Source of the DNA: Paramecium tetraurelia
Taxonomy: Eukaryota > Ciliophora > Oligohymenophorea > Peniculida > Parameciidae
Direction of reading: 5' to 3'
DNA: 64,000 nucleotides
Assembly (NCBI RefSeq): GCF_000165425.1
Contig: NW_001799032.1
Coordinates: forward strand, 1-64,000
Position 1 is the stretch's first letter. Each line of letters opens with the position of its first letter. The position numbers and the translations under genes were made by a program. Below the pieces are notes generated by a model. That model was not told the DNA's origin and ran no database searches. It was given only the letters and a program-made list of their open reading frames with translations. Below are positions 1 to 64,000 of the stretch, one piece after another.

Positions 1-102
1 CTTTCTCTTACCCAAACCCATCTTACCAATAAGCTAGCAATAGGAAGGCACTCTGGAGTTGTGAACTCTGATCTTCCAACCCTGACTCCTCTCAAATTCC
101 AT
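1..102 (-). CDS. partial hypothetical protein (5' end)
   Basis: The first 34 codons of a minus-strand frame run off the window edge. It starts at ATG (102-100), with an in-frame TGA a few codons upstream and no TGA inside. The peptide is basic and ends in a KMGLGKRK-like stretch at the edge. It is too short to assign a family. The start is plausible because 5' UTRs in this genome are short, but a longer upstream exon is possible. Confidence 0.35.
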
Positions 103-750
103 AATAATCGTTCAACCCTTCACTTTATGATCCTTAAAGGGAGAGGAATGTAAAGGAGTTGAAGAACAATTCCTTGAATTATGATTCTAATGATATCATT
201 AGGTTTTATAAATTAAATGTACTCTTAATCCTTAAATTCGTATATTACTGACTAAATTTATGAAATCTCGTTGGATTATTTTGAAATAGAAAAAATATAG
301 GTTTATAGCAATTTACCAATATTTGTAAAAACTAAGAAAATTTAATAAACCTTACTTGAGTAATTTATATATTTCTGAAATGATTTATTATAGAATAACT
401 TTAACTTATGAAAAATTTCAATATTTTTATAAATCAGATGGAATAATTAAGATCAACTGTATCAATCTTTGTATTAACTAATAAAAGTTTTTAATTAAAT
501 TTAATATTGCGAATGGATATTAATCTGATTATTTTAATTTTTAATTATTTCATTCTTTATCAATAACGAATTTTTGAGATAATCTATTCTAACATTAAGA
601 GCAATTTGAGAAATTATTCCAAACAAATAATGAAATAATATTTTTATTCAATATATATTAAATTGAAATATGATAATTAAATTTTTATGAAATGTAATCT
701 TATTGATCAATTATACTAGTAATTTATTAGAAATAAAATAGTAATCAATA
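103..750. other. gene-poor spacer with one weak ORF
   Basis: AT-rich spacer between the partial gene and the WD40 gene. One plus-strand frame, 260-577, is open for 105 codons under the ciliate code from ATG to TGA. Its peptide is rich in Y, F, K and I and shows no motif, so it may be a chance ORF. Nothing else was recognised. Confidence 0.3.
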
Positions 751-2355
751 TCATTAATAAATGAATTCAATAACTGAATACTACCCATTAGTTCTTTATT
801 TATTGGAGTACCTGCAATCCCAAAATACCAGATATTTTCCATCTGGTGATAGAGCCCCATAACTATTTTCATCCTAGCAGGGTATTTTGTTGAAAATTAC
901 AAATTTACCTTCAAAAGATTATCTCATTAAATATATTATTGATTTATGTCTAACAATCAGCAAGTTCCTCTCCCTGTTATATTGTATTGGAAATGAGACG
1001 TAGTCCTAGTTTTGAGTCCCGTTTAGAGGAATTGTACTTTCCTAATTCTCCATGAATATTCCATCCTTAGATTCATAGACCTAGATAGAGTTATTATACT
1101 AATTATGATTAGCTGTCACCCATAAAAATTAATCATCATTTAGAAACAGAAGTTTCTTACCATAGACTTAGATTGATTAAGTAACAATTTAATTGAATTG
1201 CCATTTGCTTAATTCGTCTCTTTTCCAAATTATTATTTATTAATCCTGCCCGCAAGAGACTAATAAAGTTTCTGATTAATTTAAACACACAGAGTACACA
1301 GAATCATTATGTTTTTCTAATGATTATTAAATCTGTAAATTTTTGATAATTGGGTCAAATTTCCAGATTTTAATTGATTTATCTTTGCTTGAAGATATAA
1401 GCTCATCTCCAAATTTATTTAAAATAATGCAATAAACATTCCCACTATGCTGTTTGACCGTAAATTAGGATATAAATTTATTTTTTTCATCCATACTCCA
1501 GCATATTAGGGTCTGATCATATGAACCTGAGATGATGCAATCAGATTAAGGAGTGAATAGTAAACATGTTACGTTATTTAGATGGCCTTTCAATACTTAT
1601 ATTAATTGAAATTTGCCTTCAGTAAAGCTCCAAACTTTTATATCTTTGTTAGAAGTAGATATCATTTTTTCTCCTTTTTTATCAAACTAAATTGCATAAC
1701 ACCATTAATCTTAAGATTAAACCTCATTCATTTATTTAATTTCTACTTTATTCAACAATTTATCAACTTTCAAGTTCGATATTTCCTCATTCTGAAAGGC
1801 TTCAAAAATGCCATAATTAGCCTAGAGTAATTTTGGAATTTCAATAAGCTGATTAAGCAATAGAATTATCTTCGGTTAATAATTTAATAGAAGAGTGGTT
1901 AGAGCATCCCCCAACTCTCTCTAGATTTGGTATTCATTTATTTACCGAAATTATGAATCATTTTTCAAAAATAGATCAACCTCTTAATAATATTTAGATG
2001 ACTATTATATTGCTTTTGTTTCATTTAAACTTTCTTTCCAGAGGTTAATCTACGATTGGAGGAGAGCATATTTTTGAATTTGCTCAGATTTTGACTGATC
2101 AACTTAATTCTAAATTTTTTCAATCATTTCTAGTGTTTAATTGATTACTTTATCAATTATTTGATTCTTTTAATGTTAGTTATCATCTACATGTTATTTA
2201 AATTTATCAAAACCGATAAACCTATAATTTCCCTCCATTTTGTTGATACACTCCTTACACGCGAGTCTCTATTGCTTTGTCAATTATTTATTTAAAATAA
2301 TCAATTCCACTTGCATCTAATGTTCTGAACATGTTAGTATTTAATTTGTGAGCAT
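751..2355 (-). CDS. WD40-repeat protein with N-terminal zinc-finger-like motif (paralogue 1)
   Basis: Single uninterrupted frame of 534 codons plus TGA. The N-terminus carries a C-x2-H ... C-x2-C arrangement (TCSEH, then RLACKEC about 35 residues on), resembling half a B-box or RING-type finger. About 150 residues of predicted helix/coiled coil follow. From about residue 230 come WD-type blades with the recurring pattern 'IKVW/ICW...GH...V.CL.F', including GSYDQTLICW and SSSKDKSIKIW. WD40 propellers are protein-binding platforms, and the partner is unknown. ATG at 2355 was chosen because it includes the metal-ligand motif; a later in-frame ATG at 2238 would delete it. Two close paralogues lie at 12907-14541 and 22487-24094. 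Confidence 0.85.
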
Positions 2356-2879
2356 TTAAATTTATATTAAAATTATTCCTAATCTTAATTTAAATAGCCC
2401 TATTCATTCTATATAGAAATTTTAGATTAATTCTATTAATAATTTAGAATATCTATTGATCTGTTTGTATTATTTATTTAAGCGTAAATTTTATTTTTTT
2501 TTCAATTAAATTACAATTCAATAGTTATTGATGAATTTAAATTACTCACGAGAAATATCACTAAAGTGCTATTCTGATTGATTAATCAATGTAGATACGC
2601 TAATTTATTATTTGATGGATATTACCATAATAAGAAAACTTTAAAATATATAGTTTGAAAAGTTATAGAAGCCAATTATTTTATTTTAAATATTAAAAAG
2701 TCTTTGAATGCTACATTATTTCAATATAAATAAAAGAAGTCAGATAAAAATTCTAAATGCAGTCTTATATAAATCTAAATAGATCAATATCACTTATCAT
2801 AAGTCAATAAAGTAATAGTATATAATTGAATAAAAAAAGGTTTAATATAAATTTAAATACATTTAAATAATTTTACAAA
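2356..2879. other. intergenic spacer
   Basis: About 520 bp of AT-rich sequence between the start of the WD40 gene and the stop of the giant cysteine-rich gene, both on the minus strand. TGA triplets are frequent in all frames. I see no gene here; it should hold the WD40 promoter and the 3' end of the upstream gene. Confidence 0.5.
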
Positions 2880-5800
2880 TCATCCTTTACTTTGTTCTTT
2901 TTTTTTCCTAATAAATTCTTTTATTGAATTATATCTTTCTTTCATATCCTCATAAAATTGCTTAAACAGGAAAATTAGCTGTACAAATATGGAGAAGCCT
3001 ATGAAAAATAGAATAATCCAGCCTAACATATACTTTTCATCAAATGTTAATATTTGACTAATATCATGAATAGCTAAGACAACAGTCATAAAAATAATTA
3101 TGAATATGCACATGTCTGGGATTGCTGTTTAAATTAAGGTCTTTTTATTTTCGAAAGGATTTTGATAAAGAATCAAAGCCAAATTGGAAAAGCATGATAA
3201 ACAGCAAAAGGATGTTTACAGCAAAGGTAATTCATAAAAATAAACAGTAAAGAAGATAAACATGGTCTTACGGATCAAGTTTACTATACAGTAGTTTTTA
3301 GCCAAATTCTTATTAGTGTTGATTCCTTCATATAAGGAAGAATAATAGTAGGAAAATTGTTTATTTTCATAAAGAATGGGGTGCTGGGAACAAACAAATT
3401 TATACAATCTAAAAACCGTTACTATGAATAGTATTCCCAAATAAGCAAATGCGATGTTAATGATAATAATTACAAAGTCTAAATTCCTTGTGTATTTTAA
3501 TTAAAGTACGCATGCTAAACATATATCTAAGAACACTAAACCAATAACTTGGATTAATTTTGCTCTAAAATTCTGATTGAACCACACTGCCTCCTTATAA
3601 ATTAGATCCAATATATGTGGAGGTTTATGTGTCTGTTGAGAGAATTACTTTATAATCTATTCTGATTAATTGATACTTGGATCTATATTGCTTTATTCTT
3701 ACTAATAAAGTGAGAAGATTTTTATTTAATGAATTGTTTTAGTTTTTTAATAATACTTATTATTGATCAAGTAAACATAGAATCTTGATACAAAATCTAA
3801 GATGAACACAAGAACGATCAAAGCGATGAATAATTGAATATTATTGAAAAATAAGGGGTTAACATCTTTCTCTGTAAATTTAGGAGGAGCTTCAAAATAA
3901 TATGCATCACCGGGTTAATTTAATGATAGGACATCTGGGATATTGATTATATCACCCCATTCTAATTAATTGAAAAACATCTTGACATTTAAGGGATAGT
4001 CTACGTTTAGGAAGTAGAAATTATTGATCCAAGTCAAAATATCTAAAATGGTCCAGAAAAAATTAAATCCGCCTAAAACTATTGTTAGTGGTCCAATCAG
4101 TTGAAGTAAAAATGTAAATGTAGATGAAGCTGCAACTACACTTTGTGCTTAGGCTTATTATTCTTAATTGTAATAGACCTTTTTCCTGGGGACTATCACT
4201 ATTTCTCTGGCTTCTTCAATGAGAATTCTATTTGATTCTTTAACTAAAGGCACAAGCAAATGAATAAGATTGGATTCTAAAATAGTTTTGAAGAAGTCAA
4301 ACCTTATCTCACACCCTACCTTATTGTCCTCTATCTCAGATTTTTTCAAAACTGAATAATTAAATTCATTTGTTTAGAATTCTTCTATGGTTATTTATAA
4401 TTTATCACAAGCTCCTTCCAAATCTGCTTCTCCAAACAGCAAATCAATGTCGCTTGTAGTAGTAGAATTCTTATAAGAAATGTCAATGGATTTTTTTGGT
4501 GGTACAAAACAAACACCTTAATTACAAATAAAATCTTTTTCTATGCTACATTTAGAGTTACATCCATCCATGTCTATATTATTCCCGTCATCACATTACT
4601 CAATCCCTGCAATAATGTTATCACCACATTTAGGGATACACGATTTTAATTATTTATCTAAGTACAGGCCTGAGATATTATCACATGTGGAGCAATCCTG
4701 TGTAATGCACTATTTACAATTGTTGGGAGAATTTTCACATTCTTCACACTTCTCTGAACATTAATTACATGAGTTATCCTTTAGAAAATACCCACTCTCA
4801 CATTTCTAACATTCAATAATATACGAATCTCTGAAACTACATTCAAGACAGTGATCTTGACATTTATAACAAAAACTTAGGCTACTGGTATCTTCTTGAC
4901 ACTTGTAATTTGGATCCACTTTGCATTAAGTGCACCCATCTCTAGGTATATCATTATAATCATCACATTCCTCATTTCCATTCTTGATTCCATCTCCACA
5001 TTCAGATAGGCATTTCTGTTGATTTAATTTGAATCCTAATTGGCATTCAAAACAAATCCCCTTTTAGCAATTGGTGCAATTCTTATCACATTGATAACTG
5101 CATTCAAAACAACCATCATAGGGTTGAGTATTGCTATCATCACAATCTTCTTTGGCAGCTATTATTCCATCTCCGCATCTAGATTCACAACCATTTGTAA
5201 AGTCATCGTAATATAACCCTTGTTAATCATCACACAATTTCAACTCTTCACAAATTCCTTTGGACTAATTCAACACAAGTGTATCCTCACATTATAAGCA
5301 CTTACCCAACTGACAATCTAAACATTCCAATTGGCATTGATACTTACAATTATAGCAACCATCATATTTAAATTCATTACCATCTTCACAATCTTCGTTC
5401 GATGCAACTAGGTTATCCCCACAAACTGAATAACAAGAATTATTTACGACATCAAAATAATATCCATATTAACATAACAAACAGATTTCATGAAAATGTT
5501 TACAATATTAAGGTTTCAGAGTCTAACAACTATAGCAATCCTTATCATTAAATTCACATTATTCATCAACGGCAAGGATTCCATCCCCACACTAAGAAAT
5601 ACATTGGTTTCTTTAATTTAGATAATAGCCCTCTTAGCATTTGACACAAACCTCATTATTACATTCAATGCACAATGGAAAACAATAATTGCAATAGAGG
5701 TTAGGAGATATTTTCATATACAACTCACATTAGGTTTATGTTTCTTAATGAAGTATACAAGTTTCATTGAATTCATCATAATCAGCTTAAAGATTGCATT

Positions 5801-8800
5801 TTAAACAAGTATCTTAAAGGGGAAACAAACAATGATCAATAATATCATTAGGTTAATCTAATGATCTAATGCATTATTATGATACATTTGGAGACAATTC
5901 ATACCCTTCTTTACAAAGCTAACAGAGACCAAAATTAAAAGCTAAGCAATTTTAATCATTTTAAAATTGACAATTATTACAGGCATTAATAGGTTCTAAC
6001 TCCCCAACATTATCACATTATTCAGAGAATGTTTAGATTCCATCTCCACAAATTGAGTAACACCTTGATTGTCTTAACGCATATCCTTCTATACAATCTA
6101 AACACATGCCTTTGAGACAGAATGCACAAGAATCTTCGCAATTAAATTTACATTAATGACACCCATCCCCATAAACTAGATTACCGTCATCGCATTCTTC
6201 ATCTTGTGTTATTACTTTATCACCACAGATAGGATAACATATATTGTTTATTCTTTGATATCCTGTGTTACAAGATAAGCATCCATTACCTGTTGTACCA
6301 CAAGTTTTGCATGAGGGCTAGCATTTGGCTTTGCAATTTTAGCAACCTTAATATGGCAGTATTAATCCATCTTCACAAGATTCCTATGCTACTTTAACAG
6401 AATCTCCACAAACAGGAAGACAAACTTTGTCTGCTGTAAGTATATACCCTGCAGCGCAACTCTCGCACCTTAAATCAACACAAGATAAGCAAATAGTTGA
6501 TGATTGACATTGAAATTTACAGGTACTACTACATCCATCTCCAGAAATAGTATTGCCATCATCGCATTATTCAATATAAATGCCAGTTGGATCAGTCACT
6601 ATTAAACCATCTCCGCATATATTCTAACAATAGTACGAGACTGGTTTAAATCCTGTTTCACAACTCAAACATAATTTATTTGTGTAATCACAAGATTTAC
6701 AACCTAGTCTGCAATAATATTTGCAATCTTTGCATCCATCTATGTCACTAGAATTTCCATCTTCGCATTATTCAGTACCAACTAGTAAGCCATCTCCACA
6801 CTTCTCTTTGCAAATCCAAGGACTCTAAGTAGGATCAATGTACCATCCGGATGTTGCGCATTCGTAACATAATCCTTTAATGCATTTCGTGCATTAAGGT
6901 TAGCATTAAAATCTACAATTGTGACATCCATCATATTCAATATTATTTCCATCCTCGCATTCTTCATCACCTGTAATTAAACCATCTCCACATACATCAG
7001 GACAAGGCAGAATTGTAGATGAATCACAAGTCAAACAATTTAGTGGGCATTAATATTAGCAATTGAAGCATTTATCATCCAATTAACTGTTTCCATCTTC
7101 ACATTATTCATATCCTTACACTTAAAGATCATTACAAATAGGTCGACATTCACCCAATTCAAGAACAAAACCATCATCACATGAATTGCATATTTCATTA
7201 TGCCAAATTGTTGAATTATTATCACACTATTTAAAACATTAGCTCAACGTATTATCTAATTCTAATGGACAGGCTATGTAATATTATAATTATATACCTG
7301 TACAAGCATCGCTCATCTCATAATATCCAGGTTCACAAATGCATTCTAAACCTTTCAAGACACGAAACTATAATGAATTACAAGTAAGACAGCCATTAAT
7401 AGTTGATCTAAAACATGTTTAGCATGAGAAGTGACATGAATTACATGATTTTGTTGACTCTTAATAACTTGTATTTAATGGGCATGAACATGTTGATTCT
7501 ACTTATTAAATCATACTTATATTTTTGCAAGTTAGACAATCACTATTTGTTGGACCAAAACAAGTTTCGCAAAATTTATGGCAAATTAAACAAATTGGAC
7601 TACCCATTTTTGGATAATAACCATCTATGCAAACACATTATTCATTTAACAGCCTTCTGTTATTTGTTGTTAAGCATTCTATACATCGAGTCGAACTTAA
7701 ACATTAATTACATTCAATCGGACAATCATTACATTAGTTATTTTACTCAAATTAATTTTGTTTACAAACACACCCTTCTTATGTTAAAGTATAAGTATCT
7801 TTACAAGTTGAACAATATTATTGAGAAAGGCAAGCCAGACAAGATGAAGGACATTCTAAACACGTAAGAGAAGGTTTAAAGTAATATTGATTAGACGAAC
7901 ATTCTGCTTAAGAAAACTTAATCACATTTGAGTCATAAGTACTTTCCCATAGAGTACAGGTAGTTTAATCTGTGCATTCTAAACAATATGGTTAACAATA
8001 ATGAACTGCAATATAAAGGTAATAAAATGCACAATATGCTTCTAAAGGTTCATTATTTGATCCAAAACATTCCCATGTAATCGTCAACGAATTCTCATTA
8101 TGATCTATCTTCTCATAAATTCTCTGTTATTTTGTACCATCATCTTCATCCTCATTAATAGTATATTCTTCATTTAATGATTTTTCAACTGTTACGAGAG
8201 AATCAATTGAATATTTAAAGAGACCATCCATCGGGAAATTAGGGCCATACAATATGTAAAATCCTACAGTGACACCGTGATGAGGAGCAGTTATGCTAAA
8301 GGTTCTTGAGAATTTAGCCTGAGCCCAAATATATTTACCTCCGAAAACTCTCATGTAGTTCCAATAAGAATAGAAGATAGTTGAACCTTTCAAGAAATTA
8401 TCACCTGTTTGAGAAACTAACGTATACTTTGAATATTATGTGGGGTCATTTGCAAGACTTCCATATTCCTTAATTAAATATTTAGAATCTAATATAAGAA
8501 ACTATTATTACAAGGAGTTTCATCATCATAATCTTGACAATAAGAATCGACAGGCATCTGATAAGGTTCAGAGCAGGACCATCTACAAGTACCATCTCTA
8601 TATTTATAATATCCTGTAAAGCAAGTAAGGCATTCAAAAGGTAATTCACAAGTCTAGCAAGAAGAAGGACAATATCCTTTCTAGACACTAATCGACCTAA
8701 TGGCCCATGCTGCGTCTGCAATTCTAAGTTGGTATAGTGAATTAATATTACGTGTAGTTCCCTTTTACTGATAATAAAAACGAGTAAGGCGGTATATCAA

Positions 8801-9969
8801 AGTATCCATATATTTGGTAACTCTGGCAAGTAGTGTATGTTGTATTACAATTAGAGTAGGATTAAGTATCTTCTATCTGAATCTTAAGAGATTAAAGCCC
8901 TGAACTTGTTGAGAAAATTGAACCATAATATGTATTATTAATTTTTAATTCTATACCACATCCTTATGGCATACCATTCAAAATCCAAAGTTCCATTTTC
9001 AATCCTATTAAATAGTTACTCTGAATGCTGCTTGAAAATTTTATAAATCTATAAAATCCTGAGCTGAATTTAAAGAACCCGAACAAATAACTATAGTTAA
9101 TATACTAGATTCCTGGAGTAGTATCAACATTCTGCGGATCATAAATCAAGGAATATTAGAGAAGGCTTGTGGAAGAATAGAAACTAGAACTATCCAAATA
9201 TTAGGCTAATTTTATAGAAATATTTACAATTACTGCTTGAACAGAATCCATTTACATATTTTTGAGAATAAAATTGACAATTTTGTTTGCAACCTATATA
9301 TTATCTGTAAAATAAATTTGAGGGGCAGTAAGGGCAAATATTATTAGTTGGTGATCCATAAAAGCATGCCGTACATTAATTGTATTCGGGTCCTGTGCAT
9401 TATGAACAAGATGGAAAACAAGTTAGAGAAAATTGAGAAATCATGATATTTCTTATCGAAACTTATCCATTCCCACTCATGGATGTTAAAAATGTTATTG
9501 GGCCTGATGATGATGAAGGTATTGTAAAATTAATGGTTTTGACGTCATGAAAAATGGAATCACAAAATCCTATTGACAATGGATAACTTGTTGGGGATGT
9601 GTAGGTATAGGTATATGAAAATGATCCAATTTTGAAAGTGATGGCGTCGTTAGACCAGGTATCATAAAAATATAGATCAATGGAAACAAAGCATCCACCT
9701 TACAAAGTTTGTGTATAATAGTACTTAGCACCATTATTATCTTTATTTAGTGTAATATAACTTGTAGAAGGACTTGTGCAATTGATAAAATTAGCAGTGG
9801 ATAGAGGTTCTGTAGTTTTGATAAATCCACCTGCTCGATAGTTTGCTGTTGTTAAATCTGTCGACTCAATAAACATAGAATCGTAGGACAGAAGCTCAGA
9901 GTATTATTACCATTAGGCATTTAGGAGAACAAATAGGCAACATAGTATTAATTGGAAATAGCAAAGCAT
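2880..9969 (-). CDS. giant cysteine-rich (furin-like/GFR-type) surface protein with multi-pass C-terminus
   Basis: About 2,350 residues read almost continuously. The start at 9969 gives a hydrophobic signal peptide (MLCYFQLILCCLFVLLNA). An N-terminal region without many cysteines follows, with jelly-roll-like stretches near 9500 and 8200. Then come dozens of cysteine-rich units with the signature 'CGDGI...EECDDGN...DGC..C...C...C' (about 8700-4400), as in ciliate proteins annotated as insulin-like growth factor binding/furin-like repeat proteins. The last ~500 residues (4400-2880) have about six hydrophobic segments and a basic tail ending KEFIRKKKEQSKG. This implies a large extracellular stalk on a polytopic membrane domain. 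The span is 7,090 bp (1 mod 3), so at least one short intron is present that I did not place. Function is unknown; surface recognition or adhesion is an inference. Confidence 0.8.
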
Positions 9970-10017
9970 TAACTTAATATTATGAATTTAAGAAATCTTT
10001 CTTTAACTTTTTAACTT

Positions 10018-10053
10018 AATATAAATTAAATCACATGTGATTTAATTTATATT
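10018..10053. repeat. 36-bp perfect palindrome
   Basis: The core ATTAAATCACATGTGATTTAAT extends outward so that 10018-10053 equals its own reverse complement with no loop. It lies 49 bp upstream of the start codon of the minus-strand cysteine-rich gene and 27 bp before a plus-strand ATG at 10080. The central CACATGTG is an E-box-like octamer. It could bind a dimeric factor for one or both directions or form a cruciform, and its role is unknown. Confidence 0.85.
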
Positions 10054-11972
10054 TTAAATCAATTATCGTAAAAAAAAAAATGGAAAAGACTATTATTCTA
10101 AATTTCTGTTCATTTAAATTTTCTTCTAAATGTAATGTTTATTAAATCCTTATGAGAATTCAAGTCTTCCACTTTGGGGAGTTTTGTTTGTTTTTTCTTT
10201 TAGTTAATTCTTTTCATACATTTTAGATGACAACAAAATTAATCTCAGACCTAATATTTTATAAAAATCCTTCTGATTTTCTGAAATTTTAGATCAATAA
10301 ATTTGAAAATGTTATGTTTAAAATCGGTTAGGCTCTTAAAGAACTAACCTAGGCATAATTTATAATAACATTTATAAAATTAATATAACTAAAATTAATA
10401 AACTAGTGAAAATTATGAAGCTGTTTTAAAAAGTACTACACAACATTCAAAAATATATTCTAAATACAGTAGCAATTGAAATATATCAATTTTCAACTCT
10501 CTTTATATCCTGGATATAATGAAGCAAATATTTAAATAAACCAAATATTATACGAATTTTTTTTAAACTGTTATTCTATGTAACAAAAATAGTAATCAAT
10601 ATATCTTCCATACTTGCATTCTTATATAGTACAATTCTAAATTGGACACAATTATCGACATAAATTCCTCATTATGTACTCCTTATAAGAGGTAAATATG
10701 GAATAACTATGGTTCTAATAAATAGAGAAATATTTCTAGGATTGAACAAAAGAGTATTTAAAAACGAACTTTGTTTGCTATTGATTGAAGAACGAAACTA
10801 ATTGACGATTTAATTTTTTAGGCTGTGTGGAAGAGATAATCAATTAAAATCATCAAAATTTGATGCTCATGCTTTCTATAAATGAAATCTCATTAGTTAA
10901 TGCCTTCGAAAAGTGCTTGATGAATAAAATAGGATATTCTAATCTGATGAAATTTAAATAGAGTTATAAAAAAGAAAATAGAAAGATAAACACAAATAAT
11001 ACTAAATTATATTGGTTAAACCAATAAATTTATCATTGGAAATTTATTATCATTATTTTATTGAATTATTTTTAAAATACACCAATAGTAAATTTAATTA
11101 GATATTAATTGAAGTATTAATTAAATGAACTAAGAGCTGGAATCATCATACCAATATTATGTATAAAATAAAGTCTAGGAATTGTTTACTTATTTACATA
11201 AATTCTATTTATAATTAACTCTGTTTTACTTTGAAGCAATTACAATCAGTGGTTGAACTTTTGTATAATTTATAATCAAATATGATTCTTCAAATTTAAT
11301 CAATTTATTGCAAATTAGATAGGAATATAATAAAGATAAAAAATTAACAAAGAATTATATAAATATTTTTATAACAGTTTTAATAATTAATGTTTAGAAC
11401 TATTAGAAACCAAATTAGTTTGAATTCTTGCCTTTGTACACTTAACTAAATATTGAGCATTTAATTTCCTAATATTAGTAGTTTAATTTTGATATCGGAT
11501 GATCCAATTATATTTATATTAAAATCATAGAAATTAATATAATAATAAAATTAGAATAACTTCTTTGATGGATAAATAGTTTAGATAATCAGAAAATTAA
11601 GAGAAATTAATTTAGGTAAATCGATCCTAAAACATCAGATTGATCAAACATACATTTCAGCTATTTATTATAGTAGAGACTCTTGTAATAATAAGTATGT
11701 ACTTTTTTTAATATAGGTTAAATTTTTATGCTATCATATTATCAACTCTATACTCCTTATAGAAATGAGGAGTATAGATTGTGGGTCTCCTTTTATTATA
11801 GTTGTCAAGGGGGTAATTGCTTTTAAAATAAGTATGAATATTTTAAATAAGAAATCTCTGCTCAGGTATTTCACCATCTGAAAAATATAAAGATTATTAT
11901 TGTTCCAATACTTAAGATTTTAACGTGTTTAGATATATTCTAAGTTTTATTCTTATCTTGATCGTTCTTACT
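10054..11972. other. gene-poor region with weak ORF and probable gene relics
   Basis: A plus-strand frame 10080-10409 (109 codons, ATG to TGA) begins 27 bp after the palindrome. It is hydrophobic in its first half, has no recognised motif, and could be a small gene or chance. Between 10760 and 10890 a short open stretch encodes LCLLIEERNQ-like sequence before TGA. The rest is AT-rich with TGA in every frame. I see no complete gene here. Confidence 0.35.
11747..11778. repeat. short inverted repeat (11-bp arms)
   Basis: Left arm 11747-11757 (TCTATACTCCT) and right arm 11768-11778 (AGGAGTATAGA) are perfect complements around a 10-base spacer. The repeat lies in spacer DNA about 200 bp before the membrane protein gene at 11973. 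It could form a hairpin in RNA; no function is known. Confidence 0.6.
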
Positions 11973-12399
11973 ATGATCTTTGATGTATACAGAATGATGA
12001 AAATAAAAAATGAATTGAAAAATGAGATTTTATCTTCAAAACTGATCTATAAGGCTAAGAAATATTAAATTATTATTATACTGCTATTGTTCTCATATTA
12101 TGTGATCCTGTTCATTTTCATTTTTGGAATAGATGGGGAATGTAATCAATATTAGTATCATTTAAGATGGTAGTGCTGCATTAGGTTCAGCATTTTTCGT
12201 TGGAATTTCAGGATTTTTCACCTACATGGTTATCATTCTTTATTTTCGATATCTAAAAGGCAGATTAGCAAGAGAATCTTATTTTGAAAAACTTTTAAAT
12301 GAAGGACTAGATGAATCTGATTTTAAATAAAACTTTGAATTCAAAACAGTTGAATGCAGAGAAGAGAGATTCTACTCAGTTCCAGAATAAGATAATTGA
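11973..12399 (+). CDS. small multi-pass membrane protein
   Basis: Frame of 133 codons once a 25-nt intron (12142-12166, GTAATC...TTTAAG) is removed; the exons then total exactly 402 nt including TGA. The product has hydrophobic segments around KKYQIIIILLLFSYYVILF and after the intron (ALGSAFFVGISGFFTYMVI), then a charged tail ending FYSVPEQDN. The same frame is open upstream to a TGA near 11836 and encodes another hydrophobic run before the ATG, so a 5' exon or a fragment of a longer gene is possible. No family was recognised. Confidence 0.55.
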
Positions 12400-12906
12400 A
12401 AAATATAATTTAAAGTTGTTTGATTATAATAATGTAAGTTGAATTAAAAAGAATAACCATTCTCATAAATAATAATAATCGTAATTATAATCTTAATTAT
12501 GAATTAGTTATTATTCTTTAATTCATTAGCAAAAAGATCCGAAATTTATCAATTAAAGTAATCTAATATAAATTTACTGATTGTTTATGCTGGTTTTTCA
12601 GTTAACCTGTATTATGATTTTCATATTATTAATTCAATTTTTCAATACCATTGTATTGCCTGTATACAGTCAGATAAGTTATAGTAAATCATTCAAACGA
12701 ATTATTTAATCTTGAATAAGTGAAATGTGACATGAAGACAATCATTAACCTAGGTGTAAGGCATTATAGGATATATTGCAACCACTTATTTATTCTTTAG
12801 CAAAATAAATTACTGTTTAGAAATAATAATGAATTAGTTACGCAACTAAAACTTTTATTAATAATAGCGAGAGAATATTTGACTACAATAATTTAATTAT
12901 AATTTA
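12400..12906. other. spacer with a short open frame
   Basis: A plus-strand frame near 12499-12723 is open for about 74 codons and contains a GT...AG segment that could be an intron. No motif is visible and neighbouring frames carry many TGAs. I treat it as spacer or a decayed gene lying tail-to-tail with the WD40 gene ending at 12907. Confidence 0.3.
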
Positions 12907-14541
12907 TCAATTATATAATATTTCAAATGATGAATAGGCTTTTTTTTTCAAGTCCCAAGCCACCAGATATTAACAATCGTCTGTTGTTGTAAAATAATTA
13001 TGTTCTGTCATAAAATCATATTGATCTTCAACATAAATACAACCATTTTATTCTTTAAGGATATAAAGATAGTGTTAAGATCGAACAAAAATCACTTTTT
13101 TTTCCTTATTATATATGATAGGTGCTAATCCTAAACCTTCAACATTCGAAGTCTTTTTCAAAGTTATTCTTTTTTCAAAACTCTCCTAAAAACTTCCATT
13201 TTTCATTTCATATAAACATATAAAAGTATTCTCAGCACTCTAAGCTACCCAAATAAATTTATTGTCTGATAATAAAGTAAGATGAGACCCATCTGCATTT
13301 AATGTCTATTTAACAGCATGCTTGAATTTAAATTTATCTTCATTCACTTTTTCCCAAATTAAAATAGATTAATTTTATCCACTTGAGATCAAAATGTTTT
13401 CTTATTCATTCAAACTTATGGAATAGATGTTAGATGAATTAAAATGTAAATTTTGGAGAAATGCAAGTGAATTGTAATCAAAATTGATTCTCCAAATAGA
13501 TATTGATCCCTTATTTCCTGCTGTAAACAAAAGAGTTTCATTTTTGTTCATAATCATACATTATACAAAATCAGTTTCTAATTGATAAGGATTCGAGCTT
13601 TTCCATTCATTTTAATTTGAGCACTTCCAACATCTTATAGTTTTATCGCAAGACCCTGAAATAAAAAATAGAGTTTTTTTACTAAAAAGTAAACAAGTTA
13701 CAATGTCACGATGGCTTTATAAATTCTGTATAAATTTCAAAGACCCTTGATTAAAATTCCATACTTTAATAGTTAACAAACAACTTGAAACCATAATTGA
13801 TCCTTTCGCATTAAATGTCATTGAATAACATGTATCGTATTATTTAATTTGTTCATCTTTCAAAATTAATTTTATAGATTATTTTTAATTCTAGATACTT
13901 TGCATTCTCCGATTGCTTTTAAAAATACTGGAGATAGACTTTTCATCATAAAATACTATTTCAGATTCAAGATTTTCATCTTTTTGTTGGATGAGATCAT
14001 TTAGAATTGTTTCACATTTCTTCTACTCTTCAAAATTACTAAATTATCCTAATTTTCTATTAATTTTTACACTCCATTCATTATTGATCTTATTAATAGA
14101 ATTAGAGATTTCCGACATATCAATATCTTTCCCATTTTCCTATGTCTAAATTATTATTTTCTCTAATTCCTTATGGAAGCTGAAGGTAACTATATCCGAT
14201 TTTATTTTATTCAAATCTTCCATCCAAAATTTTGTTACGTTGAGGATGGAGTCTATTTCTTTATTTACCTTAGTTTTCAAATCGATTGCAATTTATTGGA
14301 ATGTATTTAATAGTTTCAAATTCTAATCTATCACAATTTCATATTATTCCCTTTTTCGCCTCTAACTTTCTTAAATGGTTTGCATTGCTATTTTGAATCC
14401 CATAGTTCTTGCTTATGAGGAGTATAATTCCATACATTCACTACATAAGAGTCTTTCATTTTATTAAAGTCTGACATCCATAACTACACTAACAATAGGC
14501 TACTTGTGCTCATAAGCGCATTCTAACTATTATTCTATCAT
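12907..14541 (-). CDS. WD40-repeat protein with N-terminal zinc-finger-like motif (paralogue 2)
   Basis: Uninterrupted frame of 544 codons plus TGA. The start at 14541 follows an in-frame TGA. The N-terminus shows C-x3-H followed by LLCSEC, matching paralogue 1, then about 150 residues of charged helix. Blades include SIMVSSCLLTIKVWNF, ISGSCDKTIRCWKC, FTAGNKGSISIWRI and ILISSGQNQSILIWEK. It ends in a 'CQYLVAWDLKKK' strand, the same closing blade as paralogue 1 ('GKYLVFWD'). It is most likely an intracellular scaffold; no catalytic residues are visible. Confidence 0.87.
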
Positions 14542-15339
14542 TTTGGAAATATGTATTTGAGAAATTCAATAATTTAATTCAAATATATCCATCTTAATGA
14601 TTCTTAATTAATTTTGTGTATTAAAGAAAGAATATAAAAATTAGTACAACTTAAATATCCTCAATCATAATCATACCAGAATACAGTTTGATCTCGGTTC
14701 GATATAGAAAATTTTTATATTTATAAACAAACTATTATCATATAATAAAATATTTCTACAAACTTAATAATTCCTATTATGATAGTGATCAAGGAGAGAA
14801 TCTTAATTGAAATTATTTCGAATCTAACTAAAAAAATTATCTAAATATATTGATTGAAAGGTTTACTAAATATATGAATATGAAATAAAGATTGAAGTTT
14901 AAGAAAAGGACATGAAGTAATAAAATTCATTAAGAGTAGAAAGGACCTCACATATGAGTTATGATTTAATAAATACTCAAAGATTGAAATATTGGAATCG
15001 AAGATATTGTGCCTAATAATTTGATATATATACTTAAAAAAATTTAAAATATGATTTTGATATCATTTTTGAAATCTAAATTGGCTAAAAAATACAATAA
15101 ATTTATTATATAGGCATTAATTGCAATGATTTAATTATGAAATTACAATATTTATTAACAATCTGAAAATATAAATATTGGGATAATAATTAAACAGTAT
15201 TTATCCAATTTTGAAATTCTATAAGTAGATTTGTATTATAGATAAAGTAGGTTGAGAACTTAGAACAAAAACACTAATAATTCGATTAATATTTGAGACA
15301 GATAAAAAAGGTCTGCTAAAGCTACTTAATCTAATTTCT
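14542..15339. other. intergenic spacer
   Basis: About 800 bp with TGA frequent in all frames of both strands. A GGTTCGAT tract near 14697 resembles a tRNA T-loop, but no acceptor or anticodon arm pairs around it. I see no gene here. It separates the WD40 gene start from the 3' end of the small minus-strand gene. Confidence 0.5.
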
Positions 15340-15870
15340 TCATATATTTTTATTCAATTTCTTTTCAAAGCAAGATATTTTTATTCCATTATTTCTTACT
15401 TTTGCTCCAATTTGCATATAGTAAGATTGAGAAGAATTACTTGCTAATTAAATAGCCCATATATGATTGATTTTAGGATATAATTGAGTAAGCTTTACAT
15501 TTAAACATGTCAATCCTTACTATTGAGACAGGAAGCAACTCAGGAACTAAGATTTGGTATTATCATGCTGATTTTCGCTTAATAATGATCTCCAAAGTTG
15601 GTATTATTTTGGATTATAAATCTTGCATTCCATAAACTGAAATTTTGCACTTTATTTATAATTTAAAATTCCATCTTTTGAGACACTTAGATTAATAAAA
15701 CATTTGAATGAATAATATGCATAATTAGAATATTTGTGAGACTCACAATAGATAGAACTAATTTGTTTGTATTGATCCAGGTTGTTCAGGTAGTGATTCA
15801 ATGCTTTGTGAACAATGTGTTTCTTCTGATAGACATTAAGAATGCAAGGAAAAAAATTATATAATATCAT
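15340..15870 (-). CDS. hypothetical 176-residue protein
   Basis: Uninterrupted minus-strand frame of 176 codons plus TGA, using TAA/TAG as glutamine at several places. The N-terminus is mildly hydrophobic (MILYNFFPCILNVYQKK) and the rest is mixed polar, ending CFEKKLNKNI. No domain was recognised. Its start is only 44 bp from the start of the divergent plus-strand gene at 15915, so the two probably share a promoter region. That spacing and the absence of internal TGA support a real gene. Confidence 0.6.
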
Positions 15871-15914
15871 TTGAGAAATTCATAAAAATAACTGCTAAAA
15901 TTGCTAAAGAGAAG

Positions 15915-17845
15915 ATGAAGCAAGAAGATGTTTCTATTCTTAACCTCAAAGAAACGATAGACAATTTATAATATTTTTATTCAGAATTTAGATAGTATTA
16001 ATTTTATTAAATCTTAGGGATGTAGATTCTCGAAAAGATTTATACTTCAAACTTAAATAAAAAATTAAAAATTTTGAGTATTATAAAAATCCAAAGTACT
16101 TGTAATAGGTCAAACAGAACAGCGCTTTCAATTAAGACTTTTTCTTCCAGAATGATTACGAAGACAGATCTGAAAAACCCTTAATAAAATATATAGCAGA
16201 GATTGACAATTCAATTCGTCAGATGAAGGATATTTTTAACAAGAAAAGAATTGAATAGAAGCCTTAACAACAAATTATAAAATAGATCATTATAAGATCC
16301 TGTAATTCCAGTCGAGTTCTAAGCTAAAATGAAATTGATAATGTAAATACAAAATCTGAATTTAAATAACATAAAGATGCTGAGAAGAAAAGTAATTTAA
16401 TATAATAGCAGTAACTATTATTTGAGGTAGAAAGAGATTAATAAGAAACTACTGCTAAAGTAGACTCTCTCTAGATTAACTAAATTATACCAGATTAAAA
16501 TAATCAATAATAAAATTAGTAGCCTAACTCCTCATCTGAATCATCAATTATTCCTTAAGCCTAAAATTATTCTATAGACCCTGATAAAGCGCTGATAAAA
16601 TAGTAAGTCAATCAGATGGACTTCGGAAACCCATAACAAAATCTGGATTATAGATTTGGAATTTCTTCTGTAAACTGTTAGAATCTAAATTCTGATCTAG
16701 CTTTAGAATCCTAAAAGAAAATAGTCTCTCTTATCAACCCTATCGTTAGTAATAGGGATAATTAATCGGGTATTTTGAAATCTAAATTCAAATGTAGAAA
16801 ATTATTTGGAAAACTTTTTGGAAATTCTCCAATTATCAAAATTCAAGTTATTGATGACAAATAATTGATCTATTTAAGTGAAAATAAGCTATCTCATGTA
16901 ACTGAATACAAGTCTAATTCTAAGAATAAAAAGATAGAGAAGAATTTAGAATATGTAATTTTTGATTTTGTAATGATAAAGGACAATTCAATTTTAGTTC
17001 AAACTGATTAAGGTTTAATTCTGTTGAATAAATACTTAGATCAATTATACACATATAAAAGGATAATCTATAAGAACCACTTAGCTATTTACAAGAATTT
17101 AAAGGATTTTGATATCTCCACAAATTTTGTGTGTTATCTTTAAGATGTCAACCAATTTCTATTATGCTAAGTGATTGACAATAAAATCGTTGAATAATAG
17201 AGAAGATAATTATAGACGAGTTAACTAAGCATCATATCAATAAAAGTAATTAAGAATAGTTTATATGTTGGGTATCATACTGGAAAAGTTAGTATATATG
17301 ACCTTTAGACTTGGTTAGAATAAAAGACTTTTCAAATTTTAACAAGCTGCAGTGAAGTCTTTCCATCTATATTTTTTGAGGAGAAGTTTTGTTTAGCCAT
17401 TTAGTAAAATAACCTGTATAGAATAAATTATGATAAAGAAATAATTAAATTGTGTTCTACAAAACATAATATTATTTCGTGTGCTTATTACATTAATGAT
17501 GAAAAGAAGAAATACGAATTCCATTTATTGCAAGATAATTATGTAATTCAATAATATTATATTAGAAAATCTATCTATGTTATTAGAATAAGGATAAATT
17601 TTATAATAAAGAAAGATTATAATAAAGCATTTCATGTGTTAGCTATTATTTAGATTGGCAATAACCAAAATTTTTTTATGGAGAAAGAAACGGAGGAATA
17701 TTCTGTTATCATATATGAGAATATGATTTCTTAGAATATATGTATTAAAGGATTTGATAAATTTTAATTTGATTTTTTCTATCCTTAAACAATTAAATTA
17801 TTATAGAATCTATAATTAATAAATTTAATAATGTTTAAGTTGTGA
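15915..17845 (+). CDS. hypothetical protein with Q/N-rich middle and propeller-like C-terminal half
   Basis: 635 residues after removing a 23-nt intron (15995-16017, GTATTA...TCTTAG), which makes the exons exactly 1,908 nt. An in-frame TGA lies just before the ATG. The N-terminal third is charged and helical, residues ~110-190 are rich in Q, N and S, and the second half is a run of short beta-strand-like repeats (for example SLYVGYHTGKVSIYDLQTW) suggesting a divergent WD/propeller fold. No family can be named. Its 3' end meets an uncertain minus-strand coding region. Confidence 0.75.
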
Positions 17846-18620
17846 GATATTTTTAAACATTTGAATTCCTAGATTCTAATGTAAGTTCCTCTGTCTAATT
17901 TACAAAAATCTTCCTAAAATAACCATAATATTGTTTTGATTTTCTTCTCAAAATCTGAAGGAAAGAATACTGCTAACTTTGAATTGCTATAGTTGTTCTT
18001 GATTGCCTGATTGGCACAAAATCAAAAGTACACTCGTTCCTAGTCTAGAACTGAATTACTTTTCCTAATTTTGAAGTATTACTTATTTTGAAATGTTTTG
18101 ATAATTACAAGATTTTTATTTTGCAGAACATATATTGATCAAGCTACACATAAATTTGAGAGTTTGTGCCCTAATAAAGGAAATAAAATGATTGGAAAAT
18201 AATATTAGTATTAAAAAGACCAATTTTTAGTAAATAAGTTTAAAATAGTTATGAAACAGCCTCTTGCATGCACCCTATTATTAAATATTATGACTATTTG
18301 GAGATGATATCTTTGCACTTCATAGACGTATTCCTTTCCCCTCTATTTTCATTTACATACTTTAATTACCATTGAAAAAATAATTCAGAAATATATCTGA
18401 ACATTTTTGACTTCTAGTGAATAAAAATAGCAAGACTCTTCAATTCCACGTCTTACTAGTATAAGGTACTAAATAGAATCCATAAATAGCATTTTAGAAA
18501 AGTAAATTTATTATAATATGAAATAACTACTTCTGCTACAAAAGAAGCCCTTTGAAATACCTATTGAATGCATATTTCGAGAAGTTAATGAAGGAAGCGA
18601 AAGCCAACTAATGATTTCAT
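17846..18620 (-). pseudogene. disrupted or unresolved minus-strand coding region
   Basis: Two minus-strand frames compete. One runs open from ATG 18620 for 303 codons to TGA 17709, overlapping the 3' end of the plus-strand gene. The other, from ATG 18483, gives a more natural peptide (MDSIQYLILVRRGIEESCYF ... KLAVFFPSDFEKKIKTILWL) but holds four in-frame TGAs, each where tryptophan would fit. Some TGAs lie inside GT...AG segments of lengths divisible by three (18 and 27 nt), so introns could remove part of them; two others would need implausibly long introns. It may be a decaying gene, possibly a WD-type relative. Boundaries are approximate. Confidence 0.4.
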
Positions 18621-18828
18621 TTTTATTTATTTTTCACCAATTGTTTGAGTCAGATTGGAATAAATGGAATTGACTTTAATTTAAATATTGTTCATTATTT
18701 ATTTTAATACTGGGAGAATCATTACGTCATTTATGAATTAATAGTAAAATTTGTTAGAATTAATTGCTATTGATAAGGTATTGAATAAATCTTTTTAAAT
18801 TATATATTTTATTTTAGAAATCATACAT

Positions 18829-19519
18829 ATGTAAGTATCTAATATCAGTGATTTGTCTGACATCATCAAGGAGGCAGAGAAAGTTTACACCTTTAGAAAA
18901 TTAGTGGAGGAAGATGCTGAACAACTAATGGTATTAATGACTGATGCGTTTGTACATCATAATGATGCATTTTTGATTTTAGATTCAATAGATTCAGATA
19001 TGAGTAGTAAAGCAATTCTTCAAGAATAGTATCAATTATTCATATCTATAAATTAGTTTGTTGATGATTAAGGAGAATCTATCTTTTGGAGCATTTCATG
19101 GAGATAAGCTAGTCTCAGCATGTTTAAGTTACGATTTGCAACGCAAGTCAGATATGAATGTAGATTCCGGGGTAGAGTCCACAGAAGCATAGAAAGAAAT
19201 TGCAAATATGCTCAGTAGTTTGCTTGGTTAATATGGTGATACAAAAAGTCTTCCCAAAAATGAAATATGTTATTTGAGTCATTTGGCAACATTTTCTGAT
19301 TACTGCAAACAACACCTGGCCTTGATATGTTCCTATTTATCAGTCCTTGAAACTAGAAAATAAGGATTTTAGAAAATGCTAACAAGCTGTGGACATGTGG
19401 CTACTTTTAAGGTGTTCACAAAAATATTTAAGGAGTATGAATATGTCAAAATAATTGAAAAACTTAAAGATAAACCTTTATTTATGAAATCGGTGATAGC
19501 AACAATAACCCCATAATGA
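18829..19519 (+). CDS. GNAT-like N-acetyltransferase
   Basis: 220 residues after removing a 28-nt intron (19029-19056), leaving exactly 663 nt. The N-terminal strand-helix 'VYTFRKLVEEDAEQLMVLMT' and the following 'SFGAFHGDKLVSACLSYDL' match the first helices and the beta-2/3 hairpin of arylalkylamine-type GNAT enzymes in eukaryotes. An insertion follows, then 'CYLSHLATFSDYCKQHLA' in place of a typical acetyl-CoA binding strand, and a C-terminal 'GHVATFKVFTKIFKEYEYVK' segment. The acetyl-CoA loop (R/Q-x2-G-x-G/A) is not clearly preserved, so activity is uncertain. An upstream in-frame ATG at 18733 would add 32 residues; I prefer 18829 because the upstream part is very AT-rich. Confidence 0.65.
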
Positions 19520-21247
19520 AAATCATGTATTAATAATTATTATATGATAAATTATTTTTTCTTATTCTATCAAGGTATTAACCAAATTTTAGTTTCATAA
19601 ATCAGACATTGCATTTCTATAATTAAGAATACAAATATTGACGTTCTTTAAAGTTATCCAAGATAAAAATTGATGTTTTATAAATGAAGCATGGTCTATT
19701 ATCTTATTTAACTTTTTAGTGTGTTCTATTGATTATATTAATTAGGATATAATAATTCTGTTAGTTAAAGCAAATATCCTTTAAGTAATTATTAGATTAA
19801 GACCTCTAAATTAAATATTTCTTTAATTAATCTTAGCAAGAATGTATTTTGATAAGACGGAAACGATCGATTTAAAATTATTTGCTTTTATGATAGTTCA
19901 TTTAATTGTTGAACCACGTTTTTACCATGTTGATATTACAAAATGAAGATTATCATATTAATTAAAGAAACATAAATTATTATTACTAAAGGAATGATGA
20001 TTTCATTTATCAAATTTATTTCAACATCATAATCAAAACATTTAATTTGATAATCTAGTAATCACTTCAAATTCTTGAAATAATAAACTTATATATTTAT
20101 TTATTTTTTTTAATAAAATCGAATTGGGAATATATAAATAAAATACCTTAAAATGAGGTTTTTACCTAATAGAAAAGTATATATTGTATCGATTGAGGTT
20201 GTTACACCAAAGATAAAATTTCTATCAAATTAACATGAAGGTTAACTATTAATTAAGGGAAATGAATAGATAATTTAATTTAGTTCTTTTATTTTTAAAT
20301 GAATCCAATTTGGACAGCTGTAAAGGATATCACACATACTTAACAAGTTATTGTCTGAATTTAGAATAAATAAGTAGATGTGAAAAGCAACGATTGATAA
20401 ACATATGGGGAAAATAGAAGATGCTAGAAATTTTCTAACTATTTTAAAATTAGATGCCAATAATACGAATCACTTTAGATGAGGACTCAATATAATCAAA
20501 AACTATTCTATCAGAATTAGTATGCTCATCGAAAGATTTCAAGAGATGATGGCCACTTGTTGTTATTCGATTTTTGAATAAGGATTACACTAATTCACAA
20601 TCTGTTGTAGGATGATACTTCAAGAATTAATCTAGATCTGGCAGGTGTAAAAATAGCTCTGAAACATATATGAATATTTAAATATAAATGAAAATTAATC
20701 GTAAAATAGAAAATATAGATTAGATAGCTTAATTCTTCTATTTTTTGTGGAAAAGTGAAATATCATTATAGAATATATATATACAATATATGAGTTTTAG
20801 AATATTGTATTGAATTTCTTCTATTTTTATGTTATAACAATATATTCCAATATCTATATCAAAGTTGTTGGAGTTAAAAATTGAAGAATCAACACCATCT
20901 TAGAAATGTTTCTTTTTTACGTTTCTCCATATGAAGTAAGAGAATGAATGATAACTCTTATGTATTTATCAGCAAATCAATATTTGAAGCAGTTGGTTAG
21001 CTTCAAATTGGGTTTCTTGAAGTTTGTTTACATATGGAATTGTCAAAACATTAAATTAATAGTTATTGTTATTAATTTAATGTTTGTGTAATCGTTAATG
21101 AATTAATTACATCATAGTATGAAATCAATAATATAATTTAAAAATATTTAAATATTTAATAATAATTGTGACGTGATTGCAATTTTATATTGATCTCATT
21201 ATTTGATATATAAGCTCATTTATCTTAATGAATTGAAGTAATTATTA
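19520..21247. other. long gene-poor region
   Basis: About 1.7 kb without a convincing gene, unusually long for this window. Short open stretches occur: plus strand near 20484-20577 encodes about 31 residues (MRTQYNQKLFYQNQYAHR...) before TGA, and minus strand from 20460 is open for about 131 codons without a motif. Both may be decayed coding sequence. The last 200 bp include the inverted repeat at 21046-21085 and should hold the protease promoter. Confidence 0.4.
21046..21085. repeat. inverted repeat upstream of the cathepsin gene
   Basis: Arms 21046-21061 (AAACATTAAATTAATA) and 21070-21085 are perfect complements, 16 bp each, around an 8-base loop. The repeat lies 162 bp before the protease start codon, in otherwise featureless AT-rich DNA. 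A regulatory site or cruciform is possible; chance is less likely at this arm length even in AT-rich DNA. Confidence 0.7.
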
Positions 21248-22294
21248 ATGTAAAAAGAATTATTAACAATATTAGCCCTAACATTGTTAGCAGGTACAAC
21301 CCTATTGAACACCACTTAAAGCTTAGAATCAACATCCTTCTTAGAGGACAAATTAATGAAGGAATACTAATTATGGTAATAGGAACATGGAAAAAGATAC
21401 TCTTCATTTGAAAACACACACAGATTTGGAATTTTTAAACAAAATTACGCTTATGTATAAGAACACTAAAAAAGATTTGAAGCTGGCTTAGAAACTTATG
21501 AACTTGGTATGAACGTCTTTGCTGATATCTCTTCTGAAGAGTTTGAAGCAAAACATTTAAACTTCAAACCATCCAATAAATAACAATCTGAATAAGTCTT
21601 CAGAGCACAAGGAAGATAAATCCCAGAAAGTGTTGACTTGAGAAATGATGGAGTCGTCGGTCCAGTCTAAAATCAAGGAAGTTGTGGATCATGTTGGGCA
21701 TTCTCTGCTGTTGGTGCTTTGGAAACAGCTGCAAGATAGAGCGGAGAAAAAAATGTTGAATTTTCTGAATAAGAACTTGTTGATTGTGTCAAAGGAGGAG
21801 AATATGAGAGTGATGGTTGCAATGGTGGTTTTATGTTCGAAAGTTTTAATTATGCCACAACTAATGGTATTGCTATCAAATCAGAATACCCATATGTTGC
21901 TGTTGCCTAAGATTGCTAAGCTAAAAAGACTAAAACTAGATTTTAATTCAATGGATTTGTTGAAGTTGAATCACTCAATTCCTAAGCCTACGTTGAAGCT
22001 GCATCTCAACATGCACTCTCTGTTGGTGTCAATGCAAAAGGAATCAATTTCTAACTTTACAAAAAGGGTATCTTCTCATCATAATGTGATGGAAAAATTG
22101 AATCACTTAATCATGCAATTCTCAATGTTGGATATGCATCAGATTATTATTTACTTAAGAATTCATGGGGACTTTCTTGGGGAGAAGCTGGATTTATCAG
22201 ATTTGCAAGAATTGCAAATAAAACTGGATAATGCGGAGTTCATTAGGATGTAACCTATCCAATTTACAACAAGAATTCTGCTGCCATTTAATGA
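21248..22294 (+). CDS. cathepsin L-like cysteine protease (papain family C1A), secreted/lysosomal preproenzyme
   Basis: Intronless, 348 residues. A signal peptide (residues 1-24, hydrophobic LLTILALTLLAGTTLL) is followed by an I29-type inhibitor prodomain (about 38-100, 'HGKRYSSFENTHRFGIFKQN', 'GMNVFADISSEEF'). The mature enzyme starts near 'IPESVDLRNDGVVGPVQNQG'. All catalytic elements are present: oxyanion Gln143, nucleophile Cys149 in GSCGSCWAF, His289 in NHAILNVGYA and Asn305 in KNSWG. Disulfide cysteines of the C1A fold (DGCNGG) are also visible. It hydrolyses proteins in digestive vacuoles or lysosomes, or is secreted; a ciliate digestive role is likely. Family assignment is firm, the exact subtype less so. 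Confidence 0.96.
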
Positions 22295-22486
22295 TTTTAT
22301 TAAATGTATATTATTAAATTCAGCATTATTTTAAACATTTTATTCTTATTTAAGCAACCAAGATTATATTTTACATTAAATTTTGGTATTTATATATTAT
22401 TCATAATATTAAAATACTTGTTGCTAAGACATTATCATCTCAGAATCATAAAATTAAACTAGTATATTGGTGAATCAAATAATTAT

Positions 22487-24094
22487 TCAATCAACATACA
22501 GTTTATATATTGAATAACTTCCACTTTTCTAAATTTCTTTACATTCCCAAACCACTAAGAATTGTCCATCATTAGTCATCGTACCTTAACTTCTATTCGA
22601 TTAACACTAAATAATTTTTATTATTTGAAATTTCTGGTCTAACGTCTCTCCAATAATATATATCCGTAATTTGTGTCTAATTATAATTAAATTTTTATTA
22701 TTATTGTAAACTATAGGAAATAGGAAGCTGTCTTAAACATGATCTCTTTACAATTCTATTGCTTTATCATTTTTCTATTAGAACACTCCATTGTTAAGTT
22801 CAAAAACATTAATATCTGCATCTGCAACTGACAATAATAAGTTATCTCTTAAAAATTTCACCTTTAAACATCTTTCACAAAAAGATTATTTAACAAAATT
22901 GCTGAAAACCCAAACATTTCTTTTTTTTTTCCAAACAATAATTCGGTTTTACAATCCAGCGGAAACCAAAAATGTTTCAGATTCATTTAAACTTAATGAA
23001 AATATACTGTCTTAATGCTAAATTAATTAAGTTTAATATTCTAAAATATTTTTTTTGAAATTCAATTCCCAAATTTTTATTGTTGAGTCCAGGCTTGCTG
23101 AAATTAATTCATTTTCTTTCTAATTCAATATTATGCATAGTATTTATCCAGTATGCATATTATATGGTTATGAAGATTTCCATTATGTATTCTCTGATTA
23201 TTACCAGCATCGAATTGAACAATCAGCAGAACCAGATATAAAGCAGTTGGAAAATTTACTAAAAATTAAACAGTTTACACTCTCAGAGTGCCCTAGCAAT
23301 TTACATCTCTCTTCAATTATACCATTTTTAAAGTTGAATACTCTAATTATTTCATCACATGTGGATATCATAATTTCATCAGAATGATTAAATGAGATCG
23401 CTCTACATTATTACGGTTATAAAAACTGATTTTCAATCAATTGTATTTCCAAATTTTGATTCTTCTATTAGAAATTTTGGCTTTTTAATTGTTCTCTAAA
23501 CTTAGTCAAGGAAGATTCCTCAAGCTCTTTCAAGTAACTTTTGAATTCTTAATATTCATTCGATAACTATAAAGACATTAGTTAATCTATATAGGATTCT
23601 AATTTTGATTAGCAAGATTAATTATACGTTTGAATATTTTTCATTAACATAACATGCGATTAGGAGGTAGATACCTTTTTCTTTATTTGATTGTCTAACT
23701 CTTCAAAGAAGCTATATTTAATCGTGCTTTGTTAAATTTAATCTAATTAATTTTTCCATTGCTATATAACACCTTCAATTTAATCAAGTTATGAAAGCAT
23801 TTTTGTTTTGAGATTCTGAACGTTTATTGCCAACATCTGAACATTTTTTTCTGTTGCCTTTATGAAAACTTCAACACTTTCTGCGTTTCTTTTTTACTCA
23901 TTCTCAATAATTTAGATAACTTTTTAAAATCCAACTATTTTGACATTCCCTTCAAAGTCTTACATGCACACATTGCATAATAGTCTCTCATTATTTTTTA
24001 AATGATCATCAAATAAAACCGTTGTGATCGGTGAATTGTGGTTTTTTTAACATGTTAGTTATTCTTAATTTTCTATTACTTAATATTTGAACAT
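22487..24094 (-). CDS. WD40-repeat protein with N-terminal zinc-finger-like motif (paralogue 3)
   Basis: Uninterrupted frame, 535 residues. ATG at 24094 gives a 12-residue lead, then C-x3-H (TCQKNH) and NERLLCNVC, the same finger layout as the paralogues at 751 and 12907. A long charged helical region precedes WD blades such as FISGSADCSIRCWQQ, LISASLDSTIKIWEL and LVSAGLQNRIIVWKK. The closing strand reads 'GQFLVVWECK'. Only the C-terminal half is recognisable at family level; the binding partner is unknown. The 193-bp gap to the cathepsin gene, which is convergent with it, holds no gene. Confidence 0.86.
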
Positions 24095-24531
24095 AATAAA
24101 TATTTTAATATATTAGTTAACTCGATGATTTTTTAAATAAGATTGGGTCAATTTGTATCAAATATAGCTTGAAATAATTAAAGAAACAAAACAATTAAAT
24201 AGGAATATGAATCATAGTTATGGAAATTCTAATACAAACAAGAAAATGAATCAGCTTAAGCAATTAATGAAGACTTAAAACATGATCACTACTAATTAAT
24301 TGAGCTCAATAAAATGAAAGAACTAAAATAGAATACAGAGTGGAAAATATTCTATTTAAAAGTAGTTTGCAGAAAGCACAAATTTTTCAAATAATAGGAT
24401 ATCACTTGATTTTATAAATTAATTAAATATTCATTTCGGCAATGTAATTGAGATTATTTTAAAATTATGCAATTTTACATGAAATATTCACTGTAAATTC
24501 TACTATTGATATATTTATAAATAAATCTTGT
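24095..24531. other. spacer with possible small exon
   Basis: On the plus strand, about 24171-24413 is open and reads as a charged helical peptide (QENESAQAINEDLKHDHYQL...), more protein-like than the surrounding DNA. It has no good start codon in frame, and I could not join it to an upstream exon. It may be a relic or a tiny gene. Confidence 0.3.
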
Positions 24532-25275
24532 TCAAAATTGTTGTTTTATGCTTTCATTCTCTGATACTACTCTTCTTGGTAATTGAAAGACATAAGCTTT
24601 TTCAGCTAATTTATAGCGTTCATCAAGAATTGCGCAATTGATATACTTAGTTCCATTTTCCTCCGTCATCCCATAGCCTTCATGCACATGTCCAAAAATA
24701 TGATAAAGGGGCTTAACTTCTTTTATTCGATTAGCTAATGCTTGATCTCCCCATTCTCCCTCAGTAGGTTCGTAACTACTAACATAAGAGCTATGACCTA
24801 ATGGGGCTCCATGTGTTAAAACAATATCAGATCCTTCCTCCATTATTTTCCAAAATTCTTCACCATCTTCTTCATCAACTTAAAATGCCCATGGATTAAA
24901 AGGTATTGTTGGAGAATATGGACTTCCCCAAATCTTATATCCTTCTATAACGACAGAAGAATTCTCCAAGTAAATGCAACTTTACTTTAATTTCTCTTTC
25001 AGTTTTATATGATCCATGGGAGCATATCTTTTGTGGAATCGATCCCTGAGCTATTTTTCATATTTTTCAATATCTAGAAAAATATCATGATTTCCTGCTA
25101 TCACAACCTTATATTTAAAAGGTAATGCCTTTATCCAATCAATGAACACTTCGACTTCTTTGTATTCTCCATGTGTTGAGAAATCTCCACAATGGATAAA
25201 TACATCTCCCTAAGGAATTTCAATAAAGCGCGAATGAGTATCGCTTATGCAAACAAATGTTAGAGGATTGTCCAT
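24532..25275 (-). CDS. metallophosphoesterase (MPPED1/2-like)
   Basis: 247 residues, no intron. Calcineurin-like phosphoesterase motifs are present in order: DxH in CISDTHSRF (residue 11 on), GD in HCGDFSTHG (about 30), GNHD at 61-64, a histidine in LTHGAPLGH (about 154), and GHVHEGYG near 192. These bind two metal ions that activate water for phosphoester hydrolysis. The short length and the 'HGAPLGH ... GHVHEGYG' pairing are typical of the MPPED/UPF0046 group, which includes cyclic-nucleotide phosphodiesterases in animals. The natural substrate here is unknown. The start at 25275 places the DxH motif near the N-terminus, as is usual for the family. Confidence 0.92.
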
Positions 25276-25555
25276 CAAGCTAAAAGTCTTTTCAATTATT
25301 TTATTACTAGAATTTATGATTCATAGTTTTCTACTATTATATAATACGTAAATTCTATCATTTTGATCAGAAAAAATACTGTAAATTAAAAATACTCAAT
25401 TGCAACATAAGTTAATAGTGATTTCTCTTTTTATTTTAAGTCTTTTACTGATAGGTTTTGTATTAAATGAAACAATAGAATGGATAGGATGTTATCAATT
25501 AGATTAACATTATCATAAAATAATTTTATCACATTTATTAAATATCAAAGATAAA
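25276..25555. other. intergenic spacer
   Basis: 280 bp of AT-rich sequence between the metallophosphoesterase start and the EAPP-like stop. TGA occurs in all frames; I see nothing else. Confidence 0.5.
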
Positions 25556-26194
25556 TCAACCTAAACCTTAAACTACATTAAAGAAGTGATATATTTTGGC
25601 TTTGACATCATACACCCCAATTTCTTCTTGACACATTTTGCATTGCACTGACAACAATATGTCATCATTTTTCACTTTTTCATTTTCTAGTGGTTTGACA
25701 AATTTATTTTCTATGATTTTTGTATTAATTGTTACCATTGCTCTATATTACTTTTTATAAATCTCATGCTATTGACAATGATAACTAATTTAAATAAAGC
25801 AATTTGAACAACTTATCACAGTATTATTTTCACTGTTTTTGAGATGAGCTTCATATTTCGATTAAACATATTTTTCGTTTTATAAATCCTCCAATGGATT
25901 ATAAAACACTTATTCCATCATCAATTGCTTTTTTGTCTATTCGAAGTTGAATTCAATTTGTGTATTATTTTTCATTTCTTCATCCTCGTCATCATCAATC
26001 CAATTCTATTATGCATAATCCATAACATATTATGAATCATAAGCAGTGTTCTCCAACTTTTTTTTGTTTCTCTTAATCACATTATCTAAGCCTAAATGAT
26101 ATTCAATACCAGAGAAATTAATATTTGAAAATTGGAGAATGCTATCCTTCTTATGAGGATCAGGATCCCAATCATCTTAGTTCTCGATGTCCAT
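25556..26194 (-). CDS. EAPP: EAPP-family protein (E2F-associated phosphoprotein)
   Basis: 212 residues, intronless. The N-terminal half is acidic (NWIDDDEDEEMK). The C-terminal half carries the family's two CxxC knuckles: ISCSNCFIQISYHCQQHEIY, then the typical 'KKQYRAM' and later QCKMCQEEIGVYDVKAKIYH followed by FFNV. These match the conserved C-terminal domain of EAPP, a nuclear protein that in animals associates with E2F activators and modulates cell-cycle genes. In ciliates the binding partner is unknown. Its start is 40 bp from the divergent eIF2B delta gene, suggesting a shared promoter. Confidence 0.85.
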
Positions 26195-26234
26195 ATTTAT
26201 ATTTTAAATTTTTATAATAAATATTAAAGAATTA

Positions 26235-27668
26235 ATGTCAGAAAAACAAAATCAACAAAATCCCAAGAAAGGAGAGTCTTGGAAGCCTAAAGAAAAATTT
26301 GATAAGAAAGCAAATAAAGAGAAACAAAAACAAGAATAAGAATAAACAGAAGCCAAACAGGAATCCAATAAGACAGTGTAATAATAATAATAACAATAAC
26401 AATAATAAACTAACCAACAACCCATTGTTAAATAAGCAACGCAATAATAGTAGCCAATTAATGATAAATAAATTGTGTAGACAGAGCCACCAAAAGAGTA
26501 AAACAAAAGAAAAGATTTCCTTTCACATCTTCCCATCTTTTAGGATTACACCTCTGTAAGCATAAAGACAGTCAAATAAATTGATGTAATATATTGTTTC
26601 TACTTTAGCCTTTGACCTTGCATCATTCTTTTATAGAGCTATGCATTTAATATTAAAATGGATAGTGCATAGGGTCTACTCATCGATGTGTGGAATTTCT
26701 TAATGCCTTGAAATAATTCATAAAGGATTACAAGTTATCAAAACAATCAAATTACTTCGCTATGGCATTTTTGGATGAATTAAAGAAAATCTTCAATTTA
26801 ATGAAAAATTTTAGAACAGTAAATGAGGGAATGAGCACATCCTATTTATTCATAAGGGAGTGCTTAATGATCCTAAGAGACACAAAACTTGATGAAAATG
26901 AATCAAAGATTTGGCTGTGCAATCAGATTGATCAATTCATACAATCCAAAATCATCTCAGCATCAGAGTTGATTGTTAAAAATGTATATAATATCTCATA
27001 TCCTATGAAAAAAGGCTACTCAATTGATATAAGAGGGAACAACAATTCTAGTATATGCTCGATCCTATTTGATTGAGAATTTCCTCATTAACTATTTTAA
27101 GTAAGGTAAGTAATTGACTATCTTCGTCGTCGATAACCCTTAATTCGGAGAGGGATCGTAATTAGTGAATCGTTTATAATAATAGGGAATCTCCTGTTAT
27201 TAAATATTGTTATCTCATGTTAGCTACATTCTGTCAAAAGTAGAAACAATCTAATATCATATAGGTTGATAAAATCTTGGTAGGAGCATCGTCAATGTTA
27301 TGTAATGGAGCCCTGGTATCAAGAGTTGGGACAGCCTTGTTGGCATGCCTGGCATCAACTCATAAAATACCATTTTTAGTATTTTGTGAAAGTTATAAAT
27401 TCTCAGAAAAGAGTCAAATTGATTCATTGTCATGGAATGAAATAGCGTAATTAGAACAGGGAAATGAAAATCAATAATACACTTCTTTGAGTCTCAGATA
27501 TGATATAACATAGTCCAATTATATTAATATGGTATAGCGCATAATCTAATTTACTAGATTGTGACAGAGGTTGGATTGATACCGGCTACATCTGTGAAGG
27601 CAGTGATTGGGGAGTTCAAGAAATATAATTATGTGGATGCTATTGAAGTTCCTAGAAAAGATTAATGA
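26235..27668 (+). CDS. EIF2B4: translation initiation factor eIF2B, delta subunit
   Basis: 442 residues after removing four introns (26586-26608, 26984-27014, 27240-27264, 27532-27557); the exons total exactly 1,329 nt. The first ~95 residues are low complexity (K/E/Q-rich with an eleven-glutamine run encoded by TAA and CAA). The rest is the eIF2B alpha/beta/delta regulatory fold: 'SFIELCIQYQNGQCIGSTHR', 'GTTILVYARSYLIENFL', 'IFVVDNPQFGEG', 'VDKILVGASSMLCNGALVSR', 'GTALLACLASTHKIPFLVFC' and 'VTEVGLIPATSV'. The subunit belongs to the decameric exchange factor that recharges eIF2 with GTP and senses eIF2 phosphorylation. The third intron follows '...LSHVSYILSK'. The second intron ends AAG rather than TAG. 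Confidence 0.94.
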
Positions 27669-27753
27669 AAATGTTAATAGGTAAAAATGGTATAATTATT
27701 AAATATTGTATACAATTTAATATCTTGTATTACTAATAAATTTATATATATTT

Positions 27754-30069
27754 ATGTTATAAATAAAGGTTTCATCAGCTTTACCGTAAAATCCCTACTT
27801 AATCAACTAAGTCGAATAATTCTTAGTGGACTCCAACACTTTGATAAGAAATGTAAGTCCTCTCTAATTTAGGGATGTTATCGAAAATGTGTTATGCATT
27901 TGGATGGCCAATATAAAAAACTGCTTCCTATTGAATCACCTTTACTACTAAAAATCAAAGTCTTGAGGAGATTATGCTATTGTACATTAATGTATTTCAA
28001 ACTCAAAATCAACAAGGGCGAAATTAATTAAGGCAAAAATTAGTTCACTCTTTGGTCACGATTCCTTCTCTATATGAGAGATTTCCATGATAACATTTCA
28101 CTCTTGAAGATCTAGTATAAGAGTAAGCGATATTGAAATTCTTAATTAGAAAAGTTTTACACTCAAGAATTGATATCGATATTGATAAAGGCATTACTAT
28201 TCAGATCATAATATTATCAAAAAAATCAAATGGTAGCCAGAGGTCTCTTGTACTTTCACCATCTTAATGGTACAATAATAGAGTAGGCTTTGATTGAGAA
28301 AATAACGTTTTTCTTAAGTTTATAGGGGTAAGAATGGGTTCATATAAATTAGCAAATACCATCTGGTTGCTGGAAATAGTTACTTTCAATTGCAAAACTA
28401 TCAGACAGCTTTGAAGTATTATCTTAAAGGACTCGATTTCTACCAAAGGAATCTAATCATCATTTATAAGGAAATCACCCTTACTTCCTTAGAAGAAATA
28501 AAGATTACTCTGAATTATTACGTAATCAATATTGATAATAATATCAATAGTCAAAAGAGATCATTTTGTCTTTGTTTTTAATAGCATTGGTGTATGAATA
28601 GTTAAATGACTTTCTAAAATATCAAGAGACTCTCAAAATGATGACTTGGGTTGATTCAAATTATTAGCCAGAAGACTCAATAGGAAGACTATATTTCTAA
28701 TAATATGTGGACAACACCAAATACTTAGAATATGCTCTTGAGAAGGCTGAAATCTCTAAAGTGCTAAAGCAGGCTCTGCCAGAAGAAGAAACATTGAAAG
28801 TCCCTGTAGAAGAGGATCAATTAAATTATTACAACAATATGCTTTACGAATTCAGTGAATTTCCAAAAATCAGAAGACATTATTTCTATTATGATAAATC
28901 ATAACCTCCATACAGTAATGAAATTATAGAAAGTGAAACTTATTTAGAGAGATCCAAAGCTCTTAAAACAAATGCTAGTGTTTAGATGGTTTATAAATAG
29001 TAAACTAATGAAAATGAATCTACAACCATATGCAGATCTGTATTGATGAAAACTAAATATTCGGATAATGGATTGTCGACTAGATTTTAAACTGAATCAG
29101 AAGGATTTTCATAACCAATAATTCATGTCTAATAATCAAACAAGAGAAACAAAAAGTAGCTAAACAAAGAAGATGTCACATTACAAATGTATTATGGAAA
29201 TGCAATAGAGAAGTCTGTAAAATTGTAAGAATTAGAGAATTTAGCCGAATAGCATAATTAAGATTTAGTATAATAACAAATTGAAACAATTACATTTGAT
29301 AAAACTTTGAAACAATCAAAATAAAAAATTTGTAAATATTTACACCTTATTTTTAGAATTTAAGAGAATTTTTGGTTGTATTAATTTGAACAAAGAGCCC
29401 TTTGAACATGAAACGAGAGAGTCTAGAAAGAGACAGAGGAAGCAGTAAGCTAAAAGCATCAATCAACTACAACAACTATTAAGTATTCAGCTTTAAATCA
29501 AAACTAAGACTGAGCAATCTCAATTATTGGAGTAGTACAATAAGTAGAGAAAATTAAACTCTTAATCATCACCTAATATATTTTAAAAAGTGCATAACAT
29601 GCATCGATAAACTAAAACAGTGAAATTGGAAGAAAAGCCTGTAATTACTAATAAAGAATTTAGTAAAGATATGGGCAGTAATCATAAGACACAAGATGAA
29701 GATCAATTGATTAGAGATATCAATATCAACACCAAGGAGACTATTAAGAAAATGATGGATGAGAAGGAAAGCTTGATCTAATCAAAACCATTTTCAACCA
29801 GAAGATCATCCTAAAACACTACTACCAAGTAAATTTATTGTAATTAAAGTAGGAGCAATATTTTGTTTGAAAAATTGATTTAAAAAAATGATAGTTTGGC
29901 CCATACAACAGATTAAATTAGTAATTCAAAAAAGCTGAATTCATTGAAATCTTTGTTGGAGGTATCCAGAAATAATCCAAATCAAAAGAGGATGACAGCA
30001 ATTTTATCGACAATAACTCCTAGATCTGCTAATAAGATGGGTTCACACACAATTTTACCTCTATGTTGA
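27754..30069 (+). CDS. TPR-like protein with long Q/S/K-rich tail
   Basis: 729 residues with five introns (27853-27872, 28123-28149, 28332-28352 region beginning at 28328, 28522-28550, 29332-29356); their removal leaves exactly 2,190 nt. The helical first half includes a clear tetratricopeptide-like unit, 'AGNSYFQLQNYQTALKYYLK' followed by GLDFYQRN. Similar helical hairpins flank it. The second half is low complexity and charged, with repeated S/T-rich tracts (RRSSQNTTTK) typical of disordered cytoplasmic tails. TPRs mediate protein-protein contacts. No more specific family was recognised. The gene is tightly packed: 85 bp after eIF2B delta and 31 bp before the next gene. Confidence 0.78.
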
Positions 30070-30100
30070 TTATAAATAATAATATAATTTTAAATTTAAA

Positions 30101-31605
30101 ATGAATTAAGGGGAATCAAATGATTTGTTGTCATTTAAAAGAGAGAAGTTTAGAGTATAGATAAGACACCAAAAACTAACAGAGGAGTTTAAGAAAAAAA
30201 GACGGTTCTATAATTATGAATAAACAAAAAATGATTTTCTACATAAAGTTTGCGATGAACTAGTCAATTATCAATTTAGAGAGTAGTTAATTGAGGAAGA
30301 CCTTAATAATATTAAGTTATTACTAAATGTGCTCTAAAAAGCCTTTGAAGATGAGTAAAATGTTGATTATTGGGTGACTGAAAATATAGTAAAAAAATTT
30401 AGGTAATAAATCATATAAAATCAGATTCCTTATAAATCTATCAAAAATGGATAATGAGTTTCAAGAAATAAATGCAACGTTAATTCAAAGTGTTTTCTAT
30501 TATCTAAACAGAGAAGATTATTAAAAGTTTGCAGAATTAGATGATATCCAATTTTTGTAATACTTATAAAATAATATAAAAGAAGAGGTATTTGAAATAT
30601 TCCCTTAAGTAAGAGTTAAACTCATTTTAGACTTTAAATTGCATCTATTTTCTAGCCTAAGAAAAGCAGACTTATAGAGATTTACTAATCTAAAATAATT
30701 TTGAATTTCTATCTTAATTAATGGTGCTTGATCCTAATAGACAATTTTCTGAAGTTATCTTAGCCTTAATAGGTTCAGCCTTTACTTTTTGTTTGGAAAT
30801 CAATATTGACAAAATTAAATCAATTAAGGAATACGTAATAAAGTCTTACTTTGATGAAAATTAAGCCATAAGGAGATTAGCCTTGGAAATTCTTGAGGAA
30901 ATCCCTTCAAAATTATCATTTGAAAATAATTATACCTACGCAAATGAAATAATCTCTTCTCCAATGTTCTTAAAACTCTATGACACAGCTTTAAGAACAA
31001 GTTATGATTTTTTAGCTTTGAAAGTTGTGATTATTTATTATGGAATTAGTGATTAGTTATTTGAGAAGGAGTTTGTTATCTATAAGAAAGTAATCAACTC
31101 AAATTTTCAATCACAAGATCTTAATAAAGCTTTGAGAATCTAATTATTTTGGGCTATTTCCAATAAAATTCAGAACAAGGAATTCCTACTTTAATTATTA
31201 GACTCTTAATTGCTAGATTAGATTTTTGGACAGACTTCCGAATTCTCAGATAATGAGGCTCTTGAATTCTCGTATGTGATTTTGAATTTCTCTATTTTGG
31301 TATTAATCATTTATTATCTAAAGTGTAACGAAGAATAATTATCAAAATTAATTAGAATAGGATTGTTAACTATATGCAATCATTTGTTTTCTATGGAAGC
31401 ACGATCAACAAAGATCGAAGAACATACTGTTAAAACATTACTTAATATTTTGCATAAGCTATTTGATTCTTAAGATGTTAACAATGAGTTAATTATACCA
31501 TTTTCAGCAGTAGTAAAAATGATTGAAATGAGTGGAATTGTTAATAAAGTGAAGGAGAGTCAGATTGATGATAAATTAATCTAAGATTTTGATGTGTATT
31601 TTTGA
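30101..31605 (+). CDS. importin-alpha-like armadillo protein
   Basis: 486 residues with two 22-nt introns (30403-30424, 30609-30630), leaving exactly 1,461 nt. The N-terminus (LLSFKREKFRVQIRHQKLTE then EFKKKRRF) resembles an importin-beta-binding domain, with basic clusters spaced as in importin alpha. The rest is all-helical with armadillo-like repeats (for example NDIQLFWAISNKIQNK-type helices), but the canonical NLS-binding W/N array is weak. Importin alpha adapts NLS cargo to importin beta at the nuclear pore. This copy is shorter than usual (~530 residues) and divergent, so it could be specialised or only armadillo-related. Confidence 0.62.
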
Positions 31606-31685
31606 TTTTTGTAATTAGATATATTTAATTATAAATACATTTTAAATACAGTAAACCTCCTACTTTACTATAATCAATAACAAAA

Positions 31686-32711
31686 TCAACAGGGAATGTT
31701 TTCTCTTCTTGCTTGCTTTTTGGTTAAACAAAATTTAACTTTTTTGGCAGGAGATTAAGAGCTAGTTTGTTATTTTTTAGGAGATTATTAGCCAGTTATG
31801 TTTAAACTTGAAAAACTAAGCCTACTTTAGAAACTTAATCTGCTTACAATTTCCAACTGGGAGTTTTGTAGTGAAGGATTTTTTAGGATACTTTTTGGAG
31901 TTGAAACTGAACTCTATGATCTACCTCTGACTCCATCGTATTCTAATTGCAATAAGGATAGCTGAGATGTCCTTTGAGAGTTGGCTTGTTATGAAATTCT
32001 GAGTTTCTAATTTTTTTGGTTTTGGAGCGCTTTAACAGTTGTCTTTGCAATTTTCGATCTCTCCTTTCTTGTGTCTTGATATTTTATTGAATGTTATGAT
32101 GGTATCTGTTAGGTTTAATTATAGGATGACTCCAAATATGAATTATAGGTTTCATGTGATCTTTGTGAGAATTGGGATTGCTTTTTGGAGGAAAATCGAT
32201 TGTTAACAGAAGGAGATAAACCATCTCTTAATTTGGTTACATCAAATGGTCCGTGGGTGTGGAGTTTTAGATTTTTTCTCAAATCTACTGTCGTATTTTG
32301 ATTCAAGCTCTCTTTCATTTCGCCAACAAAATTAATTTTTGGAACTGTTTCCTTTCTTGAAAACAATGAGGATTGATCTCCATTGGAAATTACGGATAAT
32401 TATTGGATAGGTTAAGTCGGCTTTATAAAAGATAGCATTTCATTCTTAGATCTATTGTGTGTTGAGACTATGACCGAGTGTTATTATTATTCTTTCTTCG
32501 GTTTTATCAATCCTCTTTTAAAACCACAAGAATTATAAATTAGGTTATTCATTTTTTACTCTAAATCTTAAATATCAGGCTCGTTCAATTAGCAATCTTG
32601 GAGTCTAAAATCAATGTCTTCTTTGGAGCAAACATTTAGGTTGTAAACTGAGACTGGTCGATCAACTTCATCCTCTATAATTTCTGAATCAATAATATAT
32701 TGTTCTGTCAT
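31686..32711 (-). CDS. probable protein phosphatase 1 docking/regulatory protein (SILK + RVxF motifs)
   Basis: 341 residues, intronless, mostly disordered and rich in S, Q, N and K. Near the C-terminus TPKSILKNPS (SILK at 274-277) is followed 46 residues later by SPAKKVKFCLTKKQARRENI (KVKF at 324-327). SILK, then RVxF, in that order is the classical two-motif docking arrangement for the PP1 catalytic subunit. The phosphorylatable serine before KKVKF could switch binding. No catalytic domain is present, so a targeting or inhibitor subunit is inferred. It neighbours an Aurora-like kinase gene on the same strand, which is suggestive but not proof of a link. Confidence 0.7.
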
Positions 32712-32984
32712 TATTATAAATAATAACATAATATTTGATAATAATCAAACTAAGCAAAGGAGTTTATGACCGAATAATACTAATCAGAGATTATATATAA
32801 TATTTGAGATGATAAAGTGTTAGGCAACGAAGTTACTAGTAATTTTTATAAATTAAGATCACTGAATATTTATTTGAAATAGTTTTCTCAATTTTTATAA
32901 GCAAAAGTAATGGGAATTTCATATAATACAAAAACATACAAATATACATATTTACAAATCACTTCATTGAGTTAAATTATAGTA

Positions 32985-34157
32985 TCAGTAAAGTTTAGGT
33001 TGTGGTACAGAGTTGATATTGTCAAAATCCTTAAAGTTGAATATCTAATCAATATTGCCCTTATTGGTAGCAGGTGAGAAAGGATTATTTGATGAGCTGA
33101 ACTGAGTACTAGAGCTATGAGTTAAGGATGTTTTTTGACTGTCCGAAAGGCTGGTTTTGACTGATCCACTACGAAAAATGATAATTAATATATACTTCAC
33201 TTCTAATGTTTTGATTGGAAGATTCTTGTGTCTGAATTTATTTTTGAGTTCCTCATTTTCATACTTATTGAAAATATTATTTAACTTCATCTATTTTTTA
33301 ATCCATCTACTTAAATATAATTATTAAACAGTAGGTCTATCATTTGGGTCTTTGGTTAATAACGCTTGAATTAGAATTTGTAAATCCTCATTAATATGAC
33401 TATTAACAACAATTTCTTAATTGGTTATCTTCCTTATTAACTCTGTTTAAGAATTGGCTTGAATTGGGAAATGAGTATGAAGTAAAATCTATTATGATAA
33501 ATAAAATAAAATTACATAGATTAATGCTCCAAGGGAATAGCAATCTACTTTATAATCATGTTATTATTTCAACACAACCTCTGGAGGCATATATTCAGTA
33601 GTTCCACAAAGAATGGGTTCGACTTTATTTATGTAAGTGGCCCAACCAAAGTCACCCAATTTATAAGTGCCATCTTCGTGCAGAAACACATTCTCTAACT
33701 AATTTAGAAGATATAAATTAAAATTTTACTTTCAAATCTCGATGGATTATTTTATTCTGATGTAAACAGTCTAAGGCTCCTAACATGGAAATACAAACGT
33801 TAAAGACTTCTTTCTCTTCATAGGGAGTCTTTGGAATTTGTAAGGAACCTCTCGAACAGTATTCGGAAATGATATAAATATTTTGATTGTTTTCGAATGA
33901 ATGATGTACTTTGAGTATGTTTTTGTGATTTAATGTTGATTGTATTTTAATCTCTTGTCTGACCATTGATTCTGCATTATATTTATTTAACATTGCTTTT
34001 GAAATCTATTCATTAACAAATGGATTACAATTTTGCAGGCGAAATACTTGTTTGAGCTCAAATCCAAGACCTGGTAGACTGTTCCAAAGGAGCCACTACC
34101 CAATTAGGCTTTCAAGGCGTAAGTGGTTCCATTACTCGACATAATGATGTTATTCAT
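32985..34157 (-). CDS. serine/threonine protein kinase, Aurora-like
   Basis: 354 residues after removing four introns (34006-34028, 33699-33729, 33489-33515, 33169-33195), leaving exactly 1,065 nt. All kinase signatures are present: glycine loop GSGSFGTVY (20-28), Lys42 in FACKI, Glu61, HRDLKLEN with catalytic Asp133, DFG at 151-153 followed by WA, and MPPE (172-175) after LCGTTEY. The 'GDFGWAT ... CGTTEYMPPE' context is closest to the Aurora group. A ~90-residue S/T-rich tail follows the catalytic domain. It phosphorylates Ser/Thr on unknown targets; a role in division or cilia is only inferred from the family. The activation-loop threonines are conserved, so it should be active. Confidence 0.9.
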
Positions 34158-34246
34158 TGATGAATTTATTTATTAAATCATCTAATAAAAATTATTTCTT
34201 TTCTTTTAAATAGAGAAAATTTTAGTAATAAATTATTGGATCAAAA

Positions 34247-34946
34247 TCATTTTTTTCTCTTGTAAACTAACCCTTAAAATTCACATGGTCTTTTATCCAA
34301 AGAAATGGGCTTTTTAGTTCCAAAAAATGGTGTCACCAAACTCTCACCAAATTTTGGCAGCTTCCCTTGATTAACTTTGTTATCTGATTTGTCAATTTCT
34401 AATGTGAATTTGTATAATTTACAGAATAAGCATTTTTTTAGGATAGGTAATCTCAGATTGTCTTCCTTCTGATTTTCTTTATTAATTACACTAGCCTTTC
34501 GATTCTCAGAATTCTAATGATACTAAATTGTAATATCTCCTATAGGAATCTCCTGATTATTAAATGTGTCGATGTCACAAGATTTATATAAGTCCAATTA
34601 ACTTAATACTTTCTTCAAAACTAATTAATTCTAAATTGTATACAGTTTTAATTATGTGACTCCTCTTTTTTGAGTTGCCTTTTGGTTCTGTGCTTTGTCT
34701 TCTTTGGCAATAGGCATAACTGTCAACTTGGTTTGATTCGGTTTGAATAGAATTATATTAAACTGATCGCTTTGGTTTGAGATACATCTTTTCAAATTTT
34801 CTAACTTCATGTTAACATAGTGACTAATATTGTTGGGCGTCTCTTGATTTTGAAACCTGCTGAGGCAATCGATTAGAGTATTGTTCGAAAAATGATTTGC
34901 ATTTCTATCTAATCTCTTTAACTCCCAAACAATTATTATTATTCAT
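34247..34946 (-). CDS. hypothetical 225-residue protein
   Basis: The start at 34946 lies in a short first exon (MNNNN). A 22-nt intron (34909-34930, GTTTGG...GATTAG) removes a TGA-incompatible frame change, and the remaining 678 nt are open to TGA. The product is basic, with 'NENQKEDNLRLPILKKCLFC' and 'KLYKFTLEID' near the middle of the second half and a C-terminus ending FQGLVYKRKK. No domain was recognised. A longer shadow frame from the same ATG is open only 123 codons and reads less naturally. It lies between the kinase (89 bp) and the CUE protein (67 bp) on the same strand. Confidence 0.65.
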
Positions 34947-35013
34947 TATTTATATATATATATAATATCATATAAGAATTATAATTATAACAAATAAATT
35001 AGAAATATATTGT

Positions 35014-35792
35014 TCAATATATGTCATTGTTAATGTTATTAAGAGTTGAAACAGTGTTATTTTGCTAAGCTTGTATTAACAATATTGTGAGGTTATTATT
35101 AATTTATTATTATTGTTTATTTTCTTCAGTGAGTGATTTAATTAAATTTTAATTTTATTTCTCTTTATTTTCTGCTTCTACCCTTATTTTCTCGATCCTC
35201 TTGTGCTACTTGAGAAATGCCTGCTTCAGTAGTTTGTTCTCGTCCTCCAATCTCTGGGTCTACATTCTTAATGAAAAACTTACATTCGACTAATATTTCT
35301 CCCCTAATTTTTACTCGAAGGCGTCAAAACATAATTATATCACCTGTTGAGCCGACTGGATATTTTATGATTGCTAGAGCCTTTTGAGTAATTCCTCTTT
35401 TAAAGCCTTTTTGTAATTGTCAAACTATTATATATGTTTAAAACAATACATCTGCATCGCCAATCTCGAATTTCTGTGGAATGGAGGCCTTTTACCCAAG
35501 AATCTCAAAGACTATCTCAACATTGTTGTCGAAATCCTCCAATAATCTCAAAATATCTGATTGCTGAATCTGAGGGTACTTCTCTTAAATAATCGCCAAA
35601 TTTTATCTAAATAAATAAATTAATATCACATACAAAGTAATTCTTTTACGTGCCTGGCATAAAGTTTCTAAATTTCTCTCCTAAGTAATACGCCTTCTTA
35701 GAGCAAAGGTAGGATTTCTAGTCTAAACTAATAAATTTATTAGGTACTTCACTTGGCTCATCTTCGAAACACTTTCTCTTTCCAACCAACAT
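35014..35792 (-). CDS. CUE-domain protein with C-terminal coiled coil
   Basis: 228 residues with four introns (35728-35747, 35607-35629, 35425-35449, 35260-35283), leaving exactly 687 nt. It begins MLVGKRKCFEDEPSE, like plant and animal CUE proteins that start with a 'GKR..F/CFE' motif. A CUE-type ubiquitin-binding helix bundle follows: 'AIIQEKYPQIQQSDILRLLE' then DFDNNVEIVFEIL, with the invariant Pro and the di-leucine position. The C-terminal half is a long charged coiled coil (LEDENKLLKQAFLKQHKRIE). CUE domains bind mono-ubiquitin in trafficking or degradation. Specific partners are unknown. Confidence 0.8.
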
Positions 35793-36381
35793 TCGTAAAT
35801 ATATATTAATAATATTAATAAATATTTAATTATCCCTTAAAAACACTATAATCGAGTTCATTAAACTCTATAATTAATTTTCATTAAAACACATAAATAT
35901 TTAAATAATTTAAATTGCTGCCAATCAATCCAATTAATTTCATATTGAATCCCCATAAGACATTTCCAAATCTAAACTCTCCTCTTTAAAAAAGATAATC
36001 AGAAATTATAAGTACATGTTGAATCTTATTCTAAAATTATTACTATTGAAAACCTTAAATAATTTAGGACTATCTTTTAAAATCTCCAATTAATTTCAGT
36101 CTAAACTCAAAAATACTGCTAAACTTTTGGTTTTATTAAATTACAAAGAACCCTGACTTTCACGAATTCAAAATTCCTCTATTATCTTGGTGTAAGTAGA
36201 TTCTGTAAAATTTATGATTATTTATACTTGTTAATATAATATTCTTAAAAGTTTATCTATAACATTATGCAATTAGTTAAAATTATGAAATTATAAAAAT
36301 CAATTTTTAGATGCTAAGGATGATGGGATTTAGTTTCTTATCATTATAATATTAATATTTTATTGATGTTGTAATATTGGT
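35793..36381. other. spacer with weak open frames
   Basis: AT-rich sequence upstream of the CUE gene. A plus-strand frame near 35950-36155 is open (K/L/N-rich, ending LLVLLNYKEP before TGA) but has no motif and no clear start. It is probably non-coding or a relic. Confidence 0.35.
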
Positions 36382-36895
36382 TCAGAAATATGCTGCATTA
36401 CTACTATCGCTTGTTAGCTCTGCTCTTAATTGCTTCAATCTGGCTTCCTTCTTTGCCAAAGCGAAATCAAACACTGAAAAGCTATATACCTCTGCCAAAT
36501 ATGGATATCACCTGGTTTTTTTTAAACAAAGATGGGCTCAAATAAGATTTATGAAAAGTTATACGAAAATACTGCAGAAACCAAACTAAATGCATTTTAT
36601 TATGTCAATTAACAATTCCCAAAACCAAGATTCCATTTAAGAATGGAATACTTGAAATTCTAGAGGTAATTAATTTTTCTTCCCTTATTGTTGCTAAAGC
36701 CAAGAAAATACCTCCAAATGTGAATATTCCACTTTTGGCATCTACATCTGCGAATTTTTCACTTATGAATTTCTAATGGTCTTTCTTTTCTTTGTAATCT
36801 TCTCTAGTATCTAGCTTGCAAAGTAATAAAATATTAATCTCCTCTTATCTTGAGGTCCAGCTTTATAAAAAATTGTTATTTCTATTGCCAAGCAT
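36382..36895 (-). CDS. probable small membrane-associated protein, exon structure unresolved
   Basis: The first part (ATG at 36895) reads naturally: 'REDYKEKKDHQKFISEKFAD', then VDAKSGIFTFGGIFLALATI (hydrophobic) and REEKLITSRISSIPFLNGIL. The end also reads naturally: EVYSFSVFDFALAKKEARLK QLRAELTSDSSNAAYF before TGA at 36382, after a plausible 20-nt intron. The middle changes frame, and I could not find the second intron; its length must be 2 mod 3. Two hydrophobic segments suggest membrane insertion. No family was recognised. A frameshift cannot be excluded. Confidence 0.45.
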
Positions 36896-37415
36896 GATGT
36901 TGTCATGATTTATATAATAGCGAAGTTTTTATGTAATTGAGGAGACACCAACCAACTCAGACTCATTTGGGATATATGATTGAGTAAATATATATAAATT
37001 CCTAAATTTTTACATTTAAATTTCCCTTTCATCTCGTATATTGAGAAAAGAATGAATAGAGGTGGATATAAGTTCTGATTGTATCAGCATATAATACTTA
37101 ACTATTTAGATAGAACAAAGGATTTGAAGTTTAAGCAATTAAAATTTTATAGATGACATCCTAAAAGACCAAATAAATGATTATATGAATATTTCTTTTT
37201 AATATTTTCTATATTATCATAATAGGTGTATCGAGTATTTCTAATATGTTTTTAATATATTTATAATGTGATGCAACCAACCTCACTTTAACAATTTATT
37301 GATTTATATTGTTTAATCAAATTGCTTATCAAATTTAGTATTGGGAGACATCAGGATGTAAGAAAAGGATGATCGGAATGTTTAAATTAACTTATGTAAA
37401 ATAATTAATAATTAA
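36896..37415. other. intergenic spacer
   Basis: About 520 bp of AT-rich DNA between divergent genes (the minus-strand membrane protein and the plus-strand SNARE). TGA is frequent in all frames. I see no gene; both promoters should lie here. Confidence 0.5.
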
Positions 37416-38303
37416 ATGAGATCTTAAAGAGTTGTAGTTTTACTTGAGAGATTGTATAGGTTGGATGAAAAGTTGGGAGGCAATGAAAGAAAGAAGAATG
37501 TGAGGAATCCTCAGAAAGAATTTGATTAGATGATTGAAGATTTAAAGGAGGAGGTCGAAATGATTTCTGCAAAATAGAAGGACAGAGATCAGCGAAATTA
37601 AAAGTATGGAAATGATGAGGATGCAATTCGTTTTGGTGTAGAAATTAGAGAGTCTATTTTAAAATGCGAATCGCAATATAAATCTTTAGAGAAAACTCTT
37701 TTGCGATAATTAAAGAAGCCTAAAGTAATCATGCATTTCCAATATAGAAATATAATCAAAATGATTTGGAGTTAAGAGTTACATCATTTAAATTGTTAAA
37801 GATTGCTTTGAAGGGAACCAAGATGAGGGAATTCGGAGTTGAAGAATAGGAGTTTAAGGGAGTGACACTGAATGAATTAAAGAATCAAGTTTTTGAGGGG
37901 GGCACTCAATTTCAAAAGAATTAATTGGAGTATCAGGAACAACTGAGTTTGGAGGATTAGGAGGCTATTCAAAGATGGAATCTGAATGATGAATATATGG
38001 ATAAATAATTGGATCAAATTATTGCAGGGTTGGATCAAATGCATTACAAGGTTTAAGCAATGAGTTAGGTATTTGATTTGAGTAAACTTTATGTAGAAAA
38101 TCGACGAGACTGGTGGAAGAGTTAAGGAATTAATTTAAGAAGTCGATAAAACTAATTAAAGTTTAACTTCTGCTAATAAAGCGTTGAAAAGATTAACTGA
38201 AGTTTATCGAAGACCCAATAAGTTCGCTCTGGATATTGCATTCATTTTATTGCTTTTGGGCTTGATTGCTACTGTAGTTACCACAGTCACGAAGAAGCGA
38301 TGA
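37416..38303 (+). CDS. Qc-type SNARE (SYP7/syntaxin-like), tail-anchored
   Basis: 278 residues after removing introns 37725-37747 (23 nt) and 38069-38096 (28 nt), leaving exactly 837 nt. A long charged N-terminal region is followed by a SNARE heptad region: 'LNDEYMDKQLDQIIAGLDQM', 'HYKVQAMSQKIDETGGRVKE' and LIQEVDKTNQSLTSANKALK. A single C-terminal membrane anchor follows (FALDIAFILLLLGLIATVVT) with a short basic lumenal end. SNAREs zip into four-helix bundles to drive vesicle fusion. The length and layout fit Qc SNAREs of the SYP7 type. In the usual alignment the zero-layer glutamine falls at the T of IDETGG, so it may be replaced. The second intron splits the SNARE motif. Confidence 0.85.
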
Positions 38304-38375
38304 AATAATTAATTAAGATTTTTTGTAATATCATAATTTAATGTATTAAAATATTTTTTCTTGTATTAATGATAC

Positions 38376-38970
38376 TCAGTTTGAAAGATCATCCGAAGGG
38401 GAACGCGCGGGCTGTTTTTGCTTGTTATACTATTTGTCACGACGGGAAGACTCAGAGCTGGATGAGTGTCTTTTGTGGCCTAATTAGAAGTAAAGTAAGT
38501 GAGTTAGTTAAACTTTTAGGTTTCTTTTTATGTCTGTCGACGCTTCGACTTCGGGATCGCCTCTTATAGTTACTATCTCTCTTCCTGTACTTATCATTGC
38601 CTCCTCTACCTCTCTCTTTATCACGATCATTTGTACTCCTAAATACTAATTAAATTAACTATTACCTCTTCCTTCCACTTGCATACTCAATCTTCATTGC
38701 TTACCCTTTCAACTCACGACCTTGTAAACTAATATATAGAGATTTTTCACTCCTTTACCTATTGTAGGCCTCAATCGCTTTTTCTACCTTTTCGAATTCA
38801 ACAAATGCGTATACGTGAGGACCCTTGTCCAACACTTTAATCTCGGTGATTTAACCATACTGTTTAAACAGCTCCTCTAAATCATCCTTTTAAACCTACA
38901 CAATTCTAAATAATCATGTTACTTTGTAAGCAAGATTGCCAATCCATAACTTCTTCTTGGGCTCCGACAT
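38376..38970 (-). CDS. SR-like RNA-binding protein (single RRM)
   Basis: 168 residues with three introns (38896-38922, 38639-38665, 38480-38513), leaving exactly 507 nt. One RRM is visible: RNP2 as LWIGNLAYKV (residues ~8-17), RNP1-like HVYAFVEFEK (about 46-55), then 'AIEAYNRQRS' and 'LKGQAMKIEYASGRKR'. The C-terminus is an RS/KR tail (YKRRSRSRSVDRHKKKPK, HKRHSSSSESSRR). SR proteins act in splice-site choice and mRNA export in the nucleus. The third intron is 34 nt, the longest inferred in the window; reading through it would destroy the RS tail. It is convergent with the SNARE gene, 72 bp away. Confidence 0.86.
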
Positions 38971-40029
38971 CAAGAAAATGTAATTTATATTAATTTTTAA
39001 TATTCTTCATTCAAAAAAATGGCTTTAATACCTCAAGATTTTAATGACCCTCCTTTATTTTATAAATAAAATATAAAAATATTTGAAATTATTTAAAATA
39101 ATTATCTTTGTTTTCTTTAGCCACTCAAATCCTTCAAACCCGCCCTCTACTCCAATTCTTATTCCTGACCTCCATGTCTGCTGTATCCATAGTCTCATAA
39201 TATAAAAGAAATTCAAGATAAATTAAAATGTAAATAATATAAAGATCCATCAGAATTTATAAACAATATAATTATGTATGAATATTTATTACCATAAATC
39301 TGTGGTGGAATTTTATTTTCCAATGACAACAATTCACATTTCTCAATGTAATTCATTAGTATTTATTTAAATTATGTTTATCCGCAAATTTGTTCATTAT
39401 TTTTTAATCATATTCATGCCATCCATTTTAAATTCCTCATCACATTCAATTCACAAAGTTTGGCTGTTCCTTTACCATCCAAATAATGCTAGAGCAAAGA
39501 TTACATAATTTAATAAAATTTATGAGATAGCTATTTATATTTAAAGCTAGCAAAACTATATAATATTTCCCTATTATTTTTTAATAAATAAATGTACTTC
39601 AATTAAATTAACAAACTTGTCAATAGTCATTGAGTAGAAGGAATATTTGAGATCCAAAGCTATTTGGAATGTAAGATTATGTTTAGAATTCTTTTCTTAA
39701 TTATTATTTATTTTAGGTAAAATAATATTCCTGTATTCTTATTGATATATTTATAAAAGAGAGAGTAAAATTGAGAGATTACTTTTTGATGAGAATAAGT
39801 TTTAGCTATTGATGAAATTAATATAATAATGATAAGATAAAACAGAATTCAAATACACTACTAACCTTTGAATCCTTAAAGTATTGGTTAATCTATATTA
39901 TAAAATTATGGAAAATTATCACTTTTTACTAATAATAACAAGTCATACAAAAGTTTTAGGATAGAAAGAATTAGTTTTGCTCTTCATTTTTTACCATCAT
40001 CATTCCAAAGATTTAGAAATAAAAAATCA
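38971..40029. other. gene-poor region with a bromodomain-like relic
   Basis: A plus-strand ATG at 39019 opens 49 codons ending FLQPLKSFKPALYSNSYS before TGA. Just downstream the same frame resumes as 'HNIKEIQDKLKCKQYKDPSE' plus FINNI, which resembles the BC-loop/helix-B region of bromodomains ('..TI..KL....Y....EF..D'). The TGA between them and the loss of the following asparagine-containing segment suggest a decayed gene. The rest of the region, to 40029, is AT-rich without clear coding. Confidence 0.35.
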
Positions 40030-41128
40030 TGAATATAAAAAATGAATTAAAAGGGGATAATAAAAGGAAGAGTCATTATAGAATTGAAGCAGTATAGATT
40101 TTACATAAATTAAAGAAGAAAAGGAAGTAAATAAATGAATTTGATATTTCTTCAAAATTTGGAAGATCATGTAATACCAGGAATCTACTTTAAATCATTC
40201 AGAATTGTTCATAATTGATAAGAACATCTTGTTCATTCAAAGGCATTGAACTAAGTTTGACCTTAAATTATAGACTCTGCTAAATTTAGAATTAAGGATG
40301 CATTTTTTAATGAATGAAAACTAGAAAGAAGTGTTATCAATTTCTAATTTAATTGACAAAGGAGAAAATACAGTAAAAATAAGAAAAACGAGCAAATAAT
40401 AATAATTATTAGTAATCTACTTATTCAAGTGACGAAGAATAATAAAACTAAAAGGTTTAAGTATTAGAGAGAAGGATGAGTTATTCAAATTAAGAGGAAT
40501 ATTTTAGAATTAATGAAATTAATTAATATTAGACATTTAGAGGAGATCTAGAGAATTGAAAGAATTAAAAACTTCTAATTTCTAGGGAGATTACTATTCA
40601 TATCAACAGTTTTATCCATGGTTGAACTAGATCGATGTTGAAATTGTTATTAACTTGCTGAGAGAGTGTTGAATCTACGAATGCGAAGGGGGGGGAGACG
40701 TTAAGAGTGAAATAGAGAAGTGGGGGCTGATTTTGATATTTATTTATATAAAATTAAGTGTTTATGTTGAGATTGGCCACTTAGGCAATAAGAAGCATGG
40801 TGCAAATTATGCCAGTTATTCGGCCTATTCAACTTTGTTAGAAGCCTGTGCAATTTTTTGGATTGGCGAGGTTATTTAAATAAACTCGTATCAGTGGGCA
40901 GGCTAGATCTAAGACGAAGTCGTCGGGATCGAGTTGGAAGAAGAGGATTAGGAGTCAGAACAGATTATATAAGATTGGGAATCACAAGGGGTTGATGAAG
41001 AGGGTGAAGATTGTGGGTCCGAGGAGGGCGAGAAGACTGAAGTTCAAGTCTCCAGGGTCTAGGCATTTGAATCGAAATTGTTCGAAGGCGAATTTGAGGA
41101 GGAAAAGGCGAACTCGATACATAAGTGA
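40030..41128 (+). CDS. unresolved multi-exon gene with acidic C-terminal part
   Basis: Several plus-strand open blocks read as protein, but I could not join them with confident introns. The first, from ATG 40030, is MNIKNELKGDNKRKSHYRIE with a basic helix. Middle blocks include 'STYSSDEEQQNQKVQVLERR' and 'GDYYSYQQFYPWLNQIDVEI'. The last, about 40700-41128, runs 'NYASYSAYSTLLEACAIFWI' into a strongly acidic stretch (IELEEEDQESEQ, VDEEGEDCGSEEGEK) and stops at TGA after NSIHK. GC content is locally higher than in neighbours. No family was recognised, and it may be more than one gene. Confidence 0.4.
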
Positions 41129-41257
41129 TGTTGATATGCCGAGGATGAGGAAGTTGTTGCCGTTGATGAAGAGGCAGAAATGCAAAAGGGGATCTTGAGT
41201 ATATAAAAAGAAGGGAGAAGCAATAATATTTTATTTCAAATATATTATTTAAATAAT

Positions 41258-41735
41258 ATGATCAGAGGATTACGATTGTTGTAGATGAGGCCAATCTTTT
41301 GCTTTGCTGCAGACAAGACTCCTGCGACCACATAGGGCAAACAATAATAGGCAAAGCCAATTCAAGTCTATAAAGACGGATAATTGATAACAAAGAATTA
41401 TCTCTAATTGAAGAAGTCCTAGGATATCGAAGGGTATGTGCTCACTTTGGTGAAGAATTATTACAGAACAACAAACAAAGTAAGAAATGATAATAATGTT
41501 CAGTCGGCTTTAACTCTGGATTCTGAATTGGAATAGCATGGATTGGACAGTTTGGATTCGATTGAGTTGTCGATGCAAGTAAGGACATATTGAGTAAATT
41601 TAGATTGAGGAGGATTTGGGATATGTGATTTCAGCTGAAACTCTGCCCGTTTTGAATAAGCTTAGACACTACGTTAATTACATCAAATAAGTAGAGCAAT
41701 ATAAGGTGGAGAACAATGCTTCCCCATTGGCATGA
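41258..41735 (+). CDS. acyl carrier protein, mitochondrial
   Basis: 150 residues after removing a 25-nt intron (41579-41603), leaving exactly 453 nt. The start at 41258 gives an arginine-containing amphipathic presequence (MIRGLRLLQMRPIFCF) typical of mitochondrial import. The carrier domain contains the phosphopantetheine attachment site GLDSLDSIEL, with Ser98 the predicted modified residue, then 'IEEDLGYVISAETLPVLNKL'. Mitochondrial ACP carries acyl chains for type II fatty acid and lipoate synthesis and is also a structural subunit of respiratory complex I and of LYR-protein complexes. The C-terminus is longer than usual by about 15 residues. The intron lies inside helix II. Confidence 0.92.
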
Positions 41736-41946
41736 TTAATATCATAATGCATATTCAGTATTAATAACAAAATATTAATTTTCGTTTGTTAATTTGCGTG
41801 TGTTTAGGGATGAAACAAATGATAGACTAAAAGTTCTGGTTTAAGAGACGCAATCGAAATTCTAGAAAATTAGTAATGGGTATGAGATTCATTTGCACGA
41901 ACATCAAAGATTTAAATTAATATTTATATTAAAAATAAAATCTTCC
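41736..41946. other. intergenic spacer
   Basis: About 210 bp between the acyl carrier gene and the first giant gene. It contains only AT-rich sequence and a short open lead-in in the giant gene's frame without an ATG. It should hold the giant gene's promoter. Confidence 0.5.
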
Positions 41947-44900
41947 ATGCTCCTTATTATTTTGAGCTTATGGACAGCTATTGCAAACGTGGCCAAGAAT
42001 GGCTGCAGTAATCATCACTTATATGCTAGCATCAAAACTGGACAAAATATCAATATTTCCGACAACGAACGAGATTTTAACCTGGCAAATCAAATCTGAA
42101 TTTTTTGATGGAGCTGATTTGACCTACACTTTAAGTGACTCTCAATAGAAAGAATTTCAGATCATACATCCCTTCGAACAAACTGGAAGAGATTCCTCAC
42201 ATAAGAATGGTAATGAAATAATATTCCATATTAAAAGTTGCCTCAAATATTGTTGCAGCCAAAGCAGCTAGAATATCCTCAAGTGGATTTTGGCTCAATA
42301 TGTTCGCGTTCCTAGATTAATCTGAAGATGAAGTTTATTTAAATATTGCCGAAGGGTACAATAACAGTTCTATATACAATAGTTCAGATGTAAGGGCATC
42401 TCCTTATTTCAATTAACGCTATTTAGTTACCAAAAGAAACAACTCAGAAATAACCTGCTTCGATGTTGATTTTACAAACACCCAGCAATACATTGTGGAT
42501 TGCCAAAAGTAAGTAGTCCAAGACGATAAAATCATATTACAAAATATATTTTTTGTACTCTCCAAGGATGGAACCAAAAATCAAGTGTTCACTGAAAAAG
42601 CCATCTTTTAAACCTATAAATAGAGGTTCCTTGGACAGTACACTGTAACCAATGCTCTCGGAATCACACATCAATACCTCTTCAGAGTGACACCAGCCTA
42701 CGCTGTTAGTTTAGATTCCGAATTGGCCTCAGACTCTTTGGTTGAAGTCTACTTAATATCTGCTTCTGGTGAACCTCAGAACACCAACTTTGTATTAGAC
42801 AAGGCTGTCTTGGCAGATACTTTGGGAGTTCCCAAAATCGACTTTTCTTTGGTTGATTTCTCTGTCCAACCAAATGGAGATATCTATTTGTTAGATGCCT
42901 TCAACGGTCTGTACATAGTCAAATATTTGCCAAATGGAGAATGGGAAGTGCAGAACATTGTCTATCCAAGAACAGGACAGGCCTTCGCATTTAGTGTGAA
43001 CTCATTCATCAAGGAAGATGAGTCATTGGCCCATGTGATTGTAGTGCAGGGATATAATTATTTCATTCAAATTGAGAATATGGAATTCAAATACATTTAT
43101 GATTTGCCATTCATTCAATTGGAGTATCCTGCCTACATTAAACTCTCTTAGGAGAATGTCATCATTAGAAATGAACACACCCTCTACTTATACAACATAG
43201 ACACTGAGAATGTCCAATTAAACTCCAGGTACACTCTCAGTTAAAAGGACATCATCTTGTTGAATCCTTACTTACCTGATTTGGTGGTCATATCAAATTT
43301 ATTATCCAAAAGATACACCTTATCCATGGGCCATTTGAAATACATGGGCAGTACAGGGGCTAAAGCAGTGAAGGACATTATCTTAACAGCCTACGCTCCC
43401 AACGAGTAAAAATGCTCAATCACCATCTCCTATCAAATATTGAATGACAGAGACCCTCAGATCTATAAGTTGGCCAATAGTGCCCATCCATTCCCTAAGA
43501 CTCTGGTTGAAGGAGACACGCATCAATAATTGCAATCTCAAGCATCTGGACCAAATATATAATACAAATTAGGCAATAAAGAATTGGAAGACACTCAAAT
43601 TTAGGGAGTCATCAATAAGAGATGGGTATTGAAAAAGGATTCCATTGTTTGGCCTACCAATGTTGTCTATGCTGATGTGTTGGTGTTAGAAAAGTAGACC
43701 TAATTTTATTAGATCATCCAAACTGATGACTTGAAATTGCAAATATGGCTTTGTGATCACCCCTCAATATTTGAATAAGAATTCAATTGCTAAAAAATAG
43801 TATCTGGTATTGACTTGAAGGTTACTGTTAACAAATAAACTTTCACTTTATGGAGACACGATTTAAACAACATATACTTTATGTACAAAGACACTGACTT
43901 TAGTGTGATAATCAAATATTATTATGCAGGAGAATTGAAAGTCTTCAAGCAATTGACTTATGATAAAACAGACCCTATGAACAAAATCAAATCACTATTC
44001 TTCGCTGATAACTATTTCTTTATTATCAAAGCAGACGATACCATCTTAGCATACTCCACCTATGATCATGAAAATCATGTCTTGGCCATAGCTGATGCCA
44101 ATACTTTCAAGCCTTATGGCTACTCCTTAAATTGGAAACCCTAGAGATTATTTGGAAATAGAAAGCTTCATCCCAATCTCATTTTTGTTGTTAACCAAGA
44201 CAATATTGTTCTTGTCGATTTCCACTATAAATTCACTTTTCTCCAAGAATTCGCATTCAAGGCTGGCCTCGAAGCAGAATTGGCCATTGCTGAAGACACC
44301 TTCTTCATTGTCTATGGATAATCAACTCAAGGAGCTAGAGATGGCTTCATTGAGGAATATGATTTCTCAAGATTAAACAATATCTTCAAGATCAAGACCC
44401 TCCAATTGTATTGGTATTAAATCACCTCGCCTTTGACTGTCGACTAGAGTGAAGAGAATGGAAGACTATTCGTAAGAGCCTATTGTAAATACTCAAAAAA
44501 AGCACATATCTTGGTGTTCACTCCTGATACTCTGTAACATGACACTCTTTTTGACGCTTGGAGTATCTCAAATGAAAACATTCCAGATGACGATAAGATT
44601 GTGATGGCTGTCGATGGAGACTAATAGATGTTCTTGTACACCTATGTAGATGGGTAGACCACCTTAGTTTCAGAGATGAAGAATTCCGTCATGACTCTTA
44701 AGGTTAATTTGGATAATGCCATGTATAATTCAAATATGAATTTGAATCTGATCGTGTCTAATTATGATTATCCAGATGAACCCTTCAACACAGTCAAAAT
44801 ATAGGATTAAGTGCAACTCATCAACACTTAATCAATAATAGAAATAGATAATACTAAATTCGATCTCTTCAAATCTGGAGTGATATTAAATTCTAATAGT

Positions 44901-47900
44901 TAATAAAAGAATGTTGAATTGGGCACCCAATGGTTCTCTGGTCAATTGGTTGGCATTGATTTGGAATGCGAACAATGTGAAAACCACATTATTGTTCAAA
45001 ACATTTTGGAAACCAATAATCCAAAATTCTTCAATGGATTTGAAATCAGAGAAGTGATTAAATATAATGATGATGCTAATATCTTTGTAGCCACGAAAGG
45101 ATTGATATTTACACATCCCGATAACACCTTGATGGCCACTTATCATTTCGATTTACCATCTCCAACTTATCGATGTTATCAAGCTTAAGTATCATCAGAT
45201 AAACTCCTCATTTACACTCTTTGCGAAGATAAAGGATAGTATTCCATTTATGTCACCGGATGTCTTTCTGTCACTGGATGTTCTCCATTAGGCGAGAAGT
45301 TTAAGATTGAACAGGCTTCAAAAATACAATTAATAGACAATGACATAATGGTTGTTTTACACACTGATAATTTCTAATACAGTGACGTTGATGGTCGTAT
45401 TGTTATCTATTAATTGAAGAAGGGATTAAAAACTTGGAATTTGGAAGTCTTGGATGTGATTGCAACTTAAACTTTGAATTCATAATTGGAATCACCCTTA
45501 GAATACTTTAGACCAAGTGATTTCACAGTCATTAAATAATACTAAAATTAAGATCAAACACTATATAAGATTATCATCAGCAATTCAAAGAATGGACTTG
45601 TATTCTATGATTTTACATTGACTAATATGAGATATCAATTCTAGTCAGTTGAATCAGTAGATTTATATAACTATTTAAATTATGAAGTCAATTAATATGC
45701 ATTTTCAAACACTCACTTCTTACAAGTTAGATTAACCGAACATCCAACATATGATAAAGATCAATAATAAATTCAACTTTAATTGTTGATCTAAACAAGC
45801 AATGCTGCTCATTATGGAATTTCCTTTACCTTCAAAAAGTAAGATAAGTCAGCATCCACCAAAATCAATTCAAAACAATTAGATTTTGTATTGAACAGAT
45901 ACTCCAATTGGCCTTCAATTAATAAAATTGCTACAAATGGTAACTACATTGCTATCCCCTATTTCAATGATAATGCACTACTTGTAGGACTATATAAAAA
46001 GTCTGCTTCCATTCCCACAACAATTATTAGTGGAACATACTTGTAATATATATAGGGATAACACATATCACCCTTGAATATGGCATTGTTCTTCGATCTC
46101 TCAAACGAGAAGTCACTGTATGCAAGTGAATTATCAGGCCCACTGAAAAGTTATGCATTATTAGATTCTCCAATCATTACTTTCAATAATCAAAATGGAG
46201 ATTTGAAAAATTAAACAGTTACAGTCTTCTTGCAAAATGATTTCAATATAGAAAAGACATAATTCAAATTAGAAGTCCGACCAATAGATTTAAATGAATG
46301 CAGAACCAAAATAACCAACATTTAGATTTACCCTTCCACTACCGAAGTCATGTCATGGCAATTATCAAATGGAATATTTGAGGGAGTTGGTTTGAAATAT
46401 ACCATCGAAGATAATTAAGACTTCACAATCATCCAGCCCATTACATAAATTAGTTCATCATAACACTGTACACAAGGTAAATCTTATAGTCTATATATAA
46501 TTAGTAATTGGATAGGTATCATCAATCAAGGCCTAATGGTTGCTGAGAGAATGGAATGGCCACTTTGCATTCTTGGACTACAGTACTGCTACAAATGGTT
46601 TGTATTACACCAAAGTTGCCGCTATGTAGAATCAAGCTCCTAGTTTCTCTGAAATAGTTTATGTAGATCCTGAAGCACCTACAATAAAATGTTTTGATTT
46701 CGACTATCTCAATTCTGAATCAGCAGATAATTTTATCATCGATTGTCAACTTGATCAACAACAAATCATCTACATAATCAAGGGGAAGACAATAAATTCT
46801 ATTTCCAAAATCAAATCATAATTCACAACTAATAAATTGAGATGGTTCAACAGATTGCCTTATGATGATGCCTCCTATTATTTGAGAGTGACTCCAGCCT
46901 TTTCGATTACAGAAGACGGCTCTGTTGGCAAAGTTTCATAAGTTGAACTCTTCCATTATGATGGCCAAGAAATAACCTTACATTCTACAATCGATAATGC
47001 TAAGTTCGCTCAATTGCTCAAAAAAGACAAGATAGATTTCATGTTGGTAGACTACAAGGTGTATAATGATGGCACTCTCTATCTTTTAGACCAGAAACTA
47101 GGAATTATCAAATTGTAATACAATCACAAAGATAAAGATTGGAAGCTTTTGGATCAAATTAATTTCACCTTATAACAATATGTAGCCTTTGACATAGATG
47201 ATTATGTGAATGAGAAAGGATAGTCTGTCTAGCATATCGTAGTATTGAGTTACAACTACTTTTTCGTTTTGGAAAACAAAGTCATAGTTAAAGTCATAGA
47301 TTTAGGTTATTTTGCTACAACCTATCCATAATAGATACAAATAAGTTAAAGAAACATCTTTATTCAACATGATAATGCTGTCTTTGTTTATGGATTCAAT
47401 GATGAATCAATTACCTTGTTAGATAAACAAGCAATCGTAGGAGGATACTCTGTTGATAAGATCAAAGATGAGTTTATAGCTATAGGTTAGAAGGAATCCA
47501 ACTTATACTTCTTCAGTTAAGGTGCTTTGAAGTATGAATTCAAATCCGGACAGATCAAGGATGGAGAAGTCAAAATAGTTGCTAAATCATTAAATAACTA
47601 GCAATGCCAATCAAATATCAAATACTCGATCATCAAGAGTGACGATTCCAAGATCTACAAGATAACTGAATCTGATGCACCCTTCCCACCTGCTGCAGAT
47701 GAAAACACAGTTATCGATCTCGGAGAGTTAACTTCAGGACCAAATTAAAAATATGAGGCTGTATACGAAACGACCGAAAATAATTGTTTTATGACAGAAT
47801 TAGAAGCATAAGAACAAATTCGAATTGTACAAAATACAAAATTTGAAGCTTAAGGCCAACCCTCAAATATATTATTCTAAACCTCCATTTTCCAACCTAA

Positions 47901-50551
47901 ATAATCAACTATCTTCAAAATATTCTAATTGAAAGATAAGAGTTTAGCTCTGTATTAGTCCGACCCCAAACTTGAAAATAATATTTACAAATTCACCTAA
48001 GTTGGAACTATAAAAGATATTACAGTTGAACTGAATGATTAGACTTTCTCTATTTGGTAGGTTGGAGATGTAATTGTAAGATTTGCGACTGCTATCAATG
48101 AATATAAAATCAATCTATATAGTTTTAACTTTTTTATGATAGAATTACTTAAAACAATATCATTCGAAGAAAAGGAGGGTTAATAAATAGTAAGTATCTT
48201 AAATTAAGGAGAATACTTATTTATTTTATAAAAGAACGGAGTGCTACATAGTTATTAAATATCAAAATTCAGCTTTGTTAATAAGGTAACTGGAAATGAT
48301 TTGATTGGATATGGTGGATAATGGATGCCAATTAAATTGTATGGTAATAGAGTGTTAAAATCAAATATTGTATTTGTTTAAAATGAAAACAATATTGTAC
48401 TAATTAATTACTTTAATACAGAATTCATTTTCGTTAAACAAATGGATTATACTAAGGGTGATGAGATATATATTTCATCTGCTAAGGATTCATTCTTTTT
48501 AGTTAAAAATAAGGAAATAATAGAATATAACTATTAAAATTTATTGAACATTTTCAAATCAAAGACAGTTGAATTATTTGGATACACTATAGTAAATCCA
48601 TTAACTGTTAAATTTTAATTATCAACTGGTAATCTGATCATTAAAACATCTAAAGCATAGGATTTCTATTTAAATATATTTAGACCATCTACTACTTAAC
48701 ATGACACATTCTACTTAGCAATCTCAGTATTAACACTTAAAGATGATCCTCAATTTACCATATCAGTTGCAGAAGATGATGCAATACTGCTTAGTATCAA
48801 TCATTCTCTCCTACAAGCAATTCACAAGATTGAAAAATCTCCTCTCTTAGTTTTTAATCCAAAATTTGATGAGAAAACTTACTTTTATAATGCAAAGGTG
48901 TCTGTAATTGTGAAGAGCCAGGATGACTAGAATAATTAAGTTACATTTAAATAGAATGTAAGACTTGTAAATACATTTTCATCTTTGAGTGTCAAAAATG
49001 CAAATTATACCATTTCGACCAATTCAACCAAATCTGTTGAATTCCCAGTTGAGGCAGTTTATGGACAAAACATTTTAACAACCCTTAAGACCTTCTATGT
49101 GACAGAGGGCAACGTTTACTTGAAGGCTTTGGTCTAATAACTTCCGCGAAAGAAGATCGTTGACTATAAAATAAATTATGGTTATTCCAAGGACAAAGAT
49201 ACTTTCTATTTACAAGCCAAGAATACTTTATTAATTGGTACCAATTTAGGTGAAGATTTCTCCTATAGACCAGCAGAATATACACTATCTGATCAATACA
49301 ATTGCTTTAGAACAGACAATTACAAAGATATGTTTTATTCCATTTGTAATAATGGAGTTGAGAATTAATTGGTGTTGACTAAATGCGTAAACAAGAAATG
49401 TCAGTTGGTTAATTCATACCTTGCAATTCCTAATGGATATTAAGTTATAGCCCCTTATGAGGATTACATTATCGTGTTGTTTTACAACCCCTTAAGTCCG
49501 CAAGATTAGGATGGAGAGTACAAGATGTATAGGATAATTCAGAATGATGCATTCTATGTCTAAAAAGAGGTGATGTCAATGAATTTGGAGTTCATCAAAA
49601 CCAATTTAAATAAGGATGCAGTAACTTTCAGGCCATCTGGTATGACAGGAGTTGGAGTTGAAATAAGTAAAGAAACTTACGTATATTTGTCAATGGTAAC
49701 TGACTGCTTTGATGAATTGAGGTACAATAGTTTCTTGTTCGAAAACAAAGATATTCAGCCTACTAGATTTGGGTCAATTTCACTAAAAAAATTGTTGAGT
49801 AAACAAATCATAGATCAGACTCTCTTCTTATCCACTTAGGTGAAGTCTTCCTTGTTTGAGAAAGATGTGTTAACAGTTGATTTAGTGATTTTGACTTCAG
49901 ATTCTGGAACATTCTGGATTGTGGTGAAATTTAAATACAACAAGGACGAAAAGAGATTTGAACATCAGCAATCAGATATAAAGAGTACATTTGTTAAGTA
50001 CGGGGATTGGAAAGTACTCAATTATTTGGCAGTTGATTCTTCATCAATTGGAGTTGCTTATTATAAAGACAATTAAGTGACTGTGGGCATTTATCAGATC
50101 CTTAAAGAAAGTCCTTACTTTTTGACAACTGGAGGTAATCAATTTGTGGTCACCAATTAACAAGATTTGAGTCCATTAAACTTCTTAATGTTCATATAAG
50201 TATATATTTTATATCTATTTAAAGACAAACTAATTGTACAACAGCAACCCGAATGAAAAAGGATTAACTAAATTCATGTTGAATACAAATAGTTCAATTG
50301 TGATAACTGAGCCTTAAAAAGTGGAAAGTTAAAATTTGACTTTGACCTTCAAGAATGATTTCTCAGAGGCAGTGTAAAAGATTGCTCTATAAATTATACC
50401 AATTGATGATGACGACGACTCTAGCAAAGGACTGGGGGCAGTTTGGATAGTGTTGATTGTGCTTAGTAGTTTGGTCGTTCTGGTTTTAATGGGTTATGGT
50501 TACTATAAGTCATAAGACCCAAATAAAGAGGAGGATGCTCAATTAGTATGA
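41947..50551 (+). CDS. giant type I membrane protein, two tandem ~1,400-residue modules (giant A)
   Basis: About 2,824 residues with five introns (42008-42029, 42210-42237, 42356-42382, 46477-46504, 50200-50224); the exons total exactly 8,475 nt. A signal peptide (MLLIILSLWTAIANVAKNG) opens module 1 (to ~46290); module 2 starts at ECRTKITNIQIYPSTTEV (46293 on). Each module begins 'C-x-x-K...YP/FP...E..W', has a conserved blade-like strand such as GDIYLLDAFNGLYIVKY (module 1) and GTLYLLDQKLGIIKLQY (module 2), and carries further beta-rich repeats; module 1 also has GCLSVTGCSPLGEKF near 45265. The C-terminus is DDDDDSSKG, one helix (AVWIVLIVLSSLVVLVLMGY) and a short acidic tail. I do not recognise the module; a propeller-rich ectodomain is inferred. 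Its paralogue follows 77 bp downstream. Confidence 0.85.
48151..48710 (+). repeat. tract shared with giant B (56837-57396)
   Basis: From AAAACAATATCATTCGAAGA at 48151 for about 560 bp, module 2 of giant A matches giant B at a constant offset of 8,686 bp. By eye the first ~90 bp are almost identical and the remainder is around 90% identical, far above the surrounding similarity. This fits partial gene conversion or a recent shared exchange between the neighbouring paralogues. Confidence 0.7.
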
Positions 50552-50627
50552 AATATTAAAATAAAAACAATAAAATATTGTAATTTAAAATGCCTAATCT
50601 ATATCCATGTAATAAATAATTTAATTA

Positions 50628-53600
50628 ATGAATTAAAAGATTACATCATCTTTGATAGTATTCTTAATTTGTCTTTCAATTGTGAATGCCAAGTCAACGG
50701 GGTGCTGTAATAATACATCTTATTATCTTTAGCTTCAAAAGTGGAGCAGTTGCAACTATTTCCCACGAAAGGTGAAAAATTGCGAATCAATCTACATGAT
50801 AATCTATTTGAGGGAGAGGATCTCACATATGAGTTGCAAGACACATATTTTAAATTAATTAATCCTGTACAAAATACCGGAGGCAGCTCAACTCATTATA
50901 AACGTATATTGACATGTTAATTATCTAGCTGCATCGAACATCAGGGCAGCAAAGCCATATCACACAAAAAAAATGCAATCTTGGTTGAATTCATTTGTAT
51001 TCTTGGACCAAAACGCACTGGAAGTGTCCATTTAATATTCAGAGGGGTAATTGTTAATGTAGAATTTAGAACTGCCTTGGACAAAATTCCAACTCCAGGT
51101 TTCGGGACCAAAGTAGTTATTGCAAATGTGGTCGATAATCTAGAGTGTTATGACGTAGAATACATTGATAACGATAAATTTATAGTGGATTGTCAAAAGG
51201 AAGTCACAGAGAAGTTAATCAAAAAATAAATTGATGTGTTCTATATTTACTCAAAACAATCATAAAAAGTGACATCGTTTGAAGATGAAGCATCAGTCAA
51301 AATCTACAATTAAAGACGTATAGGGTTATATTACTCAACCAGTGCATTAGGAAAGGAAACTACTTACATTGTGAGAGTTACACCAACCTATTCGTTGGAC
51401 CCAAATGAATAACTCTCTGGAAATTCAATCGTATAAGTTTACACATTGAGTGACAACTACTAACCCTTGCCTCGTCCATATATTCTAGACAATGTGACTA
51501 TGGCATTTCTATTAGGCAAAACTGATGTAGAACTTTCAATTGTGGATTTCGAAATGACATACAATGGATACATTTTCCTATTGGATGCCCAATACGGTCT
51601 CTTTGTGGTCAAATTCTAACCAACTGGAAAGTGGGAATTATTTGCACAAGCCGACTTTTAATTAGGCAGATCCTTTGCTTTCGATATCGATTATGAACAC
51701 AAAAAAGATGGCTCAGAACTTGGCGTAGTTGCAGTTCTTGGATACAACTTCTTCGCTATTTTGGATACAGAAAAATCTTATGTTCACAACCTTCCATTTA
51801 TGTAGTTGGATTACCCAGCCACTATTAAAATATCATAAGACAATATCATAGTAAGAAGTGACAAGTAGGTTTATTTCTATAAACTTGATGTGGATACTGA
51901 CACCATCTACCTAAACTATAAGGTGGACATTCCTTCCACTGATGTCTTATTGGTGAATCCATAAGAACCAGATCTGATCCAAATTAGTACTTAAAGTTCA
52001 AACAGATACACTATTTCCAATGGTTATTTAGCATACAACGGAAGTGATAAGGTCTAAGACAAGAAGGTGGTTGCTATCAAGGCCAAAGCTCCAAATAAAT
52101 AAGAATGCTAAGTCTTCCTTTCATATCAAATTATTGAAGATAATGAAAATTGGATTTATCAATTGTTTGATAAACCTGTGCCTTTCCCAAATGTGATTGC
52201 TGATGGGGAAACTGATTAAGTTTTGAAAAAATTAGCATCTGGACCAAATCTCTAATATAGATTAGTTAAACCAACTTAATTGGAAGCCACAAATATCAAA
52301 GCCACCATTAGATCAAGAGTTGAATTAAGTCTAAATCAAGAGCTACCCAAAAATGTAATTTATGCAGAGATTGTATCAACAGAAGACGATACTCAATTCT
52401 ATTAAGTTTTGTAGACTCAGGATTTGAAGGTTCAAATCTTAAATTGTGTTCACAATTCTATTTATGTTGAAGATGCATTTTGTGAACTCTTAGTAGCAGA
52501 TATAGGAATCTCAAGCAAAGTCAGTAAACAGAACTTCTCCATTTGGAACAGACAGGGCATAATATATTTCATGTACATCAGTGAGTAATACAATGTTGTG
52601 ATTCGAGCAATTCATAATGGTGCAATAACTCCAGTGAAGACTATATCATTGGATTCTACAGACACAGCAAACAAGATTTAAAGTATTTTAAATTGTGGAG
52701 ATTATCTTTTGGTTCATAAGGCCAATAATGAAATCGTAACATTCTTAATTTACAGACCAGAACTATTCGCACTCACAACTTTAAACAAGAATTCCTTCTC
52801 ACAATATGGTTACAATGAAGAATGGGAACCAAAAGCACTCTTCACAAATAAAAAGTTGCATCCAAATATTCTGTTCATCTTACACAAAAATCATATCTTG
52901 ATGTTGGATACAGATTATGGAATGTTTTCATTCATTAAAACCATTCCAATTACTCCAAATCTAGATTATTCAATTGCTATTGGATAAAGTACATTCTTTG
53001 TTGTCCAAGGAAAATCAGCTCAAGATGTCTATGATGCTTAAATCTATGAATACAACTTTGCAGAAATCAATCATGTCTATTTGTAGAAGAAATTGTACTT
53101 GTATTGGTATGACATATCTACTCCATTGAACGTTGATTTCAGCGAGGAAACTGGTAATTTGTTTGTCAGAGGAGTCTGTCTATATTGCAGTAAATCCTTT
53201 ATCTTGGTATTCAAACCCAACACTCCTCAACACGAGGCCTTGGTCTAAGCTTGGGATATTGCTGATGTCGTTATTCCAGAGACAAAATCCATCTTGATTG
53301 CTGCTAATGGATTCAAATAAAACTATTTATACTTGAATGTTGAAGGTGAACAATCAATCTTTGCAGTTTACGATCAAACCACAATGACTGTTGAATCATT
53401 CATCGATTCGACTATTTATTAGGATACATATTCATTGAATTTCTAGATCAGAAACTACAATTTCCAAGGTAAACCTGAAAAGTTTAACACTGTCGATATC
53501 ACTTAAGATGTTACCACCATTAGTACTTTAACCTAAATCAATTTGGATGAAAATGCCTTCCCTTATTCAAAATCAGGAATACAGATCTTTTCAACTGATG

Positions 53601-56600
53601 ATTAGGCTACTTTTGATTTGGGTCAAGGTTGGTACTCTGGTTAAATTGGAGATTTCGAAATTGATTGCGATCAGTGCGAAACCAATGTTGAATTGTAAAG
53701 CACTGTTGATTTACTCAATCCAAAGATCTTTAATGGTTATGAGATTAGAGATCATGTCAAATACAATGATAAGTTTAATATCATGTAAGCCACAACTGGA
53801 TTGATATTTGTTAATCCTGACAACTCATTGGCCTCAGTCTATGATTTCGATCTCCCCAATTTCGAATATCAATGCTATTAAGCCACTGTTTCTGAAGACA
53901 AAATGGTTGTTTACTCATTGTGTAATGATGGAACTGAATTCACTGTTTATGCCACCGGATGCTTTTCCATCACTGGCTGCTCTCCATTGGGTGAAAAATT
54001 CAAACTCGGAGTAGCTTCAAAAATTCAAGTAGTATCCAATGAACTCTTGGTTGTTTTGCACACTGATGCCGATCATCCAGAACTTATTTAGGATGGCAAA
54101 ATCGTTCTATATAGAATTGCTATGGGATTAGACAACTGGAAACTTGAAGTCATTGAAATCATCGATTTGAATTATCTTAATTCTGTATTGGCAACTCCAT
54201 TGGAGGATTTCAAACCAGCTGATTTCTAAGTGGTTAAACAAAAATCCATATCAAATGGCAAATATTCTTATAAATTGTTCATCAGTGATGCAACTAGTGG
54301 TTTCATTTTTATGGATTTCTCATTTTCGGAATTACCTGAATATTAGTTCTTGTCCATTGAATCCCTCAACCTCCACGAATATTTAAATAGGCAAGTCGGT
54401 CAATACACACTCCCAACAACTAAATTCTTATCATTCCAATTCGTTTGGGATCCGATCTACGAATGGAGTTCAGACGAATTGAGAGTCTACCCTCTGATTT
54501 TGACATCTGATGTCTCATAATACGGGTTCAAGTTTGTCTTCTCTGCTCAACCTACCTCCAATACCTTACTCAACATTAAAGCCTTATCTGCTGTCATAGT
54601 CAAATATGGAGACTGGACTCCAATGAATAAACTAGCCATCCAAAATCAGAACTTACAATTAGCCATTCCATATTATTAAAAAGATTAAATTGTTGTAGCC
54701 GTCTATAATATAGATATAATTATAGAAAATCCATTCGCTACAGTTGTTCCCACAATTAGTGTTGGCACCTATGAAGTATACTATTCAGAAGGTCAGTGGT
54801 TAAGCCCATTAAATCTAGCTGTGTTCTTTTCCAAAAAGGGTTCAATTCTTTTTGTATCCCAATTGTAAGGACCCCTTTAAAGTTACGGAATCTATAAATC
54901 ACCAATTTTAACATTGAAAAACCAAGACAGAGACTTAAAGAGCTAAGATATTACACTTTTTGTGAAGAATAACTTTTATGAAAACTATTTAACATTCAAA
55001 TTGTATGTGCAAGAAGTTGATAATCATGAATGTACTGCAAAAATCACAAATCTCCAAATTTACCCATCTACAGGCGAAGTTTTAACATGGAATTTGTCAT
55101 AAAATATTTTCGATGGTGTTTCTTTGAAATATCATTAAGAAGACACTGATGATTTCACAATCATACAACCAACTACATAGATTGGATAATCGATAGATCA
55201 TAAATAAGGTAATGATATATTGTTATATAATTAGTTGCAACATAAATTGTATCTGCAAAGGCACTGTTGACTTAGAATGGGGCCTGGTCCAATCAATTTG
55301 GATTCTTAAACAAGATTGGATCCAAGTATTAAATCCTCTATTCAGACACGTAATTTTTATTTCTAAAATAGTCCTGCAATAAATGCTGCTCCATCATTTA
55401 ACCAAGTTCTTAATGTTAAGAAGATCGATGCAAATCTTAATTGCTTAGACTTCGTACAATTGTCCGTTACTAGTTTTGTTATCGATTGCTAAATCCAAAA
55501 TAATAAATTCCTAATATTGATCAAGGATACCGATGAAACCTAAACAACCCCAATTGCAAACACTTAATTAAATAGAGCTTTAGGTACATACAAGATTAAC
55601 GATTTACAATTTGTCGTAAGAGTTACATTATCTATCACAAATGATGGACAATTAGCCAATGATTCATTTGTCGAACTATTCTAATATGCCAGTGGTTAAT
55701 TACAAGCCAAGTAAACCTTAGACAAATCTAAATTATCTACTATCTATGGAAAATAAATTGATGAATTGAATATCGTTGATTTCAAGATTGGATTAAATGG
55801 ATCGATTTATTTGTTAGATGCCAAGCTGGGAATCTTTGTTGTTAACTATGATATAGATTGGAAGTTCCAAAAATTGATCACATTTAGATTTGGTCAAACC
55901 TTTGCATTCGACAGAACCATACTCGAAAATAAAGAGGAAGCATTTGTAGTTTAAGGATATAATTACTACATAGTAATTGATTCTAATGGACAAACCAAAA
56001 AGGTGTAAGATTTGTAATTCAATACCATCACCTACCCCTAATCCATATCAGCAAGTGCCAACTTCGTTTTTGTCAAGCATTAATCATCTTTATATGTCTA
56101 TCACTCTGATGACTCTAACACTGGCTTGATCGATTTAATTGAATCACCCAATCTTACTGCTATTGTTAATCCATTTATTCAAGAAATCGTAACACTTTCT
56201 CTTCAATCCTCTGCCAGATGGAACATAAGCTTAGGATCACTGAAATTCAATGGAGTTAATCAAGCATCTTAAGGATTCAAAGACTTAACCATAATAGCCA
56301 CCTCATAACATAAATTGACATGTTCCACCAGGATCTAATATCAAGTGATTGAAAGTAGCAGTAAAGCTCCAATCAAGAAAAATAAGTCGGATCAACCATT
56401 CCCATAAGTTTTCGATGATATCTTTGAATAGTTCTAATTGGGTAATCTAATTTCGGGTCCAAATCTTGAATACAGCTTATCATTACCAAAAACGCCACTT
56501 GATTTCAGTGCTTAAGTTGTCTAAAACAGAGAAATATAAGTTTCAAATTGGCCCAAGACACCTTTATATAGTACTGAATTGGTTGGAAATGATAGAGAAA

Positions 56601-59600
56601 CTTTGTTCCAAATTTTCCAGACATAAGATAAGAAGTTAACAATTTCAATTTGTGTTTTGACTGATCATATTAAATATGTTTGCTAAGATTATGGAAATGT
56701 TTAGCTTTAAGAAAAAATATCTGATCAACTATTCAGTATATGGTAAGATAGCGACAACATTGTGAGATTCATTACCATTTCAACCTCATATAAAGTAACA
56801 AGTTATCTAGCTCCAGACGGTATTGTCATTGAAGACAAAACAATATCATTCGAAGAAAAGGAGGGTTAATAAATAGTAAGTATCTTAAATTAAGGAGAAT
56901 ACTTATTTATATTATAAAAGAACGGAGTATTAAATAGTTATTAAAGCGAAAAATTCAGCTTTGTTAATCAGATAACTGGAAATGCTTTGATTGGATATGG
57001 TGGATAATGGAAGCCAATTAAATTGTATGGTAATAGAATGTTAAAATCAAACATTGTATTTGTTTAAAATGAAAACAATATTGCTCTAATTAATTACATT
57101 AACACAGAATTCATTTTCGTTAAACAAATGGATTATACTTAAAATACTGAAATCCACATTTCAGCCGCTAAAGATTCATTCTTTTTTGCAAACGATAAGG
57201 AAATATTGGAATACAATTATTCAAACCTTTTGAACATTTTCAAATCAAAGACAGTTGAATTATTTGGATACACTATTGCTACTCCATTGACTGTTACATC
57301 TTAATTATCAACTGGTAATCTAGTCATTAAAACATCCAAAGCATAAGATATCTATTTAAATATATTTAGACCATCCCTTACATAGCATGATACATTCTAT
57401 TTAGCATTTAAATTAAATGGTGTTAAATAAGGAGATCCATTTTAATTGTCTTTAGGAGGTTCTCTATACATCATAACTCTTGCAAATGGAGAAAAGATTC
57501 AATAATTAAACTTTATTTTATTGAACCCTGAATTAATTGTTATCCCAATCAAAAAGCTTTAGAAATTTGTTTCAAACTTCCATGTTATAATGGATATTAT
57601 GAATGGGGATGACTAAACTTAAAAAGTGCATTATGAGTAAGATATAAAAGTAGCTAATACATTCACAAGTTTGATAGTTAATGATGAAGAATATTTAAAA
57701 TCAATCGAAATAAATGAAAATGATGGAAAAACTGAAGTAGCCATTAGATCTGATTGGATTGGAGGTTAAATAATAAGTACAGAATTGTCTTAGTAATCAA
57801 TCACTGATGACATAACACTTTTACCTTTTGTAAGCCAAGATTAGGCAGTCTTAATGGATTATTCAATTTATGATGTTGCTAAACCTTAGGCTGTCACCTT
57901 TTTGCAAGCTTCAAACACAGTTTTGTCATTCAAGGGAGACGACTTGAAAAATGCTCAGCCTGTTTTGACAAAATTGTCGGAGCACTATAAATGCTTCAGA
58001 TTAGAAGCCGATAGCACAAGACTTTATTCTGTTTGTAATAATGGTGTAGAAGATTAAATTTAAGTGGCTACTTGTGATGATAAATAGAAATGTTAAAGAG
58101 AAAATGCTTACATCTCAGCTCCATTCGCAACTTAAATTGCTGCTTTGGCTTAAGATGTTATTGTTGTTCTTCATACTGATTCATTGAATCCTGAAAACTA
58201 TGATGGATATATTACAATTAGAAAATTAGTATAAACTGATGGAATCTGGTCATCCACTACATTATTAACCATTGATTATGACTTCATTAAATAGAAATTT
58301 GGAGCATAAGCACCTAAATAGTTTAGACCATCTTCATTTATCCATTCACCAACAGGAAACAGTGTATCTCTCTACTATTTATAATTGATTATTACTGATA
58401 GCGTTAATGGTTTATTGTTTGTAGATTTAACTCTTTCAAAGACAACTTCAGAATTGTAGTATCAATTTTCAGAATATAAACTTTTGAAAGATTGGCTAAA
58501 TATTGATCAATATGCTACTGATGATACTCATTATTATTAAGCCTAAATTGTAACATCATAAGTTGAATATCCTACCAAAAAAACATTAAAATTAGCTCTT
58601 GTAACTGACATTTCATCCTCATATGTTTTTGAATTAGTTTTTGCAATTCAAGCCAATGTTTCTTGTAAACTAAGCACAATAAGAACTATTTTTGTTTTGA
58701 ATAGATATGGTAATTTCAAGGCATTGAACTATGTTTCAGCCTCATCATCCTCAATAGCAATCCCCTATGTTAATAACCTAGAGGTGATCATTGGAGTTTA
58801 TAAGATTCCAACTGATCTATAGAATGGTGCAGTTTAAACTATATAGGGATCTCACACATTTGCTCACTTTAAGAAATAAATCACTCCTCAAGATTTCTTA
58901 ATTTATAATACAGACAGTCTATTCTTGACAAGTACTACATAAATGGGAGTCTATCAAAATTAAGTTAGATATCAGTAAGTATTGAAATTCGGAGAACCTA
59001 AAAACTTGCATAATCAAAAGTTGACTTTGACATTTTAGAATGATTTTAGAAGAGTAGTCAGAACTATAGATTTATCCATAATACCTGTAAATAAGGATGA
59101 ATGCAAAACCAAGTTGACAGATCTTAAGATTTACCCATCCCAAGGCGAAGTTATGCAATGGGCATTGACTTAAAACTTCTTCGATGGTGTTTCTCTGAAA
59201 TATAGTGTAGACTAAGCTGACTTTTCAGTAGTTTAACCATTGACTTAGGTTGGATAATCAGTTAATCATATATAAGGTAAGGATATATTATTATATAATT
59301 AGTTGCAACATAAATTGTATCTGCAAAGGCACTTTTGACTTAGAATGGAGCCTGGTCCAATCAATTTGGATTCTTAAATAACGATGGATTAAAATATTCA
59401 ATTTACTATTCAGACACGTAATTTATTTTTCTAAAATAGTCCTGCAATAAATGGAGCTCCATCTTTTAACCAAGTCCTTAACATTAAGAAAATGGTAGAG
59501 CATTCCATTTGCGGAGACTTTGTGTAGCTATCTAAAACTGAATTTGTTGTTGATTGTTAAATTAATGATAATAAAAATTTAATTTACCTAAATGGAAATA

Positions 59601-62600
59601 TTGAATTAAATACAATTATGATTGAAGATACTTTAATGAAAAGATTATTAGGATCATATCAAATCAAGGAAGTGAAATATGTTGTAAGAGTTGCATTGTC
59701 AATCACAAGCGAAGGTTAGTTGGCTCATAAATCATACGTGGAATTGTTTTAAATATAAAATGATGGCCCTATACATTTAGCAACATTAGATAAAGCTAAA
59801 TTAGCTGAAATTACTTTCAAGTAAATAGATGAATTGAATATCGTCGATTTCAAGATTGGATTAAATGGATAAATTTACTTATTAGATGCTAAGATGGGAA
59901 TCTTTGTTGTATATTTCGATAAAGTTTGGAAATTCTCAAGATTTATTGAACAAAAGTTTGGCTAAGCCTTTGCATTCGATAGAGCCGTGCTTAGTAATAA
60001 ATAGGAAATATTTGCAATCAAGGGATACAATTACTATGGAATAATTAATAAAGATGGAAAGATAATAAAAATATAGGATCTTCCTTTTGCTAGTGTGACA
60101 TATCCTTAACAGATTAGATTAAGTGGCAAATATGTGTTTTTACAAAATCAAGGAAATCTCTACATCTACCATTCTGATGAGAATAATACTGGTCTTATCG
60201 ACATTGTAAATCTGACAAACTCAGCAGGAATCGTAAATCCTAATAGTTAAGAAATAGTAACTGTTTCATTAACATCCTCATCAGCTTGGAGCTTTAGTTT
60301 GGGATCCTTGAAATTCAATGGAAATGCATAAGCAAGTACTAATTTCAAAGCTGTGACAATTTAAGCCAAATCTTAACACAATCAAATGTGTTATTCTAGA
60401 ATTTACTATCAAGTATTGGCAAGCAATAGTGAGACTATCTACAAAAAGGTTGAGACTGAAACACCATTCCCTAATGTTTTAGATGAGAATGATGAACAAA
60501 TTAAGTTAGGAAGTTTGGTATCAGGTCCAAATTTGATATATGAAATTGTTCAACCAAAATCACCATTTGCCTCAAGGTTGAATCAATTTTTAGGTGTTGC
60601 TGCAGACCCAGATTTCGATGTGAACGCTCAAATTGCACATTAGAGATCTATTCAAGTTACTAACTGGCCAAAGAAAGCATTGTATTAGACATCCTTAGTT
60701 GCGAATAATTAAGAGACTCTTTTCTAAGTTTTCTAATAAGAAGACAAGAAGCTTATTATTTATTCTTGTGAATTGGTTGATCACGTAAAATATGAGTGCA
60801 AGGAGTATGGTAATTTGTAAGTGCAAGTGCAATTATCAGATTAGATCTTCAGCATATGGTAAGATTCTGATAATGTCGTTCGTTTCATTACATTGGATAC
60901 ACCATTTATCATTAAATTCTTGGAAATTAAGAATAATAAGACTGTTTAATATGGATCAATCAAATTAAATGAAGCAGAAGAGAAGGATGAATTAAAAGCA
61001 GTAGCATTCTAAAATCAAGGAGAAAATCTGTTTGTAATTTAGGAGAGTGGAGTTTTATCATCATATTCTACTGAGTCTTTCTTAATTATCAACTCAATTA
61101 CAGGCTAAAACTTGATTGGATTCTAAGGAGAATGGAAACCTATTAAATTATACGGAAATAGAATTTTAAGACAAAATGTTATTCTTGTTCAAAATGAGAA
61201 TAATGTCGTGATTATCAACTACTAACACCAAGAATTCATTTATGGATCTAACATTGCCTATACCAAAGGCAACTAAATATACATAGCCTAAGCTACTAAT
61301 TCATTGTTCCTTGTCAATAACAAAGACTTAAGTGAATACAATTACGAATAAGTTAACAATGTTTTCAAACAAAAGACTGTAGAACTATTTGGATATCAAA
61401 TCACACAACCTTTGAGTGTCTCTTCACACTTAAAAACAGGTATTTTGGTTGTTAGAACTACAAAGAATGAAAATGTTTACTTGAATATTTACAAACCAGA
61501 TCAATTACAACACGAGACATTCTATTTGGCTGTTAAGATTAATGGCAAGGTAGATGATGCATTTACATTATCTGTAAGTGGATCAGACCCAGTAGGATCA
61601 GCTTACATAGTTGCCTTAGCCAATGGCGAAGCTGTTTAATAATTGGAATTTGTTGTACTTGATCCAGAATTGATTCTTATACCCAATAAATAAAAACAAA
61701 AGTATCTTACTGATTATGAAGTTTCAATCAATGTTAAGAATGCTGATTCATAAAATAACAATATCCTTCCATTCACTTAAAAGGTCAAGGTAATCAATAC
61801 ATTCACTAGTTTAATTGTTGATGATACAAAGGCAACTTAATAAATTGAAATTGAAGCCAAGCAAAATTCAACTGCTGTCAAGTTGACAAATGGATGGATT
61901 AGTGGATAGTAGGCTTATTGTACATTAACATAAGAAAAAGCTAACGATATTGTCGTTTAATCATATCTCTACGAAACAAAGAACTCTGCATTGAAGAATT
62001 ATTAATTCAAAGACGCTTAAGCCTTCTAAAAGAATGTTATCTTTTAAGCTATGAATAACGTACTCTTAATGAAAGACAACAAATTAGAAGAAAGCACACC
62101 TCTTCTTGAGGCATTAGGTCAAGAATATGATTGCTTCAGATTAACATCTTTTGAAAAGTCAATATATTCTGTTTGTAATAATGGTGTAGAAGATTAAATT
62201 TAAGTGGCTACTTGTGATGATAAATAGAAATGTTAAAGAGAAAATGCTTACATCTCAGCTCCATTCGCAACTTAAATTGCTGCTTTGGCATAAGATATTA
62301 TTGTTGTTCTTCATACTGATTCATTGAATCCTGAAAACTATGATGGATATATTACAATCAGAAAATTAGTATAAACTGATGGAATCTGGTCATCCACTAC
62401 ATTATTAACCATTGATTATGACTTCATTCAATAGAAGTTGGGAGCATAAGCACCTAAATAGTTTAGACCATCTTCATTTGTTCATTCATTAACTCATTCT
62501 GATGATAACTCACTTTCAGTTTAATTCATTATTTCTGATAGTGTAAATGGTTTAGCCTTTATTGATTTCAGTTTCCCTAAGAATACATATGAGCCCAAAT

Positions 62601-63416
62601 ATTTATTCATGGAGTATTAGTTACTTTAAAAGTGGCTGAATGATAACAAACATTATGCTAATGATAATACACATTACTATGCTAATAAAATTGTTGAAGA
62701 ATCCATCAAGGAGAAAATCAAGAGCATCACATTAGTAGTAGTTACTGATAATTCATCATCTTATGTTTTCAATCTCTAATTTGCCATATTAGACAATTAA
62801 TCAAACAAGTTAACAAAAACAGAAGTTAAAGTGGCTTTGAATAGATACGGAACATGGAAGGCATTAAACACAGTTGCTGCCAATAAATAATCAGTTGTTG
62901 TAGCCTTTTACAATAATTCAAAAGTCGTCGTTGGTGTTTATCACATCACTGAAAATGCTATCTCTGTAATAAATGGATCATTTTCATTCACAACACAAGG
63001 AGTTTAAAAACTGGAACCAGTTGATTTCCTCCTTTATTTACAAGTAAATTTATATTTATATTTTTTAGGAATCTTCTTTGATAGCCAGCAAAGTCAGCAA
63101 GGGCTTGTAACAATATGAGATCAGGAACGATATCACTTTAAGCTTCGGAGAGAGTGCCAAGTTGGAAAACCAAACCTTAACCATAACATTTTCTAATGAT
63201 TACAGATAAGTGTCGAAATAAATTAAATTGAGTATCAAACCAGACGATGGAGGAGATGATGATGATAGCTCAGGCTCTAATGCTTGGTGGATAACCCTTG
63301 TAGTTGTTGGATCCTTAATCGTACTAGGATTAATTGGATTTTTCTTCTACAAAAAGAGAAAAGACAACGAAGAGGAATAAGAAGATTAAGACACTGGATA
63401 TGCACCTCTAAATTGA
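50628..63416 (+). CDS. giant type I membrane protein, three tandem modules (giant B)
   Basis: About 4,197 residues with eight introns (50707-50732, 50904-50928, 51047-51069, 55209-55234, 55350-55371, 59277-59302, 59418-59439, 63044-63068); the exons total exactly 12,594 nt. Signal peptide: MNQKITSSLIVFLICLSIVNA. Three modules start at about 50745, 55028 and 59098. Hallmarks recur in each: the entry motif (IYPSTGEVLTW, IYPSQGEVMQW), then 'ATQIVSAKALLTQNG', the strand GSIYLLDAKLGIFVVNY or its equivalents, and GQTFAFD-like turns. Module 1 has GCFSITGCSPLGEKF near 53960. The end is an acidic DDDDSSGSNA, one helix (WWITLVVVGSLIVLGLIGFF) and the tail YKKRKDNEEEQEDQDTGYAPLN. Same family as giant A with one more module. 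The role is unknown; a surface receptor, adhesin or coat is inferred. Confidence 0.86.
55209..55311 (+). repeat. module 2 copy of a homogenised intron/exon tract
   Basis: About 103 bp starting at a 26-nt intron and running into the following exon matches 59277-59379 in module 3 with about five differences, only two of them inside the intron. Identity extending through an intron points to exchange at the DNA level rather than protein-level selection. Confidence 0.8.
58025..58340 (+). repeat. module 2 copy of a near-identical tract (pairs with 62165-62480)
   Basis: About 316 bp match 62165-62480 at an exact offset of 4,140 bp with roughly six or seven mismatches by eye (~98% identity). The flanks diverge sharply on both sides (ACTTTATTCT versus AATATATTCT on the left, TTTATCCATTCACC versus TTTGTTCATTCATT on the right). 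This is best explained by recent gene conversion between modules of giant B. Confidence 0.85.
59277..59379 (+). repeat. module 3 copy of the homogenised intron/exon tract
   Basis: Partner of 55209-55311. The 26-nt intron and the next ~77 bp of coding sequence are nearly the same as in module 2. Confidence 0.8.
62165..62480 (+). repeat. module 3 copy of the near-identical tract (pairs with 58025-58340)
   Basis: Partner of the tract at 58025-58340. The encoded segment includes SVCNNGVEDQIQVATCDDKQ and the following cysteine-containing stretch. Confidence 0.85.
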
Positions 63417-63442
63417 GTTATACATTAAAAACATTATCAAAT

Positions 63443-64000
63443 TCAATCAATTAATTTCTTGGATTAAAATGTCTTTGATCCTATTGTGGGAGATCTTTTT
63501 AATTAAATTGTCGGAGATCGTTTAATCTGTCTTGCTTTATATGCAGCTGCACTTCTGGCCTCACTCATTATTGACTATAATCTGATTTTAAAATCTGAAT
63601 GATAATTTTTCATTAAGCGAACCCACTCTTTGTGAGTCAATTCAATTTACAATTTGGGCTATTCAATCTGACTTAGATAGACAACCAACTTGTAGGTAAG
63701 CATTTGGAATGGATAACTATCAGAAGAAAATTATCTAATTTTATCGAAAATATTTTCTTTAGTCATAGAGCCATTTAATCGAGCTATTATCGATATATAC
63801 AATTATTACTTCTTTTCATATTGATTTCTCTTTTCTCTATCATCATCCTGTACTCCTATTCCTCCTTTTATTTTAATTACTTAACTTCATCAGATGATAG
63901 TTTTGACATCAATTTCATTCTTTCTGTTGCAATTAGCACTTTGTTCTTTTATTTATAATCAAGGAGTGCTGAAAAATACTAATGCACAATATATTAAATA
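63443..64000 (-). CDS. hypothetical basic protein, probably partial
   Basis: TGA at 63443, with a 26-nt intron (63784-63809). From ATG 63918 the exons total exactly 450 nt (149 residues), but the same frame is open upstream to the window edge, so the true start may lie outside. The N-terminal part is a charged helix (SSDEVKQLKQKEEQEYRMMI), the middle includes 'ELTHKEWVRLMKNYHSDFKI', and the C-terminus is basic with two similar octamers, IKRSPTIQ and LKRSPTIG, separated by one residue or less. No family was recognised. It is convergent with giant B, 26 bp away. Confidence 0.6.

Follow-up and report, generated by a model that had tools for sequence, protein, structure and literature searches.

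What a cell adheres to, feeds on, or mates with depends in part on its giant surface proteins. LRP-type receptors, integrin alpha chains and plexins are single-pass proteins that combine a huge ectodomain of repeated large beta domains with a short tail, and the sortilin/Vps10 receptors are also single-pass with a short tail. In Paramecium, surface antigens are described, in the accessible part of PMC9788069, as having a high molecular weight and a cysteine periodicity through the whole protein.

Here, we analyzed a window that covers the first 64,000 bases of contig C79 (175,917 bases in length) and searched the rest of its genome (69 Mb in 231 contigs). Two neighboring genes of the window, g1 and g2, are part of a multigene family that is real and under constraint, and whose members have an ectodomain without a name and differ in their number of modules. 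Searches of open papers listed none that we recognized as describing it; gene models may well exist in ParameciumDB or in subscription papers, named or unnamed.

Gene models and introns

The two genes lie on one strand, and 76 bases separate the stop codon of g1 from the start codon of g2 (Table 1, where gene spans run from the ATG to the end of the stop codon). A sequence-only reading of the window had proposed such an adjacent pair, and its gene spans hold. It had missed the introns: a single-frame reading was rejected, since neither gene is open in one frame and splicing is required. Our splice model uses short introns and the ciliate code 6 (TAA and TAG read as Q), and gives introns of 22-28 nt in both genes. 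The span 55028-59097, which that reading offered as an example module, crosses two of them in g2 (55209-55234 and 55350-55371), and the apparent interruptions of the frame by TGAs that end at 55270 and 59338 arise because the sequence had been left unspliced. Two other candidate introns of g2 (55249-55275 and 59317-59343) were dropped; the modules align once introns are placed at 55209, 55350, 59277, and 59418. Homology makes an extra 27-nt intron likely in g1 at 42356-42382, outside the splice model, and if it is accepted g1 would have 2,824 aa.

Table 1. Features of the two genes, their modules, and the near-identical tracts. Positions are those of the window.
Feature	Position	Strand	Basis and remarks
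Gene g1, two-module giant protein	41947..50551	+	Splice model; 2,833 aa, 4 introns
g1 introns (n=4)	42008-42029, 42210-42237, 46477-46504, 50200-50224		Splice model
g1 module 1, first-position type	42004..46298	+	Module alignment
g1 module 2, later-position type	46299..50400, end approximate	+	Module alignment
Near-identical tract, g1 module 2	48151..48689	+	Partner 56837-57375; 89.6% over 539 nt
g1 acidic juxtamembrane stretch	50401..50431, approximate	+	Sequence DDDDDSS
g1 predicted transmembrane helix	50432..50488	+	Hydropathy scan; then 20-residue tail
Gene g2, three-module giant protein	50628..63416	+	Splice model; 4,197 aa, 8 introns
g2 putative signal peptide	50628..50690	+	Read from splice model
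g2 module 1, first-position type	50703..55030	+	Module alignment
g2 module 2, later-position type	55031..59101	+	Module alignment
Near-identical tract, g2 module 2	56837..57375	+	Partner of 48151-48689
Near-identical tract, g2 module 2	58025..58348	+	Partner 62165-62488; 97.5% over 324 nt
g2 module 3, later-position type	59102..63250, end approximate	+	Module alignment
Putative unit U1, g2 module 3	59102..60350, approximate	+	Profile comparison; replicate mixed
Putative unit U2, g2 module 3	60351..61790, approximate	+	Profile comparison; weakest case
Putative unit U3, g2 module 3	61791..63255, approximate	+	Profile comparison; replicate mixed
Near-identical tract, g2 module 3	62165..62488	+	Partner of 58025-58348
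g2 acidic juxtamembrane stretch	63241..63275, approximate	+	Sequence DDGGDDDDSS
g2 predicted transmembrane helix	63291..63347	+	Hydropathy scan; then 22-residue tail

Paramecium introns are of 20-34 nt in over 95% of cases (PMC11334263, accessible part). Code 6, introns of 22-28 nt, and many Paramecium surface-antigen domains together indicate that the genome is Paramecium-like, and its size and duplicated scaffolds suggest a member of the aurelia complex. A pattern search found no telomere repeats in the window, though it begins at base 1 of the contig.

Intron places recur between modules. A phase-1 intron follows HKQ-type residues in all five modules of the window, and a phase-2 intron follows YSE or YSD in three of the five (all those of g2) and likely also in the first module of g1, though unmodelled there. 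Two further places depend on position: a phase-1 intron within the opening C codon occurs only in first modules, and a phase-0 intron near the module end only in last ones.

Modules and protein layout

As anticipated from sequence, the proteins consist of tandem modules, two in g1 and three in g2. These range from 1,341 to 1,418 aa, where the final module of each gene is measured together with its tail, and are 24-54% identical in pairs over their full length; a profile built from these same modules finds two domains in g1 and three in g2. The first modules are 40% identical (g1m1-g2m1, by gene and module). Among the later modules the values are 39% (g1m2-g2m2), 34% (g1m2-g2m3), and 54% (g2m2-g2m3), and between first and later ones 24-28%. 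The opening motif C-x-x-K...YP...E..W that had been ascribed to every module stands in part: C-x-x-K and E are in 5/5 modules, YP in 3/5 (both first modules have FP), and W in 4/5 (g2m1 lacks it). The strand G-x-I-Y-L-L-D-A-x-x-G is recognizable in 5/5, as had been claimed.

The C-terminal layout also agrees with the sequence-only reading. Each protein has an acidic juxtamembrane stretch followed by one hydrophobic helix, 20 (g1) or 22 (g2) residues before the end, and a short tail. The position of this helix and the charged tail argue against a GPI anchor. At the other end, the hydrophobic start of both proteins may be a signal peptide, and a 19-residue hydropathy scan did not flag either N-terminus at its threshold. 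Cysteines are sparse (24 in 2,833 aa of g1, 38 in 4,197 aa of g2), and 12 cysteine columns are common to most modules in the family alignment. This layout supports the reading of g1 and g2 as type I surface proteins, and a surface location is what we infer from the single helix together with the hydrophobic start and the cysteines common to most modules. N-glycosylation sequons are about half as many as expected from shuffled sequences, with 11 against 26.5 +- 4.6 in g1 and 20 against 40.4 +- 5.5 in g2, a deficit that counts against the surface reading.

The family in the genome

Searches of the genome with four different members revealed at least some 24 related loci on 14 contigs. In this count C54 is a fragment with two TGA, the adjoining models 127144-128483 and 128707-131749 of C184 are taken as one gene, and a short match at C166:94017 (E 5e-4) was left out. 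Membership is backed by both the module profile and shared intron places: 21 predicted models match the profile at E below 1e-5 (g1, g2, and 19 more, each split piece being counted on its own), and several single-module genes have introns that match those of the window modules in place and phase. Most single-module genes with a modelled end carry one further intron just before the helix. Many family models begin at an inner ATG and miss the true start.

The predicted variation in module number holds, with 1, 2, 3, and 4 modules in one genome. The multi-module genes are g1, g2, and a partner of g2 on a duplicate scaffold; the other 16 modelled genes have one module each in the stretches examined, which are mostly short, and some of these genes are cut or have a wrong start, so that further modules may lie unseen (for example in two C128 genes about 2 kb apart). 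The partner of g2 (C184:168272-185134, minus strand) has four modules and is 72-80% identical to it in the longest stretches. A length difference of 2 nt, around C184:178098-178180, breaks its frame in module 2a, so this copy is either dead or the product of an assembly error. No g1-like match was found in the 8,090 bases beyond it.

The hydropathy scan identified a C-terminal hydrophobic helix in 13 of the 21 model rows. Among the eight rows without it, C81, C184_178158, and C184_127144 are pieces that have been cut or split, and the other five (C174, C167, C79_90065, C184_122657, and C7) are either mis-modelled or genuinely devoid of a helix. In one model (C79_94428) a second hydrophobic window, a weak one, lies close to the modelled start. 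In the bacterial and viral contig collections, a profile of the five window exons gave 62 and 104 pattern matches, respectively, none of them confirmed.

Probable growth in module number

To place the modules relative to each other, we used a tree of 23 rows, rooted at midpoint, in which 17 of the 20 inner branches are starred and a long-branch warning applies to C167, C81, C128, g1m2, and others. It splits into 11 rows (the tandem modules and the single-module pair C30/C220) and 12 single-module rows. On the side with C30/C220, first modules cluster together and so do later modules, and the fork joining these three groups is drawn open. Since first modules group with first and later with later, a gene with two modules was probably present before g1 and g2 separated. 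The tree also suggests that the split between g2m2 and g2m3 precedes the duplication of the scaffold.

In the four-module partner, modules 2a and 2b are 97% identical in DNA over 4,075 nt and 75-82% identical in protein to g2m2. Their near-identity indicates that the fourth module is recent or homogenized. Two pairs of near-identical tracts also stand out within the window (Table 1). The blocks flanking the tract shared by g1m2 and g2m2 have 35-66% identity, and within it the two modules are closer to each other than g2m2 is to its C184 counterpart (83%). Likewise, in the tract at 58025-58348, each of g2m2 and g2m3 resembles the other more than its own counterpart in C184 (83%). Such a pattern fits gene conversion after the scaffold duplication.

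Hence, module number seems to have grown stepwise from one to four, a scheme that the tree, the intron places, and the near-identical tracts fit. The ancestral gene would have had one module, a helix, and a tail. In one lineage the module would have duplicated within the gene, and the two-module gene would then have duplicated in tandem to give g1 and g2. A later module of g2 would have duplicated again, and the partner on the duplicated scaffold would have gained a fourth. The starting point of one module rests on parsimony, because the fork is open and the root is a midpoint.

Selection

We computed dN/dS (NG86) for five pairs of paralogues in six comparisons, g2 being treated in two parts. 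The values are 0.145, 0.151, 0.142, 0.195, 0.159, and 0.145, at dS of 0.45-2.13, the highest being near saturation. Modules 2b and 2a of the C184 partner give 0.376 at a dS of 0.13. The between-gene values of 0.14-0.20 show constraint, unlike what characterizes diversifying antigens.

Fold of the module

The sequence-only reading had not recognized the module, and neither did profile searches: when the five window exons were scanned, every model of Pfam and NCBIfam stayed below its cut-off, and so did every Pfam model in the 21 family members, 13 of which were viewed in detail. With one exon as the query, PDB gave no sequence at E up to 1. What we have is a module that appears beta-rich, with about 1,400 residues and without a named domain. 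Of 925 windows with strong periodicity, 513 are of beta type, against 46 +- 3% after shuffling.

This periodicity is in keeping with a module that is no new domain at all, only a highly diverged version of a named architecture of beta-propeller plus Ig-like parts; we hold this quite possible, if short of probable, and treat a propeller or Ig fold as a candidate reading. Several sub-threshold Pfam matches point that way: CNH (E=5.3e-4) and ANAPC4_WD40 (0.019), each in one of the 21 members, the At2g24240 propeller (0.014) on a unit consensus, and the Ig-like Big_3_2 (0.041) in the window exons. Yet unrelated folds score alike (SAM_HAT_N 0.006, TcaA_2nd 0.014, CdsD_C 0.037), and the only PDB match of a 21-row profile, at E=1.5, is not a propeller. 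A WD40 origin is unsupported, as the module profile failed to match the WD40 proteins encoded in the window itself, and in the WD40 comparison shuffled sequences reached the scores of the units 20, 4, and 2 times out of 40. A search for the CNH family across the genome gave no match anywhere, its controls being silent too.

The repetition of a module of about 1,400 residues was correctly described from sequence, but each module may itself be composite. It is likely made of three beta-rich units, with a mixed replicate. The boundaries that we set for U1, U2, and U3 are approximate. With the full family profile, the U1-U3 comparison scores 39.6 against 15.2 +- 2.6 for column-shuffled profiles (0/60 shuffles) and 18.9 for the reversed one, and its alignment pairs a conserved cysteine and the L-D-A-x-x-G strand. 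U1-U2 scores 29.1 (0/60 shuffles; reversed 16.8) and U2-U3 21.7 (0/60 shuffles), but the latter has a reversed score of 20.7. The column-shuffle controls support homology between the first and last thirds of the module. When the family was split by clade as a replicate, U1-U3 stood out in 2/4 comparisons (U1A-U3B and U1B-U3B, the latter in another register) and not in U1B-U3A or U1A-U3A, and U1-U2 stood out in 1/2. Nothing stood out when units were compared on the five window modules alone.

Taken further, these units would make a ciliate-specific ectodomain with three diverged units per module, serving as an extendable recognition or adhesion arm of 3, 6, 9, or 12 units, its length tuned by module duplication within the gene and by gene conversion after whole-genome duplication. 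This is a tentative proposal that we consider rather doubtful as a whole. There is a modest chance that the family represents a distinct class of ectodomain.

Function and comparison with known systems

On balance, we lean towards placing g1 and g2 in a multigene family of Paramecium that encodes single-pass proteins, with a module-duplicated ectodomain that serves in adhesion or recognition. The modules would form a long extracellular rod, or an arm with many sites, that binds a partner or ligand. Such binding could serve adhesion or recognition, be it at the surface of the cell or its cilia or at the oral surface, and the short tail would act to anchor and sort the protein, not to signal. 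Additional modules would then extend its reach or add binding sites. Since all four sizes, from one module to four, occur side by side in one genome, knock-down of single members could test the effect of ectodomain length.

Three other roles can be weighed against this one. The proteins might be receptors for endosomal or phagosomal sorting or uptake, with a sortilin-like role, lumenal cargo, and sorting signals in the tail. The single helix, the very short tail, and the paucity of N-glycan sites would suit such receptors. The tail of g2 contains Y-A-P-L and that of g1 ends in E-D-A-Q-L-V, which we take to resemble sorting motifs. However, motifs this short can occur by chance, other members have different tails, and neither the five window exons nor the 21 members gave a Vps10/sortilin match at E up to 1, which leaves this role unlikely. 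A role in mating or partner recognition at the ciliary membrane seems more unlikely still. Long multi-module ectodomains do suit cell-cell contact, and in Tetrahymena mating types recognize each other through large membrane proteins (accessible part of PMC10901506), but the same text gives MTA, MTB, and MRC1 five helices and a GFR domain, whereas g1 and g2 have one helix and no such Pfam match at E up to 1. Least probable is that the family comprises further serotype antigens, variable coat proteins shown singly, in spite of the large size, internal repeats, multigene family, varying module number, and near-identical tracts between the neighbors g1 and g2, and of the internal tandem repeats of some such antigens and the predicted transmembrane domains of one group of them (PMC9788069, accessible part): the Paramecium surface-antigen domain (PF01508) matches 0/5 window exons and 0/21 members at E up to 1, while the same genome gave 150 scored matches elsewhere, all listed over the cut-off, and 14 control genomes gave none.

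The adhesion or recognition reading concerns a constrained family of about 24 loci that is separate from the cysteine-rich serotype antigens. It resembles the Paramecium immobilization antigens in being giant, probably extracellular, and multigenic, with repeats as in some antigens, and differs from them by the sparse cysteines, the helix near the end, and the constrained pairs of paralogues. In view of these differences, the earlier label "antigen-like" is not supported. Two other ciliate systems were set aside: the mating-substance gene of P. caudatum encodes a kinase-like protein of 489 aa (PMC10974281, accessible part), which is not alike, and the mucocyst docking complex of Tetrahymena, with LamG and carbonic-anhydrase proteins (PMC9159632, accessible part), has no visible link. 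As single-pass proteins with a short tail, g1 and g2 resemble sortilin/Vps10 receptors, and they differ from them by the lack of a Vps10 match; these receptors are named in the same part of PMC9159632. With MTA, MTB, and MRC1 of Tetrahymena (PMC10901506, accessible part), g1 and g2 share being large ciliate membrane proteins. The list of families matched by the 21 members at E up to 1 has 18 entries, and YWTD, FG-GAP, and Sema are not in it. In layout, g1 and g2 are like the LRP-type receptors, integrin alpha chains, and plexins: single-pass proteins with a huge, repeated ectodomain and a short tail.

Fine structure and sequons of the two giant genes

The two-module putative surface protein gene, g1, likely carries an extra intron of 27 nt (42356-42382), to judge from homology: its position is that of the phase-2 intron in other modules. 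As this length is a multiple of three, the reading frame would remain open if the intron were retained. In the three-module neighbour, g2, modules 2 and 3 share a third, shorter similar tract (55184-55381 and 59252-59449), with 132 of 150 coding bases alike. It sits at the start of the module, where two introns are found. Both proteins are depleted in N-glycosylation sequons relative to residue shuffles: g1 (41947-50551) has 11 against 26.5 ± 4.6, and g2 (50628-63416) has 20 against 40.4 ± 5.5. This depletion is also seen in some other members of the family and is absent in others.

Possibly damaged family members

On contig C184, the frame of the four-module partner gene of g2 is broken in the second module by a 2-nt length difference near 178098-178180 (loci L009 and L011). 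On contig C54, a fragment of a family member (151484-152425) contains two in-frame TGA; it is perhaps a pseudogene, or else these TGA may come from unspliced introns.

Other genes in the window

The window also encodes several enzymes and a set of three proteins with WD40 repeats; identity to the first of this set is 28% for the second and 33% for the third. Separately, 12 stretches of a 1,824-aa open frame (2883-8354, minus strand) match DUF4215 (PF13948; E 1.5e-93).

WD40-repeat and enzyme genes in the window
Feature	Position	Strand
WD40-repeat protein, first	754-2355	-
WD40-repeat protein, second	12910-14541	-
Papain-family cysteine protease with I29 propeptide	21248-22291	+
WD40-repeat protein, third	22490-24094	-
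Calcineurin-like phosphoesterase	24535-25275	-
Protein kinase, C-terminal part	32988-33590	-
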